From positions 5,089,983 through 5,153,982 of the forward strand of contig NC_054390.1 in NCBI RefSeq assembly GCF_001625195.1: 64,000 nucleotides of DNA. The letters run 5' to 3'. This document shows, in pieces, positions 1 through 64,000 of the stretch. A program made the position numbers and the translations under genes. The first letter of the stretch is position 1, and every line of letters starts with the position of its first letter. The notes under the pieces were generated by a model, which was given only the letters and a program-made list of their open reading frames with translations, was not told where the DNA came from and did no database searches. The DNA is from Drechmeria coniospora (lineage: Eukaryota; Ascomycota; Sordariomycetes; Hypocreales; Ophiocordycipitaceae).

Positions 1-3000
1 CGGTGTGCTCCAGCGTCCAAGTCGCTTCAGGATGGAGAACAATGGCGTGCTCTTCCTCTGGTGGGATGCATGTAGAAGCCGGTCACGATACTCGCCCTGC
101 TTCATTGGGATTCCTCAACCGTCTTGGCGCCTGTGTGATATGTGACGGTGTTCACGGAACAGCTGGTGGACAGCAGGTGGACGACCGACTGGTGGGTGCG
201 CCATGGGAAGCGTTCGGCAGCCATGTGCCTGACGCCTGGCTACCGCCGATGAGATTGCGCCAAGTGGAGTCGAGAGCATTTGATATCGCGAGCAACATGG
301 CGAGGAGCGATTGGCCAACGGCAGTTATGAATAGCAAGCATGGTTGGAGTCAAGCCTTGCCTTGTGACCGACTCGTTGGAAGGCGGATGGAACATGGGTG
401 GCAGTACCGACTGCAACCCGAATCGGCGGGCCCCGGTGGCCGGAGGCAATCCATCTGGAGCCATGCCTGCCGGCAATCTTGACATGGCATGGCGGCTGAC
501 CCGAGGTGTGTCGTTGACACCGGGCCGTGACCTTTGACCCCTCTCCCCTTCATCCTTGGCTGGCATCATGCTTTGAGACATCGATTCAGAGGACAGTTGA
601 TACCAGATCGACCCAGCGGCGAATGTCAACGGCCGAAAGGGAACTTGGCAAAGCGAGCAGTCGTCATGACGAAATGAAGCGAGCCAACGAACGAGTCGTT
701 GCATTCAGGAATCGAAGGAAACATGGATGCGCGGCCGTGGCGTCTGGGGTGCGTAGTGTGGTGTGTGGTGTATGGTGCATGGGGTGTGGTGTATGGTGTA
801 AGTATTGTGTATGGTGTAAGTATGGTGTGTGGTGTTTAGTTTGTGGTGTGTGGGGAGGCGAGATACTGAGGCTCTGTACTGAACAGTATTCTTGCGGCTA
901 GCATAATACATTGCATACAGTGCATGTGCAGTACTATATACGCATGCAGCCATTATTACCTACTAGTAGGTGTGTTAATTAATTGCTGTAATTCAATAAC
1001 TTCGTATATATGCATACGAATACGGGCATCGGCTAGCAGCTGTCTGCGCTCCAATTGGGATCAACCAGTCACAAAAGAGCACGGAGTCGGAGTTACTTGG
1101 AATGCCGTCATCAGTCTCCTATCATGATGGCGGCACCTGCCGAGTCGGGCAGGCATCCTTTGGTGGTCCTTGTTCACCCTCGCTGTGCGTCTCGAGCGTG
1201 GCCATGGTGAGGATGTTTCGACGAATCCGTTTCGACACCGCTCAGACACTTGCTTGCGCTTCCGACGCCCCCCTCCCCCCTCTTCGAGGCTAGACGAGCT
1301 GACCATCGAACGTGTAGTGATGTGCGAATGGACCACAGACCGTGGATGGATGGCGAAGACGGTGCTGCCAACTCGACGCAAGTGCAGTCGTTGGCTGCTG
1401 GTTGGTGCAGGTGTTCCCATGACCAGCTCCAACTCACTCCAAATCGTTACGCCAACGATTATCGTCCATATTGCACACCATTTTCTGTGCCTAGAGCGAA
1501 CATCGTCACCTCCATCGGAGGCAACATGTCCACCGCCATAAAGACGTGTGGCACAATGCAAGAATGAATGACACTCTCTTGCAGGCATGAAATCCTTCTT
1601 AAAGCCGTTCCCTTGCCGTCTACTCTCCGCCGAGCCAGCCTACTCATTCTCCTCCACCCGTCCGATCGGGACACTGCTATGCCTGGTCGGTGAGCATCAG
1701 CCGTACAACTCCTTCGGCCGTTGATGAGTCTTCGAGTGGGAAGACCAAATGCATCGTCACCAAATCGCCATGACCGCCCGTCTGTTCGCTGCTAATGCAT
1801 TCCCCCAAAAGTCTAGCCACAGGACGAGCAGACACAAGCGGACGATAGGACCTACCTCAACCGTCCACAGCTTCTTCAATCGTCGACTCGAACCCCTGTC
1901 CGCGCGTGCCGGCCCCGCATTCGACACGGCCATGTTTATCTACATGTCCATTTCTATCCTTTCGCCGCTTGCTCCCTTGCCGAGTACACTGGCATCATAT
2001 TCATCCACGCTACAATTGCCTGCACTTGTATGTCCATGCGGACCCTGGCCCCTGGTGCAACGCAATCTCCTGCCCAGAGGTCCATTGCAACAGCGGGAAG
2101 CTCGCGTGTCTTGCAGCACATGGTACCAAGCGCGACCCTGACTGCAGCCTCCGACTGCCACCTTGCAATCCTGTCAAAGACCAAGAATCCACTTGCACAA
2201 CAATGCCATGCATCATGGGAGGACCGCGTCAGTGTCACGGCCCACCTCGAACGCGGAGAGCAAGGACGGCTGCCCAGGATTTGACGTGGCCGCCTCTTGG
2301 TCCGATTACCAACCCTCCATATCCGCCCGAGCGCTCCTGTCTTGCCCCTATGAATCCTTCGTTCTAGTCATGCTCCGGAATTGCCATCCCGAGGCCCGAC
2401 TCCAAATGCCAGCTGCGAGCCCTCGACCGATCCGGCTGCTAACGGTGCATGCAGCAAGTTTCATCATTGTCGCTGGAGAAGTTGCTGCAACCTCCCTCAT
2501 GGTGCCATTCGACTCTTCTCCACGCTTCTGAGAGCCCAGAGGCTCTGCTGCATATTTCCACACTATTTTGCTAGAACAGGCGACTGTCCCTGCTGGAATA
2601 GCCGTCATGGTCAACACGAAATTAAAGATGACGAAAACTGGCGCCTACCATCCACCGAGTAAACATGAACCTGCACGAAAGAATGATTGCCTGTGTACTA
2701 TTCTCCAGATCGCGTCATCAAGCGGCGTCAGCAAAATTCCGTGCCCCATTCACGCGGACCTTCAGCCTCAATCAACCTTCTACATCAAGACAAGCCAACA
2801 TAGGCCCACGCAGGCCAACGCAGCGTCCCCGCCCGAGCTGGACCAATCCTGCCCTGACCATCATCACCCCTTCACAGCGCCTTTCAATCATTATATTCTT
2901 ATTATAACCATAACTATAACCACTTGCGCATGGATACTTGCTAGGTATGCACCCCGCAAAATTGTCCCACCTGACGCCGCACGCTGCTATCATCGAGCAT

Positions 3001-4340
3001 GATGCGACGACATACATCCCAAAATATCAACACGAACTAGCCACCTGCCAGAGCGCAGTCACAACACTCCTGTTGAACTTGAGAGTCTGCTGTCGGATTT
3101 GTGGGCGACAAATAATGCACGGCTACGACGGAACTCGGAATGATACCCCATGGGTCACCAACTACCTGCCATTTGAGTTCTCCGTTCTTGAAATAACCTC
3201 GGCTGGACGATATAGAAGATGGCATGGGATGACCGAATACCAGACATCGCCAAACCATGAGCTCACCATGGACAACCGCTAGCCTGGAGAAGCCCAATGC
3301 GGTCCATACACCTCGAACAGCACCGTCGGGACCATGTGAACAATTTCCGACCTCGTCTGCCTCGCACCATGGAAGGTCAATGCACTCGCAGATCCGGATC
3401 CCGCCGAATGTCGAGCCGAGGTCGCGTCGGATACAGGCTATCTCCGAGCGTTGTAATTCTGAAAAGATGGCCCTGGGCCACCTTCTATTTCAGGCGTCGA
3501 CGCCGGGTATTGTGGCTTGACATAGATGGAGTGGCGAATCCATGCACACTCAATCAGCACTTACAATGCTGAGTTTGCCTTTGGCCCGTCTGACCAGCCT
3601 GAGTTACTATTTAACAGTGACTACACTGTCCAGATTGCGGAGACGGGGCAATCCCTTGCTCTCGACGTTGCGATATCGCACCCTCGCCATCTGTCCTACT
3701 GACATCCTTTCATTCGCCTGTACCTGCGCCCAATGCCATTTCTGGAAATAGACACGGAGATTTACCCGAATGGCCTCGCCAAAGTGATATCGAGACAGGC
3801 GTTTCAGCTTATGCATGTATCCTGGAGGTAGCCTTCATGCCTCATGATGTGATGTCGCCGGAAACTGTTTGAAGCAGCGGCGACAAATGTCTTTTCCTAT
3901 GGCGTGCGGCGACGTTGACTCAGCTCGGACGTAACGCGACAGCAAAAGTGACGATGTGAGTTATACGGCCATTGTTGGCTTGTTCTAGAAAATGAAATGA
4001 AGCCTTGACTTGAATGCTCCATCCGATCTTGGTGTTGATGAGTCCAGCTTAGTGAGCAGCCTGGCTATTTTTGTGTGGTGAGAGACGAATGCATCCTGGC
4101 CAAGGAGCATACAAATGCACTTGTCTACCTTGTTTCATTAGATGCGTATCGGGTAGGTCTGCTGTGGTCTTGTGAGAAACTTGTACGTTTGTAGGTGCCC
4201 ATTCGTATTACTTGCATCTTTACAAGGCCAAGATCGACGTAAGATGAAAAAGAAAAAGTGAGTAGGCAACGTGCGGTACTGCCAATGAATGCTTCTACGC
4301 GAAAAAAGCCGTGATATAAAATTGACGTCGTGTAATGATT
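1..4340. other. no recognisable gene
   Basis: Several open frames of 60 to 175 codons occur on both strands, but none shows a domain, motif or composition I recognise, and the longer ones overlap on opposite strands as expected from GC-rich sequence with few stops. The region could hold exons of an intron-containing gene or an old degraded repeat. I see no RNA gene. The only clear structure is the GT-rich repeat listed separately. Confidence 0.4.
749..854 (+). repeat. GTGGTGT-type low-complexity repeat
   Basis: About 105 bp of imperfect repeats of GTGTGGTGTATGGTGTAAGT-like units, with strong G/T versus A/C strand asymmetry. It is an ordinary imperfect microsatellite. No coding role is evident, although frames on both strands run through it. 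Confidence 0.8.
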
Positions 4341-4352
4341 CACTCATTCACA

Positions 4353-4984
4353 TCAGGTCATCATGCCCAGATACTGTGTTGTCAACACAGTCTCCTTGCT
4401 CGCCCCCCTTACACCAATTCTCATCGACTCTCCTGGCACAATGTCGACAAGATTATCGTCAAACCTGACACTTTCATCCGTGCAATCGACCGCGAGACCC
4501 TTGACAGATACTTCGGCGCTGATCTGCACCGCCTCACCGTCCACGTCCAGCTCCACTCGGAGCTGGCTGGGTTTCTGCAGGTGCAGATGCTTGAACGGCT
4601 CCGGCCAGTTGACATGCCGCGCGACAGGCGCACCGGATTCTTGGCACAGATAGGCGGCCACGACGGTCCGGTTCTCGTTGCCGGGTGTCGCGGGGACGGG
4701 AAGAGAGATGATTTCTGTCGATTGGTTGGCCAGGAGGTCGAGGTCGGCCACCCTGCGCGAGTATACCTGCTTGCCCGTCTCGACGTCCCACGCTGCTATG
4801 AGACAGTCGGCCTTGAAAAGGTCGAGGGTCAGGTTGGATGCCCAGATCTCGACGGTGACCTTTTTGACAATGTCGACCCTGGAGTGCTTGCCCTCACGGT
4901 GCGTGGTCTCGCGGCGCTTCATGCCGATTGACAGGCCAGCCATCTCGCGCTTCACCGCGAAGTAGGCAAGCTTTGGCCGATATA
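4353..4984 (-). pseudogene. C-terminal fragment of a GH2 beta-mannosidase-type glycosidase
   Basis: About 210 codons on the minus strand read as the C-terminal Ig-like region of a glycoside hydrolase family 2 beta-mannosidase. The beginning, YRPKLAYFAVKREM, matches the RPKPAYFA(V/I)KRE block that follows the catalytic barrel in these enzymes. Near the end, RFDDNLVDIVPGESMRIGVRG matches the FSDN-x-VDL-x-PGE block of the terminal beta-sandwich domain, followed by a natural stop at 4353. The intact enzyme removes terminal beta-mannose from mannan-derived oligosaccharides. The catalytic barrel, both acid residues and the N-terminus are absent. Homology stops at about 4980-4985, where Fot1-like sequence begins, so this is a 5'-truncated gene. 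The first in-frame ATG (4955) lies inside conserved sequence and is not a true start. Family assignment is from memory of conserved blocks. Confidence 0.72.
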
Positions 4985-5192
4985 TCGATATAATGCCTTC
5001 TCTTCTGGCCGACTTAATTTAGTATTGTGGCCTTGAATACTGGTCTTTGGACCAATACCAGACAATCGTCGTTGTAGGCGCCTTCGAGGGATTTTAAATA
5101 GTCGGGCAACCTTTGCGATTTTTTTCGTTAGGAAACTCATTAAGATAATCTATAGCCTCCTGGGTACGTATTTTAACTGTTGGATAATCCAT
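4985..5192 (-). pseudogene. Fot1/Pogo-type transposase N-terminal fragment, frameshifted
   Basis: An ATG at 5192 on the minus strand opens a frame containing QEAIDYLNEF, the usual start of fungal Fot1/Pogo (Tc1-mariner superfamily) transposases. It shifts frame at an A7 run near 5120 and continues as VARLFKIPRRRLQRRLSG, the helix-turn-helix that binds the element's terminal inverted repeat, and then SRPEEKALYRYI, the usual link to the CENP-B-type second HTH. The sequence stops there and runs into the GH2 fragment. The CENP-B region and the DDE catalytic domain are missing, and no terminal inverted repeat was found nearby. It is a dead fragment left by a rearrangement. Confidence 0.75.
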
Positions 5193-5310
5193 AGCTATTA
5201 TGGTTGTAAAGATATTGGAAATTGAAGATAAATGAGGGAAAAAGTGCGCGTTGCGGTGGTGTGCGCGCTGTGGTGGTGAGCACCACCTTTAGGTGGGGCG
5301 TGGCACGATT

Positions 5311-6072
5311 AGTAGTTGCCCGCCAACAGTACTACTGTTGCGCGGTAGGACCCACCCAACTGCAACTAGCAGTTACTTGCTAGTAGTACTACTACTGGCC
5401 CGCTCGACTACTGCAGCACTCCTGCTGTACTGTTACGACCGAACACTAATACCAACTAAGTCTGCCAATCGCATACACCAACTGTACAACTTGCAGTATG
5501 ACTCAACCAGAGTATTTGGAGCTGCATTGAACGCAAGCAGATTGTTCGGAGATGCATTGTATGGAATCAGATAGAATTCCAACACGTGCACATTGCACTA
5601 ATTGAGGTACTACCTCTCAGGTATAAAATGGTCCTACCATTCCTACACTCTTAGATAGTTAGGATAGAATAAGCACGCACAACAACACACACGCTGTAAA
5701 CACACGCACACGCACGCGCGTACACAAGCACAAGAAATACAACAGTATTTCCTTTTCTTTCTGAATCGCATCTTGGCATTACTATTTGACTTATTCAAAT
5801 CTGTATTCCTTGCCCAGTTACTAACTGGTGCACTTCTGCTGTTACTAACAGCCTCGATTTGATATCCATTTTGGATAGTCCGTGCAACTGTACTTCTACT
5901 GTGCACCCTTCCCATTTACCCCTTTATTCCAAGAGGTATTTCCCCTTTATTTTTTTAAGACTAACAGCCTTAATTGATATCCATTTTGGATAGTCCGTGC
6001 AACTGAACTTTTACTAAGCACCCTTCCCAATTTACCCCTTTATTCCAAGAGGTATTTCCCCTTTTATTCTCA
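5311..6072 (+). repeat. copia-1 LTR-like copy (5' side)
   Basis: About 630 bp here recur in inverted orientation at 10004-10628. Shared blocks include the GTAGTACTAC-rich start, the TGCTGTTACTAACAGC motif, the ATATCCATTTTGGATA palindrome and the TTATTCCAAGAGGTA block. The last ~117 bp are tandemly duplicated here (about 5851-5950 and 5968-6070) but single in the other copy. It ends at TTCTCA (6072), followed by a primer-binding-site-like sequence, so 6072 is taken as the LTR end. The 5' boundary is uncertain because the two copies lose similarity near 5311. Confidence 0.65.
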
Positions 6073-6075
6073 AAA

Positions 6076-6098
6076 GGTTATAAGCCCGGCAGGACTAC
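6076..6098 (+). other. copia-1 primer-binding site, half-tRNA type
   Basis: GGTTATAAGCCCGGC starts 3 bp after the LTR end. Its complement has the form of an anticodon stem-loop (GGGCTTATAACC). Copia-type elements prime from a cleaved initiator tRNA whose 3' end lies in the anticodon loop. The same layout occurs in copia-2 at 16297 with a closer match to initiator tRNA-Met. Which tRNA is used here, iMet with substitutions or Ile(UAU), cannot be decided from the window. Confidence 0.5.
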
Positions 6099-6242
6099 AC
6101 CAAAATCCCCCGGAAAAATCGACCCAGCTGCCAATACAAAAAGTACTACTTGTTGTATGTCCTGACACCAAACTGCTAGTACTACTAGCATAAAGGTAAA
6201 CCGAAATCTAGTTACTAACTAGATTGTGTCTGTGTTTTCAAA

Positions 6243-7385
6243 ATGGATTCCACCAAGGAAGGTCAGGCCACCGAAACACCTATTATAACGGAACTTAAAG
6301 CAATCATTCAAAGGCAACAAATGCAGTATAATGATCTTTCCAATCGGTTCAACCAACTTACGGAACAATTAAACAATACTATTATACCAATTCAAAAACG
6401 CCTCGACAAAATAGAGCCCGACCACACACCTATCCAAGGAATCCCAACCTACAGTAGTAGTACTACTACTACTGAAATGACTGATCTAAGCTCTAATATT
6501 GAGCTATCCAAGAAGGTATTCTTATTCCCAGAGTATGCTAAGCTCAAAGACACCAAGAACTTTGACTTATGGGAACAATTACTTTCCATCCAACTTAGAT
6601 CTCTTCGCCTGGAAGAATTTCTGAAAAACCCATCAATTGCTATTGGTTATTCAACACACAACCAATGCTCCCTGCTTATGCTACTTCGGGACAGCTGTAC
6701 TAAGGGCCCGCGAGCATTAATTGCATGGATTCAAAACCCAACAGATGCCTATCTGTCGCTGAAAAAACATTACTCCAAGGGCTAGGCAGCCTAACGTTAC
6801 AACCTCTACGATTCCTACCATAACCTTACACTCAAAGGGTACAAAGGAACACTTGAGGCTATCAATTCAGAATTCAGCAGTTGCCTTACACGACTTCAAC
6901 TTACTGGAGTAAGTATCGATCCACGGGATCAGGCAAATCGATACCTTACAACTGTTAGTCCTGTTTTTTTACAATAGGCTGCAACGCAACGCAATAATCT
7001 TCAAACCAATGAAGTCTTAGGGGTTAACACAGAATCCCTCAATCTGCAATACCTTTAGACTAACTTACTGGAAGAACATCAAAATCCTAATAGTCCCAGT
7101 TTCCAAGCATTCAGTCACAGGACAACCCAACTATCCAAAACACCAGACAATAATAACACTAGGTCTACTAGACCTAGTCGACCCAATCGACCCAACCGAC
7201 CCAACCAACCCAATTCACCCAACCGACCCAAACGATACAATCGACCCAAAAACCATACACCAGTCAAGGGAACTACTAGTTTCCTGACTGGTAACTATAG
7301 CCTATCCACTGGCTGTATGGGGTTACCTAATTCCTATTAGGAATTAGATACCGACTCTAATTCCGAACAAGAATTAGTACTATTA
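6243..7385 (+). pseudogene. copia-1 gag remnant
   Basis: An ATG at 6243 opens a 180-codon frame with an N-terminal coiled-coil-like stretch (QRQQMQYNDLSNRFNQLTEQ) and then a copia gag-like part. The same frame continues past TAG 6783, TAA 6792, TAG 6975, TAG 7056 and TAG 7338. Between 7140 and 7250 it encodes an Arg/Pro/Asn-rich basic tract based on RPNRPNQPNS-like repeats, a possible nucleic-acid-binding replacement for a zinc knuckle, since no CCHC motif is seen. Gag would form the particle shell. The five in-frame stops show it is not functional. The frame runs directly into the protease. Confidence 0.65.
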
Positions 7386-8318
7386 CCCGATTTGGGTAAT
7401 ATAGGTATGACATACCGTGTTGCTGACAACAATACGTACCGAATGGGCCTACTCTACGATACTGGCTCAACCTGTCATTTGGTTAACAATCGGCTGAAGT
7501 TTACAACTTTCCGACCTATTGCAAAATCCCAAGCAAAACCAATTACAACAGGAGGTCGTCCAATTTATCCCAAAGGTATTGGCTGTACTGAATTTACTGT
7601 ACTAATTCGTACCAATCCACCTGTCTATAGTACTCTTGTTTTACAAGAAGCACTGTACATTCCGAAACTGGAGGTCAGTATTGTTAGTGGAATTCGCCAC
7701 TATGCGTCTGGAGGAACTCTCATTAAGGAACATCTGTACAACTCAAATCGACAGTTATGCGGACTCCTTAACTTCCAGAAACACGGCTTCTTCCTACAAC
7801 AGCAAGGTCAACATACGCCCCATTTAACGAAGTCAGATACTGCCCACTCTAGCTACTATAGTAGCTACGGAATTACAGTCGAAATCCCCTCCCAACCCCC
7901 CCCCTGGGCCAACGAGGTAGAGGATTGGTCGGCACCTTCAACGGTGCCTCGGTCGGCACCTTCCCCAGTGCCTCGGTCGGCACCTTTAACGGTGCCTCGG
8001 TCGGCACCTTCCCCGGTGCCTCGGTCGGCACCTTCAACGGTGCCTTGGTCGGTACCTTCCCCGGTACCTCGGTCGGCACCTTCCCCGGCGCCTAGGGCGG
8101 CACCTACATTAGTGCCTCGGCCGGTACCCGGATCGGTACCTAGCCCAACTGTTAGTCCGGCTACACTAAGGGACCTTACTAAGGCTACCCTATTCAACGA
8201 CCCTATAGAAGACCCAATTCCTATAGAGGCAACAGACCAACTAGTAGTCCTAACTACTAGTCCCGAGGAACAAGCTCTTCCGACTACTCGTACGGAATCA
8301 AACAACCAGTCTTACTAA
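7386..8318 (+). pseudogene. copia-1 aspartic protease and proline-rich linker
   Basis: In the same frame as gag, LLYDTGSTCHLVNNRLKFT is a retropepsin active site (DTG) in the usual copia context, followed by GGRPIYPKGIGCTEFTV and ALYIPKLEVSIVSG, which matches the L-x-VP-x-L-x-x-NLIS strand block of copia proteases. After the protease (about residue 150) a linker holds 24-bp tandem repeats. A TAA at 8316 interrupts the frame just before the integrase zinc finger. The DTG triad is intact. Confidence 0.78.
7925..8112 (+). repeat. 24-bp tandem repeat within copia-1 pol linker
   Basis: About eight imperfect 24-bp units with core CGGTCGGCACCTTCCCCGGTGCCT, encoding alternating (S/L)(T/P)VPRSAP octapeptides. 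The unit length is a multiple of three, so the polyprotein frame is kept. It lies between protease and integrase and probably acts as a flexible linker. Confidence 0.85.
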
Positions 8319-9770
8319 AGACTATTGCAACAAGCCGGCATTTGGCACATCCGACTAGGACATATTAGTCTCCCACTCTTGAAGAAGACTAGTAGTATTA
8401 CTACTGGGCTGCCTGACTTTTCGTCTATTCGGGCTGCCGATTTCTAATGCCTTGCCTGTATTCAGGCCAAATCCACTAGACGACAGTCTAGGGATCCTAT
8501 TAACGATCCAGACCACGTTCTTGATTCAATTGCAGGTAATACATTTGGGATTCGACCAGTATCCTATGATCGTAAGTCTGTAGGACTTATCCTAATTGAC
8601 CGAAAATCCCGCTTTCGTTGGGTATTGATCCTACCCAACAAGGAGGGATCAACTGTTCTCCAGGCAATTCGGAATCTCTTCAAAAACCTTAAACGACACT
8701 ATAACTGTTACCCAAAACAGTTATTTTTCGACGAAAGTACCGAAATCAATACATTGCTCCAGACTTAGTTGGGTAAGAAAGGAATACTATTCGATACATC
8801 TTGCCCGTATACGCCCGAACAGAACGGACTTGCGGAACGGTCTATACGAGTTATCCTAGACCGACTACGTGCAACAATGATCTGGGCAGGCCTTCCACTT
8901 TCCTCTGGTCTGCCGTTCTTCCTGCTATAGTTAATCTTGTTAACTATACTGCAATTTCGAACCGGGATTTAAGTCCCTACCAACTACTAAAGCAGGAATT
9001 ACAGGGACTGAAAATGCCACCAAATCTTACGGCCTATAAGGCTATTGGTGCACATTGCGAAGTCCTAATTCCTCATCAGAAACGGATTCAAAGTGCCAAA
9101 CTGGCATCCCGTACAGAACCAGCAAGGCTACTAGCCACATTAGGTTCAAAAACGTACCTTGTGTACATATGTGCCTTCTAGGAGGTCGGTTACAAAAACT
9201 ACCTTCCTGGAAATCCTAGAAGGTATTGGCCCTATCTCCCAAGGGCCCCCCCGACTACTAAGTCCTAGTGTTAAAGGACTAGAGTCAGAGGGGTAAATTG
9301 AGATAGTAGATTCAACTACTACCATCTCGCAAAGTACCTCCAGTCCCCTAACACCTAGGGAGACAAAGAGGGCTACTGGTCCTACTAGGACCAGTGGACT
9401 AACTAGTCCTACTAGGACTAGTAGGTTGCAACTGGCCAAAGGACCAACTAGTCCTACTAGGACTAGTAGGTTGCAACTGGCCAACGGACCGACTAGTCCT
9501 ACTAGGACTAGTACTACAAAGGGGGTCCTAGCCCAACCAACAGAGGATCTACTAGATACCTCTCTTCCAGATGCACCTGAATCAGAAAACAATTCTAATT
9601 CAATGGATTTCAATCTGGCATACTGGATTAAGGACCTATGCTACCAAGCCAAGGCAAAGCAACCACTAGTTGGTAGCAAGCCCACTAGCTGGAAGCAGGT
9701 ACTTAAATCAGACAACAAAGACCAGTGGATCTATATTCTCTGAATTTCAGCAACTTATCCAGGCAGGGGT
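8319..9770 (+). pseudogene. copia-1 integrase and start of RT, rest of RT/RNase H missing
   Basis: After the TAA at 8316 the same frame reads IWHIRLGHISLPLL and CLACIQAKST, the HHCC zinc finger of a copia integrase (with a TAA at 8445). The DDE core follows: VLDSIAG, LFFDEST and PEQNGLAERS, with a TAG at 8766. A frameshift near 8885-8925 moves the frame to the one reading LWSAVLPAIVNLVNYTAISN and SPYQLL. A later part (9596-9765) has AYWIKDLC...SWKQVLKSDNK and EFQQLIQAG, the conserved stretch just before the reverse transcriptase. Homology ends there. The RT palm, its catalytic aspartates and RNase H are all absent, so the element carries a large internal deletion. Confidence 0.75.
9383..9513 (+). 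repeat. ~60-bp tandem repeat with ACTAGTCCTACTAGGACTAGT palindromes
   Basis: Three near-identical units combine the self-complementary ACTAGTCCTACTAGGACT block with GGTTGCAACTGGCCAA. They lie in the variable linker between integrase and RT of copia-1. The palindromic half could form a stable hairpin. Confidence 0.8.
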
Positions 9771-9936
9771 ATTTTATTTTTTGAGTATTCATATTTACAC
9801 GAACCATTTCTTCTATTCACACGATTTTTCGCCTAGCGCCCCACAACGCCCCGCTATAAATTTTTAGTGCCAATGCAGTACAAAAAGATACATATAAGTA
9901 ATTCTACGCATTACAGTAAATAGCGCATTACAGTAA

Positions 9937-9994
9937 ATAGCTTCTTATGCTATACATTCCGCATAGCATAAGAACGAATAGCATAAGAAGCTAT
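9937..9994. repeat. 16-bp perfect inverted repeat, hairpin
   Basis: Left arm 9937-9952 (ATAGCTTCTTATGCTA) and right arm 9979-9994 are exact reverse complements, separated by a 26-nt loop that holds a partial third copy. Immediately upstream, CGCATTACAGTAAATAG is tandemly duplicated. It sits in the filler between the truncated RT and the inverted LTR copy and may be the end of a small non-autonomous element or a rearrangement scar. Confidence 0.8.
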
Positions 9995-10003
9995 CTTTTA
10001 AAA

Positions 10004-10628
10004 TGAAAAGGGGAATTACCTCTTGGAATAAAGGGGTAAAATAGGAAGGGTGCGCAGTGGAAGTTCAGTTGCACGGACTATCCAAAATGGATATCAATCG
10101 AGGCTATTAGTAACAGCAGGAAGTGCACCAGTTAGTAACTGGGCAGGGAATACAGATTTGAACAAGTCAAATAGTAGTGCCAAGGGACGATTCAGAAAAG
10201 AAAGACTGTTGTGTTTCTTGTGCTTGCTTGCGCGTGTTCGTGTGTGTTTACAGCGTAAGCGTCTTGTGTGTTCTCCTAACTATCTAAGAGTGTAGGAAAG
10301 GGAGGACCATTTTATACCTGAGAGGTAGTACCTCAATCAGTGCAATGTGCACGTGTTGGAATTCTGTCTGATTCCATACAATGCATCTCCGAACAATCTG
10401 CTTGCATTCAATGCAGCTCCAAATACTCTGGTTGAGTCATACTGCCAGTTGGTTGCAACTAGCAGGATTGATCAATATTAGGGTTCGGTCGCGACAGTAC
10501 AGCAGCAGTACTGCAGTAGTCGAGCGGGCCAGTAGTAGTACTACTGGCAAGCAACTGCTAGTTGCAGTTGGGTGGGTCCTTCCGCGCAACAGTAGTACTG
10601 TTGGCGGGCAACTACTAGTAGTAGTTGG
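10004..10628 (-). repeat. copia-1 LTR-like copy in inverted orientation
   Basis: This is the reverse complement of 5311-5944: the AAGAGGTAATTCCCC end comes first (10011-10022) and the GGCGGGCAACTACTAGTAG end last (10603-10625). A normal LTR pair is direct, so this copy cannot be the 3' LTR of the element at 6243-9770. It belongs to a second element on the minus strand, or the segment was inverted. Its pairing end starts with TG at 10004. Confidence 0.7.
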
Positions 10629-10873
10629 GAGCGCGTCAATTGACGGCCCGATCAATGATCTTGCTTGATCGACCAAGTACCACTTGCACGTGACGTGCGA
10701 CAGTAGTAAATTGGCTGGGCAGTAGTACTGCCATCAATTGTACCAAGTCGGAGCGAGGAGAATTTGCATAGCAAGTGCAATTCGTCAACTCAATATACTA
10801 CCTGTACGTACAGTACAGTGGTAGTATATAGGCAAGCAGTAGTACTGCTGCCCGGTGTTGCAAATGGCAACAT
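10629..10873. other. palindrome-rich filler, no gene
   Basis: Short stretch with several small palindromes (for example CAGTAGTACTGC and TGTACGTACAGTACA). It may be the outer part of the inverted LTR that is missing from the 5311 copy. No coding sequence seen. Confidence 0.4.
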
Positions 10874-10932
10874 ATAGGATAGTATCCTATTTGGGTAGTC
10901 TTACTAGTATAAATGCCAGTAATTTTAACAGT
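10874..10932 (+). repeat. left terminal inverted repeat of the MULE
   Basis: It starts with the 17-bp palindrome ATAGGATAGTATCCTAT and continues TTGGGTAGTCTTACTAG. The reverse complement of 12941-13000 matches it with about two mismatches and a 1-nt shift in the A/T run. The inner end abuts the truncated transposase coding sequence. Confidence 0.85.
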
Positions 10933-11805
10933 AATAGCTACCAAAGGTTCAGCAGCACCAATTTGCTGACGAAGGCTATTAAGTTGATTACATAGCCATT
11001 GATAGCCTTCTTCCTTTTCTGTATTTATTAAGCCAAATGCAAAGTTAGCAAGAGTTTGTTGGTCGGTAATTCCAACAACTTGAAACAAGAACATATTAAA
11101 CCGGTTTGTTTTATATGTATTATCAAGACCAAGAACCTCCGGAAAACGTTTCCACATTTTCTCACACCATGGGTATGTCCAGAATATACCAGTAATACGA
11201 TCATCTTTATCAATATTTAAACAATGTTTAATATTGTCTTTTTGCAATAAGCGTATAAATCGTTGTGAACTAGTCATACCATCTAACATTTTCTGGCGCA
11301 TACGTTGGCGATCATTATATATATCTCGTGTTCGGAAATATATATGTGATGTATCTGATTGTTCCCGAAGAATTAAATCCATTTGGCGAGCAGTAGTACC
11401 CCTACTTATAGAAATTTCCTGCTGTTGTTGTTGTTGTTGTACTGTACGCCGACGATGGATATTATGGGCAGATGGGTCAAGAGATACAGGATGGTTATGG
11501 TTACTGTTAGTAACACGATAAGACCACTTCCAGTCCAACTTTTTAGAACTAAAAACTGTAATTGAATATAAACAGTTAGTCTTTTGTGTTGTAACCTTCC
11601 GAAGACCGGTAGATTTTGAAACATATTTTAAGCCACGGTCACATATAAAGGTAAGATGTATTGGCTGTAATCCGTTACCAAAGTTATGCTTTTTTCCACT
11701 ACTATTTCGTTTTACAATTGCAGTACCATTATTGCGATGAAAGGTTTGGAGATAGTTATATATTTGTTCATATGTATCGAATATTGTTGGAATAGGTAGA
11801 TGATG
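10920..11805 (-). pseudogene. MULE/FAR1-type transposase, C-terminally truncated
   Basis: On the minus strand from about 11790 the frame reads FDTYEQIYNYLQTFHR, CDRGLKYV, TNCLYSITV and SNHNHPVSL. This is the Cys2-His2 FAR1/WRKY-GCM1-type DNA-binding zinc finger of MULE transposases. Then come a Gln run (QQQQQQQ), a linker and the MULE core: GIFWTYPWCEKMWKRFPEVL, GLDNTYKTNRFNMFLFQVVG (first catalytic Asp) and FAFGLINTEKEEGYQWLCNQL. The ORF leaves homology at about 10930, inside the left TIR, and stops at 10798, so the second Asp, the Glu and the SWIM finger are missing. No ATG precedes the zinc finger in frame. The frame stays open rightward through the minisatellite to a TAG near 12972. Confidence 0.82.
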
Positions 11806-12946
11806 ACTAGTATGACTAGCCGGGCCGCTGCTGTGACTGCTGGGACCGTTGTGACTGTCGGGATTGTTGTAACTGCCGGGACCGTTGTGACTGCCGGGAC
11901 CGTTGTGACTGCCGGGATCGTTGTAACTGCCGGGATTGTTGTAACTAGCCGGGCCGCTACTGTGACTGCCGGGACCGTTGTGACTGCCGGGACCGTTGTT
12001 ACTGCTGTGACTGCTGTGACTGCCGGGGCCGTTGTTACTGCTGTGACTGCTGTGACTGCCGGGGCCGTTGTGACTAGCCGGGCCGCTGCTGTGACTGCCG
12101 GGACCGTTGTGACTGCCGGGGCCGTTGTGACTAGCCGGGCCACTGCTGTACCTGCCGGGACCGTTGTGACTGCCGGGACCGTTGTGACTGCCGGGACCGT
12201 TGTGACTGCCGGGATCGTTGTAACTAGCCGGGCCACTGCTGTGACTGCCGGGACCGTTGTGACTGCTGGGGCCGTTGTGACTAGCCGGGCCGCCGCTGTA
12301 CCTGCCGGGACCGTTGTGACTGCCGGGACCGTTGTGACTGCCGGGATCGTTGTAACTAGCCGGGCCACTGCTGTGACTGCCGGGACCGTTGTGACTGCTG
12401 GGGCCGTTGTGACTAGCCGGGCCGCCGCTGTACCTGCCGGGACCGTTGTGACTGCCGGGACCGTTGTGACTGCCGGGATCGTTGTAACTAGCCGGGCCAC
12501 TGCTGTGACTGCCGGGACCGTTGTGACTGCTGGGGCCGTTGTGACTAGCCGGGCCACTGCTGTACCTGCCGGGACCGTTGTGACTGCCGGGACCGTTGTG
12601 ACTGGTCGGGCCGCTGCTGTGACTGCCGGGACCGTTGTGACTGCTGGGGCCATTGTGACTGGCCAGGCCGCTGCTGTGACTGCCGGGACCGTTGTGACTG
12701 CCGGGGCCGTTGTGACTAGCCGGGCCACTGCTGTGACTGCCGGGACCGTTGTGACTGCTGGGGCCGTTGTGAATAGCCGGGCCGCCGCTGTAACTGCCGG
12801 GACCGTTGTGACTGCCGGGGCCGTTGTGACTAGCTGGGCCGCTGATGTGACTGCCGGGACCGTTGTAACTGCTGGGGCCGTTGTGACTAGCCGGGCCGCT
12901 GCTGTAACTGCCGGGACCGTTGTGACTGCCGGGATCGTTGTAACTG
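11806..12946. repeat. 18/21-bp minisatellite inside the MULE
   Basis: About 60 units with core GTGACTGCCGGGACCGTT (18 bp), mixed with 21-bp variants containing CTAGCCGGGCCGCTGCT. All units are multiples of three, so long frames stay open on both strands (for example VTAGTVVTAGT on plus, AVTTVPAVTTVP on minus). In the transposase frame the unit reads NGPGSH or SSGPASH. Sub-blocks of about 120 bp are themselves repeated (12230-12360, 12360-12480, 12480-12560), which indicates repeated slippage or unequal exchange. The long frames lack any signal of real coding. Confidence 0.9.
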
Positions 12947-13000
12947 TTAAAATACTGGTATTTATACTAGTAAGACTACCCAAATAGGATACTATCCTAT
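12941..13000 (-). repeat. right terminal inverted repeat of the MULE
   Basis: Reverse complement of the left TIR, ending with ATAGGATACTATCCTAT (12984-13000). The outer ~30 bp of this end (GTAAGACTACCCAAAT plus the palindrome) occur again at 13616-13645 between the two tandem LTRs. Confidence 0.85.
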
Positions 13001-13613
13001 TGTTACTAGTAGTACTACTACTAGTAAAGATGCTATACTATACTGCGAGTATTAGTAAGCATATCGAGTTGACTAATAGTATACAACATACTACTTCTCC
13101 GAACTACAACTCGGAACGACTGACGGTAGTACTACTACCGGCCAACTCACTACTACAATACAACTTGTATACGTAGTAGCCAGTCAACCACAGGAGCCAA
13201 TTGATCGGAATGACAATTGCCGCTCTCCCAGTCGCTACTAGCCATTGCCAGCTCACAGTACTACTGCGGGCAATCAAACCATTGTGCGACCGAAACGGCG
13301 ATCAAACCATTGTGCGACCAAACGGGCAATCAAACCATTGTGCGATCAAACGGGCGATCAAACAGTAGTGTAACTGCGCAGTCACAATCTGGACCCACAA
13401 GGTACTACTCTGTAGGCATAAATAGCCGTACTTCCCTTGCACTTTAGTTAGAAGAATAATCGCATTCGTTTGTATAATTCGGTACTACCAATTGTGCACT
13501 CTTGCCCAGTTACTAACGGGCACCCCTTATGCTGTTACTAACAGCTTGATTGATTCCCTGGTCTGTGCGATATACTTCCACTACCCCCTCCTCTTGCGCA
13601 TACAAATTGCAAG
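13001..13613 (+). repeat. LTR-like unit, tandem copy 1
   Basis: It starts TGTTACTAGTAGTACTACTA and ends near ATACAAATTGCAAG. It recurs 645 bp downstream with a few per cent divergence. It shares TTGCCCAGTTACTAAC and TGCTGTTACTAACAGC with the copia-1 LTR in the same order, so it is probably the LTR of a related copia family. It contains 26- to 27-bp internal repeats built on ATCAAACCATTGTGCGACC (13268-13370) and a TATA-like CATAAATAG. Confidence 0.7.
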
Positions 13614-13645
13614 AGTAAGACTACCCAAATAGGATACTATCCTAT

Positions 13646-14260
13646 TGTTACTAGTAGTACTACTACTAGTAAAGATGCTATACTATACTGCGAGTATTAG
13701 TAAGCATATCGAGTTGACTAATAGTATACAACATACTACTTCTCCGAACTACAACTCGGAACGACTGACGGCAGTACTACTGCCGGCCAACTCACTACCA
13801 CAATACAACTTGTATACGTAGTAGCCAGTCGACCACAGGATCCAATTGATCGGAATGACAATTGCCGCTCTCCCAATCGCTACTAGCTATTGCCAGCCCA
13901 CAGTACTACTGCGGGCAATCAAACCATTGTGCGACCGAAACGGCGATCAAACCATTGTGCGACCAAACGGGCAATCAAACCACGGTGCGATCAAACGGGC
14001 GATCAAACTATGGTGTGACTGCGCAAGCCACAATCTGGACCTACAAGGTACTACTCTGTAGGCATAAATAGCCGTACTTCCCCTGCACTTTAGTTAGAAG
14101 AATAATCGCATTCGTTTGTATAATTCGGTACTATCAATTGTGCACTCTTGCCCAGTTACTAACTGGCACCCCTTATGCTGTTACTAACAGCGTGATTGAT
14201 TCCCTGGTCCGTGCGATATACTTCCACTACCCCCTCCTCTTGCGCATACAAATTCCAAGA
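13646..14260 (+). repeat. LTR-like unit, tandem copy 2
   Basis: Second copy of the 13001-13613 unit, with the same internal ATCAAACC repeats, one of them changed to ATCAAACCACGGTGCG. It is separated from copy 1 only by the 30-bp MULE-end sequence. No internal retrotransposon region lies between the two copies, so this is a tandem LTR left by unequal recombination, or a segmental duplication of MULE end plus LTR. Confidence 0.7.
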
Positions 14261-15817
14261 ATAACTACGAAACCTTATTTTATAATAATGCGTTTGGTTT
14301 TAGGACTTGGAGAAATATACAAGAAAGGCGTACGGAACTGTTTAATAATACGCTATATTGGAGCGCCGTATTGTAGCCCGAGTTGTTAATTTTGGAGGAG
14401 CATTTTGGATTTTAGAGCATTGCATTTTGGGATAACGATCGCTAGGACGATATTATATACGCCGTAACTCAGCCGCATCTGGATTACTTGCTTTATCTAA
14501 CTTACAAATTCGACCCGTAAACCCTAGAGACCCTGATACTGGAGCAGGCTTTAGCTTTAGAAATAATTTGAGGCATTATTTTTACATACCGAAGTATAGT
14601 GGGCTTGCGAAGACCCTAGTATCTCAATAACTCGTAGAAGAGACTGACTTCGAATTCCGTACCCTGTTGAGGAGACGGGACAACGAATGGTCGGAGGGAA
14701 TAACGCTCAGAAAGCTGCAGTAGCGCGCTTAGCCATAGCAGAAGTGTGAGATAGGCTTTGGGGACTCAATACATACATTTCGCCGAGGTATATAGTGGGT
14801 GCTAGCATAGCTTGATACTATCTCAGTCGCTCAGTAGGTGCTTTATATGGCGATGCCGCCCGCCTACCTAAGGTGTAGGTTTTGCCGTTTGGGGCGTTGA
14901 ACGCTGCGGATTTGCAACGATATAAAAGTAGTAAGAATTTTTGTTATCAAAAGACCTCAATTACGCGTTACTGAAATGGAAGGGATATTGTTAGATTCGA
15001 AATCTTATTTTCAGTCCTACGGCTTCTGCTCAGACGCCACCCCCGACCTGCACCGCGTCTCTGCCGCAGAACGGGCCAGTTAATGTCGGTGAATTCGTTC
15101 ACCTGTTTCTCCCGCATATGCTAGCCAAAATTGGGCGTGGTCTAAATATTTTATGGGTCTAAGGGGGTGAAACTAATATCGGTTGTGTGTGATAGGCTGG
15201 CCGATGGACTAGACCTACCGCACAGCTCCGGCGAAGGCATTAGTCACGCTTCTGGTTTAAGATCCTGAAGGTGCCTAAAGGTGTGGCGCTTCGGGGCGTA
15301 TAAGGAACCGTCCATTTGGTGACGGCAAGATCTGTCCAAAACCTTACAGGGCATTTGACCACCCTGATACGCGGCAGGTTGCAGACTGAACTACTGTAGT
15401 CAACCTTGGGTAGAAAATGGTCTCTCGATGATTACCCACAATTGGCCACGAATGCCGGAGATGGACTTGCAGAACGAAGAGCTCGGGCGCTGTAACAGGT
15501 TGGCGCTGCGTAGCTCACCTGCCACTTCTCCCTTCCGGCGCTTCGAGGATGAACCACTTGTCTGCAAGACGCCATCGACCGAGGCGCACGGCGACGAGCC
15601 GTTTGTCTAACACTAAACACTTGACCACGCTCGCACGGCCAGAGCCCGTTATTTCAGATTGGATATTCCATTCAAAGGCTGATTCAGCATCAAGACGCCA
15701 GCCTAGACGAGGTCGCAATTGGATCTTGCGTCGACTGGCAAAGCCCGTTTTGGATAGTAATAGCTACCACCTTAGGTTGCCTAGTTGTAACGCGGGTCTT
15801 ATGGTACAGTAGAGTAT
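14261..15817. other. decayed coding-like sequence, unidentified
   Basis: On the plus strand around 14455-14760 one frame shows protein-like stretches such as LSNLQIRPVNPRDPDTGAGF, FRNNLRHYFYIPKYSG and TDFEFRTLLRRRDNEWSEG, broken by several stops, mostly TAG. I do not recognise the family. It looks like an old gene or element eroded by point mutation. From 15000 to 15800 only short frames remain. No RNA gene was recognised. Confidence 0.4.
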
Positions 15818-16042
15818 TGATGCAACAGAGGAGAAAGGGGGCCGCCCTGACTAGGGCTACAACGAATCAAGGATCGTGAGATGGGTCAGAATCAATCTAT
15901 TGGTGTTCTTCTTGATGATGTTGTTGCCAACCACAAGGTGTCCTCTGGGCCTGCTTAAATAGGCGCAGATGTGGACACCGCTACGTAACTAACTACCCGG
16001 ACTTTAACCCCGTTACAGGCCTGTTAACGCGTCGGCGCGACA
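15818..16042 (-). mobile_element. solo LTR of the copia-2 family
   Basis: The reverse complement is about 95% or more identical to the copia-2 LTR (16071-16296), from the TGTTGCATCA end at 15818 to the GGCGCGACA end at 16042. A 5-bp direct repeat AGTAT flanks it (15813-15817 and 16043-16047). It is therefore an independent insertion that later lost its internal region by LTR-LTR recombination. It lies 28 bp from copia-2, in opposite orientation. Confidence 0.93.
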
Positions 16043-16070
16043 AGTATGTATAGTACAGGCAATAAAGCTA

Positions 16071-16296
16071 TGTCGCGCCGACGCGTCAACAGGCCTGTAA
16101 CGGGGTTAAAGTCCGGGTAGTTAGTTACGTAGCGGTGTCCACATCTGCGCCTATTTAAGCAGGCCCAGAGGACACCTTATGGTTGGCAACAACATCATCA
16201 AGAAGAACACCAATAGATTGATTCTGACCCATCTCACGATCCTTGATTCGTTGTAGCCTTAGTCAGGGCGGCCCCCTTTTTCCCTCTGTTGCATCA
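16071..16296 (+). repeat. copia-2 5' LTR
   Basis: 226 bp, TG...CA. It differs from the 3' LTR at GACGCG versus GATGCG and CTTATGG versus CTTGTGG. It contains a TATA-like TATTTAAG (16152-16159), the likely promoter for the genomic RNA. Confidence 0.95.
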
Positions 16297-16318
16297 GTTA
16301 TGAGCCCGGTATGCGTCC
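16297..16318 (+). other. copia-2 primer-binding site
   Basis: GTTATGAGCCCGGTATGCGT follows the LTR with no spacer. Its complement contains GGGCTCATAAC, the anticodon stem-loop of initiator tRNA-Met. Priming from an internally cleaved initiator tRNA is a known trait of copia and Ty5-like elements. Confidence 0.8.
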
Positions 16319-16504
16319 CAGCGCAAAATTGCTATCCGGAAAAGAAGCAACAGACGAAGACCAGAAAACCACAACGACCGAGAAGTTACACGAAGCTCTC
16401 AGTCTTCGTGACCCGGAAGATCAAGACCACCAACGGTCACACGAAGCCCTCCTTCTTCGTAAGAAGCGGTCAACAGTCAACAAACACGCCAAATACACAC
16501 AAAA

Positions 16505-16715
16505 GCCTCGGTCAACAAGACGATATCCACAAGATGATGTCAACGATCGGGTACACAGAAAAGCCGCAGCGCCTACACGCTGTAATATCGACGATCCGGC
16601 ACTATGCAAAAGCCTCGGTCAACAAGACGATATCCACAAGATGATGTCAACGATCGGGCACACAGAAAAGCCGCAGCGCCCATGCGCTGTAATGTTAACG
16701 ATCCGACACAAAAAC
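16505..16715 (+). repeat. ~105-bp tandem duplication in the copia-2 leader
   Basis: Two copies of a unit starting GCCTCGGTCAACAAGACGAT (about 16505 and 16610), with shorter partial copies on either side (CACACGAAGC and GTCAACAAGACAATG). A C-run of about 14 nt follows at 16817-16830. Frames running through it look like untranslated leader or a poorly conserved gag start, not a separate gene. Confidence 0.75.
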
Positions 16716-16851
16716 CGCACGAAGCCCTGTAGTCAACAAGACAATGTCAGCAAGATGACATTAACGATCGGGCACAATAAAGCCTCAAGAGAACTTACTA
16801 AAAGGGGCTCGCCCCAACCCCCCCCCCCCCTTTGCCCCCATCCTCAGCACT

Positions 16852-18060
16852 CATCTTTTCATATCCTTAAAGACTCATCTTTTCACTTCCAACAAGACCT
16901 TCACGTCCACTCTTCGAAACAATCAACCAACAATCGTTACGATAATCACCACTGCAGCCAACTCCAAGGCATATCCGAAGCTCAAGAAGTCGGAAGATTG
17001 GGAACGATAGCTTGGATCGTATCGACGTCTTGCCAAGAATAGTGACATCTGGGATTATGTTAACCCAGATGGAGCTATTACTCTATTACCACCAACGGTA
17101 CAGACCTATGGTGATAGGGTTGCAATGATCAACGAACAATCCCTCGCCCAACTCACAAACGAGGGCAAGGACGACCAATTCGTCCCAATCAAAGTCCTCA
17201 GCACCGAAGACAAAGAGAGGTTCCAACTTGAACGGTACGACTTCGACATCAAGCTTCGTCGTTACGAGATTCGAAAGAAGGCGTGTTCGCAACTCCTGCA
17301 TTGGATGGAAGAGACGATAAGTCCGGATCTTTTGACGAACCTCAATGATATCGTGGAGATCTCTAAGATCGTCAGCAAAGTCAGACAACGTCTCGGGATT
17401 ATACCCATGTTGCGACAGGAGCAGATAAGGACCAACTACTTCAACGTTATGCACAACTCCTCACACCTAAGCGGACTCGATTGGTATCAGCTGTGGGAGG
17501 CAGCATACATCGATGCAGTAGCCTTCAACATACCTGAAATCGACGGCACGTTCGGCATCACCCAGTTCCTCAACAGTGCAATGTCGTTCAACATCACTTG
17601 GGCCCAAGTCCAAAAGGATAGGTTCATTCGTCTTCAGGTTGCAGGCCAGGAGATCGAAACATCACTGAAGCAGTTGGCCACCGAATTCCTTGCAAGCACT
17701 AAGTCGAAGTTAGACCAGCACAAGGAATCAACAACAACATCCAGCGCCTTCAACACGGCCACAGACCCGAAGACGAAGAAGACTTACGACTGCCCATGTG
17801 GAATCAAGAAAGCATTACATACCTGGACTCCGATCCAATGTGCTGCGTTCAAGGTTGCGGTCCTTGGCAAAACGGCCTTCTAGGGCAACATCAGGAAGGA
17901 AAGGATCGAGAAGTGCAAGAAGGCAATGGGACAAAGCCGTTAGCAGCAAACGGTACAGGCTATCAAGGCCTCAGGAGGATCAACTTCGACATCGACAACG
18001 GAACCAAAGAAGGAATCATGGCCAACAGTCGATGCTGTATGTGTAGTCCTCGATAACCTG
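16852..18060 (+). pseudogene. copia-2 gag
   Basis: The frame reads KLKKSEDWER, then a TAG at 17008, then LGSYRRLAKNSDIWDYVNPD, the usual start of fungal copia gag (the W...A...IW..idP pattern). The gag body follows, with ERYDFDIKLRRYEIRKKAC and IPMLRQEQIRTNYFNVMHNS. At 17785-17850 CPCGIKKALHTWTPIQC forms the CxCG-x-H-x-C zinc knuckle typical of this clade, here slightly lengthened. TAG codons at 17881 and 17941 follow the knuckle, both at positions where Gln (CAG) is likely. Gag would package the RNA. Confidence 0.85.
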
Positions 18061-18624
18061 CCGGAACTCCAATCAGTATTCAGCATAACATCAACGGCAC
18101 ACCCTTTAAGGAACTCAACCCTTCTCGACGACTGCGCCAGCACTCACGTGGTTAACACTAGGGACCTCCTTCAGGATCAAGTCCCTAGTGCAGACTCTGA
18201 TGTGATCTTGGTAGGCGATACAGCCATCCAGGTGGTGTGTCGGGGGACGAGGGTGATGAAGGGAATACTGAACGGCCCTGATGGCCCAAAAACAAGGGAT
18301 CTGATCCTAAAGAACGTTGCATTCGTCCCGGGATTTCACACCAACTTGATCAGTGGAGGCAAGGTGCAATCCCTTGGGCTGTGGTACTGTGGTATTGATA
18401 ATACCCTCAGATTTGGCACCCTGCAGCAGAATCAGGTTGTACTTACCCTCTCACGCCACTACGGCCTTATGGTAGCCGAATTCAAGCCTCTTGACTCGTG
18501 CTTTGAGTTGCCGTACGCTCCGTCATATGTGTTCTCGGCCGTAGGCGATGCGGCGAGGCGCTATGGTGGGCGAAATCGATCAATGATGCCTCCAAAGGAA
18601 CGTTGTGACGAAGTTAAGTTGTAG
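18061..18624 (+). pseudogene. copia-2 protease
   Basis: Same frame as gag. STLLDDCASTHVVNTRDLL occupies the position of the copia aspartic protease active site, usually LDSGASxH, but the triad here is D-D-C. FVPGFHTNLISGGKV is the downstream conserved strand block (VPxxxxNLIS), and KVQSLGLWY continues the fold. The D-D-C could be a lineage variant or a mutation. The frame ends at TAG 18622, where the next conserved residue of the integrase start is Trp (LWHLRSGH), so a TGG to TAG change is likely. Confidence 0.8.
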
Positions 18625-19869
18625 CACTTACGATCAGGGCATGCGGGGTCAAGGGCCCTAGAAAAATTAGTCGCACAAGCGATTGGGGTTAAGATTCGGG
18701 GCCCCGAAACAATTGAATGCTCAGATTGTGCGTTGGGCAAGGCACACGAGATCGTTTCCCGCAGAACACCCACCACACAGTCCCGACAGCCTTTCTATCG
18801 ACTCCTGCTTGATATCTTCGCATTTACTGTGGGATATAACGGCCACACATGCACCCTATTGGTCACCGACGAATACAGTGGGGCCTTGTTCTCGTGGAGC
18901 CTTCATTCCAAAGATGCCTCTTTCAACATAATTCGAGGCCTCGAGGCCACGATCCGCCGCCACTGCGGCGTTCACATCTGCAAGATCAAAATGGATAACG
19001 AACGTTCCCTTGTCAATCTTCCAACCCAGAGAGACTCACCCTTTCAGATCTGGGCCAAGCAGGAAGGTATCGATCTCGAACTTCCCCCCTCAAACACGAA
19101 GGAACCAACGGGTGGGGCAGAGAGGCCAGGAGGCATCGTTCAACAACGGATACGATGCTGCCTAGGCAAACTTCCTCGCAACCTCTGGCCAGAAGCCTAT
19201 CACACACTTGTACGGATATACAATATCCTCCCTCGGTAGCGGAACCAGTGGCAGTCACCAAGAGAATACCTCGACCGATGGTTCCACCGCTATCTACGAT
19301 GGTACGGCCGCGTGGGCTCAACGGCAGATTCAACCCTCGATCTGCGACCACGATGGACCAACATCTACGCCTTCGGCTGTAAGGCGTACCCTCTTCACAT
19401 TGATCACAAAAAAGGTCACCAGAAGAGGGCCTTCAAGATCCGACCCAGAGCGCACATTGGATACCTTGTGGGGTACCACGCAAGTAACATATATCGCATC
19501 TGGGTCCCACAGTTGAAGAAGGTAATCCTATCACGAGATGTTACATTTGACGAAACAAGCTTCTTCGATCCAGCTACGGAGGATCTATAGATCCCAATCG
19601 AAGAATACACTCCCCTGATACAGTCTCTCGAACTTACACTCAAACACAACTCAATTCTTGACGACTATATCGAGGACTTTAACTCAAACATCCTCAATAT
19701 ACCTTCCAACGACCTGAACTCGGGTACGCAGGGCGCCACAGATCTAGCCCCTGAACTCCCGACTTCAACTACAATCCCGGTTAATGCAGGCATCTCGAAG
19801 ATTCCTACCAACGACCAGGGACTACTCACGCCAGTAGGAACACCGAACCCGACGGGGGCCTCGGATCCA
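18625..19869 (+). pseudogene. copia-2 integrase and linker
   Basis: HLRSGHAGSRALEKLV...CSDCALGKA is the HHCC zinc finger. The DDE core has LLLDIFAF, KMDNERSL and GGAERPGGIVQQ, so D, D and E are all present. A TAG at 19237 breaks the core near LVRIYNILPR. The frame resumes as EYLDRWFHRYL, YAFGCKAYPLHIDHKK and RAHIGYLVGYHASNIYRIW, the copia integrase C-terminal GKGY-like block. TAG 19588 follows. A low-complexity linker leads to RT. Integrase would insert the cDNA. Confidence 0.87.
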
Positions 19870-21930
19870 ATGACTGACTATGATCGACCCCATGAGACTC
19901 TTTTGCCACAAGATAATCTCGGGTTACATCCTTCAGTACACAGAGGCGGTGATGCGTGCACTACACCGATCTCAACCACACTCGAAGACGGCACATCGAA
20001 CCCTGGATCAGCTTCCCACCTCGGCCTACCGGGACAGCTCGAAGGCCAGCAGGTTCCGATGTCTTCGACGGATGAAGCTATTCATACTATAGCTCCAACC
20101 CCGTCCCCTGCACCTACGAGACAACGCCAGCCTCGTAGGTCTCAGCTCGAATTATACGGTAACCAACCTATAAGGAAGAGCTCAAGAACACCACGACCAA
20201 GTAGAAGGGACGACATCTTCGCCGCCCTCTCTACATTGGACCGACCTAAAGGTAACCTCGTCACCTTCCACGCAGTATTTGCAGCAGCTACAGCATACAA
20301 CGCCTTACAACGTGCACATCGCGATAACCTTACCCGTCTTCCGAGGAGGTATCAGGATCTTGACAAACACCCTCACGGAAGGGAATTCAAGGAGGCATGC
20401 CACAAGGAACTGCACGACCTAATCCGTCGCGGCACTTGGAAACTAATTGCCCGCGGCAAGGCGCAAGGCAACCCGATTCCCCTCAAATGGGTATTCACCT
20501 ACAAGTTCGACGAGAACGGGTTCCTGATCCGCTGTAAGGCACGCATCTGCGTCAGAGGCGACCTTCAAAGCGAATGCAGTGACGAACAAACATACGCAGC
20601 GATACTGGCAGCAAGAACGTTGCGGACAATCCTGTCAATTGCTGCCAAACACGATCTCGATATACGACAATTCGACGTAGCCAACGCCTTCCTCAACACC
20701 ACCCTTGACGGTAAGAGCCCTATCTACGTAGACCTCCCTAAGGGTTACGTGGAACTAGGCTTCTTGCACAACGATGAGGATCCTACAATGGTGGCACAAC
20801 TCAACAAGGCACTATACGGACTTCGCGAATCACCACTCTTGTGGTACAACGAGATCTCACAAACACTCAAAGCGCAAGGCCTCCTCCGATCTGCAGAGGA
20901 ACCTTGTGTATTTACGAACGGTACTGTACTAATCCTTGTTTACGTTAACGACATTCTTGCCCTATCACCAAAGGGGTACTCCGTAGATAATCTAGTCGCA
21001 TACTGGAAAGGAAAGTATGAGTTGCGCGAAGAACCTGACCTCTGCTGGTACCTTGGCATCAGGATCATTCGAGATAGGCCGAGGCGAACGATCTACCTTT
21101 GTTACGATGCCTATATTGAGAAGACAGCTCGCAAGTTCAACCTCGCCGACGATCTTGCGAATCCACCAGCGATCCCGATCCCTGCCGTACCACTGACGAA
21201 GTACGAAGGTCAGGCCACCCGTCAAGAGATTAAGGCGATGCAGGAACGAGTCGGGTCAATCATGTATACAGCAGTTACGGCTCGACCAGACGTAGCCTAC
21301 GCCGCCTCACAACTCTCACGATTCCTCACGAATCCCTCACCAAAACACTTCGAGGCCGCCAATCAATGCATCCAATACCTGTACTCCACGAGGCATCTCG
21401 CAATCGAATACAACGGCCGCATCCACGGAGAGGCGCTCGTTATCGCTAGCGACGCATCCTTCGCAGACGACCCGGAGAGCAGACGATCCTCGCAAGGATA
21501 TATTATAATGCTATACGGCGGACCAATTGTGTGGAAGGCTAGCCTTCAGGATACGGTTACAACTTCAACAACAGAGGCCGAATTGTTAGCCTTGGAACGC
21601 GCTACCAAAGAAAGCTATGCATTGGAGAGACTCTTACAAGGTATCTCGGCTGATCTAGGGCCACTCAAGCTATTCTGCGATAACCTCCAGACGATCCGAC
21701 TAGTCGTAGAAGAGGGTCGGATCTCTACAAAACTGCGGCATGTTGACATTCAGAACATGTGGCTCAAACAGGAATACAGCAAGGGAAGGTTCCTAATAGA
21801 ATACATGCCTACCAACACGATGCCGGCTGATGGTCTTACGAAGGCGCTACCAAGGGGTAAATTCCTACATTTTCGAGCGCTATTGGGCCTCAAGGATGTT
21901 ACAGGAAGGATTACACGCCCAAACCAATAA
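19870..21930 (+). pseudogene. copia-2 reverse transcriptase-RNase H, YVND active site
   Basis: An uninterrupted 686-codon block. A Ser/Pro/Thr-rich linker (to about residue 170) is followed by RT: PLKWVFTYKFDENG, KARICVRGD, IRQFDVANAFLN (first catalytic Asp), ALYGLRESPLLWY and LVYVNDILAL, where YVDD is expected. The Asp to Asn change removes one of the paired metal ligands. RNase H follows intact: ASDASFADD, TTEAELLAL, FCDNLQTIRL and LRHVDIQ. The block stays open because no Gln or Trp codon has mutated to a stop in it. The G to A change at YVND lies in a TpG context, as RIP on the other strand would give. Confidence 0.93.
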
Positions 21931-22011
21931 AAAGGGTCACAACACCACCCTATCCGACCCTACAACCCGTTGCGCGCGTCGCGATAGCTTCATACAGCTT
22001 TGGTCTGATCA

Positions 22012-22028
22012 TCCAAAGCTGGGGGGTG
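22012..22028 (+). other. copia-2 polypurine tract
   Basis: CAAAGCTGGGGGGTG directly precedes the 3' LTR, the expected place for the plus-strand primer. Confidence 0.75.
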
Positions 22029-22254
22029 TGTCGCGCCGATGCGTCAACAGGCCTGTAACGGGGTTAAAGTCCGGGTAGTTAGTTACGTAGCGGTGTCCAC
22101 ATCTGCGCCTATTTAAGCAGGCCCAGAGGACACCTTGTGGTTGGCAACAACATCATCAAGAAGAACACCAATAGATTGATTCTGACCCATCTCACGATCC
22201 TTGATTCGTTGTAGCCTTAGTCAGGGCGGCCCCCTTTTTCCCTCTGTTGCATCA
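22029..22254 (+). repeat. copia-2 3' LTR
   Basis: 226 bp, near-identical to 16071-16296, followed by the target duplication AGCTA (22255-22259). Confidence 0.95.
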
Positions 22255-22374
22255 AGCTATCTACAAATGAGAGGCCGCAAGTAGCCCTGGATCAGTATCA
22301 GAACCGCATTACTATCTACAACTGTACGTAGCATGGGTACTCCTCCTGCACATACTCACCTAGGCTCCTTAGGC

Positions 22375-22878
22375 GCAGCCATTTGCCCCCTAACTGTATT
22401 TCTTTAGTCCAGCGCGTCAAACTCCCATGAGACCGTCAGACCATACCCGTCTGCTGAAGCACATACCATCCCGCCCGCTTCACAACAGCCAAAAGCATAC
22501 ATACAAGGCATCGGAGGTCCACTATTCGCCATGCCCTAGGCTGAGCTCATTCAGGCCATGTTGGCTAGGAGGTGTCCGCCGCAGTGGACGCATCGAGCGT
22601 AGTATACGCTACCCGTGGTGTTGTTGCAGCTGCAAGGAGGGGAAGTGGTGGGCGTTATATCGCCGCGGCCAGTGACGATCGAGCCGTCCAGCTCGTCAAA
22701 CGACTTCGCAGCACAATCGTCGACGCGCTATGCGCCTTATTCTCACCTGAACACGCACGGTGCGGCTGACATGAGGTATTACGGGCAACCCCTTAGTCCT
22801 CCGCGTTGGTTAATCGCTAAAGGTGTCTAGTGTCGCTAACAACATCAACTCCAGCCTTTTACAATCCAGACTCTCCAA
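22375..22878 (+). pseudogene. decayed duplicate of the 37.85-kb gene start
   Basis: Aligns by eye with 37705-38190: GTCCAGCGCGTCA upstream, the start region, GAGCCGTCCAGCTCGTCAAACGACTTCGC, TATGCGCCTTATTCTCACC and CTCTCCAAGT. The start here reads ATG CCC TAG, and another in-frame TAG occurs about 22 codons on, whereas the second copy is open. The 3' end stops at the same CTCTCCAA|GT junction, where the other copy has a good splice donor. The protein family is unknown. Confidence 0.6.
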
Positions 22879-23952
22879 GTCAGTACCACCGGGCAACTAA
22901 TGGGCGCGCACTGACTGTTAACTCCTCTCTGGCCTGGAAGACACGGTGCTTCTTCAAGACGCACGGTACGTCAGCACTTTACCGTCGAAGACAACAAAAA
23001 CACAAAGCCTGCTGACTAGTAGACAGCCTACAACAAATCCGGCAACGGTCTGTCGCCCTCTCAGGGTCCAGCACATAGCATCAGATAGCTCTACTCAGGC
23101 TCAGCAAGCTCTCCGAGAGCCAGGACGTGTAAGCGTCCTCGCATGCTCGGGTTACATAGCAGCGCCTAACGTGGGGTCTAGAGATGGAGAGAAATGCAGG
23201 AGGTGCGGAATAGGATCAAGCAATTGGCGGAGATATATCCGTTACACGGCTACGACTCCATCAATCTTACCCTGGCCTTTCCGCCGCTTTCAGCATGTAG
23301 AATGTAGAGGAAGAACTTGACAACAGGCTGTATATGTATAACGGGCGCAGGGTTTACACATAATCGCATTCTCACCCTCACATTGCTTTTCTCGGCGGTG
23401 ACTCGAAAGCATGATATCCCTGATCGATTCTTTTGGAGTCGTGGCTCATGTCAATGCCACAAGAGCTGGCTGTCGTAGCTAGTCTTGTCCGGTCGTTGGG
23501 GAACAAGCTGACGAGGGAAAAAGTACTGATCCGCAAACGGATAGGCCATGGGGTCCACCTCACTTAGGCCTGAACGGCCCCATCGTAGAGGGGCGGCGAC
23601 TTGTAGCCATGCTGCCGCTGTTGACGGCGAAACTATTAGCAATTGCTACGGGAAGGGCTCGGAACATTCGCACCCGTCGCAGAGGATAAGTGCAGCACGG
23701 TAGCAATAAAGACAGGAGCGCCAGCGGAAATACCTACACAAACGCTTTGTCGCCATCCCCAGACACGACCCACCCGGCGCCATGGTGAACACCACACGGA
23801 ACTCGGGCTCGAGGAAACGAAATATCGACGACCGGCCGCAACTCAGAAGGCGCTGTCGACAGGCACTCGCTGACCACATCAGTAAGCAACTACGCACCAA
23901 GCGGTATTCAAGGGGTTGGTCGCGCTGACCGCGTGTAGAGCAGCGAACGGGA
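22879..23952. other. no recognisable gene
   Basis: GC-rich sequence with short overlapping frames. It may be further exons or introns of the decayed gene starting at 22.5 kb, but no motif supports this. There is no match to the retroelements around it. Confidence 0.35.
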
Positions 23953-24537
23953 TTGGCCATCGAGCCAACCAAAGTCCGATTGGCCAACAGGAGTAAAGAG
24001 TGGTACTCATGGTCTTTTTGTCCCGAGGCGGCACATCTGTTCTCCAAGAATTTGAGCGATCACAGACCTTCGGCGTACCATGAGCTCTGCGCCGGCGTGG
24101 GCGTCAGTTTCGAGGCCGTCCCTTCGCCATTCGTAGCCCATGCTGGCATTACCACCCGCAGTGAAGACGGCACACGGTCCCTCGGGATCTCGCCGATGCA
24201 GCTGCGGCGTGGCCGGCGTCCTGCAGATACAGCAGAAAGAGACGAAGCTAACGAGTCAGACCAGGGGTCGGTGGCGCAGCTGCAGGAGAGTCTAGACGCG
24301 GCAGAGGCCGGGAAGAGTCTTTTGGAACGGCAGCTCGAGGCGACCCAAGCAGAGTGTGGCCGGCTTACGGAGGAACTCTGGGAGACAACGGAGCGGACCA
24401 CAGCCCGCGAAATCCTGCTGCGCAATTGCCTGGATATGCTGAGCTCCATGCCGACTTCAGTGGCCGAACTGAGAGACGAGATCAGCGAGGCGATTGGGAG
24501 GGACGCATTCGGCACAGGTCGAAGCGCTGCTAAGTAG
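23953..24537 (+). CDS. hypothetical coiled-coil protein or exon
   Basis: A 194-codon frame. Residues from about 105 to 165 (SVAQLQESLDAAEAGKSLL, ERQLEATQAECGRLTEELWE) have heptad spacing of Leu, Ala and Glu typical of a coiled coil. The last part, PTSVAELRDEISEAIGRD, also looks like helix. The first ~100 residues show no pattern, and the ATG at 23953 is only the first available; a start at a later exon boundary is possible. The family is not recognised. Many fungal transcription-factor-like or heterokaryon-related genes carry such a segment. It lies in GC-rich sequence downstream of the decayed duplicate and could be its last exon. Confidence 0.4.
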   Translation: MAIEPTKVRLANRSKEWYSWSFCPEAAHLFSKNLSDHRPSAYHELCAGVGVSFEAVPSPFVAHAGITTRSEDGTRSLGISPMQLRRGRRPADTAERDEANESDQGSVAQLQESLDAAEAGKSLLERQLEATQAECGRLTEELWETTERTTAREILLRNCLDMLSSMPTSVAELRDEISEAIGRDAFGTGRSAAK

Positions 24538-25369
24538 CAATCTCTAGAGGGCAAATATGAGCAAGGATCCTTCCACTTCGCCGCAAGGGGTGGGTTACAT
24601 CAACTGTCATGTCCGTGGCCGGCCCCTGGTGCAGTGCATTCGAACGCGAATGAGCGGCTTATCACGTGAGCCGCCTTGTTGCACAGTGGTCCGGGTCGGC
24701 CGACGGCGGCTGAGCTGCTTAAGGTCGCCCCCGACTCCAGATTTCTTTGTTTGTGACCAGAGAAGTCTCATCACTGTAAGTCGATATAATGCCTGGTTAT
24801 ATTACATACCGCGTGCATGCAGAATGCAACCCGGTCCAGAGCAACAAGACGAGAATAAGGCTACCATGGGAATCCTTGCAGCAACACACTTACTAGTGCG
24901 TTTGCAGAGCGCATTACTGGATGTGATTCGTCTACAAGAGGTGGGTGTGACATATGTCGTAGGATGCTACCAGCACCACTCCGCTTCGTGCTATTCAAAA
25001 GGAAAAGAGTACGAAGAGCTCACGGGTTGACTAAAACCTGACGTGGGATGCTCGAGACTAGGAAGCACGATAAAAGGAGATGGCGGACGGCATTCCAAAT
25101 TTCAATCACTCTAGCTCAGTTCTCCGACCTCATTCGTATATACATCATTGGTTGTAATCTTGTATTACATCCAGGTGACCATCAATGACAGAACGAACGA
25201 GACGAAGGGTTAGAGTTATGACAACACATGCATGGAGAGTGCTTGGCCAACACGAGATGTGCAATATATATACGTTACGCCACTTCTGAAGACCATACTT
25301 GCGAATATTGGGCTCCGTACAACGGTACAAGCAACGACTTGAAGATGAGAACCTCTCCACATTGCCCAG
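24538..25369. other. no recognisable gene
   Basis: Only short frames. No LTR matching the copia-3 3' end is found here except the short block at about 25395-25425, so the 5' part of copia-3 is missing. Confidence 0.4.
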
Positions 25370-25999
25370 TTGTTCGCAAACGGCCAATTCTACTTAGTGA
25401 GGGGCATGTGTCACATAGTATGCCCACATTCGTTATTTGCAGGAAACAGCCAACTATCCATCTTGGGATACGGAACGGTATACTTACGGCTAGAGGATGG
25501 AACTTTTCGTCTATCCAATGTGGCCTACATACCTTCATTCCATACCAACGTGGCATCCCTAGACCTATTCCTACAGAAAGGATATAATTGGGATCCATCG
25601 ACGGGGATAGTTGTGCATAAATCCAATCCAAACCAGATTATTTTTCCAACAACCCGACGGAATCGACTTCCTGTTATTGAATATACTCCAGTAACAGAGA
25701 ATCGATTGCAACCTACTACTACTCTAGATAGTACTACTACTACCACTCTGGTTAGTACTACTGCTAGTACTACGACAAAAAGTACATATTTTACCTCATC
25801 CCGTCACCCTCGTTCGCCACAAGAAGCAGATGCAACGATATGGCATAAACGGCTAGGTCACTTGAACAGTAACGCTCTGGAACACCTTGTACAAAACACA
25901 ACAGGTTCACGTATCAAAGGACCTACAATTGTTAACTGTACGGACTGCTCGCTAGCAAAAGGTAAGAGAATAGTATCAAGACGACCACCAACAAGCTAA
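25370..25999 (+). pseudogene. copia-3 protease and integrase zinc finger
   Basis: The frame begins inside pol. YLVRGMCHIVCPHSLFAG replaces the aspartic protease active-site region and has no D-S/T-G. GYGTVYLRLEDGTFRL and VAYIPSFHTNVASLDLF match the remaining protease strands. A Thr/Ser-rich linker follows, then IWHKRLGHLNSNALEHL...CTDCSLAKGK, the HHCC integrase finger. A TAA at 25997 (probably CAA to TAA) ends the frame, and the same frame continues beyond it. No gag is found upstream. Confidence 0.8.
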
Positions 26000-27760
26000 G
26001 CGCCAAGACCGTTCTGGAGAATCAATATCGATATCTTCAGTATGCATCCTGCATACAATAATGATGAAGCAATACTATTAATCAAGGATGAGTTTACGAC
26101 TATGATCTTTATTTTTATTCTACAAACGAAAGGTCAAGCGAATTTAGTATTAAAACCACAACAATTTGAAGCATTAATACAACGGCAATGGAATCTATCT
26201 ATATGTATGATACATAGAGATAACGATCCTTCGCTCCAATCACAGTACCTAGAATGGATTCGGACTGTAGGTATTCAGGATGAACCAACAGCACCTTATA
26301 CTCCTGCCCAAAACGGTCGTGCAGAACGATCTGGGGGGGTAATTGCAACACAAGCCAGAACTATGGGTATACAGGCTAATCTGCCTAATGACCTATGGCC
26401 AGAAACTTGGAAGGCGGCGGTATTCCTCTATAATAGATCACCAATCCAATCCATTAACTATAATACTCCACTGCGAAAATTGCACCAATGGCTATTCACC
26501 AACAATCGAGACACAGCATATAGTCAGAACTACCAACCAGATGTTAGTTTTCTGAAGGCCTATGGCTGTAGGGCATATCCATTGACTACAAAAATGCTTC
26601 AAAATACACAAAAAAGAGATCTGAAAACCGCACCAAGAACGGAAATTGGTTATTTAGTCGGTTACAAGTCAAGTAATATTTATCGTATCTGGATACCTTC
26701 TACATACGAAGTACGCCGTATACGAGATGTTACATTTAACGAGACAATCTTTTATACCGACTTTCCACAGGAGGATACAATACCTGAACCGGAACCAACC
26801 ATTCGCTTCACAACCCATATACCTCGTTCTATAGAGTTAGAGGACGACTATATTGATATTTCCAATGCGGTACCAGATCCTATTTCGGATGTAACAGAAC
26901 AACTACCTGAATGTAAGGAACCTACAGAGAACAGATCTCGTACAAGTAGTGCAGAAAGCACTATCTACGTCCAACATCTACCTACACCGAGCCCCTCACA
27001 ACACACGGTATCATTAAGCCCTAATCCTAATGCATCCATTGGATCAGCACCAATACGACGTACAACAAGGAAAACTACGCCAAATCCGAAATATACGTTC
27101 TTCAGCTCCCTTTTCCAAGGACGGGAGGAAACATTACACAGGCGATCATTACCGCCAGAACCTACAAGTTATCGCAACTTAAAACAACATCGATTTGGTG
27201 ATCAGTTTAAGAAGGCTGCGGATGTAGAGTGGACAGCACTAAAGAATCGCGGTACTTTTCAACAAATACCAAAGGATTCAATAACAGCAAAACCCTTACC
27301 GTTAACCTGGGTGTTTAAATACAAGTTCGATAAACACGGTTATCTTACTAAGTTTAAAGCACGGTTATGTGTAAGAGGTGATCTTCAAGAAGTTGGCGAT
27401 AAGGATACATATGCTGCTACACTTGCTGCACGCTCATTTCGAATCCTTATGGCTATTACAACAAAGTTTGATCTTGAAACCCGTCAACTAGATGCTGTTA
27501 ATGCATTTACCAATGCGCATCTAGATAAAGACGAAGAAGTGTATGTGTTATTTCCAGACGGGTACTATAGGCAAGGTTGGGTATTACGCCTAGTTCGTGC
27601 GTTATACGGATTACGCAGATCGCCATTACTCTGGCAACACGACTTAACAGCAACATTTACTAGCCTCGGCCTATCAGTATGCCCAGACGAACCATGCATT
27701 TTCCAAATCAACTGGATTACGGTATTCTTTTACGTTGATGATATAGTCCTATTATATTGA
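26000..27760 (+). pseudogene. copia-3 integrase core and reverse transcriptase
   Basis: Continues in frame from the zinc finger. Integrase has INIDIFSM, MIHRDNDPSL and PAQNGRAERSGG (D, D and E present), then LKAYGCRAYPL and EIGYLVGYKSSNIYRIW. RT has PLTWVFKYKFDKHG, ETRQLDAVNAFTN, ALYGLRRSPLLWQ and FFYVDDIVLLY, with the catalytic YVDD intact. A TGA at 27758, at a position where Arg (CGA) is plausible, ends the frame just after YVDD. Polymerase residues are intact but the protein is cut. Confidence 0.88.
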
Positions 27761-28747
27761 TCTATTCATACCAACAAGGCCAACAATTTTATTGAGTCGC
27801 TGAAGAATAAGTACGCACTTACCGATCAAGGGGGATTACAATGGTTCCTAGGTATACGTATTATACGCGACAGACCAAATTCCAAGCTATGGCTATGTCA
27901 AGATAGCTATATTGAACGAATGGTACAACGATACGATTTACGGCGCTTGGATCGGTATAAAGGATCTCCATTCCCAACTAATGAGATTCAACCAGCAAAA
28001 GAACTAGCAAGTCCAGACAAAATACAACAACATCAAAGTAAAATCGGATCAGTTAGCTATATTACAGCTATAACCCGAGTTGATATTGCGAAACCAGCTA
28101 CAAAACTAGCTGAATTCTTGTCAAACCCATCGGATTTTCACATTGAATTAGCTGATAGATTAATAGAGTACCTGTATGCAACAAGACATCTTGCGATACA
28201 ATTCAGTGGTACAGAACATTCATTACAATCAACGATAGCATCAGACTTCATCTGTGCATCAAACGCTGCATTCGCAGACGACCAAGTTACTAGGCGTTCG
28301 TCACAAGGAACCCTACTAACATTATTTGGAGGACCAATCGCTTGGCGTGCCGGTAAACAGGACACCGTTACAACACCTTCTACAGAAGCCGAATTGTTAT
28401 CTCTTACATATACAGCACGGGAAACTATGGCAACTTTTCGTCTATGCAAACAGTTATCCCTACGGCTTGATGGACTACCAATCATCCAATGTGACAACCT
28501 ACAGACTATCCGTCTAGTTACACAGGATATTCCACGGCTACGTACAGCTCTACGCCATGTAGATATTCAACATTGTTGGGCTCGTCAATCTTATAAGCAA
28601 GGTCTCTTTAACTTACAATACACGCCTATTGCAGAGATGGCTGCAGATGGACTCACAAAAGTTCTCCCTGGTAAAAAGTTTAATACTTTCATACAACAAC
28701 TTGGACTTATAGATATCACATCTATATTAGAAAGCCAGCAGGAGTAA
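27761..28747 (+). pseudogene. copia-3 RT thumb and RNase H
   Basis: Same frame after the TGA: KYALTDQGGLQWFLGIRIIR (RT C-terminal block), then the connection domain, then RNase H with ASNAAFADDQVTRRSSQG, STEAELLSL, QCDNLQTIRL and LRHVDIQHCW. The first RNase H catalytic residue, Asp in copia-2 (ASDASFADD), is Asn here. It ends with the usual MAADGLTKVLP block and a natural TAA at 28747. Confidence 0.87.
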
Positions 28748-28786
28748 CAACTATCAAGGTCAGTTGTACTATATATCCTATACTAC

Positions 28787-28830
28787 AACTGTGGGGGTAT
28801 GTCACATAGTATGCCTACTAGGTAGTATAC
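28787..28830 (+). repeat. copia-3 polypurine tract and start of 3' LTR
   Basis: CAACTGTGGGGGTA is a polypurine-tract-like run 40 bp after the stop of pol. TGTCACATAGTATGCC (from 28800) is the probable LTR start. The 3' end of this LTR could not be placed because no full second copy is in the window. Confidence 0.55.
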
Positions 28831-30600
28831 TATAACTATCACAACGATCACTTCGAGAGGCATCTGGGTAGGAAGTGGGCGTGGCCAGTATATCCTATAG
28901 ACCAGATGAAGGGCATCGTTAGGTGCTAGTATATTAGCGCGTGCGATACATCGCAATGTGGCTAACATGACATATCACCGTGGGGCGATACGCCAACGCC
29001 ACAATGGCGATCATTTCACTAGCTTCAGATATGCTTTTGCCACCCGGCAAAACCCCGGATTGGGCAATACGCCAGTGGATCGAGATATCCTGGATATGTA
29101 GATATATAGAGGATTCATTCTCCCACTCTAGATAGCTAGTCAAGAGTTTCCACCAGTCCATTTCTTCTTCCTTGATATTAGCTATCTTCCGTGAGATAGT
29201 ATGGGATGCTTTGTGCATGACAAGATCATACCATTCATTAGTGGCTTGAGGCTATGATTTGTATATATATTTTTGAATATGCGATTTGAGCTACCTTTAT
29301 GTTGATACGGCATAGTCAAAGTAGCATGAGTGAGCTGTCACTTCTTCAGCAGGCTAATGCAGTTGGCCCCTGGTTGTGGGGCTATTTTGTAGATCACCAT
29401 TAATGGCCACGCATGAAGCCTGGTTTCTCGACGAGGAAATTCTGCTCAGCCGATACGCTATGACTTGCATGCGTCTCAGTGATGAGTGATATGCAAGAGC
29501 GCCGGCAAGGACTTGATTGGGGAAGAGGGCGAGTTGCTTCTTTACTGCAACAGAGGTTCTTACGACCTTAGGATGACAAGAAGTAACCCTATGGTACTGC
29601 AGCCAACACAGAATGACCGCAATAGCTCTGGACAAGGCCAATCGGTGCTGAGGCGGAACAAAGCATCCCGCTTTGTTGTCGTTGCATCATGTGTGAACAA
29701 GAATCTTGGCATTTGTGGCGGCCCAGTCGCGTTTGAGCAAATGTGCCAATGTCACGGCCATGATACGCGGGCCTTTGGCTCTAGCGCCTTCCCTCCCGCC
29801 TTCTCTTCCCGCTCTCTTGTCCTCCCGCCCTCTCCTCCTTCCCGCCCTCTTCCTTCCTCGCCACCTACCCCTTTCCTTTACCCGTTGGTGCTGTGGGTAA
29901 CGGCGCGGCGATTTTACACATCTACAATCGTAGCTATATAAATAGAAAAAGGAAGCTGCCATGATGTTAAAATAACGACTTTTTAGCATTGAACGTAGTG
30001 GTAGCTACTAATTGAAAGACGCCTATACGGAACTGTTCCTCTTCTATCCTCCACTCCCTGTCAGATAGTTACGGCCACATATCATGTGAACGGAGTACTG
30101 AGGTGGGGAGCAGTTTGACAAGAGGCAAGAAGAGCCGGGAAGCCGTCTTCGATCAATTGAATGAGTGACTCAAACGCGCGGACTTGCGCGACCCTTTTAT
30201 ACACAAAAGGAAATGCTGTAGAAGCTTCTAGCACGTTCCAAGTGGCAACTTGTAGCGTTGGAAGCGGCGAATTGTAACGTTGCAAGTGGTAACTCGCAAT
30301 GTTGCTTGTGGCATTATCGCCACCTTTGAAGGTGGCGATGCAGCTGAATTCGCGAACATTTGGTGTTGAGACAACCTTGCACCATGATAGTTGACACTCC
30401 CACCATTATGATGTGTACTGCCGGGAACTTCATCAAATGCCTCATGCCAAATATCCTTGATTATCTGTCTTATCCCCCCATTTTGCTTCACGATACCGTA
30501 GATAGGGCTGTAGCTAGGTGCATTACAAGATGAGGAGGGCATAACAGCTATTGCTCGTGGCGCTTTCCCATGTAGTTCACTTTCTCTAGCACGATCTGCT
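28831..30600. other. LTR remainder and unidentified sequence
   Basis: It probably begins with the rest of the copia-3 LTR. Beyond this, several short frames overlap on both strands and none is recognisable. A pyrimidine-rich tract lies at 29789-29876. A short stem, GCCACCTTTGAAGGTGGC, occurs at 30319-30336. Confidence 0.4.
29789..29876 (+). repeat. polypyrimidine (C/T) tract
   Basis: About 88 nt, almost all C and T, made of CCCTCCCGCC and CTCTTCC variants. It explains the Arg/Gly-rich frame on the opposite strand, which is not a real protein. Confidence 0.85.
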
Positions 30601-31380
30601 TTGAAATCTCTTGAATGGCGGTATCCGAATGTTGAGAACCCAATCCTACAAACGAGCATGCAGTGGGAAGAGTATGTTCGACGAGTTTCAGATAGCCCTA
30701 CCGCAGATTTAACAGCATTGTTGTTGAACGTTGCCAGGGGGGGATGTCTTGAGTTTGAGATAGTAGACCAATACCTCAAACTTCTCCGCTAGGACGCCAG
30801 CGAAACGCAAATTTCGGAGGTACGGGATCTAAGAGAGGATACGAACATTATCACAAAGGAGGGCCTCTATTAGCCTGCGATTATTCCGTATCAGGATAAT
30901 AATGGATGGGCTTTTGCGGTCGCATACAGTAATGTCATTCACTTATACGATAGCAGGCTGTGCAATGTACCTAAATTCTCTGCCAGTGGCTCCAGGCAGG
31001 TTATTACAAATTGGAGGGGGCCAAAACAGTTGAATTTTACCGATTCCGGCATTCTTATGCTTTTGGGGATTCGGTATATACAGAAATGTACTCCACATCG
31101 AAGTCAACGCATTGCTGACGGGATGGTGTTATCGTTCCGTATGCATATCTTTATTGAGCTTCTCTACCAAAAACTGGACCCAACGGAGGAAGATTTTGAA
31201 CAGCTTCTACAGTAAGAGAGAGAAGAACAGTTGCTTTTCTTCCTTAATGCAACTAACGGTATGGATCTAACCTCTCAACAAGCTACAAGTACCCCTATTA
31301 CGCCTCCTGAATCCGGTACATCCGTTATTGAGGCATTTTCACCGAAGATGGGCCAGGGACAGGGACTGTGTGTTATCTTA
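30601..31380 (+). pseudogene. Ulp1/C48-type cysteine protease-like remnant
   Basis: One plus-strand frame with stops at 30790 (TAG), 30871 (TAG) and 31213 (TAA). GGCLEFEIVDQYLKLL resembles the opening of C48 domains (LNDEIINxYLxLL). GWAFAVAYSNVIHLYDSRL matches the HW-x-L-x-VI...YDS block. GPKQLNFTDSGILMLLGIRY matches the Q-x(5)-DCGVFVL block. In each catalytic block the expected residue is changed: His is Gly (GWAF) and Cys is Ser (DSG). C48-like proteases occur as free fungal genes and inside some large DNA transposons. Which applies here is open. Confidence 0.55.
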
Positions 31381-31389
31381 TATAGTGGC

Positions 31390-31560
31390 CAATAGTAGAC
31401 TAGGATTACGTAATCGTGTGGGGCACGATTACAGAGGATAAAAGTGGCCGCTCAGGGGCAGCCTCTTTTCCCCCCTTTCGTACCAAATTGAATCCATTAG
31501 AAGAGATCTCTTGTTACCAGTTTCCCCCAGAACCGAACCAACAGGGACAATTGCATTATA
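31390..31560 (-). repeat. LTR-like segment shared with 40.0 and 40.4 kb
   Basis: The reverse complement of 31480-31545 matches 40371-40440 almost exactly (GGTTCGGTTCTGGGGGAAAC, GGTAACAAGAGATCTCTT, CAATTTGGTACGAA). The neighbouring 31395-31440 matches 40110-40150 (ACGTAATCGT...ACGATTAC, GAGGATAA). The part of the ORF starting at 31416 that overlaps it is therefore repeat-derived. Confidence 0.75.
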
Positions 31561-32252
31561 TGTTGGCAAAACCAATACCACCAGGCTTACGCAACGCTAC
31601 ACGACCTATCGGCTACGTACAGTTACATCCATTATTCCCAGATAGTAGGCGGTGCATACTCGATCATCTAAGCCAAGCCGTCTTAGCCAACAGATCTATA
31701 GGGGTATCTACGAATACCAACTTAGCAGTTCTGTGGCACTCGGTAAAGAGAGGGGCGCTAGGTAGTATATTCCATAAAAGATACTATGCTGTATTGTTCT
31801 ACCACCAAATGAACCGCCTGGACAAGAATAAAGCTATAGAACAAGCAATAAGCCACCAGGTTGATCCACAGTGCATCAAATCTATGAGATCAATGCAGTT
31901 GCAGTGCAAATTTTGGTCCGACTTATGCAATATATATTCGAATTTGGATAAGAAATATACGCTCCTTCTGGCTGTACCTAGCATACTATCGATTCGAGGT
32001 ATACGGACTACAGAGAAGCAGCGAATTATTGGAGAGATTCAATCTCGGCTCGAAGGAGAATTCGATCCCTTGAAGGAATAGCTCTACCGAGCAGAAGATC
32101 TATGTATCGCCATTATCAACCAGGAGCTCCCGGACGAGAACCTAATGATTGATGTGTACTACCTGAAAAGGCATGAAACGATAGGGGATAACGAATATAG
32201 AGCATATACCAGTATAGATCCTAGGTTTAAATTACACCTTTTAGGTCAGTAG
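31561..32252 (+). pseudogene. hypothetical protein remnant
   Basis: One frame from within the repeat at 31416 through TAG 32079 to TAG 32250. It has protein-like composition (NATRPIGYVQLHPLFPDSRR, NKAIEQAISHQVDPQCIKSM, NLMIDVYYLKRHETIGDNEY, YTSIDPRFKLHLLG). There are no known motifs. It follows the protease-like remnant on the same strand and may belong to the same lost transposon. Confidence 0.4.
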
Positions 32253-32850
32253 CATCCGAAGGGAGTTAGAGAATCTCTTTTAAGGCGAGCTAGTGGGCTT
32301 CAGATGTTATACGGGCAACACCAGCCTGAACATTTGCATGTAATTCTTCCAAAATTGTACTCCTATTATTCGTTTAGATACTGCATTTGCTATCCTGCAT
32401 ATGGGGTGAGAATTTACTCGGTTGCATGTTCCGCTAGGCTATATAAATTTTAGGATTGAACATCTCGAGCGCGCGAGATGTAAATACGGCGCTCCCCCCC
32501 TCTCGGGCAATAAATAAAAACCCATGAACATCTAAAAAACCGAAAGCATTAATATACAGTTATGTGTAACGAGGGTCTGTCCGAGGCGCCGTTTAGTTAC
32601 TACAATTCCGTTTTTGCGGAACCCTATTAAGATATATGTTGCCGTATGAACCGTGGGCTCTCTATATCATATTGCATTCTTACAGGCATTAATAACAAAA
32701 TGCATAATATATACTTTTTACGGAGCTTCAATTTGTAATTTTAAGGTATCTTTAATACTCAGTTATGCATTTACGATATTGCGTCTAATGTAGAAAATAA
32801 TAGCAAAAGAGCAACCGCCCTCCCCCCCCCCCCCCTCCTAAGTTCGTAGC

Positions 32851-33215
32851 TCAGCCATCGGTTACTAAGCGCTGCCTTTTAGACGACCGATCAATTTGCA
32901 AGGCGGGACTCCTCTTTGTCGATGTTATTACCTTCTCAATTTCATTGTACGATAGAGAGAAGCGGGATGAAATTAAGCTAAGACTGGAAGAGGAGCGACT
33001 CAATATAAGCCTAGGCGGCCAAGGAGTCCGTGGACGCACAGGAGTTAATACTATAACAATAGCGTTTTGAGCTATATTCGTTATCTCTCTTTGTCGTTGT
33101 AGATCCTGCTTAAGTGATTGAATAAGCTTCCGCTGACCGTTAATGATGCGGCCCTGTATTTCCTGTTTAAGTACGACCTTATTTCGTTGGTCTTCGAGAA
33201 CTCGTACAGTATTGC
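32851..33215 (-). pseudogene. hypothetical coiled-coil remnant
   Basis: The minus-strand frame reads VRVLEDQRNKVVLKQEIQGR, GQRKLIQSLKQDLQRQREIT, then IVLTPVRPRTPWPPRLIL and a basic tail KRSPALQIDRSSKRQR. A TAA interrupts it just upstream (KILEYN*LRNTV). The heptad-like charged part followed by a Pro-rich and basic tail suggests the end of a DNA-binding or structural protein. The family is not recognised. A C-run of ~14 nt lies beyond its 3' end at 32823-32836. Confidence 0.4.
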
Positions 33216-33299
33216 GGAGTTAATTGTATTCCAATATCTTAGTCTCTGCAAGCACCCGCTAGTACTTAACGGACAGGCTATATTGGTGGAACAGGCCAA

Positions 33300-36200
33300 C
33301 GAACCAGCGAGCAGTATGCGAATCTATCGATGATATTATAACTTTCACTTAGTCAAAGTACAATGTTGATGGGGGCCAAGTCTTTAATACCACTCGGGAT
33401 GCTGCTATTCTCCAATACTATCTAGAATTGAACCGACGGTAGGAAGGAGTCCTTGGATTATAAATCCACTATTTGTCGATGGAATAAGCTGTTTCGCGTA
33501 ATCATTCTGGACGTTATGCTTTTCTCCGTACTTAGCAATCAAGTACAATTTAATTTCGCGCCTATGGATCAACACAAGCCTTGCAAGTACAGTACCCAAA
33601 CGTTTGTAGCTTTGTCCTTATTGCGTTTTAGCCCCCAAATAAACCGACTTTACTTGCGCCGCCGGATCGCTTATAATGTATCCGGTAAGGCAGTAAGTAA
33701 TATACATACCGAATGAAGGCCTGGGCCTTATATAAAAGAAGATTAAACGCGCAGGTGCGGGCCTGTTGCAATCAATAACTACGCCACTAGAGGTGTTCGA
33801 TTTAGCCGGGGTTAGAACGAGAGAAAAGCAGTATCACTAGGAGCTAACGGCTACGCTATAGTTGGCCTTAGCAGGGAATGCAATACTCCAATGCGTTGGG
33901 TTACGGCGGATAATTCGCACGATGCGCGGTCCCAAAATTTGCGTAAGCTATAATTGTAACATAGTGATTTTAAAGCATAAGATAATTTTCTCCAAGTACG
34001 TAGTACGGAACCAGGTTTCCGCCCGACTCTAACTTGCTGCTGGCAGCGTCCGCCATACATTCGTTCAGGCAAGCCGAAGCCGCCCCCGTACGGCTATCTA
34101 TCCAGGAAATGAATCGCAATCCCATGCAGGTACCATACGCTACACTTGAAGCCTCAATCCCCTTACACCGTTGCAGGCTGCGTACGCAACTGGCGTATGC
34201 CGAAGCACAGCCAGGGAGGGAGGATTTACTAGAATTCTCACGGTACATGCACAGGACGAAGAATGGGAGTAGTACATAAAGATGCGCGCCATATAACGAA
34301 GACGGACTTGGTAGGCTTGCAACTAAAACCTTTAATGCATTGCAATATATGTCGGTCCGCACCTGGTAACGCGCATGGATTAGAGACTGCAGAGGCTAAC
34401 TAAAGTTACCCGGGGCCGTTGGAATAAGGTTAGGATAAAGAAGTTAAACTGAGAATGTTTGGCGGAGGGGTCGGGAGCCAGGTTCGCTGCATCGTAGTAC
34501 TGTAAAATTGAGGCAGGAATATGTACGGCTTTGCCTACCTGCGTCGAGTTTTTGCCGCTCTGCAACAATTTCTATTGCCACAGTCCTTTATATATAGCAG
34601 CTTGCTCCACTGCTTAATACTTCTAATCCGGCCAGGTTGCTTGGTGGCCAGGTCGGGACCGGGCCGAGCTTATAGAAACATCGTCCGTCAGCCGCGACCA
34701 TTTGGTTGACTTGGGAGTAGGGGAGCCATTGCAATACAACCCTTCTTCCTTCTGCCTGCTTACGTTAGTCTGCGCTACAATTACTTTGCAACTTCGCACA
34801 GCTAAGAGTAGTCTATCGCAATGCCATTGAATAAGTGGAATAGCAGGTACAAGTATGTTTTGAGACAGATCTTGGAAATACACGACATCGGAGCGGAGTT
34901 TGCCTACAACACGGGTCATATGAATAACGTGGTCGCAGGAGGCGTAGTCCAGCGGCGGCTCCACGATTTCCTCTAGAGCAAAGTCGACATCGCGCCATCA
35001 CCAAGCCGCCAGACGCGGGCTATTTTTCTCCATCCAACACAATACTCGTCTTCGCAGGTATAACTTCCACATATCAGAATGACAACGCGGGCTTTAGTGT
35101 ATAAAACCCCATGTAATACAAAGGTACAGGCTGATTACCTCCTACCTTATAACCGTTGCGCTCGAATAGTTAACAATACATAGGTACAATATATACCGCT
35201 GTGATTGCGCCCATATGTTGATTCGCATACAATGTCTACTTGCCGTTCAATTGTTAGAAATGGGCTACAGCTCTCCCTTCGCTGTGGCTGCGAAACCAAA
35301 TAATACAGCAATAAAATTGTTAACTATCCAACGCTATCCCTGTATAGCGCCACCACATCTGCAAGTCCAACCAACTAAGAATTAGCTCCAATGCGCAGAC
35401 TCAGCCACGGAACGTATCTTCAGCCGCCTTTGGCTTATTTTACACGTTTCTACTTTGTTTGTCTGTATAGGTTTGTCTTGTCGTTTAACTACAATGGCAA
35501 GATAACCTCGTACTAACGCAGGGTGCACGTCAACAACAGACGAGGAGTGCATGTAGGCAAGTCACCAGTAGCGGATGTTGCCCTTAGTCCCAACTTCGTC
35601 TGCACGGTTAGCACTGGCTGTATTCTGGAAGACAGCTTCTAGAGGGATACGGTTAATTCGGCTGAGTGCATCGTCCAAGAGTGCAGAAGATTCTGAGCGA
35701 AAATAGTCAATAATGGTCTATGCGCAGCACAAGTATCAAAGCTTGGTAAACCTCAGTACACTGTTCCCACTTCGTCAATCACAAATGCAGCATCAAAGGC
35801 AGTTTGACTCCACTCATTCGCAGAGTCAGGAAAACAAAGCCCATTACAGGCGCCTCCTGGCTAAATACACCGGTATGCTAGAAAACGATAAAGCCAGCTC
35901 AGAAAGCGAATCGTTAATATCCACGCTTCTGTCTTGGTTACTTTTTACGAGGGCCATATCCTTATCCCATATTTACAGGCATAGTCGGGGGCAGCTGAGG
36001 ATGGTGGGCAAATTGATGAGATCTGCTGTATAGGTCGCTAAAAACATGCCCGCAGTGTTATGCGCATCCTATTTGGCCTCGTTTCCGCTGTTGGACTTAC
36101 ATGGTTTTGTTGGTATTTAAGACGTAACTGCGTCTGGATTATTTATCGACTATTATTGTGCGTTTGCCGTCCGATTGTCGATGATGCACCTGCTAATAAG

Positions 36201-37704
36201 CAAACCAGTCCCATGCTACTAAACTCGGTTATGGCACTGATCCCAATGAGCCTCCCCGCAATAGATAAGGCTTCCTGGACAATTACATTGCCGCTTGCGT
36301 TCCTAATTGCAGGATTTTCGCTCTTTGCGAGTCACTCGTACAAGTCTACCTCTCATCGCAGATCGCCCAGATGGGCACCAAGAGCAGAGTAGAACAGCGG
36401 ATAATCTTTGGTATTCTTTCTAGAATATCTGTTATATGCGCTGCTCCTCTATATACAGTACCTTGATTATAAGTGAGCTTGAGAGGATCTTCTCAATGCG
36501 TGGCAAAAATAACATAGTCTCAGTCAGCTCGTGAATACTATACTGTACCTTCAATGCATGGAAAGGGTTCGTGCTCTTGTATGAACATGTGCCGCCCTTG
36601 TTATCTGTCTAGCAGTCTGGCACTGAATACTTTTCGCAGCACGTAACCAGATATTGCAGACTAGATCCAGTGCGTGGTGAGCGACTGGGCTCCAGGCGTA
36701 CTACCGAAGGGCTAGATTCGGACTACTCTATACTTCGTAGACCGTGACGATATTCTAGCCACCTTGTACGGAGTATGCTATCTAGGCGGCTGTTGAAAGC
36801 CCGAGCCTTCTTATGGCATCAGCCATCACCCAGATCAGTTCAGATGGCTGCCATGCTTGTGGCAGCACGTACTAAACGGTTGACGTTTTGGCAAAGTTCT
36901 CTCTCAGATAGTGGTCCGTGGTACGGTAGCAACCCTTCCCTATCGGTATTATCAGCTTGCGTCGCAGCGCTCGCTTCTTGCTCTTCTTCAAACGTCCAGT
37001 TTTGGCTCGTCAACAACTGCCCTGTGTTTCAGCGAACGGGCTAGCTGACCAACCGGAAGTTCGGCATCGGCAAGATGGACTGGCGGTACTGTATACATAC
37101 ACACACAGAGTCTATTACGCCCGATGACCTAAGTCAGAAGGGCAATTATAAGCTATCTATCAAGTATCTTCTCAAGTTTGCATCCTGTTCTCTCCAAAGT
37201 CATTGTGGGGTACTGTACTGTACTGTAATGTGGTAACCAATGTAACGGCAAATCATGATGATGAAAATTCGACGCGAAGGCAAGAAATGGCGCTTCGCAG
37301 CTCACCTACGCCTCCCCTTTACGCATTTGGTCGGGGCCACTTGACCTTAAGATGTCGATACGCAGAGGGCGGTGAAAAGCCGAATGCCCAAAGTTGGACA
37401 GTTGACCGCGTTGGCATAGTCAGCGCTCGCGGTCTAAAGTAGAACATATTATTTGAGAACTTGTTCAATTTTGGATGGGAACCTAGACGTGGCTGTAGGT
37501 TGAACGTCCAAATCATGCTCAGGGTCAGCCGCTGTTTGGGCAGGAAAGGTTGGTCCAATTGAGACCGTCAAAACAGTCGAAAAATGAGCGGCAGCAACCA
37601 GCCCTGGAACTGATGCCGGAAACAGACAAATACCCGCCACCCTCGGTGGCAACTGGACTCTTGCTGTACACTGCCTCTCTGGTCTCACAGACTCTTTCCA
37701 CACA
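33300..37704. other. no recognisable gene, likely old transposon debris
   Basis: Short frames on both strands with frequent stops. A 110-codon frame at 36060-36392 has hydrophobic stretches (AVGLTWFCWYL, LPLAFLIAGFSLFAS) but no family match. Two short blocks, ADSATERIFSRLW near 35400 and SELERIFSMRGKNN near 36480, recall the hAT dimerisation motif but are too short to call. Confidence 0.4.
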
Positions 37705-37849
37705 GCCGTTTGCCGCCTACCCACTTTCAGTCCAGCGCGTCATGCTCCCGTGAAACCACCAGGCCCAACTGGTCTGCAGAAATAAATACCCTCCCGCCTG
37801 GCTTGCAACAGTCGAACGCACACCACGCCCCAGACTTTCGCCATTCGCC

Positions 37850-38190
37850 ATGTCCCAGTCTCAGTCTGAGCTCATATCCATCCTAGCCAACAGAAAGGCG
37901 GCACCGCAGTGGAAGCAGCGACCGCAGAATGCCCCCGCGATGCCGCAACTGGGAGGTAGGAAAACAGTGGCCGGCATGTTATCCCGGTCGGTAAACGTGG
38001 AGCCATCCAGCTCGTCGAACGACTTCGCGACCCAGCAGACAGCGCGCTCTGCGCCTTATTCCCACCCAAATACGCATGGCACGGGCAATATATGGTATAA
38101 CGATGCAACAGTTCTCCGCGAGGGTCAACCGCTAACAGTGTCCAGGGCCACGGACAATGGCGAATCCAGTCAACAGACCAAACTCTCCAA
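37850..38190 (+). CDS. hypothetical protein, first exon; duplicate of the 22.4-kb fragment
   Basis: An ATG at 37850 in CGCCATG context opens a frame of about 113 codons: MSQSQSELISILANRKAAPQ, then a polar Ser/Asn/Gln-rich part (NVEPSSSSNDFATQQ, SAPYSHPNTHG). At 38191 a GTGAGT donor follows CTCTCCAA, so an exon end at 38190 is likely; without splicing the frame stops two codons later. A possible second exon in 38245-38335 reads AAEKHRLPIHQYRRLT before a TAA. Function unknown. The upstream 145 bp (from 37705) are also conserved with 22375, so the duplication included the promoter side. Confidence 0.5.
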
Positions 38191-38399
38191 GTGAGTGTTA
38201 TAAGTTCAGGGGGCAATGAACCCGCGCGAAATTGTGCTATTTCAAACAGTGCATAATACAGCCGCCGAAAAGCATCGGCTGCCCATCCATCAGTACCGGC
38301 GTCTGACCGCGCAGCCATCCCCAGAGGCATAAGAACATGCAACGCTGACGCCGACGACGTTCAGCCAAAACCACGCAAGCACCCGCATCCTTTGCAACA

Positions 38400-39240
38400 G
38401 GCTTCGCGATGCCGATTTAATAGGATCCGTAAGATTTCCTGTAGGTCCTTGCCTGCATTGTCTGCTTGATTCCTGATAGAGGCAAAAATGTAGTTAACTA
38501 CTCGTTAAAGTGCTATTTTGATTTAATCTCTGTATCAAACTCTTTGTTATAATGGATTGTACATTTATCCGAAAGTCCAGTTCGGGCGTATTTGTTGTAA
38601 TGCCCAGTTCTATGCGTTGCCTTTGAATATCCGTTAAAATACAGTATGGTACTGGCTTGGTCGTATCCCAATATCTATGCATACCTCCTGAAAATGTTTG
38701 ACTTTATCATCCAATATAATACGTAAGTCTCCAGTAAACTTATCATCTGACTGCTATATCTTGTTGAAATTAATAAAATTCCGGTTATTAATCTGCTTAT
38801 TCCATCCTTGGTATATCTGTAATGCTCGATTGGTCAGATTGGGGTTTACTGGGGTCCTATTGCCAGTCTGTACTAGGGTCGAATTGGGATTCTCATTGGG
38901 TACATTGCTTGTAGCTACTGGTTCTGATTGGAATCGGTACGATAGATTGTATTGCGTGTACTCAGTTGGTCGTACAGTCGATTGTCTTGTTGTATCGCAT
39001 GGATCAGGGTTTTGTTCGTTTGGATCAGGGTTTTCTGTAGCAGTAGCCGGGTTGTTAACTGTATCAGTAGCTGGGTTGCTGACTGTAGTAGTAGCCAGGT
39101 TGTTGACTGTAGCAGTAGCCGGGTTGTTAACTGTCTCTATAATAAAATTTCGGAAGAAAGGTGAGCAGTCATGGATACAATCTTTTATATCCCTTTTGTC
39201 CCATTCCATTAAGCCCATACTGTAAAGTACTTGTACCAAC
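38400..39240 (-). pseudogene. decayed LTR-retrotransposon gag-like sequence
   Basis: From 39239 downward the frame has an Asn/Thr/Pro-rich part with NNPATATVNN-type repeats (39055-39140, 30-bp units). A gag-like domain then reads GWNKQINNRNFINFNKI, a TAG, QSDDKFTGDLRIILDDKVKH and FQEVCIDIGIRPSQYHTVF, with further stops. The DDKFTG...ILDDK pattern followed by an F-x-x-x-FKGNA block is typical of fungal copia/Pseudoviridae-like gag. It ends abruptly near 38400 at the hypothetical gene. Confidence 0.5.
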
Positions 39241-40004
39241 TAGGGTGTTATACGACCGTGTAATGGACCTATATATACCTCGTAGTATCGTAGTGTATCT
39301 CGAAGCATCTTCCTAACCTTTGCGTGGGTGCGTTAGAATATATCTATGTCCTATCAATGGAAGTCTGCCTGGAATTCTATACGTACTGCCTCCATTGACA
39401 TTTTTTTATCCCAATAGTAACCCGAGATTATTTGAATAACGTAAGTATTCAAAATTTGGGTTAGTGCATTGTTATTAGGGATCAATTCAATATCCAGGTA
39501 TTCTGCCTTTAGCAGTTTTGCGTTTACCTTATTGCATCTTGCTCATTTAATAACATAGGTCATTGTTTCATCTTAGTCGTCAGATATCGATTGTTGGTAT
39601 GCAATTGTCTTGTCTATTGTTTTTGTTTTTGTTTTTTTGTTGATTTTCTTCTGACTGGTTGTAATGTAGCGGGTGTCGGAATAGTTGTCGTGTCCGTACT
39701 GGAAGTGTATAGTAGGGACGGTTGTCGGGATGTGTGATAAGACACTCCCAAAAATCAGGTAAACAGGTCTCTAGGTACAAGGGAAAGGTATCTAATGGTC
39801 TAGAGGGCTAGACGAAAAGATAGTCTTATCTTGCTCTAGCAATCAAGTTCTAGGTATCTGATACGTTAAAACGAACGGATACCTTGTAAATTGACCCTTT
39901 TAGTCGCGGTACTGCCAGCGGAATCTCTGGTTAGAAGCGGTTGGCAGTATCGTGATCCTCTTCCAGCCTTGCCGATCTGCGCTGTCCTTTATTTATAGTA
40001 CTGA

Positions 40005-40150
40005 TTAGTATTGGTTCGGTTCTAGGGGAAACTAGTAACAAGAGATCTCTTTCAATAAATCAAATTGGTACAAAGGGAGGAAAAAAGAGGTTGCAGTAAC
40101 GCGACGTACTTATCCTCTACGTAATCGTACGGGTTGCAATTACGTAGCCC
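40005..40150 (+). repeat. LTR-like segment, copy A
   Basis: TTGGTTCGGTTCTAGGGGAA and AACAAGAGATCTCTTTCAAT, followed by TACGTAATCG. It is repeated at 40365 and, inverted, at 31390. It lies upstream of the minus-strand gag-like remnant and may be part of its 5' LTR. Confidence 0.65.
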
Positions 40151-40364
40151 TTATTCTAGGTCACTTTGCCCACTTACTGACTTGCCTTGGTCACTATATA
40201 CACACAGTTGTCGATGTTCCGGCTTATGTAAGAAGTTATGTTCTACCTGCAAATGCTCATAATCAGTTGCGCAGGACGGGAGGTGTACATCTTGATGTCA
40301 TTCTGCTCCAGGAAGAAAGAAGCAGAATTTCCAAAGACACTAGCACAGTATCCAGCTGAGTATT

Positions 40365-40480
40365 GTTGTTGGTTCGGTTCTGGGGGAAACTGGTAACAAG
40401 AGATCTCTTTCAATGATTCAATTTGGTACGAAGGGAGTAAAAAGGAGGTTACGCTCCTCTAGCATCCTACTTATACCCCA
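40365..40480 (+). repeat. LTR-like segment, copy B
   Basis: Matches 40005-40115 at roughly 90% (TTGGTTCGGTTCTGGGGGAA, ACAAGAGATCTCTTTCAATG). The 360-bp spacing suggests tandem LTR pieces or a nested insertion. Confidence 0.65.
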
Positions 40481-41227
40481 GTTAATTACAGGAACTTTCC
40501 TTGGTCAATGTACGGACTATACACACAACTGTATGGTATTAACGCGCAAAACAATCCTCGACTACCCTTCCGCCCTTGCAACAGCGAAATTTACACAACC
40601 GTATCGAACCTTGTCGACGTATTATAACGAAACATTTACTTACAATCTCATCACTTGCATATTTGACAGCTGGTAGGAATGCTCCGAAGCCTTTTGTATA
40701 CTCTGCTAAACATCTATCTACCTGTGCCTTATGTAGATAGCTGTGGATACTATGTCGCAATTTTCAGTGGGATATGTAAGCTACGTGAACTGGCCCTGAT
40801 GAGATACCCGTTCACTGTTTTCTGCATTTTATGCATGGGGCGCCGTGCGCCGATTGGGTCCCGTTGGACCAAACCAGCCTGACTAACAATTTGTGATTGC
40901 TGCGTGATTCAGCAGATAACCTGCAGGACCAGAATGCGCCATATTATACGTTCACTACGGACGTAGCTTCGTGTCATGTCGTATACGGTAAAAAATAAGG
41001 CAATTTCATTACTTCAATCACTACTGTCGATTATTGTGCAGGCTTGATCCTCGTATAAGGCATCGGGATGCTGTAATAAAGTGGAGCAGCCCTTATATCA
41101 ATCGCTATTACAATTGCTTATGAATTTATTTGTATGGCACAGTTGCATTATTTAGTTGCGGAGCTTCGCGGCTTATTTTACAAATGTACTAAAATTCTTC
41201 AGTACCGTAGGTATTGATTATAATTCA
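40481..41227. other. 3' flank of the giant adhesin gene, no gene seen
   Basis: Short frames only. It would contain the 3' UTR and polyadenylation region of the gene ending at 41228; several AATAAA-like strings on the minus strand are possible signals but none stands out. Confidence 0.4.
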
Positions 41228-44200
41228 TTAACATCCAATTTGAACCGTATAATGGGGAAGGGGCAGTATAGAGTTATAATATACGACTATCTGATCAGCT
41301 CCAGGTGCATAATGCAGAAAGGAAGCAAAAATAGCCGAATCGGAAACAGAATTTTCTGTAATCTTTATGTTAATGTTGTAATCGTAGAGATATGGTGCAC
41401 CGAAAACGAAGGATACGATTGGAGACGTTGGGGTCATTGTAGGTGGACATATTGGAGAAATTGCGACCGGCAATGTAATAAAGCTATGAGCAGGAATGTT
41501 CCTGGTCCCAAGAACGGTCTCAACAGCAAACATTGCTGTGCCATTGCATGGACATGTAATAACCAATTTTGGGCTTGGCATGATTCCATCAATGGTCAGA
41601 CCTGACGTGCAGAAAGGAACAAGGAAAAGAGGGTAATATGCGTAAAGGTCCCCAGAGTAAGCTGAATCGCCGTTATTAGTAATCACAATTTTTTGGTCAT
41701 TTGTAACTATAAAAGTGAGCGAATTGCTATTCAACGGCGCTGTTGCCAGGCTAGCACCAATGGCCGTGGCTGATATTGATGGCGAACTTCCTCGATCATT
41801 TGGTACGTGAATAAGTGGCAAGGGCACATACCCAACTCCATTTGAAACGCCAATATATGTTCCAGATGCGTCAGGGAAGGTATATCCGGTGGGGAGAGTT
41901 ACTGTAACGGTTACGCCAACAGCGGCTAACAAACCTTGTGTCGCAGAAACAACGACACCAGTTAAACTACAAGCTGTAATTTGCTCAAAAGGCTGCTTGA
42001 AACCTAATATCAAAACAGGAGTTTGGATGATAACAGTTCCAGGCAGAGTACCACTAGGAGCAACAGTAGTAGTAGTCGTCCCAACACCAGTCCACGAACG
42101 TGTCGCCAGTACGTAACTTATGGGCGTCTGAACGATAACAGTACCGGGAAGAGTACCACTAGGCGGAACAGTAGTAGTACTAGTTCCAAGACCAGTCCAC
42201 GGCTGCGTTGTTACAATGTAGCTTTGAGGAGTCTGAACAATAATAGTTCCGGGATGAGTACCACTAGGCGGAACGGTAGTAGTAGTAGTTCCAAGACCGG
42301 TCCACAGCTGCGTTGTTACGATGTAGCTTTGAGGAGTCTGAACAATAATAGTACCGGGAAGAGTACCACTAGGCGGAACGGTAGTAGTAGTAGTTCCAAG
42401 ACCAGTCCACGGCTGCGTTGTCACAACGTAGCTATAAGGAGTCTGAATAATAATAGTTCCGGGATGAGTACTACTAGGTGGAACGGTAGTAGTAGTAGTT
42501 CCAAGACCAGTCCACGGCTGCGTTGTTAATACGTAGCTCTGGGGGGTCTGAATAATAATAGTACCAGGAAGAGTACCACTAGGCAGAAGAGTAGTAGTAG
42601 TAGTTCCAAGACCAGTCCACGGCTGCGTTGTCACTATATAGCTCTGGGGGGTCTGAATAATAATAGTACCAGGAAGAGTACCACTAGGCGGAACGGTAGT
42701 AGTAGTAGTTACAAGACCAGTCCACGGCTGCGTTGTCACAGCGTAGCTATAAGGAGTCTGAATAATAATAGTTCCGGGATAAGTACCACTAGGCGGAACG
42801 GTAGTAGTAGTAGTTCCGATACCAGTCCACGGCTGCGTTGTTAATACGTAGCTCTGGGGGGTCTGAATAATAATAGTACCAGGAAGAGTACCACTAGGCA
42901 GAAGAGTAGTAGTAGTAGTTCCAAGACCAGTCCACGGCTGCGTTGTCACTATATAGCTCTGGGGGGTCTGAATAATAATAGTACCAGGAAAGGTACCACT
43001 AGGTGGAACGGTAGTAGTAGTAGTTCCAAGACCAGTCCACGGCTGCGTTGTTACAATGTAGCTTTGAGGAGTCTGAACAATAATAGTACCAGGAAGAGTA
43101 CTACTAGGTGGAACGGTAGTAGTAGTAGTTCCAAGACCAGTCCACGGCTGCGTTGTTAATACGTAGCTCTGGGGGGTCTGAATAATAATAGTACCAGGAA
43201 GAGTACCACTAGGCAGAAGAGTAGTAGTAGTAGTTCCAAGACCAGTCCACGGCTGCGTTGTCACTATATAGCTCTGAGGGGTCTGAATAATAATAGTACC
43301 AGGAAAGGTACCACTAGGTGGAACGGTAGTAGTACTAGTTCCAAGACCAGTCCACGGCTGCGTTGTTACAACGTAGCTTTCAGGTGTCTGAACAATAATA
43401 GTGCCAGGAAGAGAACCACTAGGCGGAACAGTAGTAGTAGTGGTTCCAAGACCAGTCCACGTCTGCGTTGTTACTATATAACTTTGAGGAGTCTGAACGA
43501 TAATAGTACCGGGCAGAGTATCACTAGGAGGAATAGTAGTAGTAGTAGTTACAAGACCAGTCCACGGCTGCGTTGTGAATATATAACTTTCGGGAGTTAG
43601 AATTATAATGCTTCCAGGACGTGTACTACTCGGTGGCACAGTCGTGATACTAGTTATAGTTCCGGTCCATGGCTGTGACGTCGTTACATAGCCTATTGGA
43701 GTCTGAATGACAATAGTACCGGGGATCGTGCTGGTTGGAGAAATAGTATAAGTTGTAATAAATGTACCAGTCCATGGCTCTGACGTTGTTACGTAGCTAG
43801 TTGAAGTATCAAAAACAATACTTTTTGTAGTTACTATAATCTTGGTAGGACAGACTCCTATGCACCCGGAGGATGGAGGGATAGTGCTAGTGCCTGGCGT
43901 AGGACCCAATGTCGACTCAGTAATAAATCCGCCAGTAACAGTAACGACTATTGTAGTAGGGCAGTTGCCAATACATCCGGGCGACGGCGGAATGGTGCTT
44001 GTGCCAGGGGCGGGTCCAAGAGTAGTTTCTGTAACGAACCCACCAGTAGTGGTAACTACAATCCTTGTAGGACAGACTCCCGTACATCCAGAAGATGGAA
44101 GAATAGTGCTGGTGCCTGGAGTAGGGCCCAATGTCGACTCTGTAATGAAACCGCCTGTAACAGTTATAACTATCTTGGTAGGGCAGTTGCCAATACATCC

Positions 44201-47200
44201 GGGCGACGGCGGAATGGTGCTTGTGCCAGGGGCGGGTCCAAGAGTAGTTTCTGTAACGAACCCACCAGTAGTGGTAACTACAATCCTTATAGGACAGACT
44301 CCCGTACATCCAGAGGATGGAAGGATAGTGCTAGTGCCTGGGGTTGGGCCCAATGTCGACTCTGTAATGAAACCGCCTGTAACAGTTATTACTATCTTGG
44401 TAGGGCAGTTGCCAATACATCCGGGCGACGGCGGAATGGTGCTTGTGCCAGGGGCGGGTCCAAAAGTAGTTTCTGTAACGAACCCACCAGTAGTGGTAAC
44501 TATAATCCTTGTAGGACAGACTCCCGTGCATCCAGAGGATGGATGGATAGTGCTGGTACCTGGGGTAGGGCCCAATGTCGACTCTGTAATGAAACCGCCT
44601 GTAACAGTTATTACTATCTTGGTAGGGCAGTTGCCAATACATCCGGGCGACGGCGGAATGGTACTTGTACCAGGGACGGGTCCAAAAGTAGTTTCTGTAA
44701 CGAACCCCCCAGTAGTGGTAACTACAATCCTTGTAGGACAGACTCCCGTGCATCCAGAGGATGGAAGGATAGTGCTACTGCCTAGCGTTGGGCCCAATGT
44801 CGACTCTGTAATGAAACCGCCTGTAACAGTTATTACTATCTTGGTAGGGCAGTTGCCAATACATCCGGGCGACGGCGGAATGGTACTTGTGCCAGGGGTA
44901 GGTCCAAAAGTAGTTTCTGTAACGAACCCACCAGTAGTGGTAACTATAATCCTTGTAGGACAGACTCCCGTGCATCCAGAGGATGGATGGATAGTGCTGG
45001 TGCCTGGGGTAGGGCCCAATGTCGACTCTGTAATAAAACCGCCAGTAACAGTTATTACTATCTTGGTAGGGCAGTTGCCAATACATCCGGGCGACGGCGG
45101 AATGGTACTTGTGCCAGGGGCGGGCCCAAAAGTAGTCTCTGTAACGAACAAACCAGTAGTGGTAACTATAATCCTTGTAGGACAGACTCCCGTGCATCCA
45201 GAGGATGGAAGGATAGTGTTAGTGCCTAGCGTTGGGCCCAATGTCGACTCTGTAATGAAACCGCCTGTAACAGTTATTACTATTATGGTAGGGCAGTTGC
45301 CAATACATCCGGGCGACGGCGGAATGGTACTTGTGCCAGGGTTAGGCCCAAAAGTAGTTTCTGTAACGAACCTACCAGTAGTGGTAACTACAATCCTTGT
45401 AGGACAGACTCCCGTGCATCCAGAGGATGGAAGGATAGTGCTAGTGCCTAGCGTAGGGCCCAATGTCGACTCTGTAATGAAACCGCCTGTAACAGTTATT
45501 ACTATCTTGGTAGGGCAGTTGCCAATACATCCGGGCGATGGCGGAATGGTACTTGTGCCAGGGGTAGGTCCAAAAGTAGTTTCTGTAACGAACCCACCAG
45601 TAGTGGTAACTATAATCCTTGTAGGACAGACTCCCGTGCATCCAGAGGATGGAAGGATAGTGCTAGTGCCTGGCGTAGGGCCTAATGTCGACTCTGTAAT
45701 GAAACCGCCTGTAACAGTTATTACTATTATGGTAGGGCAGTTGCCAATACATCCGGGCAATGGCGGAATGGTGCTTGTGCCAGGGGCGGGCCCAAAAGTA
45801 GTCTCTGTAACGAACCCACCAGTAGTAGTAACTACAATCCTTAGTAGGACAGACTCCCGTACATCCAGAGGATGGAAGGATAGTGCTAGTGCCTGGGGTA
45901 GGGCCCAATGTCGACTCTGTAATGAAACCGCCTGTAACAGTTATTACTATCTTGGTAGGGCAGTTGCCAATACATCCGGGCGATGGCGGAATGGTGCTTG
46001 TCCCAGGGGTAGGTCCAAAAGTAGTCTCTGTAACGAACCCACCAGTAGTGGTAACTATAATCCTTGTAGGACAGACTCCCGTGCATCCAGAGGATGGAAG
46101 GATAGTGCTGGTACCTGGGGTAGGGCCCAATGTCGACTCTGTAATGAAACCGCCTGTAACAGTTATTACTATCTTGGTAGGGCAGTTGCCAATACATCCG
46201 GGCGACGGCGGAATGGTGCTTGTACCAGGGGCGGGCCCAAAAGTAGTCTCTGTAACGAACCCACCAGTAGTAGTAACTACAATCCTTGTAGGACAGACTC
46301 CCGTACATCCAGAGGATGGAAGGATAGTGCTAGTGCCTGGGTAGGGCCCAATGTCGACTCTGTAATGAAACCGCCTGTAACAGTTATTACTATCTTGGTA
46401 GGGCAGTTGCCAATACATCCGGGCGATGGCGGAATGGTGCTTGTCCCAGGGGTAGGTCCAAAAGTAGTCTCTGTAACGAACCCACCAGTAGTAGTAACTA
46501 CAATCTTTGTAGGACAGACTCCCGTGCATCCAGAGGATGGAAGGATAGTGCTGGTACCTGGGGTAGGGCCCAATGTCGACTCTGTAATGAAACCGCCTGT
46601 AACAGTTATTACTATCTTGGTAGGGCAGTTGCCAATACATCCGGGCGGCGGCGGAATGGTGCTTGTGCCAGGGGCGGGTCCAAAAGTAGTCTCTGTAACG
46701 AACCCACCAGTAGTGGTAACTATAATCCTTGTAGGACAGACTCCCGTACATCCAGAGGATGGAAGGATAGTGCTGGTACCTGGGGTAGGGCCCAATGTCG
46801 ACTCTGTAATGAAACCGCCTGTAACAGTTATTACTATCTTGGTAGGGCAGTTGCCAATACATCCGGGCGACGGCGGAATGGTGCTTGTACCAGGGGCGGG
46901 CCCAAAAGTAGTCTCTGTAACGAACCCACCAGTAGTAGTAACTACAATCCTTGTAGGACAGACTCCCGTACATCCAGAGGATGGAAGGATAGTGCTGGTG
47001 CCTGGGGTAGGGCCCAATGTCGACTCTGTAATGAAACCGCCTGTAACAGTTATTACTATCTTGGTAGGGCAGTTGCCAATACATCCGGGCAATGGCGGAA
47101 TGGTGCTTGTCCCAGGGGTAGGTCCAAAAGTAGTCTCTGTAACGAACCACCAGTAGTAGTAACTACAATCTTTGTAGGACAGACTCCCGTGCATCCAGAG

Positions 47201-50200
47201 GATGGAAGGATAGTGCTGGTACCTGGGGTAGGGCCCAATGTCGACTCCGTAATGAAACCGCCTGTAACAGTTATTACTATCTTGGTAGGGCAGTTGCCAA
47301 TACATCCGGGCGGCGGCGGAATGGTGCTTGTGCCAGGGGCGGGTCCAAAAGTAGTCTCTGTAACGAACCCACCAGTAGTGGTAACTATAATCCTTGTAGG
47401 ACAGACTCCCGTACATCCAGAGGATGGAAGGATAGTGCTAGTGCCTGGGGTAGGGCCCAATGTCGACTCTGTAATGAAACCGCCTGTAACAGTTATTACT
47501 ATCTTGGTAGGGCAGTTGCCAATACATCCGGGCGACGGCGGAATGGTGCTTGTGCCAGGGGCGGGCCCAAAAGTAGTCTCTGTAACGAACCCACCAGTAG
47601 TAGTAACTACAATCCTTGTAGGACAGACTCCCGTACATCCAGAGGATGGAAGGATAGTGCTAGTGCCTGGGGTAGGGCCCAATGTCGACTCTGTAATGAA
47701 ACCGCCTGTAACAGTTATTACTATCTTGGTAGGGCAGTTGCCAATACATCCGGGCGATGGCGGAATGGTGCTTGTCCCAGGGGTAGGTCCAAAAGTAGTC
47801 TCTGTAACGAAACTACCAGTAGTAGTAACTACAATCTTTGTAGGACAGACTCCCGTGCATCCCGAGGATGGAACGATAGTGCTGGTACCTGGGGTAGGGC
47901 CCAATGTCGACTCTGTAATGAAACCGCCTGTAACAGTTATTACTATCTTGGTAGGGCAGTTGCCAATACATCCGGGCGGCGGCGGAATTGTGCTTGTGCC
48001 AGGGGCGGGTCCAAAAGTAGTCTCTGTAACGAACCCACCAGTAGTGGTAACTATAATCCTTGTAGGACAGACTCCCGTGCATCCAGAGGATGGAACGATA
48101 GTGCTGGTGCCTGGGGTAGGGCCCAATGTCGACTCTGTAATGAAACCGCCTGTAATAGTTATTACTATCTTGGTAGGGCAGTTGCCAATACATCCGGGCG
48201 ACGGCGGAATGGTGCTTGTGCCAGGGGCGGGCCCAAAAGTAGTCTCTGTAACGAACCCACCAGTAGTGGTAACGACAATCCTTGTAGGACAGACTCCCGT
48301 ACATCCAGAGGATGGAAGGATAATGCTAGTGCCTGGGTTAGGGCCCAACGTCGACTCTGTAATGAAACCGCCTGTAACAGTTATTACTATCTTGGTAGGG
48401 CAGTTGCCAATACATCCGGGCGATGGCGGGATGGTGCTTGTCCCAGGGGTAGGTCCAAAAGTAGTCTCTGTAACGAACCCACCAGTAGTGGTAACTATAA
48501 TCCTTGTAGGACAGACTCCCGTGCATCCAGAGGATGGAACGATAGTGCTGGTACCTGGGGTAGGGCCCAATGTCGACTCTGTAATGAAACCGCCTGTAAC
48601 AGTTATTACTATCTTGGTAGGGCAGTTGCCAATACATCCGGGCGACGGCGGAATGGTGCTTGTACCAGGGGCGGGTCCAAGAGTAGTTTCTGTAACGAAC
48701 CCACCAGTAGTGGTAACTACAATCCTTGTAGGACAGACTCCCGTACATCTAGAGGATGGAAGGATAGTGCTAGTGCCTGGCGTTGGGCCCAATGTCGACT
48801 CTGTAATAAAACCGCCTGTAATAGTTATTACTATCTTGGTAGGGCAGTTGCCAATACATCCGGGCGATGGCGGGATGGTGCTTGTCCCAGGGGTAGGTCC
48901 AAAAGTAGTCTCTGTAACGAACCCACCAGTAGTGGTAACTATAATCCTTGTAGGACAGACTCCCGTGCATCCAGAGGATGGAAGGATAGTGCTGGTACCT
49001 GGGGTAGGGCCCAATGTCGACTCTGTAATGAAACCGCCTGTAACAGTTATTACTATCTTGGTAGGGCAGTTGCCAATACATCCGGGCGACGGCGGAATGG
49101 TGCTTGTACCAGGGGCGGGTCCAAGAGTAGTTTCTGTAACGAACCCACCAGTAGTGGTAACTACAATCCTTGTAGGACAGACTCCCGTACATCTAGAGGA
49201 TGGAAGGATAGTGCTAGTGCCTGGCGTTGGGCCCAATGTCGACTCTGTAATAAAACCGCCTGTAACAGTTATTACTATCTTGGTAGGGCAGTTGCCAATA
49301 CATCCGGGCGACGGCGGAATGGTACTTATACCAGGGGCAGGGCCAAAAGTAGTTTCTGTAACGAACCCACCAGTAGTGGTAACTACAATCTTTGTAGGAC
49401 AGACTCCCGTGCATCCAGAGGATGGAAGGATAGTGCTAGTGCCTGGCGTTAGGCCCAATGTCGACTCTGTAATGAAACCGCCTGTAATAGTTATTACTAT
49501 TATGGTAGGGCAGTTGCCAATACATCCGGGCAATGGCGGAATGGTGCTTGTACCAGTGGCGGGTCCAAAAGTAGTCTCTGTAACGAACCCACCAGTAGTG
49601 GTAACTACAATCCTTGTAGGACAGACTCCCGTGCATCCAGAGGATGGAAGGATAGTGCTAGTGCCTGGAATAGGGCCTAATGTTAACTCCGTAATGAAAC
49701 CGCCTGTAACAGTTATTACTATCTTAGTAGGGCAGTTGCCAATACATTCGGGCGGCGGCGGAATGGTGCTTGTGCCAGGGGCGGGTCCAAAAGTAGTCTC
49801 CGTAACGAATCCACCAGTAGTGGTAACTACAATCCTTGTAGGACAGACTCCTGTGCATCCAGAGGATGGAAGGATAGTGCTAGTGCCTGGGGTAGGGCCC
49901 AATGTCGACTCTGTAATGAAACTACCTGTAACAGTTATTACTATCTTGGTAGGGCAGTTGCCAATACATCCGGGCGACGGCGGAATGGTGCTTGTACCAG
50001 GGGCGGGTCCAAATGTGGTCTCTGTAACGAACTCACCAGTAGTAGTAACTACAATCCTTGTAGGACAGACTCCCGTGCATCCAGAAGACGGAAGGATAGT
50101 GGTAGTGCCTGGGATAGGGCCCAATGTCGACTCTGTAATAAAACCGCCGGTAACAGTTATTACTATCTTGGTAGGGCAGTGACCAATACATCCGGGCGAC

Positions 50201-53200
50201 GGCGGAATGGTGCTTGTGCCAGGGGCTGGTCCAAAAGTAGTCTCTGTAACGAACCCACCAGTAGTGGTAACTACAATCCTTGTAGGACAGACTCCCGTAC
50301 ATCCAGAGGATGGAAGGATAGTACTAGTACCTGGAATAGGGCCCAATGTCGACTCTGTAATGAAACCGCCGGTAATAGTTATTACTATCTTGGTAGGGCA
50401 GTTGCCAATACATCCGGGCGACGGCGGAATGGTGCTTGTACCAGGGGCGGGTCCAAAAGTAGTCTCTGTAATGAACCCACCAGTAGTAGTAACTACAATC
50501 CTTGTAGGACAGACTCCCGTACATCCAGAGGATGGAAGGATAGTACTGGTTCCTGGCGTTGGGCCTAATGTCGACTCTGTGATGAAACCGCCTGTAACAG
50601 TTATTACTATCTTGGTAGGGCAGTTGCCAATACATCCGGGCGATGGCGGAATGATGCTTGTACCAGGGGCGGGTCCAAGAGTAGTTTCTGTAACGAACCC
50701 ACCAGTAGTGGTAACTACAATCCTTGTAGGACAGACTCCCGTGCATCCAGAGGATGGAAGGATAGTACTAGTGCCTGGCGTTAGGCCTAATGTCGACTCT
50801 GTAATGAAACCGCCTGTAACAGTTATTACTATCTTGGTAGGGCAGTTGCCAATACATCCGTGCGGCGGCGGAATGGTGCTTGTGCCAGGTGCGGGTCCAA
50901 AAGTAGTCTCTGTAACGAACCCACCAGTAGTGGTAACTATAATCCTTGTAGGACAGACTCCCGTACATCCAGAGGATGGAAGGATAGTGCTAGTGCCTGG
51001 GGTAGGGCCCAATGTCGACTCTGTAATGAAACCGCCTGTAACAGTTATTACTATCTTGGTAGGGCAGTTGCCAATACATCCGGGCGACGGCGGAATGGTG
51101 CTTGTCCCAGGGGCGGGCCCAAAAGTAGTCTCTGTAACGAAACTACCAGTAGTAGTAACTACAATCCTTGTAGGACAGACTCCCGTACATCCAGAGGATG
51201 GAAGGATAGTGCTAGTGCTTGGGGTAGGGCCCAATGTCGACTCTGTAATGAAACCGCCTGTAACAGTTATTACTATCTTGGTAGGGCAGTTACCAATACA
51301 TCCGGGCAATGGCGGAATGGTGCTTGTCCCAGGGGTAGGCCCAAAAGTAGTCTCTGTAACGAACCCCCCAGTAGTAGTAACTATAATCCTTGTAGGACAG
51401 ACTCCCGTGCATTCTGAGGGTGGAAGGATAGTACTAGTGCCTGGCGTAGGGCCCAATGTCGACTCTATAATGAAACCGCCTGTAACAGTTATTACTATCT
51501 TGGTAGGGCAGTTGCCAATACATCCGGGCGACGGCGGAATGGTACTTGTGCCAGGGGCGGGTCCAAAAGTAGTCTCTGTAATGAACCCACCAGTAGTGGT
51601 AACTACAATCCTTGTAGGACAGACTCCCGCACATCCAGAGGATGGAAGGATAGTACTGGTGCCTGGCGTAGGGCCCAATGTCGACTCTGTAATGAAACCG
51701 CCTGTAACAGTTATTACTATCTTGGTAGGGCAGTTACCAATACATCCGGGCGATGGCGGAATGGTACTTGTGCCAGGGGTGGGCCCAAATGTGGTCTCTG
51801 TAACGAACCTACCAGTTGCGGTAACTACAATCCTTGTAGGACAGACTCCCGTACATCCAGAGGATGGAAGGATAGTGCTAGTGCCTAGCGTAGGGCCCAA
51901 CGTCGACTCTGTAATGAAACCGCCTGTAACAGTTATTACTATCTTGGTAGGGCAGTTGCCAATACATCCGGGCGATGGCGGAATGGTGCTTGTGCCAGGG
52001 GCGGGCCCAAAAGTAGTCTCTGTAATGAACCCACCAGTAGTGGTAACTATAATCCTTGTAGGACAGACTCCCGTACATCCAGAGGATGGAAGGATAGTGG
52101 TAGTGCCTAGCGTAGGGCCCAATGTCAACTCTGTAATGAAACCGCCTGTAATAGTTATTACTATCTTGGTAGGGCAGTTGCCAATACATCCGGGCGACGG
52201 CGGAATGGTGCTTGTGCCAGGGACGTGTCCAAAAGTAGTCTCTGTAATGTAGCCACCGGTTGTAGTAACTATAATCCTTGTAGCACAGGCTCCGGTGCAT
52301 CCAGGGGGTGGAAGGATAGTGCTGGTACCTGGCGTAGGCCCAAATGTCGACTCCGTAATAAATCCTCCCGTTAAAGTTATTACTATCTTGGTAGGGCAGT
52401 TGCCTGTGCATCCAGGAGATGGCGGAATGGTACTTGAGCCAAGGGTGGGTCCAAAAGTAGTTTCTGTAACGAACCCACCGGTTGTAGTAACTATAACCCT
52501 CGTAGGACAGGCTCCCGTGCATCCAGAGAATGGCATAATAGTACTAGTACCTGGTGTAGGCCCAAATGTCGACTCCGTAATAAATCCTCCCGTTACAGTT
52601 ATTACTATCTTTGAAGGGCAGTTATTTATACATCCAGGTAACGGCGGAACTGTGCTTGTTCCAAGGGCTGGCCCAAACGTTGTTTCCGTAACAAATCCAC
52701 CAGTTGCTGTAATAATAATTCTAGTAGGACATACTCCCGTACATCCTGGGGATGGAAGAATGGTACTTGTACCAGGCGTAGGACCGAATGTTGATTCAGT
52801 AATTATCCCGCCAGTGACGGTTACAACGACCTTAGTAACACAGTTCCCAGTGCATCCAGCCGATGGCGGGATTGTACTTGTTCCTGGCATTGGCCCAAAC
52901 GTTGTTTCCGTAATAAATCCACCAGTTACTGTAATAATAATTCTAGTAGGACATACTCCCGTACATCCTGGGGATGGAAGAATGGTACTTGTACCAGGCA
53001 TAGGACCGAATGTTGATTCGGTAATTAACCCCCCAGTGACGGTTACAACGACCTTGGTAAAACAGTTACTAGTGCATCCAGCCGATGGCGGGATTGTACT
53101 TGTTCCTGGCATTGGCCCAAACGTTATTTCCGTGACAAATCCACCAGTTGCTGTAATAATAATTCTAGTCGGACATACTCCCGTACATCCTGGGGATGGA

Positions 53201-54152
53201 AGAATGGTACTTATACCAGGCATAGGACCGAATATTGATTCGGTAATTAGCCCGCCAGTAACGGTTACAACGACCTTGGTAAAACAGTTGCTAGTGCATC
53301 CAGCCGATGGCGGGATTGTACTTGTTCCTGGCATTGGCCCAAACGTTGTTTCCGTGACAAATCCACCAGTTACTGTAATAATAATTCTAGTCGGACATAC
53401 TCCCGTACATCCTGGGGATGGAAGAATAGTACTTGTACCAGGCGTAGGACCGAATGTTGATTCGGTAACTACCCCGCTAGTAACGGTTACAACGACCTTG
53501 GTAAAACAGTTCCTAGTGCATCCAGCCGATGGCGGGATTGTACTTGTTCCTGGCATTGGCCCAAACGTCGTTTCCGTAATAAATCCACCAGTTGCAGTAA
53601 TAATAATTTTAGTAGGACATACTCCCGTACATCCTAAGGATGGAAGAATAGTACTTGTACCAGGTGTTGAACCATACGTTAATTCAGTAATAACTCCGCC
53701 AGTAACGGTAACGACAATTGTTGTAGGACAGTCCCCGGTGCATCCAGTAGACGGTAGGATTGTACTTATTCCTGGCATTGGCCCAAGCGTCGTCTCTGTA
53801 ACAAATCCACTAGATACTGTAACGATAATTCTAGTCGGACATACTCCCGTACATCCTGAGGATGGAATAATAGTACTTGTACCAGAAGTTATACCGAATG
53901 TTAATTCGGTAATTATAGTTCTATCTGGATACAAAGTCCATATCCTTAAGCATTTATTAACTTTCTATTTTATAATGCAGTAAGCAACTCGATTGTATCA
54001 TACCGAATTCCTTGGCTATTTTTTGTAGTTCCGGAGCATATTATTTGAATTGGCTGAAATTCAATTATTATTGTCCCTTTATTATTTATTTCCTCTCCTT
54101 GAACGAGATTTAGAATAATAAAGAAAATAGTAAGGATTGTATAATACTTCAT
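41228..54152 (-). CDS. giant secreted repeat protein, probable cell-wall adhesin (copy 1)
   Basis: Proposed gene of two exons (54152-54004 and 53920-41228) encoding about 4,280 residues. Residues 1-20 (MKYYTILTIFFIILNLVQGE) are a signal peptide. From about residue 50 to 3,410 there are ~45 modules of 74 residues, each of two 37-residue halves such as GCTGVCPTRIVVTTTGGFVT and GCIGNCPTKIVITVTGGFIT, each with a CxxxC pair. Residues ~3,410-4,010 are 17 flocculin-like 35-residue repeats (TTQPWTGLGTTTTTVPPSG). The last ~270 residues form a distinct domain with six Cys (QITACSLTG, VITCPCNGTAMF, YTVQIGC). There is no C-terminal hydrophobic GPI signal. It probably acts at the cell surface in adhesion, heavily O-glycosylated. 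As assembled, three single-base indels (near 45843, 46340 and 47147) break the frame; two are homopolymer changes, so sequencing error is likely. Confidence 0.75.
42010..43800 (-). repeat. 105-bp flocculin-like repeat array (17 units)
   Basis: 17 tandem units of 105 bp (35 residues), consensus YIVTTQPWTGLGTTTTTVPP, then SGTLPGTIIVQTPQS. It resembles the flocculin repeat of yeast Flo proteins (TTxPWTGTFTSTST...VIVxTP). Units 5-7, 8-10 and 11-13 form a higher-order 315-bp triplet, showing recent amplification within the array. The outermost units at either end (1, 2 and 17) are the most diverged. Confidence 0.9.
43842..53900 (-). repeat. 222-bp repeat array (~45 units)
   Basis: Units of 222 bp encode 74 residues as two related 37-residue halves. 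The N-terminal 7-8 units (52,600-53,900) are more diverged (SAGCTSNCFTKVVVTVTGG), while the middle and C-terminal units are nearly identical. Adjacent 444-bp blocks such as 48338-48748 and 48770-49192 are almost the same, indicating recent duplication of unit pairs. Because the period is a multiple of three and stop codons are absent in several frames, long antisense frames occur. They are by-products. Confidence 0.95.
53921..54003 (-). other. proposed 83-bp intron, adhesin copy 1
   Basis: Donor GTATGA and acceptor TAG (…CCAGATAG). Removing it joins the signal-peptide exon, which otherwise stops at 53970, in frame to the repeat exon (...GI-R-TIITELTFG). The length is typical of filamentous ascomycetes. 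The nearer acceptor CAG would leave the frame shifted, so the TAG four bases downstream is preferred. No strong branch site is visible. Confidence 0.55.
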
Positions 54153-54205
54153 AATTATAAACTGCTTGGAATTCTATTAATAGAACAGTTCGGGAGGGTA
54201 TATAG

Positions 54206-54236
54206 AAGTCTATATATATATACTAATATATTTATA
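54206..54236 (-). promoter_or_regulatory. TATA-like promoter element, copy 1
   Basis: On the minus strand TATAAATATATTAGTATATA lies about 60-85 bp upstream of the ATG at 54152. It is the mirror of 57216-57246. Confidence 0.4.
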
Positions 54237-55175
54237 CTATTATAAGTTTAGTATTCTTGGATATTTATTGTAAAATGCCTTGGTATTAATAGAGTAGTAT
54301 TAGATTATTAGGAAAACGTATTATTCATGCAAGATCTTAGCTACTAGTTTTAATTTCTTTATTAGAGGAAGGTTGTGTCCTTATGTATTAATCGATTTAT
54401 ATATAGCTATTATAAGACAGAGTATAAATTGAAACTATTATGAGATCAGCTGATATATAGTATGACAAGTATTAGTTTATATTAGTTATACTGTATAGGA
54501 ATATACTAAAAGTAGTGTAGTGGAGATAATACCAGCCACAGTAGACTACTATAAGTCTAAATCATACGAGTCGGTTGATAAGTCTATTTACTCTTGGTTA
54601 GGTCGGATTGATTATTTACCTTCTTCTCTATACTCGGTTGCTTTTCTCCAAAAATACTTAACACTAATACGTATAGTATTGTAAGTGTATTGTTTGTGGA
54701 TAGCAAAATCCTATAAAGGGTAGGGGAACGAGCGGGATATTATTAGTTTATTGGTCGAACCGACCTTGTGGCTAGTTAATTTAATAGGGCGCTTTGAAGG
54801 TTGAAGTTTATTTTAAAGTTCTTGTATAAGTACGCATTGTAATTAAAACGGTTCTGGACTATATATTTTATAGTTAGAGTCTACTTGAACTGAAACTAGA
54901 AGTATTGTTTTATGTATACTGTTTGCGGATTAGATTACTCTAAGGAGTAAAAGTAGTATTTTAATTTTACCTAAGACAAGTAGCTGACATCCGGATCCGC
55001 AATCTAACTATAAAATATACAGTCCAGAACCGTTTTAATTACAATGCGTACTTAGACAAGAACTTTAAAATAAACTTCAACCTTTAGAGCGCCCTATTTT
55101 ATAGTTAGAGTCTACTTGAACTGTATATGCTGTTTGCGGATCCAGATGTCAGCCACCTGTCTTTAAAGTTCTTGT

Positions 55176-56276
55176 CTAAGTACGCATTGTAATCAAAACA
55201 GTTCTGGACTGTATATTTTATACTTAGAGTCTACTTGAACTGAAACTAAAAGTATTGTTTTATGTATACTGTTTGCGGATTATACTACTCTAAGGAGTAA
55301 AAGTAGTATTTCAGTTTTACCTAAGACAGGTGGCTGACATCCGGATCCGCAAACAGCATATACAGTTTAAGTAGACTCTAACTATGAAATAGGGCGCTTT
55401 GAAGGTCGAAGTTTATTTTAAAGTTCTCGTATAAGTACGCATTGTAATTAAAACGGTTCTGGACTATATATTTTATAGTTAGAGTCTACTTGAACTGAAA
55501 CTAGAAGTATTGTTTTATGTATACTGTTTGCGGATTATACTACTCTAAGGAGTAAAAGTAGTATTTCAGTTTTACCTAAGACAGGTGGCTGACATCCGGA
55601 TCCGCAAACAGCATATACAGTTTAAGTAGACTCTAACTATGAAATAGGGCGCTTTGAAGGTCGAAGTTTATTTTAAAGTTCTTGTCTAAGTACGCATTGT
55701 AATCAAAACGGTTCTGGACTGCATATTTTATAGTTGGATTGCGGATCCGGATGTTAGCTACTTGTCTTAGGTAAAATTGAAATACTACTTTTACTCCTTA
55801 GACTAGTCTGATCCGCAAACAGTATTGTTTTATGTATACTGTTTGCAGATCAGACTACTCTAAGGAGTAAAAGTAGTATTTCAATTTTACCTAAGACAGG
55901 TGGCTGACATCCGGATCCGCAAACAGTATACACAGTTCAAGTAGACTCTAACTATAAAATAGGGCACTTTAAAGGTCGAAGTGGTGGCTGACATCCGGAT
56001 CCGCAAACAGCATATACAGTTCAAGTAGACTCTAACTATAAAATAGGGCGCTTTGAAGGTCGAAGTTTATTTTCAAGTTCTTGTCTAAGTACGCATTGTA
56101 ATCAAAACGGTTCTGGACTGTATATTTTATAGTTGGATTGCGAATCCGGATGTTAGCTACTTGTCTTAGGTAAACTTAAAATACTACTTTTACTCCTTAG
56201 ACTAGTCTGATCCGCAAACAGTGTACATAAAACAATACTGTTTGCGGATCATACTACTCTAAGGAGTAAAAGTAGT
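55176..56276. repeat. asymmetric central spacer of ~255-bp units with inverted segments
   Basis: The block TACGCATTGTAAT recurs at about 54832, 55181, 55436, 55690, 56091 and 56402, and inverted at 55040 and 56613. Between copies, CTGTTTGCGGAT and ATCCGCAAACAG form hairpins around GGAGTAAAAGTAGTATT and ACCTAAGACAGGTGGCTGAC. Direct and inverted order alternate, and the two halves do not mirror each other. Confidence 0.9.
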
Positions 56277-57215
56277 ACAAGAACTTTAAAGACAGGTGGC
56301 TGACATCCGGATCCGCAAACAGCATATACAGTTCAAGTAGACTCTAACTATAAAATAGGGCGCTCTAAAGGTTGAAGTTTATTTTAAAGTTCTTGTCTAA
56401 GTACGCATTGTAATTAAAACGGTTCTGGACTGTATATTTTATAGTTAGATTGCGGATCCGGATGTTAGCCACTTGTCTTAGGTAAAATTAAAATACTACT
56501 TTTACTCCTTAGAGTAATCTAATCCGCAAACAGTATACATAAAACAATACTTCTAGTTTCAGTTCAAGTAGACTCTAACTATAAAATATATAGTCCAGAA
56601 CCGTTTTAATTACAATGCGTACTTATACAAGAACTTTAAAATAAACTTCAACCTTCAAAGCGCCCTATTAAATTAACTAGCCACAAGGTCGGTTCGACCA
56701 ATAAACTAATAATATCCCGCTCGTTCCCCTACCCTTTATAGGATTTTGCTATCCACAAACAATACACTTACAATACTATACGTATTAGTGTTAAGTATTT
56801 TTGGAGAAAAGCAACCGAGTATAGAGAAGAAGGTAAATAATCAATCCGACCTAACCAAGAGTAAATAGACTTATCAACCGACTCGTATGATTTAGACTTA
56901 TAGTAGTCTACTGTGGCTGGTATTATCTCCATTACACTACTTTTAGTATATTCCTATACAGTATAACTAATATAAACTGATACTTGTCATACTATATATC
57001 AGCTGATCTCATAATAGTTTCAATTTATACTCTGTCTTATAATAGCTATATATAAATCGATTAATACATAAGGACACAACCTTCCTCTAATAAAGAAATT
57101 AAAACTAGTAGCTAAGATCTTGCATGAATAATACGTTTTCCTAATAATCTAATACTACTCTATTAATACCAAGGCATTTTACAATAAATATCCAAGAATA
57201 CTAAACTTATAATAG

Positions 57216-57246
57216 TATAAATATATTAGTATATATATATAGACTT
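57216..57246 (+). promoter_or_regulatory. TATA-like promoter element, copy 2
   Basis: TATAAATATATTAGTATATA, 55-85 bp upstream of the ATG at 57300. The region from about 56700 to 57299 is AT-rich and mirrors 54153-54750, so both genes have the same proximal promoter. Confidence 0.4.
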
Positions 57247-57299
57247 CTATATACCCTCCCGAACTGTTCTATTAATAGAATTCCAAGCAGTTTATAATT

Positions 57300-60200
57300 A
57301 TGAAGTATTATACAATCCTTACTATTTTCTTTATTATTCTAAATCTCGTTCAAGGAGAGGAAATAAATAATAAAGGGACAATAATAATTGAATTTCAGCC
57401 AATTCAAATAATATGCTCCGGAACTACAAAAAATAGCCAAGGAATTCGGTATGATACAATCGAGTTGCTTACTGCATTATAAAATAGAAAGTTAATAAAT
57501 GCTTAAGGATATGGACTTTGTATCCAGATAGAACTATAATTACCGAATTAACATTCGGTATAACTTCTGGTACAAGTACTATTATTCCATCCTCAGGATG
57601 TACGGGAGTATGTCCGACTAGAATTATCGTTACAGTATCTAGTGGATTTGTTACAGAGACGACGCTTGGGCCAATGCCAGGAATAAGTACAATCCTACCG
57701 TCTACTGGATGCACCGGGGACTGTCCTACAACAATTGTCGTTACCGTTACTGGCGGAGTTATTACTGAATTAACGTATGGTTCAACACCTGGTACAAGTA
57801 CTATTCTTCCATCCTTAGGATGTACGGGAGTATGTCCTACTAAAATTATTATTACTGCAACTGGTGGATTTATTACGGAAACGACGTTTGGGCCAATGCC
57901 AGGAACAAGTACAATCCCGCCATCGGCTGGATGCACTAGGAACTGTTTTACCAAGGTCGTTGTAACCGTTACTAGCGGGGTAGTTACCGAATCAACATTC
58001 GGTCCTACGCCTGGTACAAGTACTATTCTTCCATCCCCAGGATGTACGGGAGTATGTCCGACTAGAATTATTATTACAGTAACTGGTGGATTTGTCACGG
58101 AAACAACGTTTGGGCCAATGCCAGGAACAAGTACAATCCCGCCATCGGCTGGATGCACTAGCAACTGTTTTACCAAGGTCGTTGTAACCGTTACTGGCGG
58201 GCTAATTACCGAATCAATATTCGGTCCTATGCCTGGTATAAGTACCATTCTTCCATCCCCAGGATGTACGGGAGTATGTCCGACTAGAATTATTATTACA
58301 GCAACTGGTGGATTTGTCACGGAAATAACGTTTGGGCCAATGCCAGGAACAAGTACAATCCCGCCATCGGCTGGATGCACTAGTAACTGTTTTACCAAGG
58401 TCGTTGTAACCGTCACTGGGGGGTTAATTACCGAATCAACATTCGGTCCTATGCCTGGTACAAGTACCATTCTTCCATCCCCAGGATGTACGGGAGTATG
58501 TCCTACTAGAATTATTATTACAGTAACTGGTGGATTTATTACGGAAACAACGTTTGGGCCAATGCCAGGAACAAGTACAATCCCGCCATCGGCTGGATGC
58601 ACTGGGAACTGTGTTACTAAGGTCGTTGTAACCGTCACTGGCGGGATAATTACTGAATCAACATTCGGTCCTACGCCTGGTACAAGTACCATTCTTCCAT
58701 CCCCAGGATGTACGGGAGTATGTCCTACTAGAATTATTATTACAGCAACTGGTGGATTTGTTACGGAAACAACGTTTGGGCCAGCCCTTGGAACAAGCAC
58801 AGTTCCGCCGTTACCTGGATGTATAAATAACTGCCCTTCAAAGATAGTAATAACTGTAACGGGAGGATTTATTACGGAGTCGACATTTGGGCCTACACCA
58901 GGTACTAGTACTATTATGCCATTCTCTGGATGCACGGGAGCCTGTCCTACGAGGGTTATAGTTACTACAACCGGTGGGTTCGTTACAGAAACTACTTTTG
59001 GACCCACCCTTGGCTCAAGTACCATTCCGCCATCTCCTGGATGCACAGGCAACTGCCCTACCAAGATAGTAATAACTTTAACGGGAGGATTTATTACGGA
59101 GTCGACATTTGGGCCTACGCCAGGTACCAGCACTATCCTTCCACCCCCTGGATGCACCGGAGCCTGTGCTACAAGGATTATAGTTACTACAACCGGTGGC
59201 TACATTACAGAGACTACTTTTGGACACGTCCCTGGCACAAGCACCATTCCGCCGTCGCCCGGATGTATTGGCAACTGCCCTACCAAGATAGTAATAACTA
59301 TTACAGGCGGTTTCATTACAGAGTTGACATTGGGCCCTACGCTAGGCACTACCACTATCCTTCCATCCTCTGGATGTACGGGAGTCTGTCCTACAAGGAT
59401 TATAGTTACCACTACTGGTGGGTTCATTACAGAGACTACTTTTGGGCCCGCCCCTGGCACAAGCACCATTCCGCCATCGCCCGGATGTATTGGCAACTGC
59501 CCTACCAAGATAGTAATAACTGTTACAGGCGGTTTCATTACAGAGTCGACGTTGGGCCCTACGCTAGGCACTAGCACTATCCTTCCATCCTCTGGATGTA
59601 CGGGAGTCTGTCCTACAAGGATTGTAGTTACCGCAACTGGTAGGTTCGTTACAGAGACCACATTTGGGCCCACCCCTGGCACAAGTACCATTCCGCCATC
59701 GCCCGGATGTATTGGTAACTGCCCTACCAAGATAGTAATAACTGTTACAGGCGGTTTCATTACAGAGTCGACATTGGGCCCTACGCCAGGCACCAGTACT
59801 ATCCTTCCATCCTCTGGATGTGCGGGAGTCTGTCCTACAAGGATTGTAGTTACCACTACTGGTGGGTTCATTACAGAGACTACTTTTGGACCCGCCCCTG
59901 GCACAAGTACCATTCCGCCGTCGCCCGGATGTATTGGCAACTGCCCTACCAAGATAGTAATAACTGTTACAGGCGGTTTCATTATAGAGTCGACATTGGG
60001 CCCTACGCCAGGCACTAGTACTATCCTTCCACCCTCAGAATGCACGGGAGTCTGTCCTACAAGGATTATAGTTACTACTACTGGGGGGTTCGTTACAGAG
60101 ACTACTTTTGGGCCTACCCCTGGGACAAGCACCATTCCGCCATTGCCCGGATGTATTGGTAACTGCCCTACCAAGATAGTAATAACTGTTACAGGCGGTT

Positions 60201-63200
60201 TCATTACAGAGTCGACATTGGGCCCTACCCCAAGCACTAGCACTATCCTTCCATCCTCTGGATGTACGGGAGTCTGTCCTACAAGGATTGTAGTTACTAC
60301 TACTGGTAGTTTCGTTACAGAGACTACTTTTGGGCCCGCCCCTGGGACAAGCACCATTCCGCCGTCGCCCGGATGTATTGGCAACTGCCCTACCAAGATA
60401 GTAATAACTGTTACAGGCGGTTTCATTACAGAGTCGACATTGGGCCCTACCCCAGGCACTAGCACTATCCTTCCATCCTCTGGATGTACGGGAGTCTGTC
60501 CTACAAGGATTATAGTTACCACTACTGGTGGGTTCGTTACAGAGACTACTTTTGGACCCGCACCTGGCACAAGCACCATTCCGCCGCCGCACGGATGTAT
60601 TGGCAACTGCCCTACCAAGATAGTAATAACTGTTACAGGCGGTTTCATTACAGAGTCGACATTAGGCCTAACGCCAGGCACTAGTACTATCCTTCCATCC
60701 TCTGGATGCACGGGAGTCTGTCCTACAAGGATTGTAGTTACCACTACTGGTGGGTTCGTTACAGAAACTACTCTTGGACCCGCCCCTGGTACAAGCATCA
60801 TTCCGCCATCGCCCGGATGTATTGGCAACTGCCCTACCAAGATAGTAATAACTGTTACAGGCGGTTTCATCACAGAGTCGACATTAGGCCCAACGCCAGG
60901 AACCAGTACTATCCTTCCATCCTCTGGATGTACGGGAGTCTGTCCTACAAGGATTGTAGTTACTACTACTGGTGGGTTCATTACAGAGACTACTTTTGGA
61001 CCCGCCCCTGGTACAAGCACCATTCCGCCGTCGCCCGGATGTATTGGCAACTGCCCTACCAAGATAGTAATAACTATTACCGGCGGTTTCATTACAGAGT
61101 CGACATTGGGCCCTATTCCAGGTACTAGTACTATCCTTCCATCCTCTGGATGTACGGGAGTCTGTCCTACAAGGATTGTAGTTACCACTACTGGTGGGTT
61201 CGTTACAGAGACTACTTTTGGACCAGCCCCTGGCACAAGCACCATTCCGCCGTCGCCCGGATGTATTGGTCACTGCCCTACCAAGATAGTAATAACTGTT
61301 ACCGGCGGTTTTATTACAGAGTCGACATTGGGCCCTATCCCAGGCACTACCACTATCCTTCCGTCTTCTGGATGCACGGGAGTCTGTCCTACAAGGATTG
61401 TAGTTACTACTACTGGTGAGTTCGTTACAGAGACCACATTTGGACCCGCCCCTGGTACAAGCACCATTCCGCCGTCGCCCGGATGTATTGGCAACTGCCC
61501 TACCAAGATAGTAATAACTGTTACAGGTAGTTTCATTACAGAGTCGACATTGGGCCCTACCCCAGGCACTAGCACTATCCTTCCATCCTCTGGATGCACA
61601 GGAGTCTGTCCTACAAGGATTGTAGTTACCACTACTGGTGGATTCGTTACGGAGACTACTTTTGGACCCGCCCCTGGCACAAGCACCATTCCGCCGCCGC
61701 CCGAATGTATTGGCAACTGCCCTACTAAGATAGTAATAACTGTTACAGGCGGTTTCATTACGGAGTTAACATTAGGCCCTATTCCAGGCACTAGCACTAT
61801 CCTTCCATCCTCTGGATGCACGGGAGTCTGTCCTACAAGGATTGTAGTTACCACTACTGGTGGGTTCGTTACAGAGACTACTTTTGGACCCGCCACTGGT
61901 ACAAGCACCATTCCGCCATTGCCCGGATGTATTGGCAACTGCCCTACCATAATAGTAATAACTATTACAGGCGGTTTCATTACAGAGTCGACATTGGGCC
62001 TAACGCCAGGCACTAGCACTATCCTTCCATCCTCTGGATGCACGGGAGTCTGTCCTACAAAGATTGTAGTTACCACTACTGGTGGGTTCGTTACAGAAAC
62101 TACTTTTGGCCCTGCCCCTGGTATAAGTACCATTCCGCCGTCGCCCGGATGTATTGGCAACTGCCCTACCAAGATAGTAATAACTGTTACAGGCGGTTTT
62201 ATTACAGAGTCGACATTGGGCCCAACGCCAGGCACTAGCACTATCCTTCCATCCTCTAGATGTACGGGAGTCTGTCCTACAAGGATTGTAGTTACCACTA
62301 CTGGTGGGTTCGTTACAGAAACTACTCTTGGACCCGCCCCTGGTACAAGCACCATTCCGCCGTCGCCCGGATGTATTGGCAACTGCCCTACCAAGATAGT
62401 AATAACTGTTACAGGCGGTTTCATTACAGAGTCGACATTGGGCCCTACCCCAGGTACCAGCACTATCCTTCCATCCTCTGGATGCACGGGAGTCTGTCCT
62501 ACAAGGATTATAGTTACCACTACTGGTGGGTTCGTTACAGAGACTACTTTTGGACCTACCCCTGGGACAAGCACCATCCCGCCATCGCCCGGATGTATTG
62601 GCAACTGCCCTACCAAGATAGTAATAACTATTACAGGCGGTTTTATTACAGAGTCGACATTGGGCCCAACGCCAGGCACTAGCACTATCCTTCCATCCTC
62701 TAGATGTACGGGAGTCTGTCCTACAAGGATTGTAGTTACCACTACTGGTGGGTTCGTTACAGAAACTACTCTTGGACCCGCCCCTGGTACAAGCACCATT
62801 CCGCCGTCGCCCGGATGTATTGGCAACTGCCCTACCAAGATAGTAATAACTGTTACAGGCGGTTTCATTACAGAGTCGACATTGGGCCCTACCCCAGGTA
62901 CCAGCACTATCGTTCCATCCTCTGGATGCACGGGAGTCTGTCCTACAAGGATTATAGTTACCACTACTGGTGGGTTCGTTACAGAGACTACTTTTGGACC
63001 TACCCCTGGGACAAGCACCATCCCGCCATCGCCCGGATGTATTGGCAACTGCCCTACCAAGATAGTAATAACTGTTACAGGCGGTTTCATTACAGAGTCG
63101 ACGTTGGGCCCTAACCCAGGCACTAGCATTATCCTTCCATCCTCTGGATGTACGGGAGTCTGTCCTACAAGGATTGTCGTTACCACTACTGGTGGGTTCG

Positions 63201-64000
63201 TTACAGAGACTACTTTTGGGCCCGCCCCTGGCACAAGCACCATTCCGCCGTCGCCCGGATGTATTGGCAACTGCCCTACCAAGATAGTAATAACTATTAC
63301 AGGCGGTTTCATTACAGAGTCGACATTGGGCCCTACCCCAGGCACCAGCACTATCGTTCCATCCTCTGGATGCACGGGAGTCTGTCCTACAAGGATTATA
63401 GTTACCACTACTGGTGGGTTCGTTACAGAGACTACTTTTGGACCCGCCCCTGGCACAAGCACAATTCCGCCGCCGCCCGGATGTATTGGCAACTGCCCTA
63501 CCAAGATAGTAATAACTGTTACAGGCGGTTTCATTACAGAGTCGACATTGGGCCCTACCCCAGGTACCAGCACTATCGTTCCATCCTCGGGATGCACGGG
63601 AGTCTGTCCTACAAAGATTGTAGTTACTACTACTGGTAGTTTCGTTACAGAGACTACTTTTGGACCTACCCCTGGGACAAGCACCATTCCGCCATCGCCC
63701 GGATGTATTGGCAACTGCCCTACCAAAGATAGTAATAACTGTTACAGGCGGTTTCATTACAGAGTCGACATTGGGCCCTACCCCAGGCACTAGCACTATC
63801 CTTCCATCCTCTGGATGTACGGGAGTCTGTCCTACAAGGATTGTAGTTACTACTACTGGTGGGTTCGTTACAGAGACTACTTTTGGGCCCGCCCCTGGCA
63901 CAAGCACCATTCCGCCGTCGCCCGGATGTATTGGCAACTGCCTACCAAGATAGTAATAACTGTTACAGGCGGTTTCATTACAGAGTCGACATTGGGCCCT
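57300..64000 (+). CDS. giant secreted repeat protein, probable cell-wall adhesin (copy 2, partial)
   Basis: Mirror of copy 1: signal-peptide exon 57300-57448, intron 57449-57531, repeat exon from 57532. About 2,075 residues match copy 1 without a visible difference up to the frame break at about 63725, where TACCAAAGATAG has one A more than all sister units. A second break at about 63930 (CTGCCTACC for CTGCCCTACC) lies close to the window end. Neither is present at the mirror positions in copy 1. The flocculin-like repeats and the C-terminal domain, if present, lie outside the window. Confidence 0.75.
57449..57531 (+). other. proposed 83-bp intron, adhesin copy 2
   Basis: Same sequence and boundaries as the copy 1 intron: GTATGA donor, TAG acceptor, joining codon 50 (CG|A) to TIITELTFG. 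Confidence 0.55.

Follow-up and report, generated by a model that had tools for sequence, protein, structure and literature searches.

Drechmeria coniospora carries two giant, divergently oriented genes on one palindrome, and the locus raises the question of how two neighbors can share their promoters and the first part of their products almost to the base and yet end in different protein domains. The window, i.e., the whole stretch of 64,000 nucleotides analyzed here, corresponds to C2:5089983-5153982 in a genome of 32.83 Mb and 28 contigs, with three large contigs of 12,542,233, 10,204,147, and 9,751,215 bases. Three chromosomes of 12.5, 10.2, and 9.8 Mb have been reported for D. coniospora ARSEF 6962 (PMC4792172). 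The twin genes appear to form a giant cell-surface, adhesin-like pair, for which we infer a role in adhesion. The conidia of this nematode-killing fungus have to attach to the nematode cuticle. The account in the genome paper leaves the responsible molecules open (PMC4792172).

Layout of the two genes

Secreted repeat proteins encoded head to head had been proposed in the first-pass annotation, and the divergent frames with their signal-peptide-like starts bear this out (Table 1). The further description of the genes as near-identical does not hold. Common to both are the promoter, exon 1 (100% alike over 57 residues), and the start of the 222-bp stalk, but the C-terminal heads are unrelated, with an orphan head (A) on the left gene and a glycine-rich head (G) on the right one. 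The left stalk is a tandem array with a period of 222, 44.2 copies, and 92% matches. Past the window, the right gene continues into 13 ALS units and the G head.

Table 1. Features of the palindromic locus (window coordinates)
Feature	Position	Strand	Remarks
Left gene main exon: stalk repeats, ALS repeats, A head	41228..53934	-	Frame interrupted at about 45.8-47.2 kb
Left gene exon 1 region	53982..54152	-	Signal-peptide-like start by eye; short intron after it inferred
Left 222-bp tandem array	43827..53913	-	About 44 units of two 37-residue halves
Left ALS-type 105-bp repeats, 17 units	42017..43774	-	Pfam PF05792
A head, left C-terminal domain	41231..42043	-	Overlaps last ALS repeat by a few residues
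Right gene exon 1 region	57300..57470	+	Signal-peptide-like by eye
Right gene main exon to gap	57518..64000	+	Resumes at 91240; frame ends at 98415, outside the window
Left arm, inner palindrome	47452..55352	.	Window self-comparison
Right arm, inner palindrome	56138..64000	.	Ends at N run starting after 64000
Asymmetric spacer, 1,101 bases	55176..56276	.	Nested direct and inverted repeats

Units 1 to 7 of the ALS repeats (left, n = 17; right, n = 13) are identical in the two genes and occur in the same order, and right units 8 to 13 reach at best 71-95% identity to any left unit. These last right units are closer to left units (up to 95%) than to the units of five other loci. In the C-terminal 820 residues of the left gene, PF05792 was matched with 62.7 bits (cut-off 25; E = 4.4e-17) over 11 stretches; the Pfam scan did not report it in the C-terminal 971 residues of the right gene, though seven ALS units there are identical to left ones. 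No N-terminal ALS adhesion domain was found, the initial 978 and 828 residues of exon 2 giving no Pfam match at E up to 1, and the 37-residue stalk repeat gave no Pfam match. Matches to PF12843 were judged to be repeat-driven and were set aside, and GLEYA/PA14 was absent from the Pfam matches of both heads.

The palindrome and its center

An inverted repeat with arms of at least 7.7 kb had been claimed and was recovered by self-comparison of the window, where 47452-55352 aligns with 64000-56138 in inverted orientation at 99.165% identity over 7,903 columns. The reported asymmetry of the center was likewise confirmed, with a spacer that is indeed 1.1 kb long and flanked by 276-base arms at 99%. 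The spacer is filled with many short direct and inverted repeats, including a hairpin with 87-base arms (94% complementary) and a 10-base loop. Parts of it are akin to intergenic regions of other gene pairs, e.g., between C2:9414443 and 9419352, and it probably originated as promoter-distal sequence of the adhesin-like gene family. Inverted arms above 99% identity around an asymmetric spacer, as found here, are one of the marks of a palindrome maintained by conversion.

The coding parts had also been described as identical and the inner non-coding parts as substituted, which is accurate for the inner arms. Within 47452-54472, the arms are free of substitutions and differ at two places by one base in length. 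Moving inward, the first five substitutions are met towards the center, at 54473, 54520, 54982, 54986, and 55144; all are transitions, and differences become dense past 55176. The description fails for the outer arms, which are mosaic. Mirror similarity of the right arm resumes beyond the N run and reaches 42438/97445, with the post-gap sequence mirroring 48642-42438 at 96.7% in nearly the same register. In 222-base bins, no differences occur at 43068-44177 and 47508-48642, all eight bins of 44400-46175 contain 9-17 differences between the arms, and the outermost three bins contain 24-30 each. Such alternation of identical tracts with tracts diverged by 4-8% suggests that copying happened more than once. 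The identity of the arms is not a trivial effect of repetitiveness, because only one of 780 pairs of 222-base units in the left array is identical.

Active repeat-induced point mutation (RIP) has been reported for D. coniospora (PMC4792172), in which case near-perfect arms of 7.9 kb would be young, sheltered, or partly a product of assembly. RIP was considered as the source of the low-GC center, and its indices are positive in arms and spacer, but the codon make-up of the repeats confounds the measure and the arms hardly differ, so this reading was set aside. A telomere-fusion scar found no support: the window holds one TTAGGG-type match (one mismatch), with a mean of 0.40 expected and at least one match in 33 of 100 shuffles.

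The assembly gap

The right gene is interrupted by 27,239 N (window coordinates 64001-91239), and sequence is back at 91240. Read together, the sequences flanking the gap make up a single gene without a change of orientation. They overlap, with 1,190 of 1,192 alignment columns matching, two gaps, and no mismatches; given that so few unit pairs in the left array are identical, this indicates an unjoined overlap or a recent block duplication, and it makes the presence or the length of the gap doubtful and the join uncertain. Stalk units 0 to 4 after the gap equal left units 20 to 24 in the same order, and units 5 to 13 depart from the left order. Just before the gap, the right stretch shows two length differences of one base each, and the left frame as assembled has three interruptions; either sequencing error or real damage may be the cause.

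The published assembly was built with Velvet from short reads, gap-filled with PBJelly from PacBio reads, and placed on a BglII optical map (PMC4792172). BglII sites are found at 40401, 54332, 57115, and 99530, so that the left fragment measures 13.9 kb, the central one (54332-57115) measures 2.8 kb, and the fragment 57115-99530 measures 42.4 kb with the gap or about 14.0 kb without it (gap and overlap subtracted). Unless the gap is spurious, some 28 kb are absent from the sequence. Between Dan2, as ARSEF 6962 is called there, and its relative Dan1, another group has reported reciprocal chromosome-end exchanges and an inversion (PMC7500977).

Heads A and G

Elsewhere in the genome, 13 stretches match the A head, and another 13, at nine other loci, match the G head. 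On sequence grounds, each head represents a domain family of its own, with relatives at other places in the genome. Among nine aligned G-head sequences (eight from this genome and one from Beauveria), PF12810 was matched in three (best E = 0.00099) and PF21722 in one (E = 4.5e-5), the G head of the right gene itself having neither. To this extent, G heads resemble glycine-rich domains, perhaps of the ALK/LTK type (PF12810 and PF21722). A relative of the G head was found in Beauveria namnaoensis (MY8738_009049; 39% identity over 12% of the 671-residue query), and a D. coniospora repeat protein was among the protein matches with 34% identity. Candidates in these searches were limited in length, so full-length giant genes were hardly findable.

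The order of ALS repeats followed by a G head is not unique to the right gene, an idea that was dropped when G heads were found behind ALS repeats at three other places (L041, L042, and L043 in our numbering of loci). ALS units precede G heads in L044, L046, and L047, and in L023, L025, and L026, the roughly 900-1,000 residues before the G head consist of another repeat type without ALS units.

Single-sequence AlphaFold2 prediction of the A head was set aside (mean pLDDT of 36.6), and single heads had no match among the sequences of solved structures at E up to 0.1. Head profiles gave five (G) and two (A) short or weak matches to solved structures at E up to 1, the best being a weak match to 34 positions of a capsid fusion for G (E = 0.00097) and a weak match to 30 positions of a pectate lyase for A (E = 0.027). 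An Ig-like fold of the A heads is not claimed, as the Pfam hints are weak (DUF11 in five of seven; best E = 0.18).

Gene family and promoter types

Exon 1 matched at least 40 places in the genome at E up to 10 and at least 36 at E up to 0.01. Among the 35 matches listed on C1-C3 at E up to 0.01, 31 lie less than 0.8 Mb from a chromosome end, a zone that makes up 15% of the chromosomes; the four outside the end zones include both twins. At least 22 distinct stop-to-stop frames of at least 3,500 codons contain family matches (longest, 6,916 codons), a frame of 11,522 codons having been excluded from the tally for reading through the N run. Giant adhesin-like frames lie mostly near the ends of C1-C3 (e.g., L015, L016, L017, L021, and L022), and several form divergent pairs. 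The genome paper reports ten ALS-encoding genes, none of them highly transcribed, and species-specific repeats over about 0.5 Mb at each chromosome end (PMC4792172). These chromosome-end repeats may in part be the giant adhesin-like family.

Neighboring exon-1 pairs less than 60 kb apart were divergent (n = 9), tandem (n = 3), or convergent (n = 3) at E 0.01, and at E 0.001, the nine pairs comprised four divergent, four tandem, and one convergent; with genes of this length, short spacing favors divergent exon-1 pairs. Spacings of 3-8 kb between head-to-head genes recur in the family. The two neighboring intergenic regions L021 and L022 (C2:469300-478200 and C2:452700-461200) have several stretches of about 330-930 bases in common (83-93% identity), suggestive of a segmental duplication.

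Two promoter types can be distinguished in this family. Type I is found at the twins, C2:9419352, C2:428877, C3:196819, and C2:469548, where the upstream sequence aligns with that of the twins over about 250-770 bases. Type II is defined by C2:9414443, with which C1:12138939, C1:342475, C2:477748, and C2:460798 align over about 165-680 bases and C2:433715 aligns weakly (118 bases). Across types, alignment is confined to about 60-100 bases around exon 1.

Mixed promoter types, one of each, occur in three other divergent pairs: C2:9414443/9419352, C2:428877/433715 (weak on the type II side), and C2:469548/477748. In the first of these, position and frame length link the type II gene to a G head at C2:9402845 (3,858 codons) and the type I gene to an A head at C2:9431399 (4,235 codons). 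C2:428877 and C2:469548, both type I, have an A head by position, with a partial one at C2:465947. No G head was found in the genome search for C2:433715 and C2:477748, the type II partners in two of the three pairs, and a rule that every divergent pair joins A to G was rejected on these two cases. Promoters were typed at four of the nine other G-head loci and were type II in three (including the defining gene), neither type in one (C3:566184), and type I in none. Six other genes have an exon 1 at least 57% identical, and by position three of them carry a full A head, one a partial A head, two neither head, and none a G head.

Origin of the palindrome

On balance, we lean towards the view that the locus began as two divergent genes, the left of which was copied in inverted orientation over the right one up to the ALS repeats, with the right gene's own head being kept. 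The ancestral locus would have placed a type I gene with an A head beside a type II gene with a G head, an arrangement still present at C2:9.40-9.43 Mb. The left gene would have served as the source, through gene conversion, break-induced replication, or template switching, perhaps with the spacer's inverted repeats as the starting point. Copying would have overwritten the promoter, signal peptide, and stalk of the partner and stopped within the ALS repeats; an identical tract ending in shared ALS repeats is the trace to be expected from homology-directed copying. The right gene would have become a chimera, its own G head now standing under the neighbor's promoter and stalk, and the outcome would be two different heads shown on the same type of promoter and stalk. 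Both the mosaic and the moderate divergence of the right gene's last ALS units imply more than one event, and these units point to an older shared history rather than to one single event. The combination of G head and ALS tail may predate any conversion, since G heads behind ALS repeats occur elsewhere.

The first-pass annotation had left the choice between gene conversion and a very recent inverted duplication. The signature of homogenization is indeed there, but a simple inverted duplication of one gene is insufficient, because the heads belong to different families. A fuller version, in which the whole left gene was recently duplicated and the A-head copy was lost and replaced by fusion to a resident G head, would explain 99% identity over 7.9 kb, and recombination between ALS repeats is able to join a new head. 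We consider it quite unlikely, as it requires a resident divergent G-head gene and so comes near the conversion model, and as the identity is mosaic instead of uniform. The mosaic would suit two type I genes with different heads that have long been paired and undergo ongoing conversion, a type II partner never having been present, and so would the closeness of the last right ALS units to left units over those of other loci. Against this stands the absence of any other type I gene with a G head among those examined, with four of nine other G-head loci typed, which leaves such a history doubtful.

It is also unlikely that the palindrome is an artefact, in which a single copy was mirrored during assembly or reads of the left array filled the right one and exaggerated the likeness of the arms. 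The Velvet, PBJelly, and BglII-map pipeline (PMC4792172), the N run with overlapping sequence at its two sides, and the single-base length differences within the arrays would fit such an error. The center is asymmetric, though, and all five substitutions at 54473-55144 are transitions, whereas long-read error is of the indel type; the post-gap open frame of 2,391 codons ends in a different head and flank, and divergent pairs of the same family are found elsewhere in the genome. Highly improbable, in our estimate, is a reading of the palindrome as a head switch. Identical inverted arms mean that recombination between them would invert only the asymmetric 1.1-kb center, which on this reading could change the head that is expressed, with conversion between arms keeping stalk and promoter interchangeable; the same reading includes a giant right protein, possibly of nearly 13,700 residues, provided that the 27-kb gap represents real sequence of the right gene.

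If copying of the left gene over its partner is what occurred, it would give the fungus a concrete route for putting an existing head under another promoter and stalk. The findings further draw attention to a large number of giant surface-type genes near chromosome ends, and the locus offers a sharp test case for palindrome formation and conversion in a fungus with reported active RIP.

Other elements in the window

Direct repeats of 226 bases (16071-16296 and 22029-22254; 99.1% identity) flank a frame with RVT_2 (19870-21930), and 16071-22254 is a probable young Copia retrotransposon. An inverted copy of the 226-base repeat adjoins at 15817-16042 (97.8%). A second Copia-type stretch (26042-28747) consists of a frame matching RVT_2 and SH3_retrovirus (26042-27760) and a frame judged Copia-like by eye (27920-28747). 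Further elements are a Pol fragment at 7392-8318 (Pol_BBD), a MULE transposase fragment on the minus strand at 10798-11538, and an inverted pair at 5310-5953 and 10000-10617 (about 640 bases, 87%). A minisatellite at 11832-12946 has an 18-base unit in about 59 copies and is open on both strands, with frames of 395 and 423 codons.

Comparison with known systems

No description of a palindromic fungal adhesin pair or of this locus was found in the titles and beginnings of abstracts that were searched. Like the ALS cell-wall proteins of Candida (PF05792), the twin genes encode large, repetitive, secreted-type proteins with 35-residue ALS-type repeats. They differ in that their main stalk is built from another repeat of 37 residues and is followed by a separate C-terminal head, and in that no N-terminal ALS adhesion domain was found and no GPI tail is obvious by eye.

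A megasatellite gene contains an in-frame tandem array with a long unit, and megasatellite-bearing adhesin genes of Candida glabrata were reportedly described by Thierry et al. in 2010. The left array (222 bp, 44.2 copies, in frame) is of this kind, and the twin genes resemble those of C. glabrata in having in-frame arrays of long units. Conversion between the adhesin paralogues EPA6 and EPA7 has been reported in C. glabrata (PMC9548116), whereas the twin genes form a head-to-head palindrome with shared promoters and different C-terminal heads. Glycine-rich and GLEYA/PA14 surface proteins such as D. coniospora RJ55_04776 (1,017 residues) and B. namnaoensis MY8738_009049 (498 residues) likewise have Thr/Gly/Cys stalk repeats and a C-terminal domain, but the frames of the twin genes are several times longer.

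The large, gene-bearing palindromes of mammalian sex chromosomes likewise have arms above 99% identity that fit arm-to-arm conversion (PMC8981503). Unlike these, the palindrome of D. coniospora is a fungal locus that joins two paralogues with different ends, and its similarity stops inside the genes.
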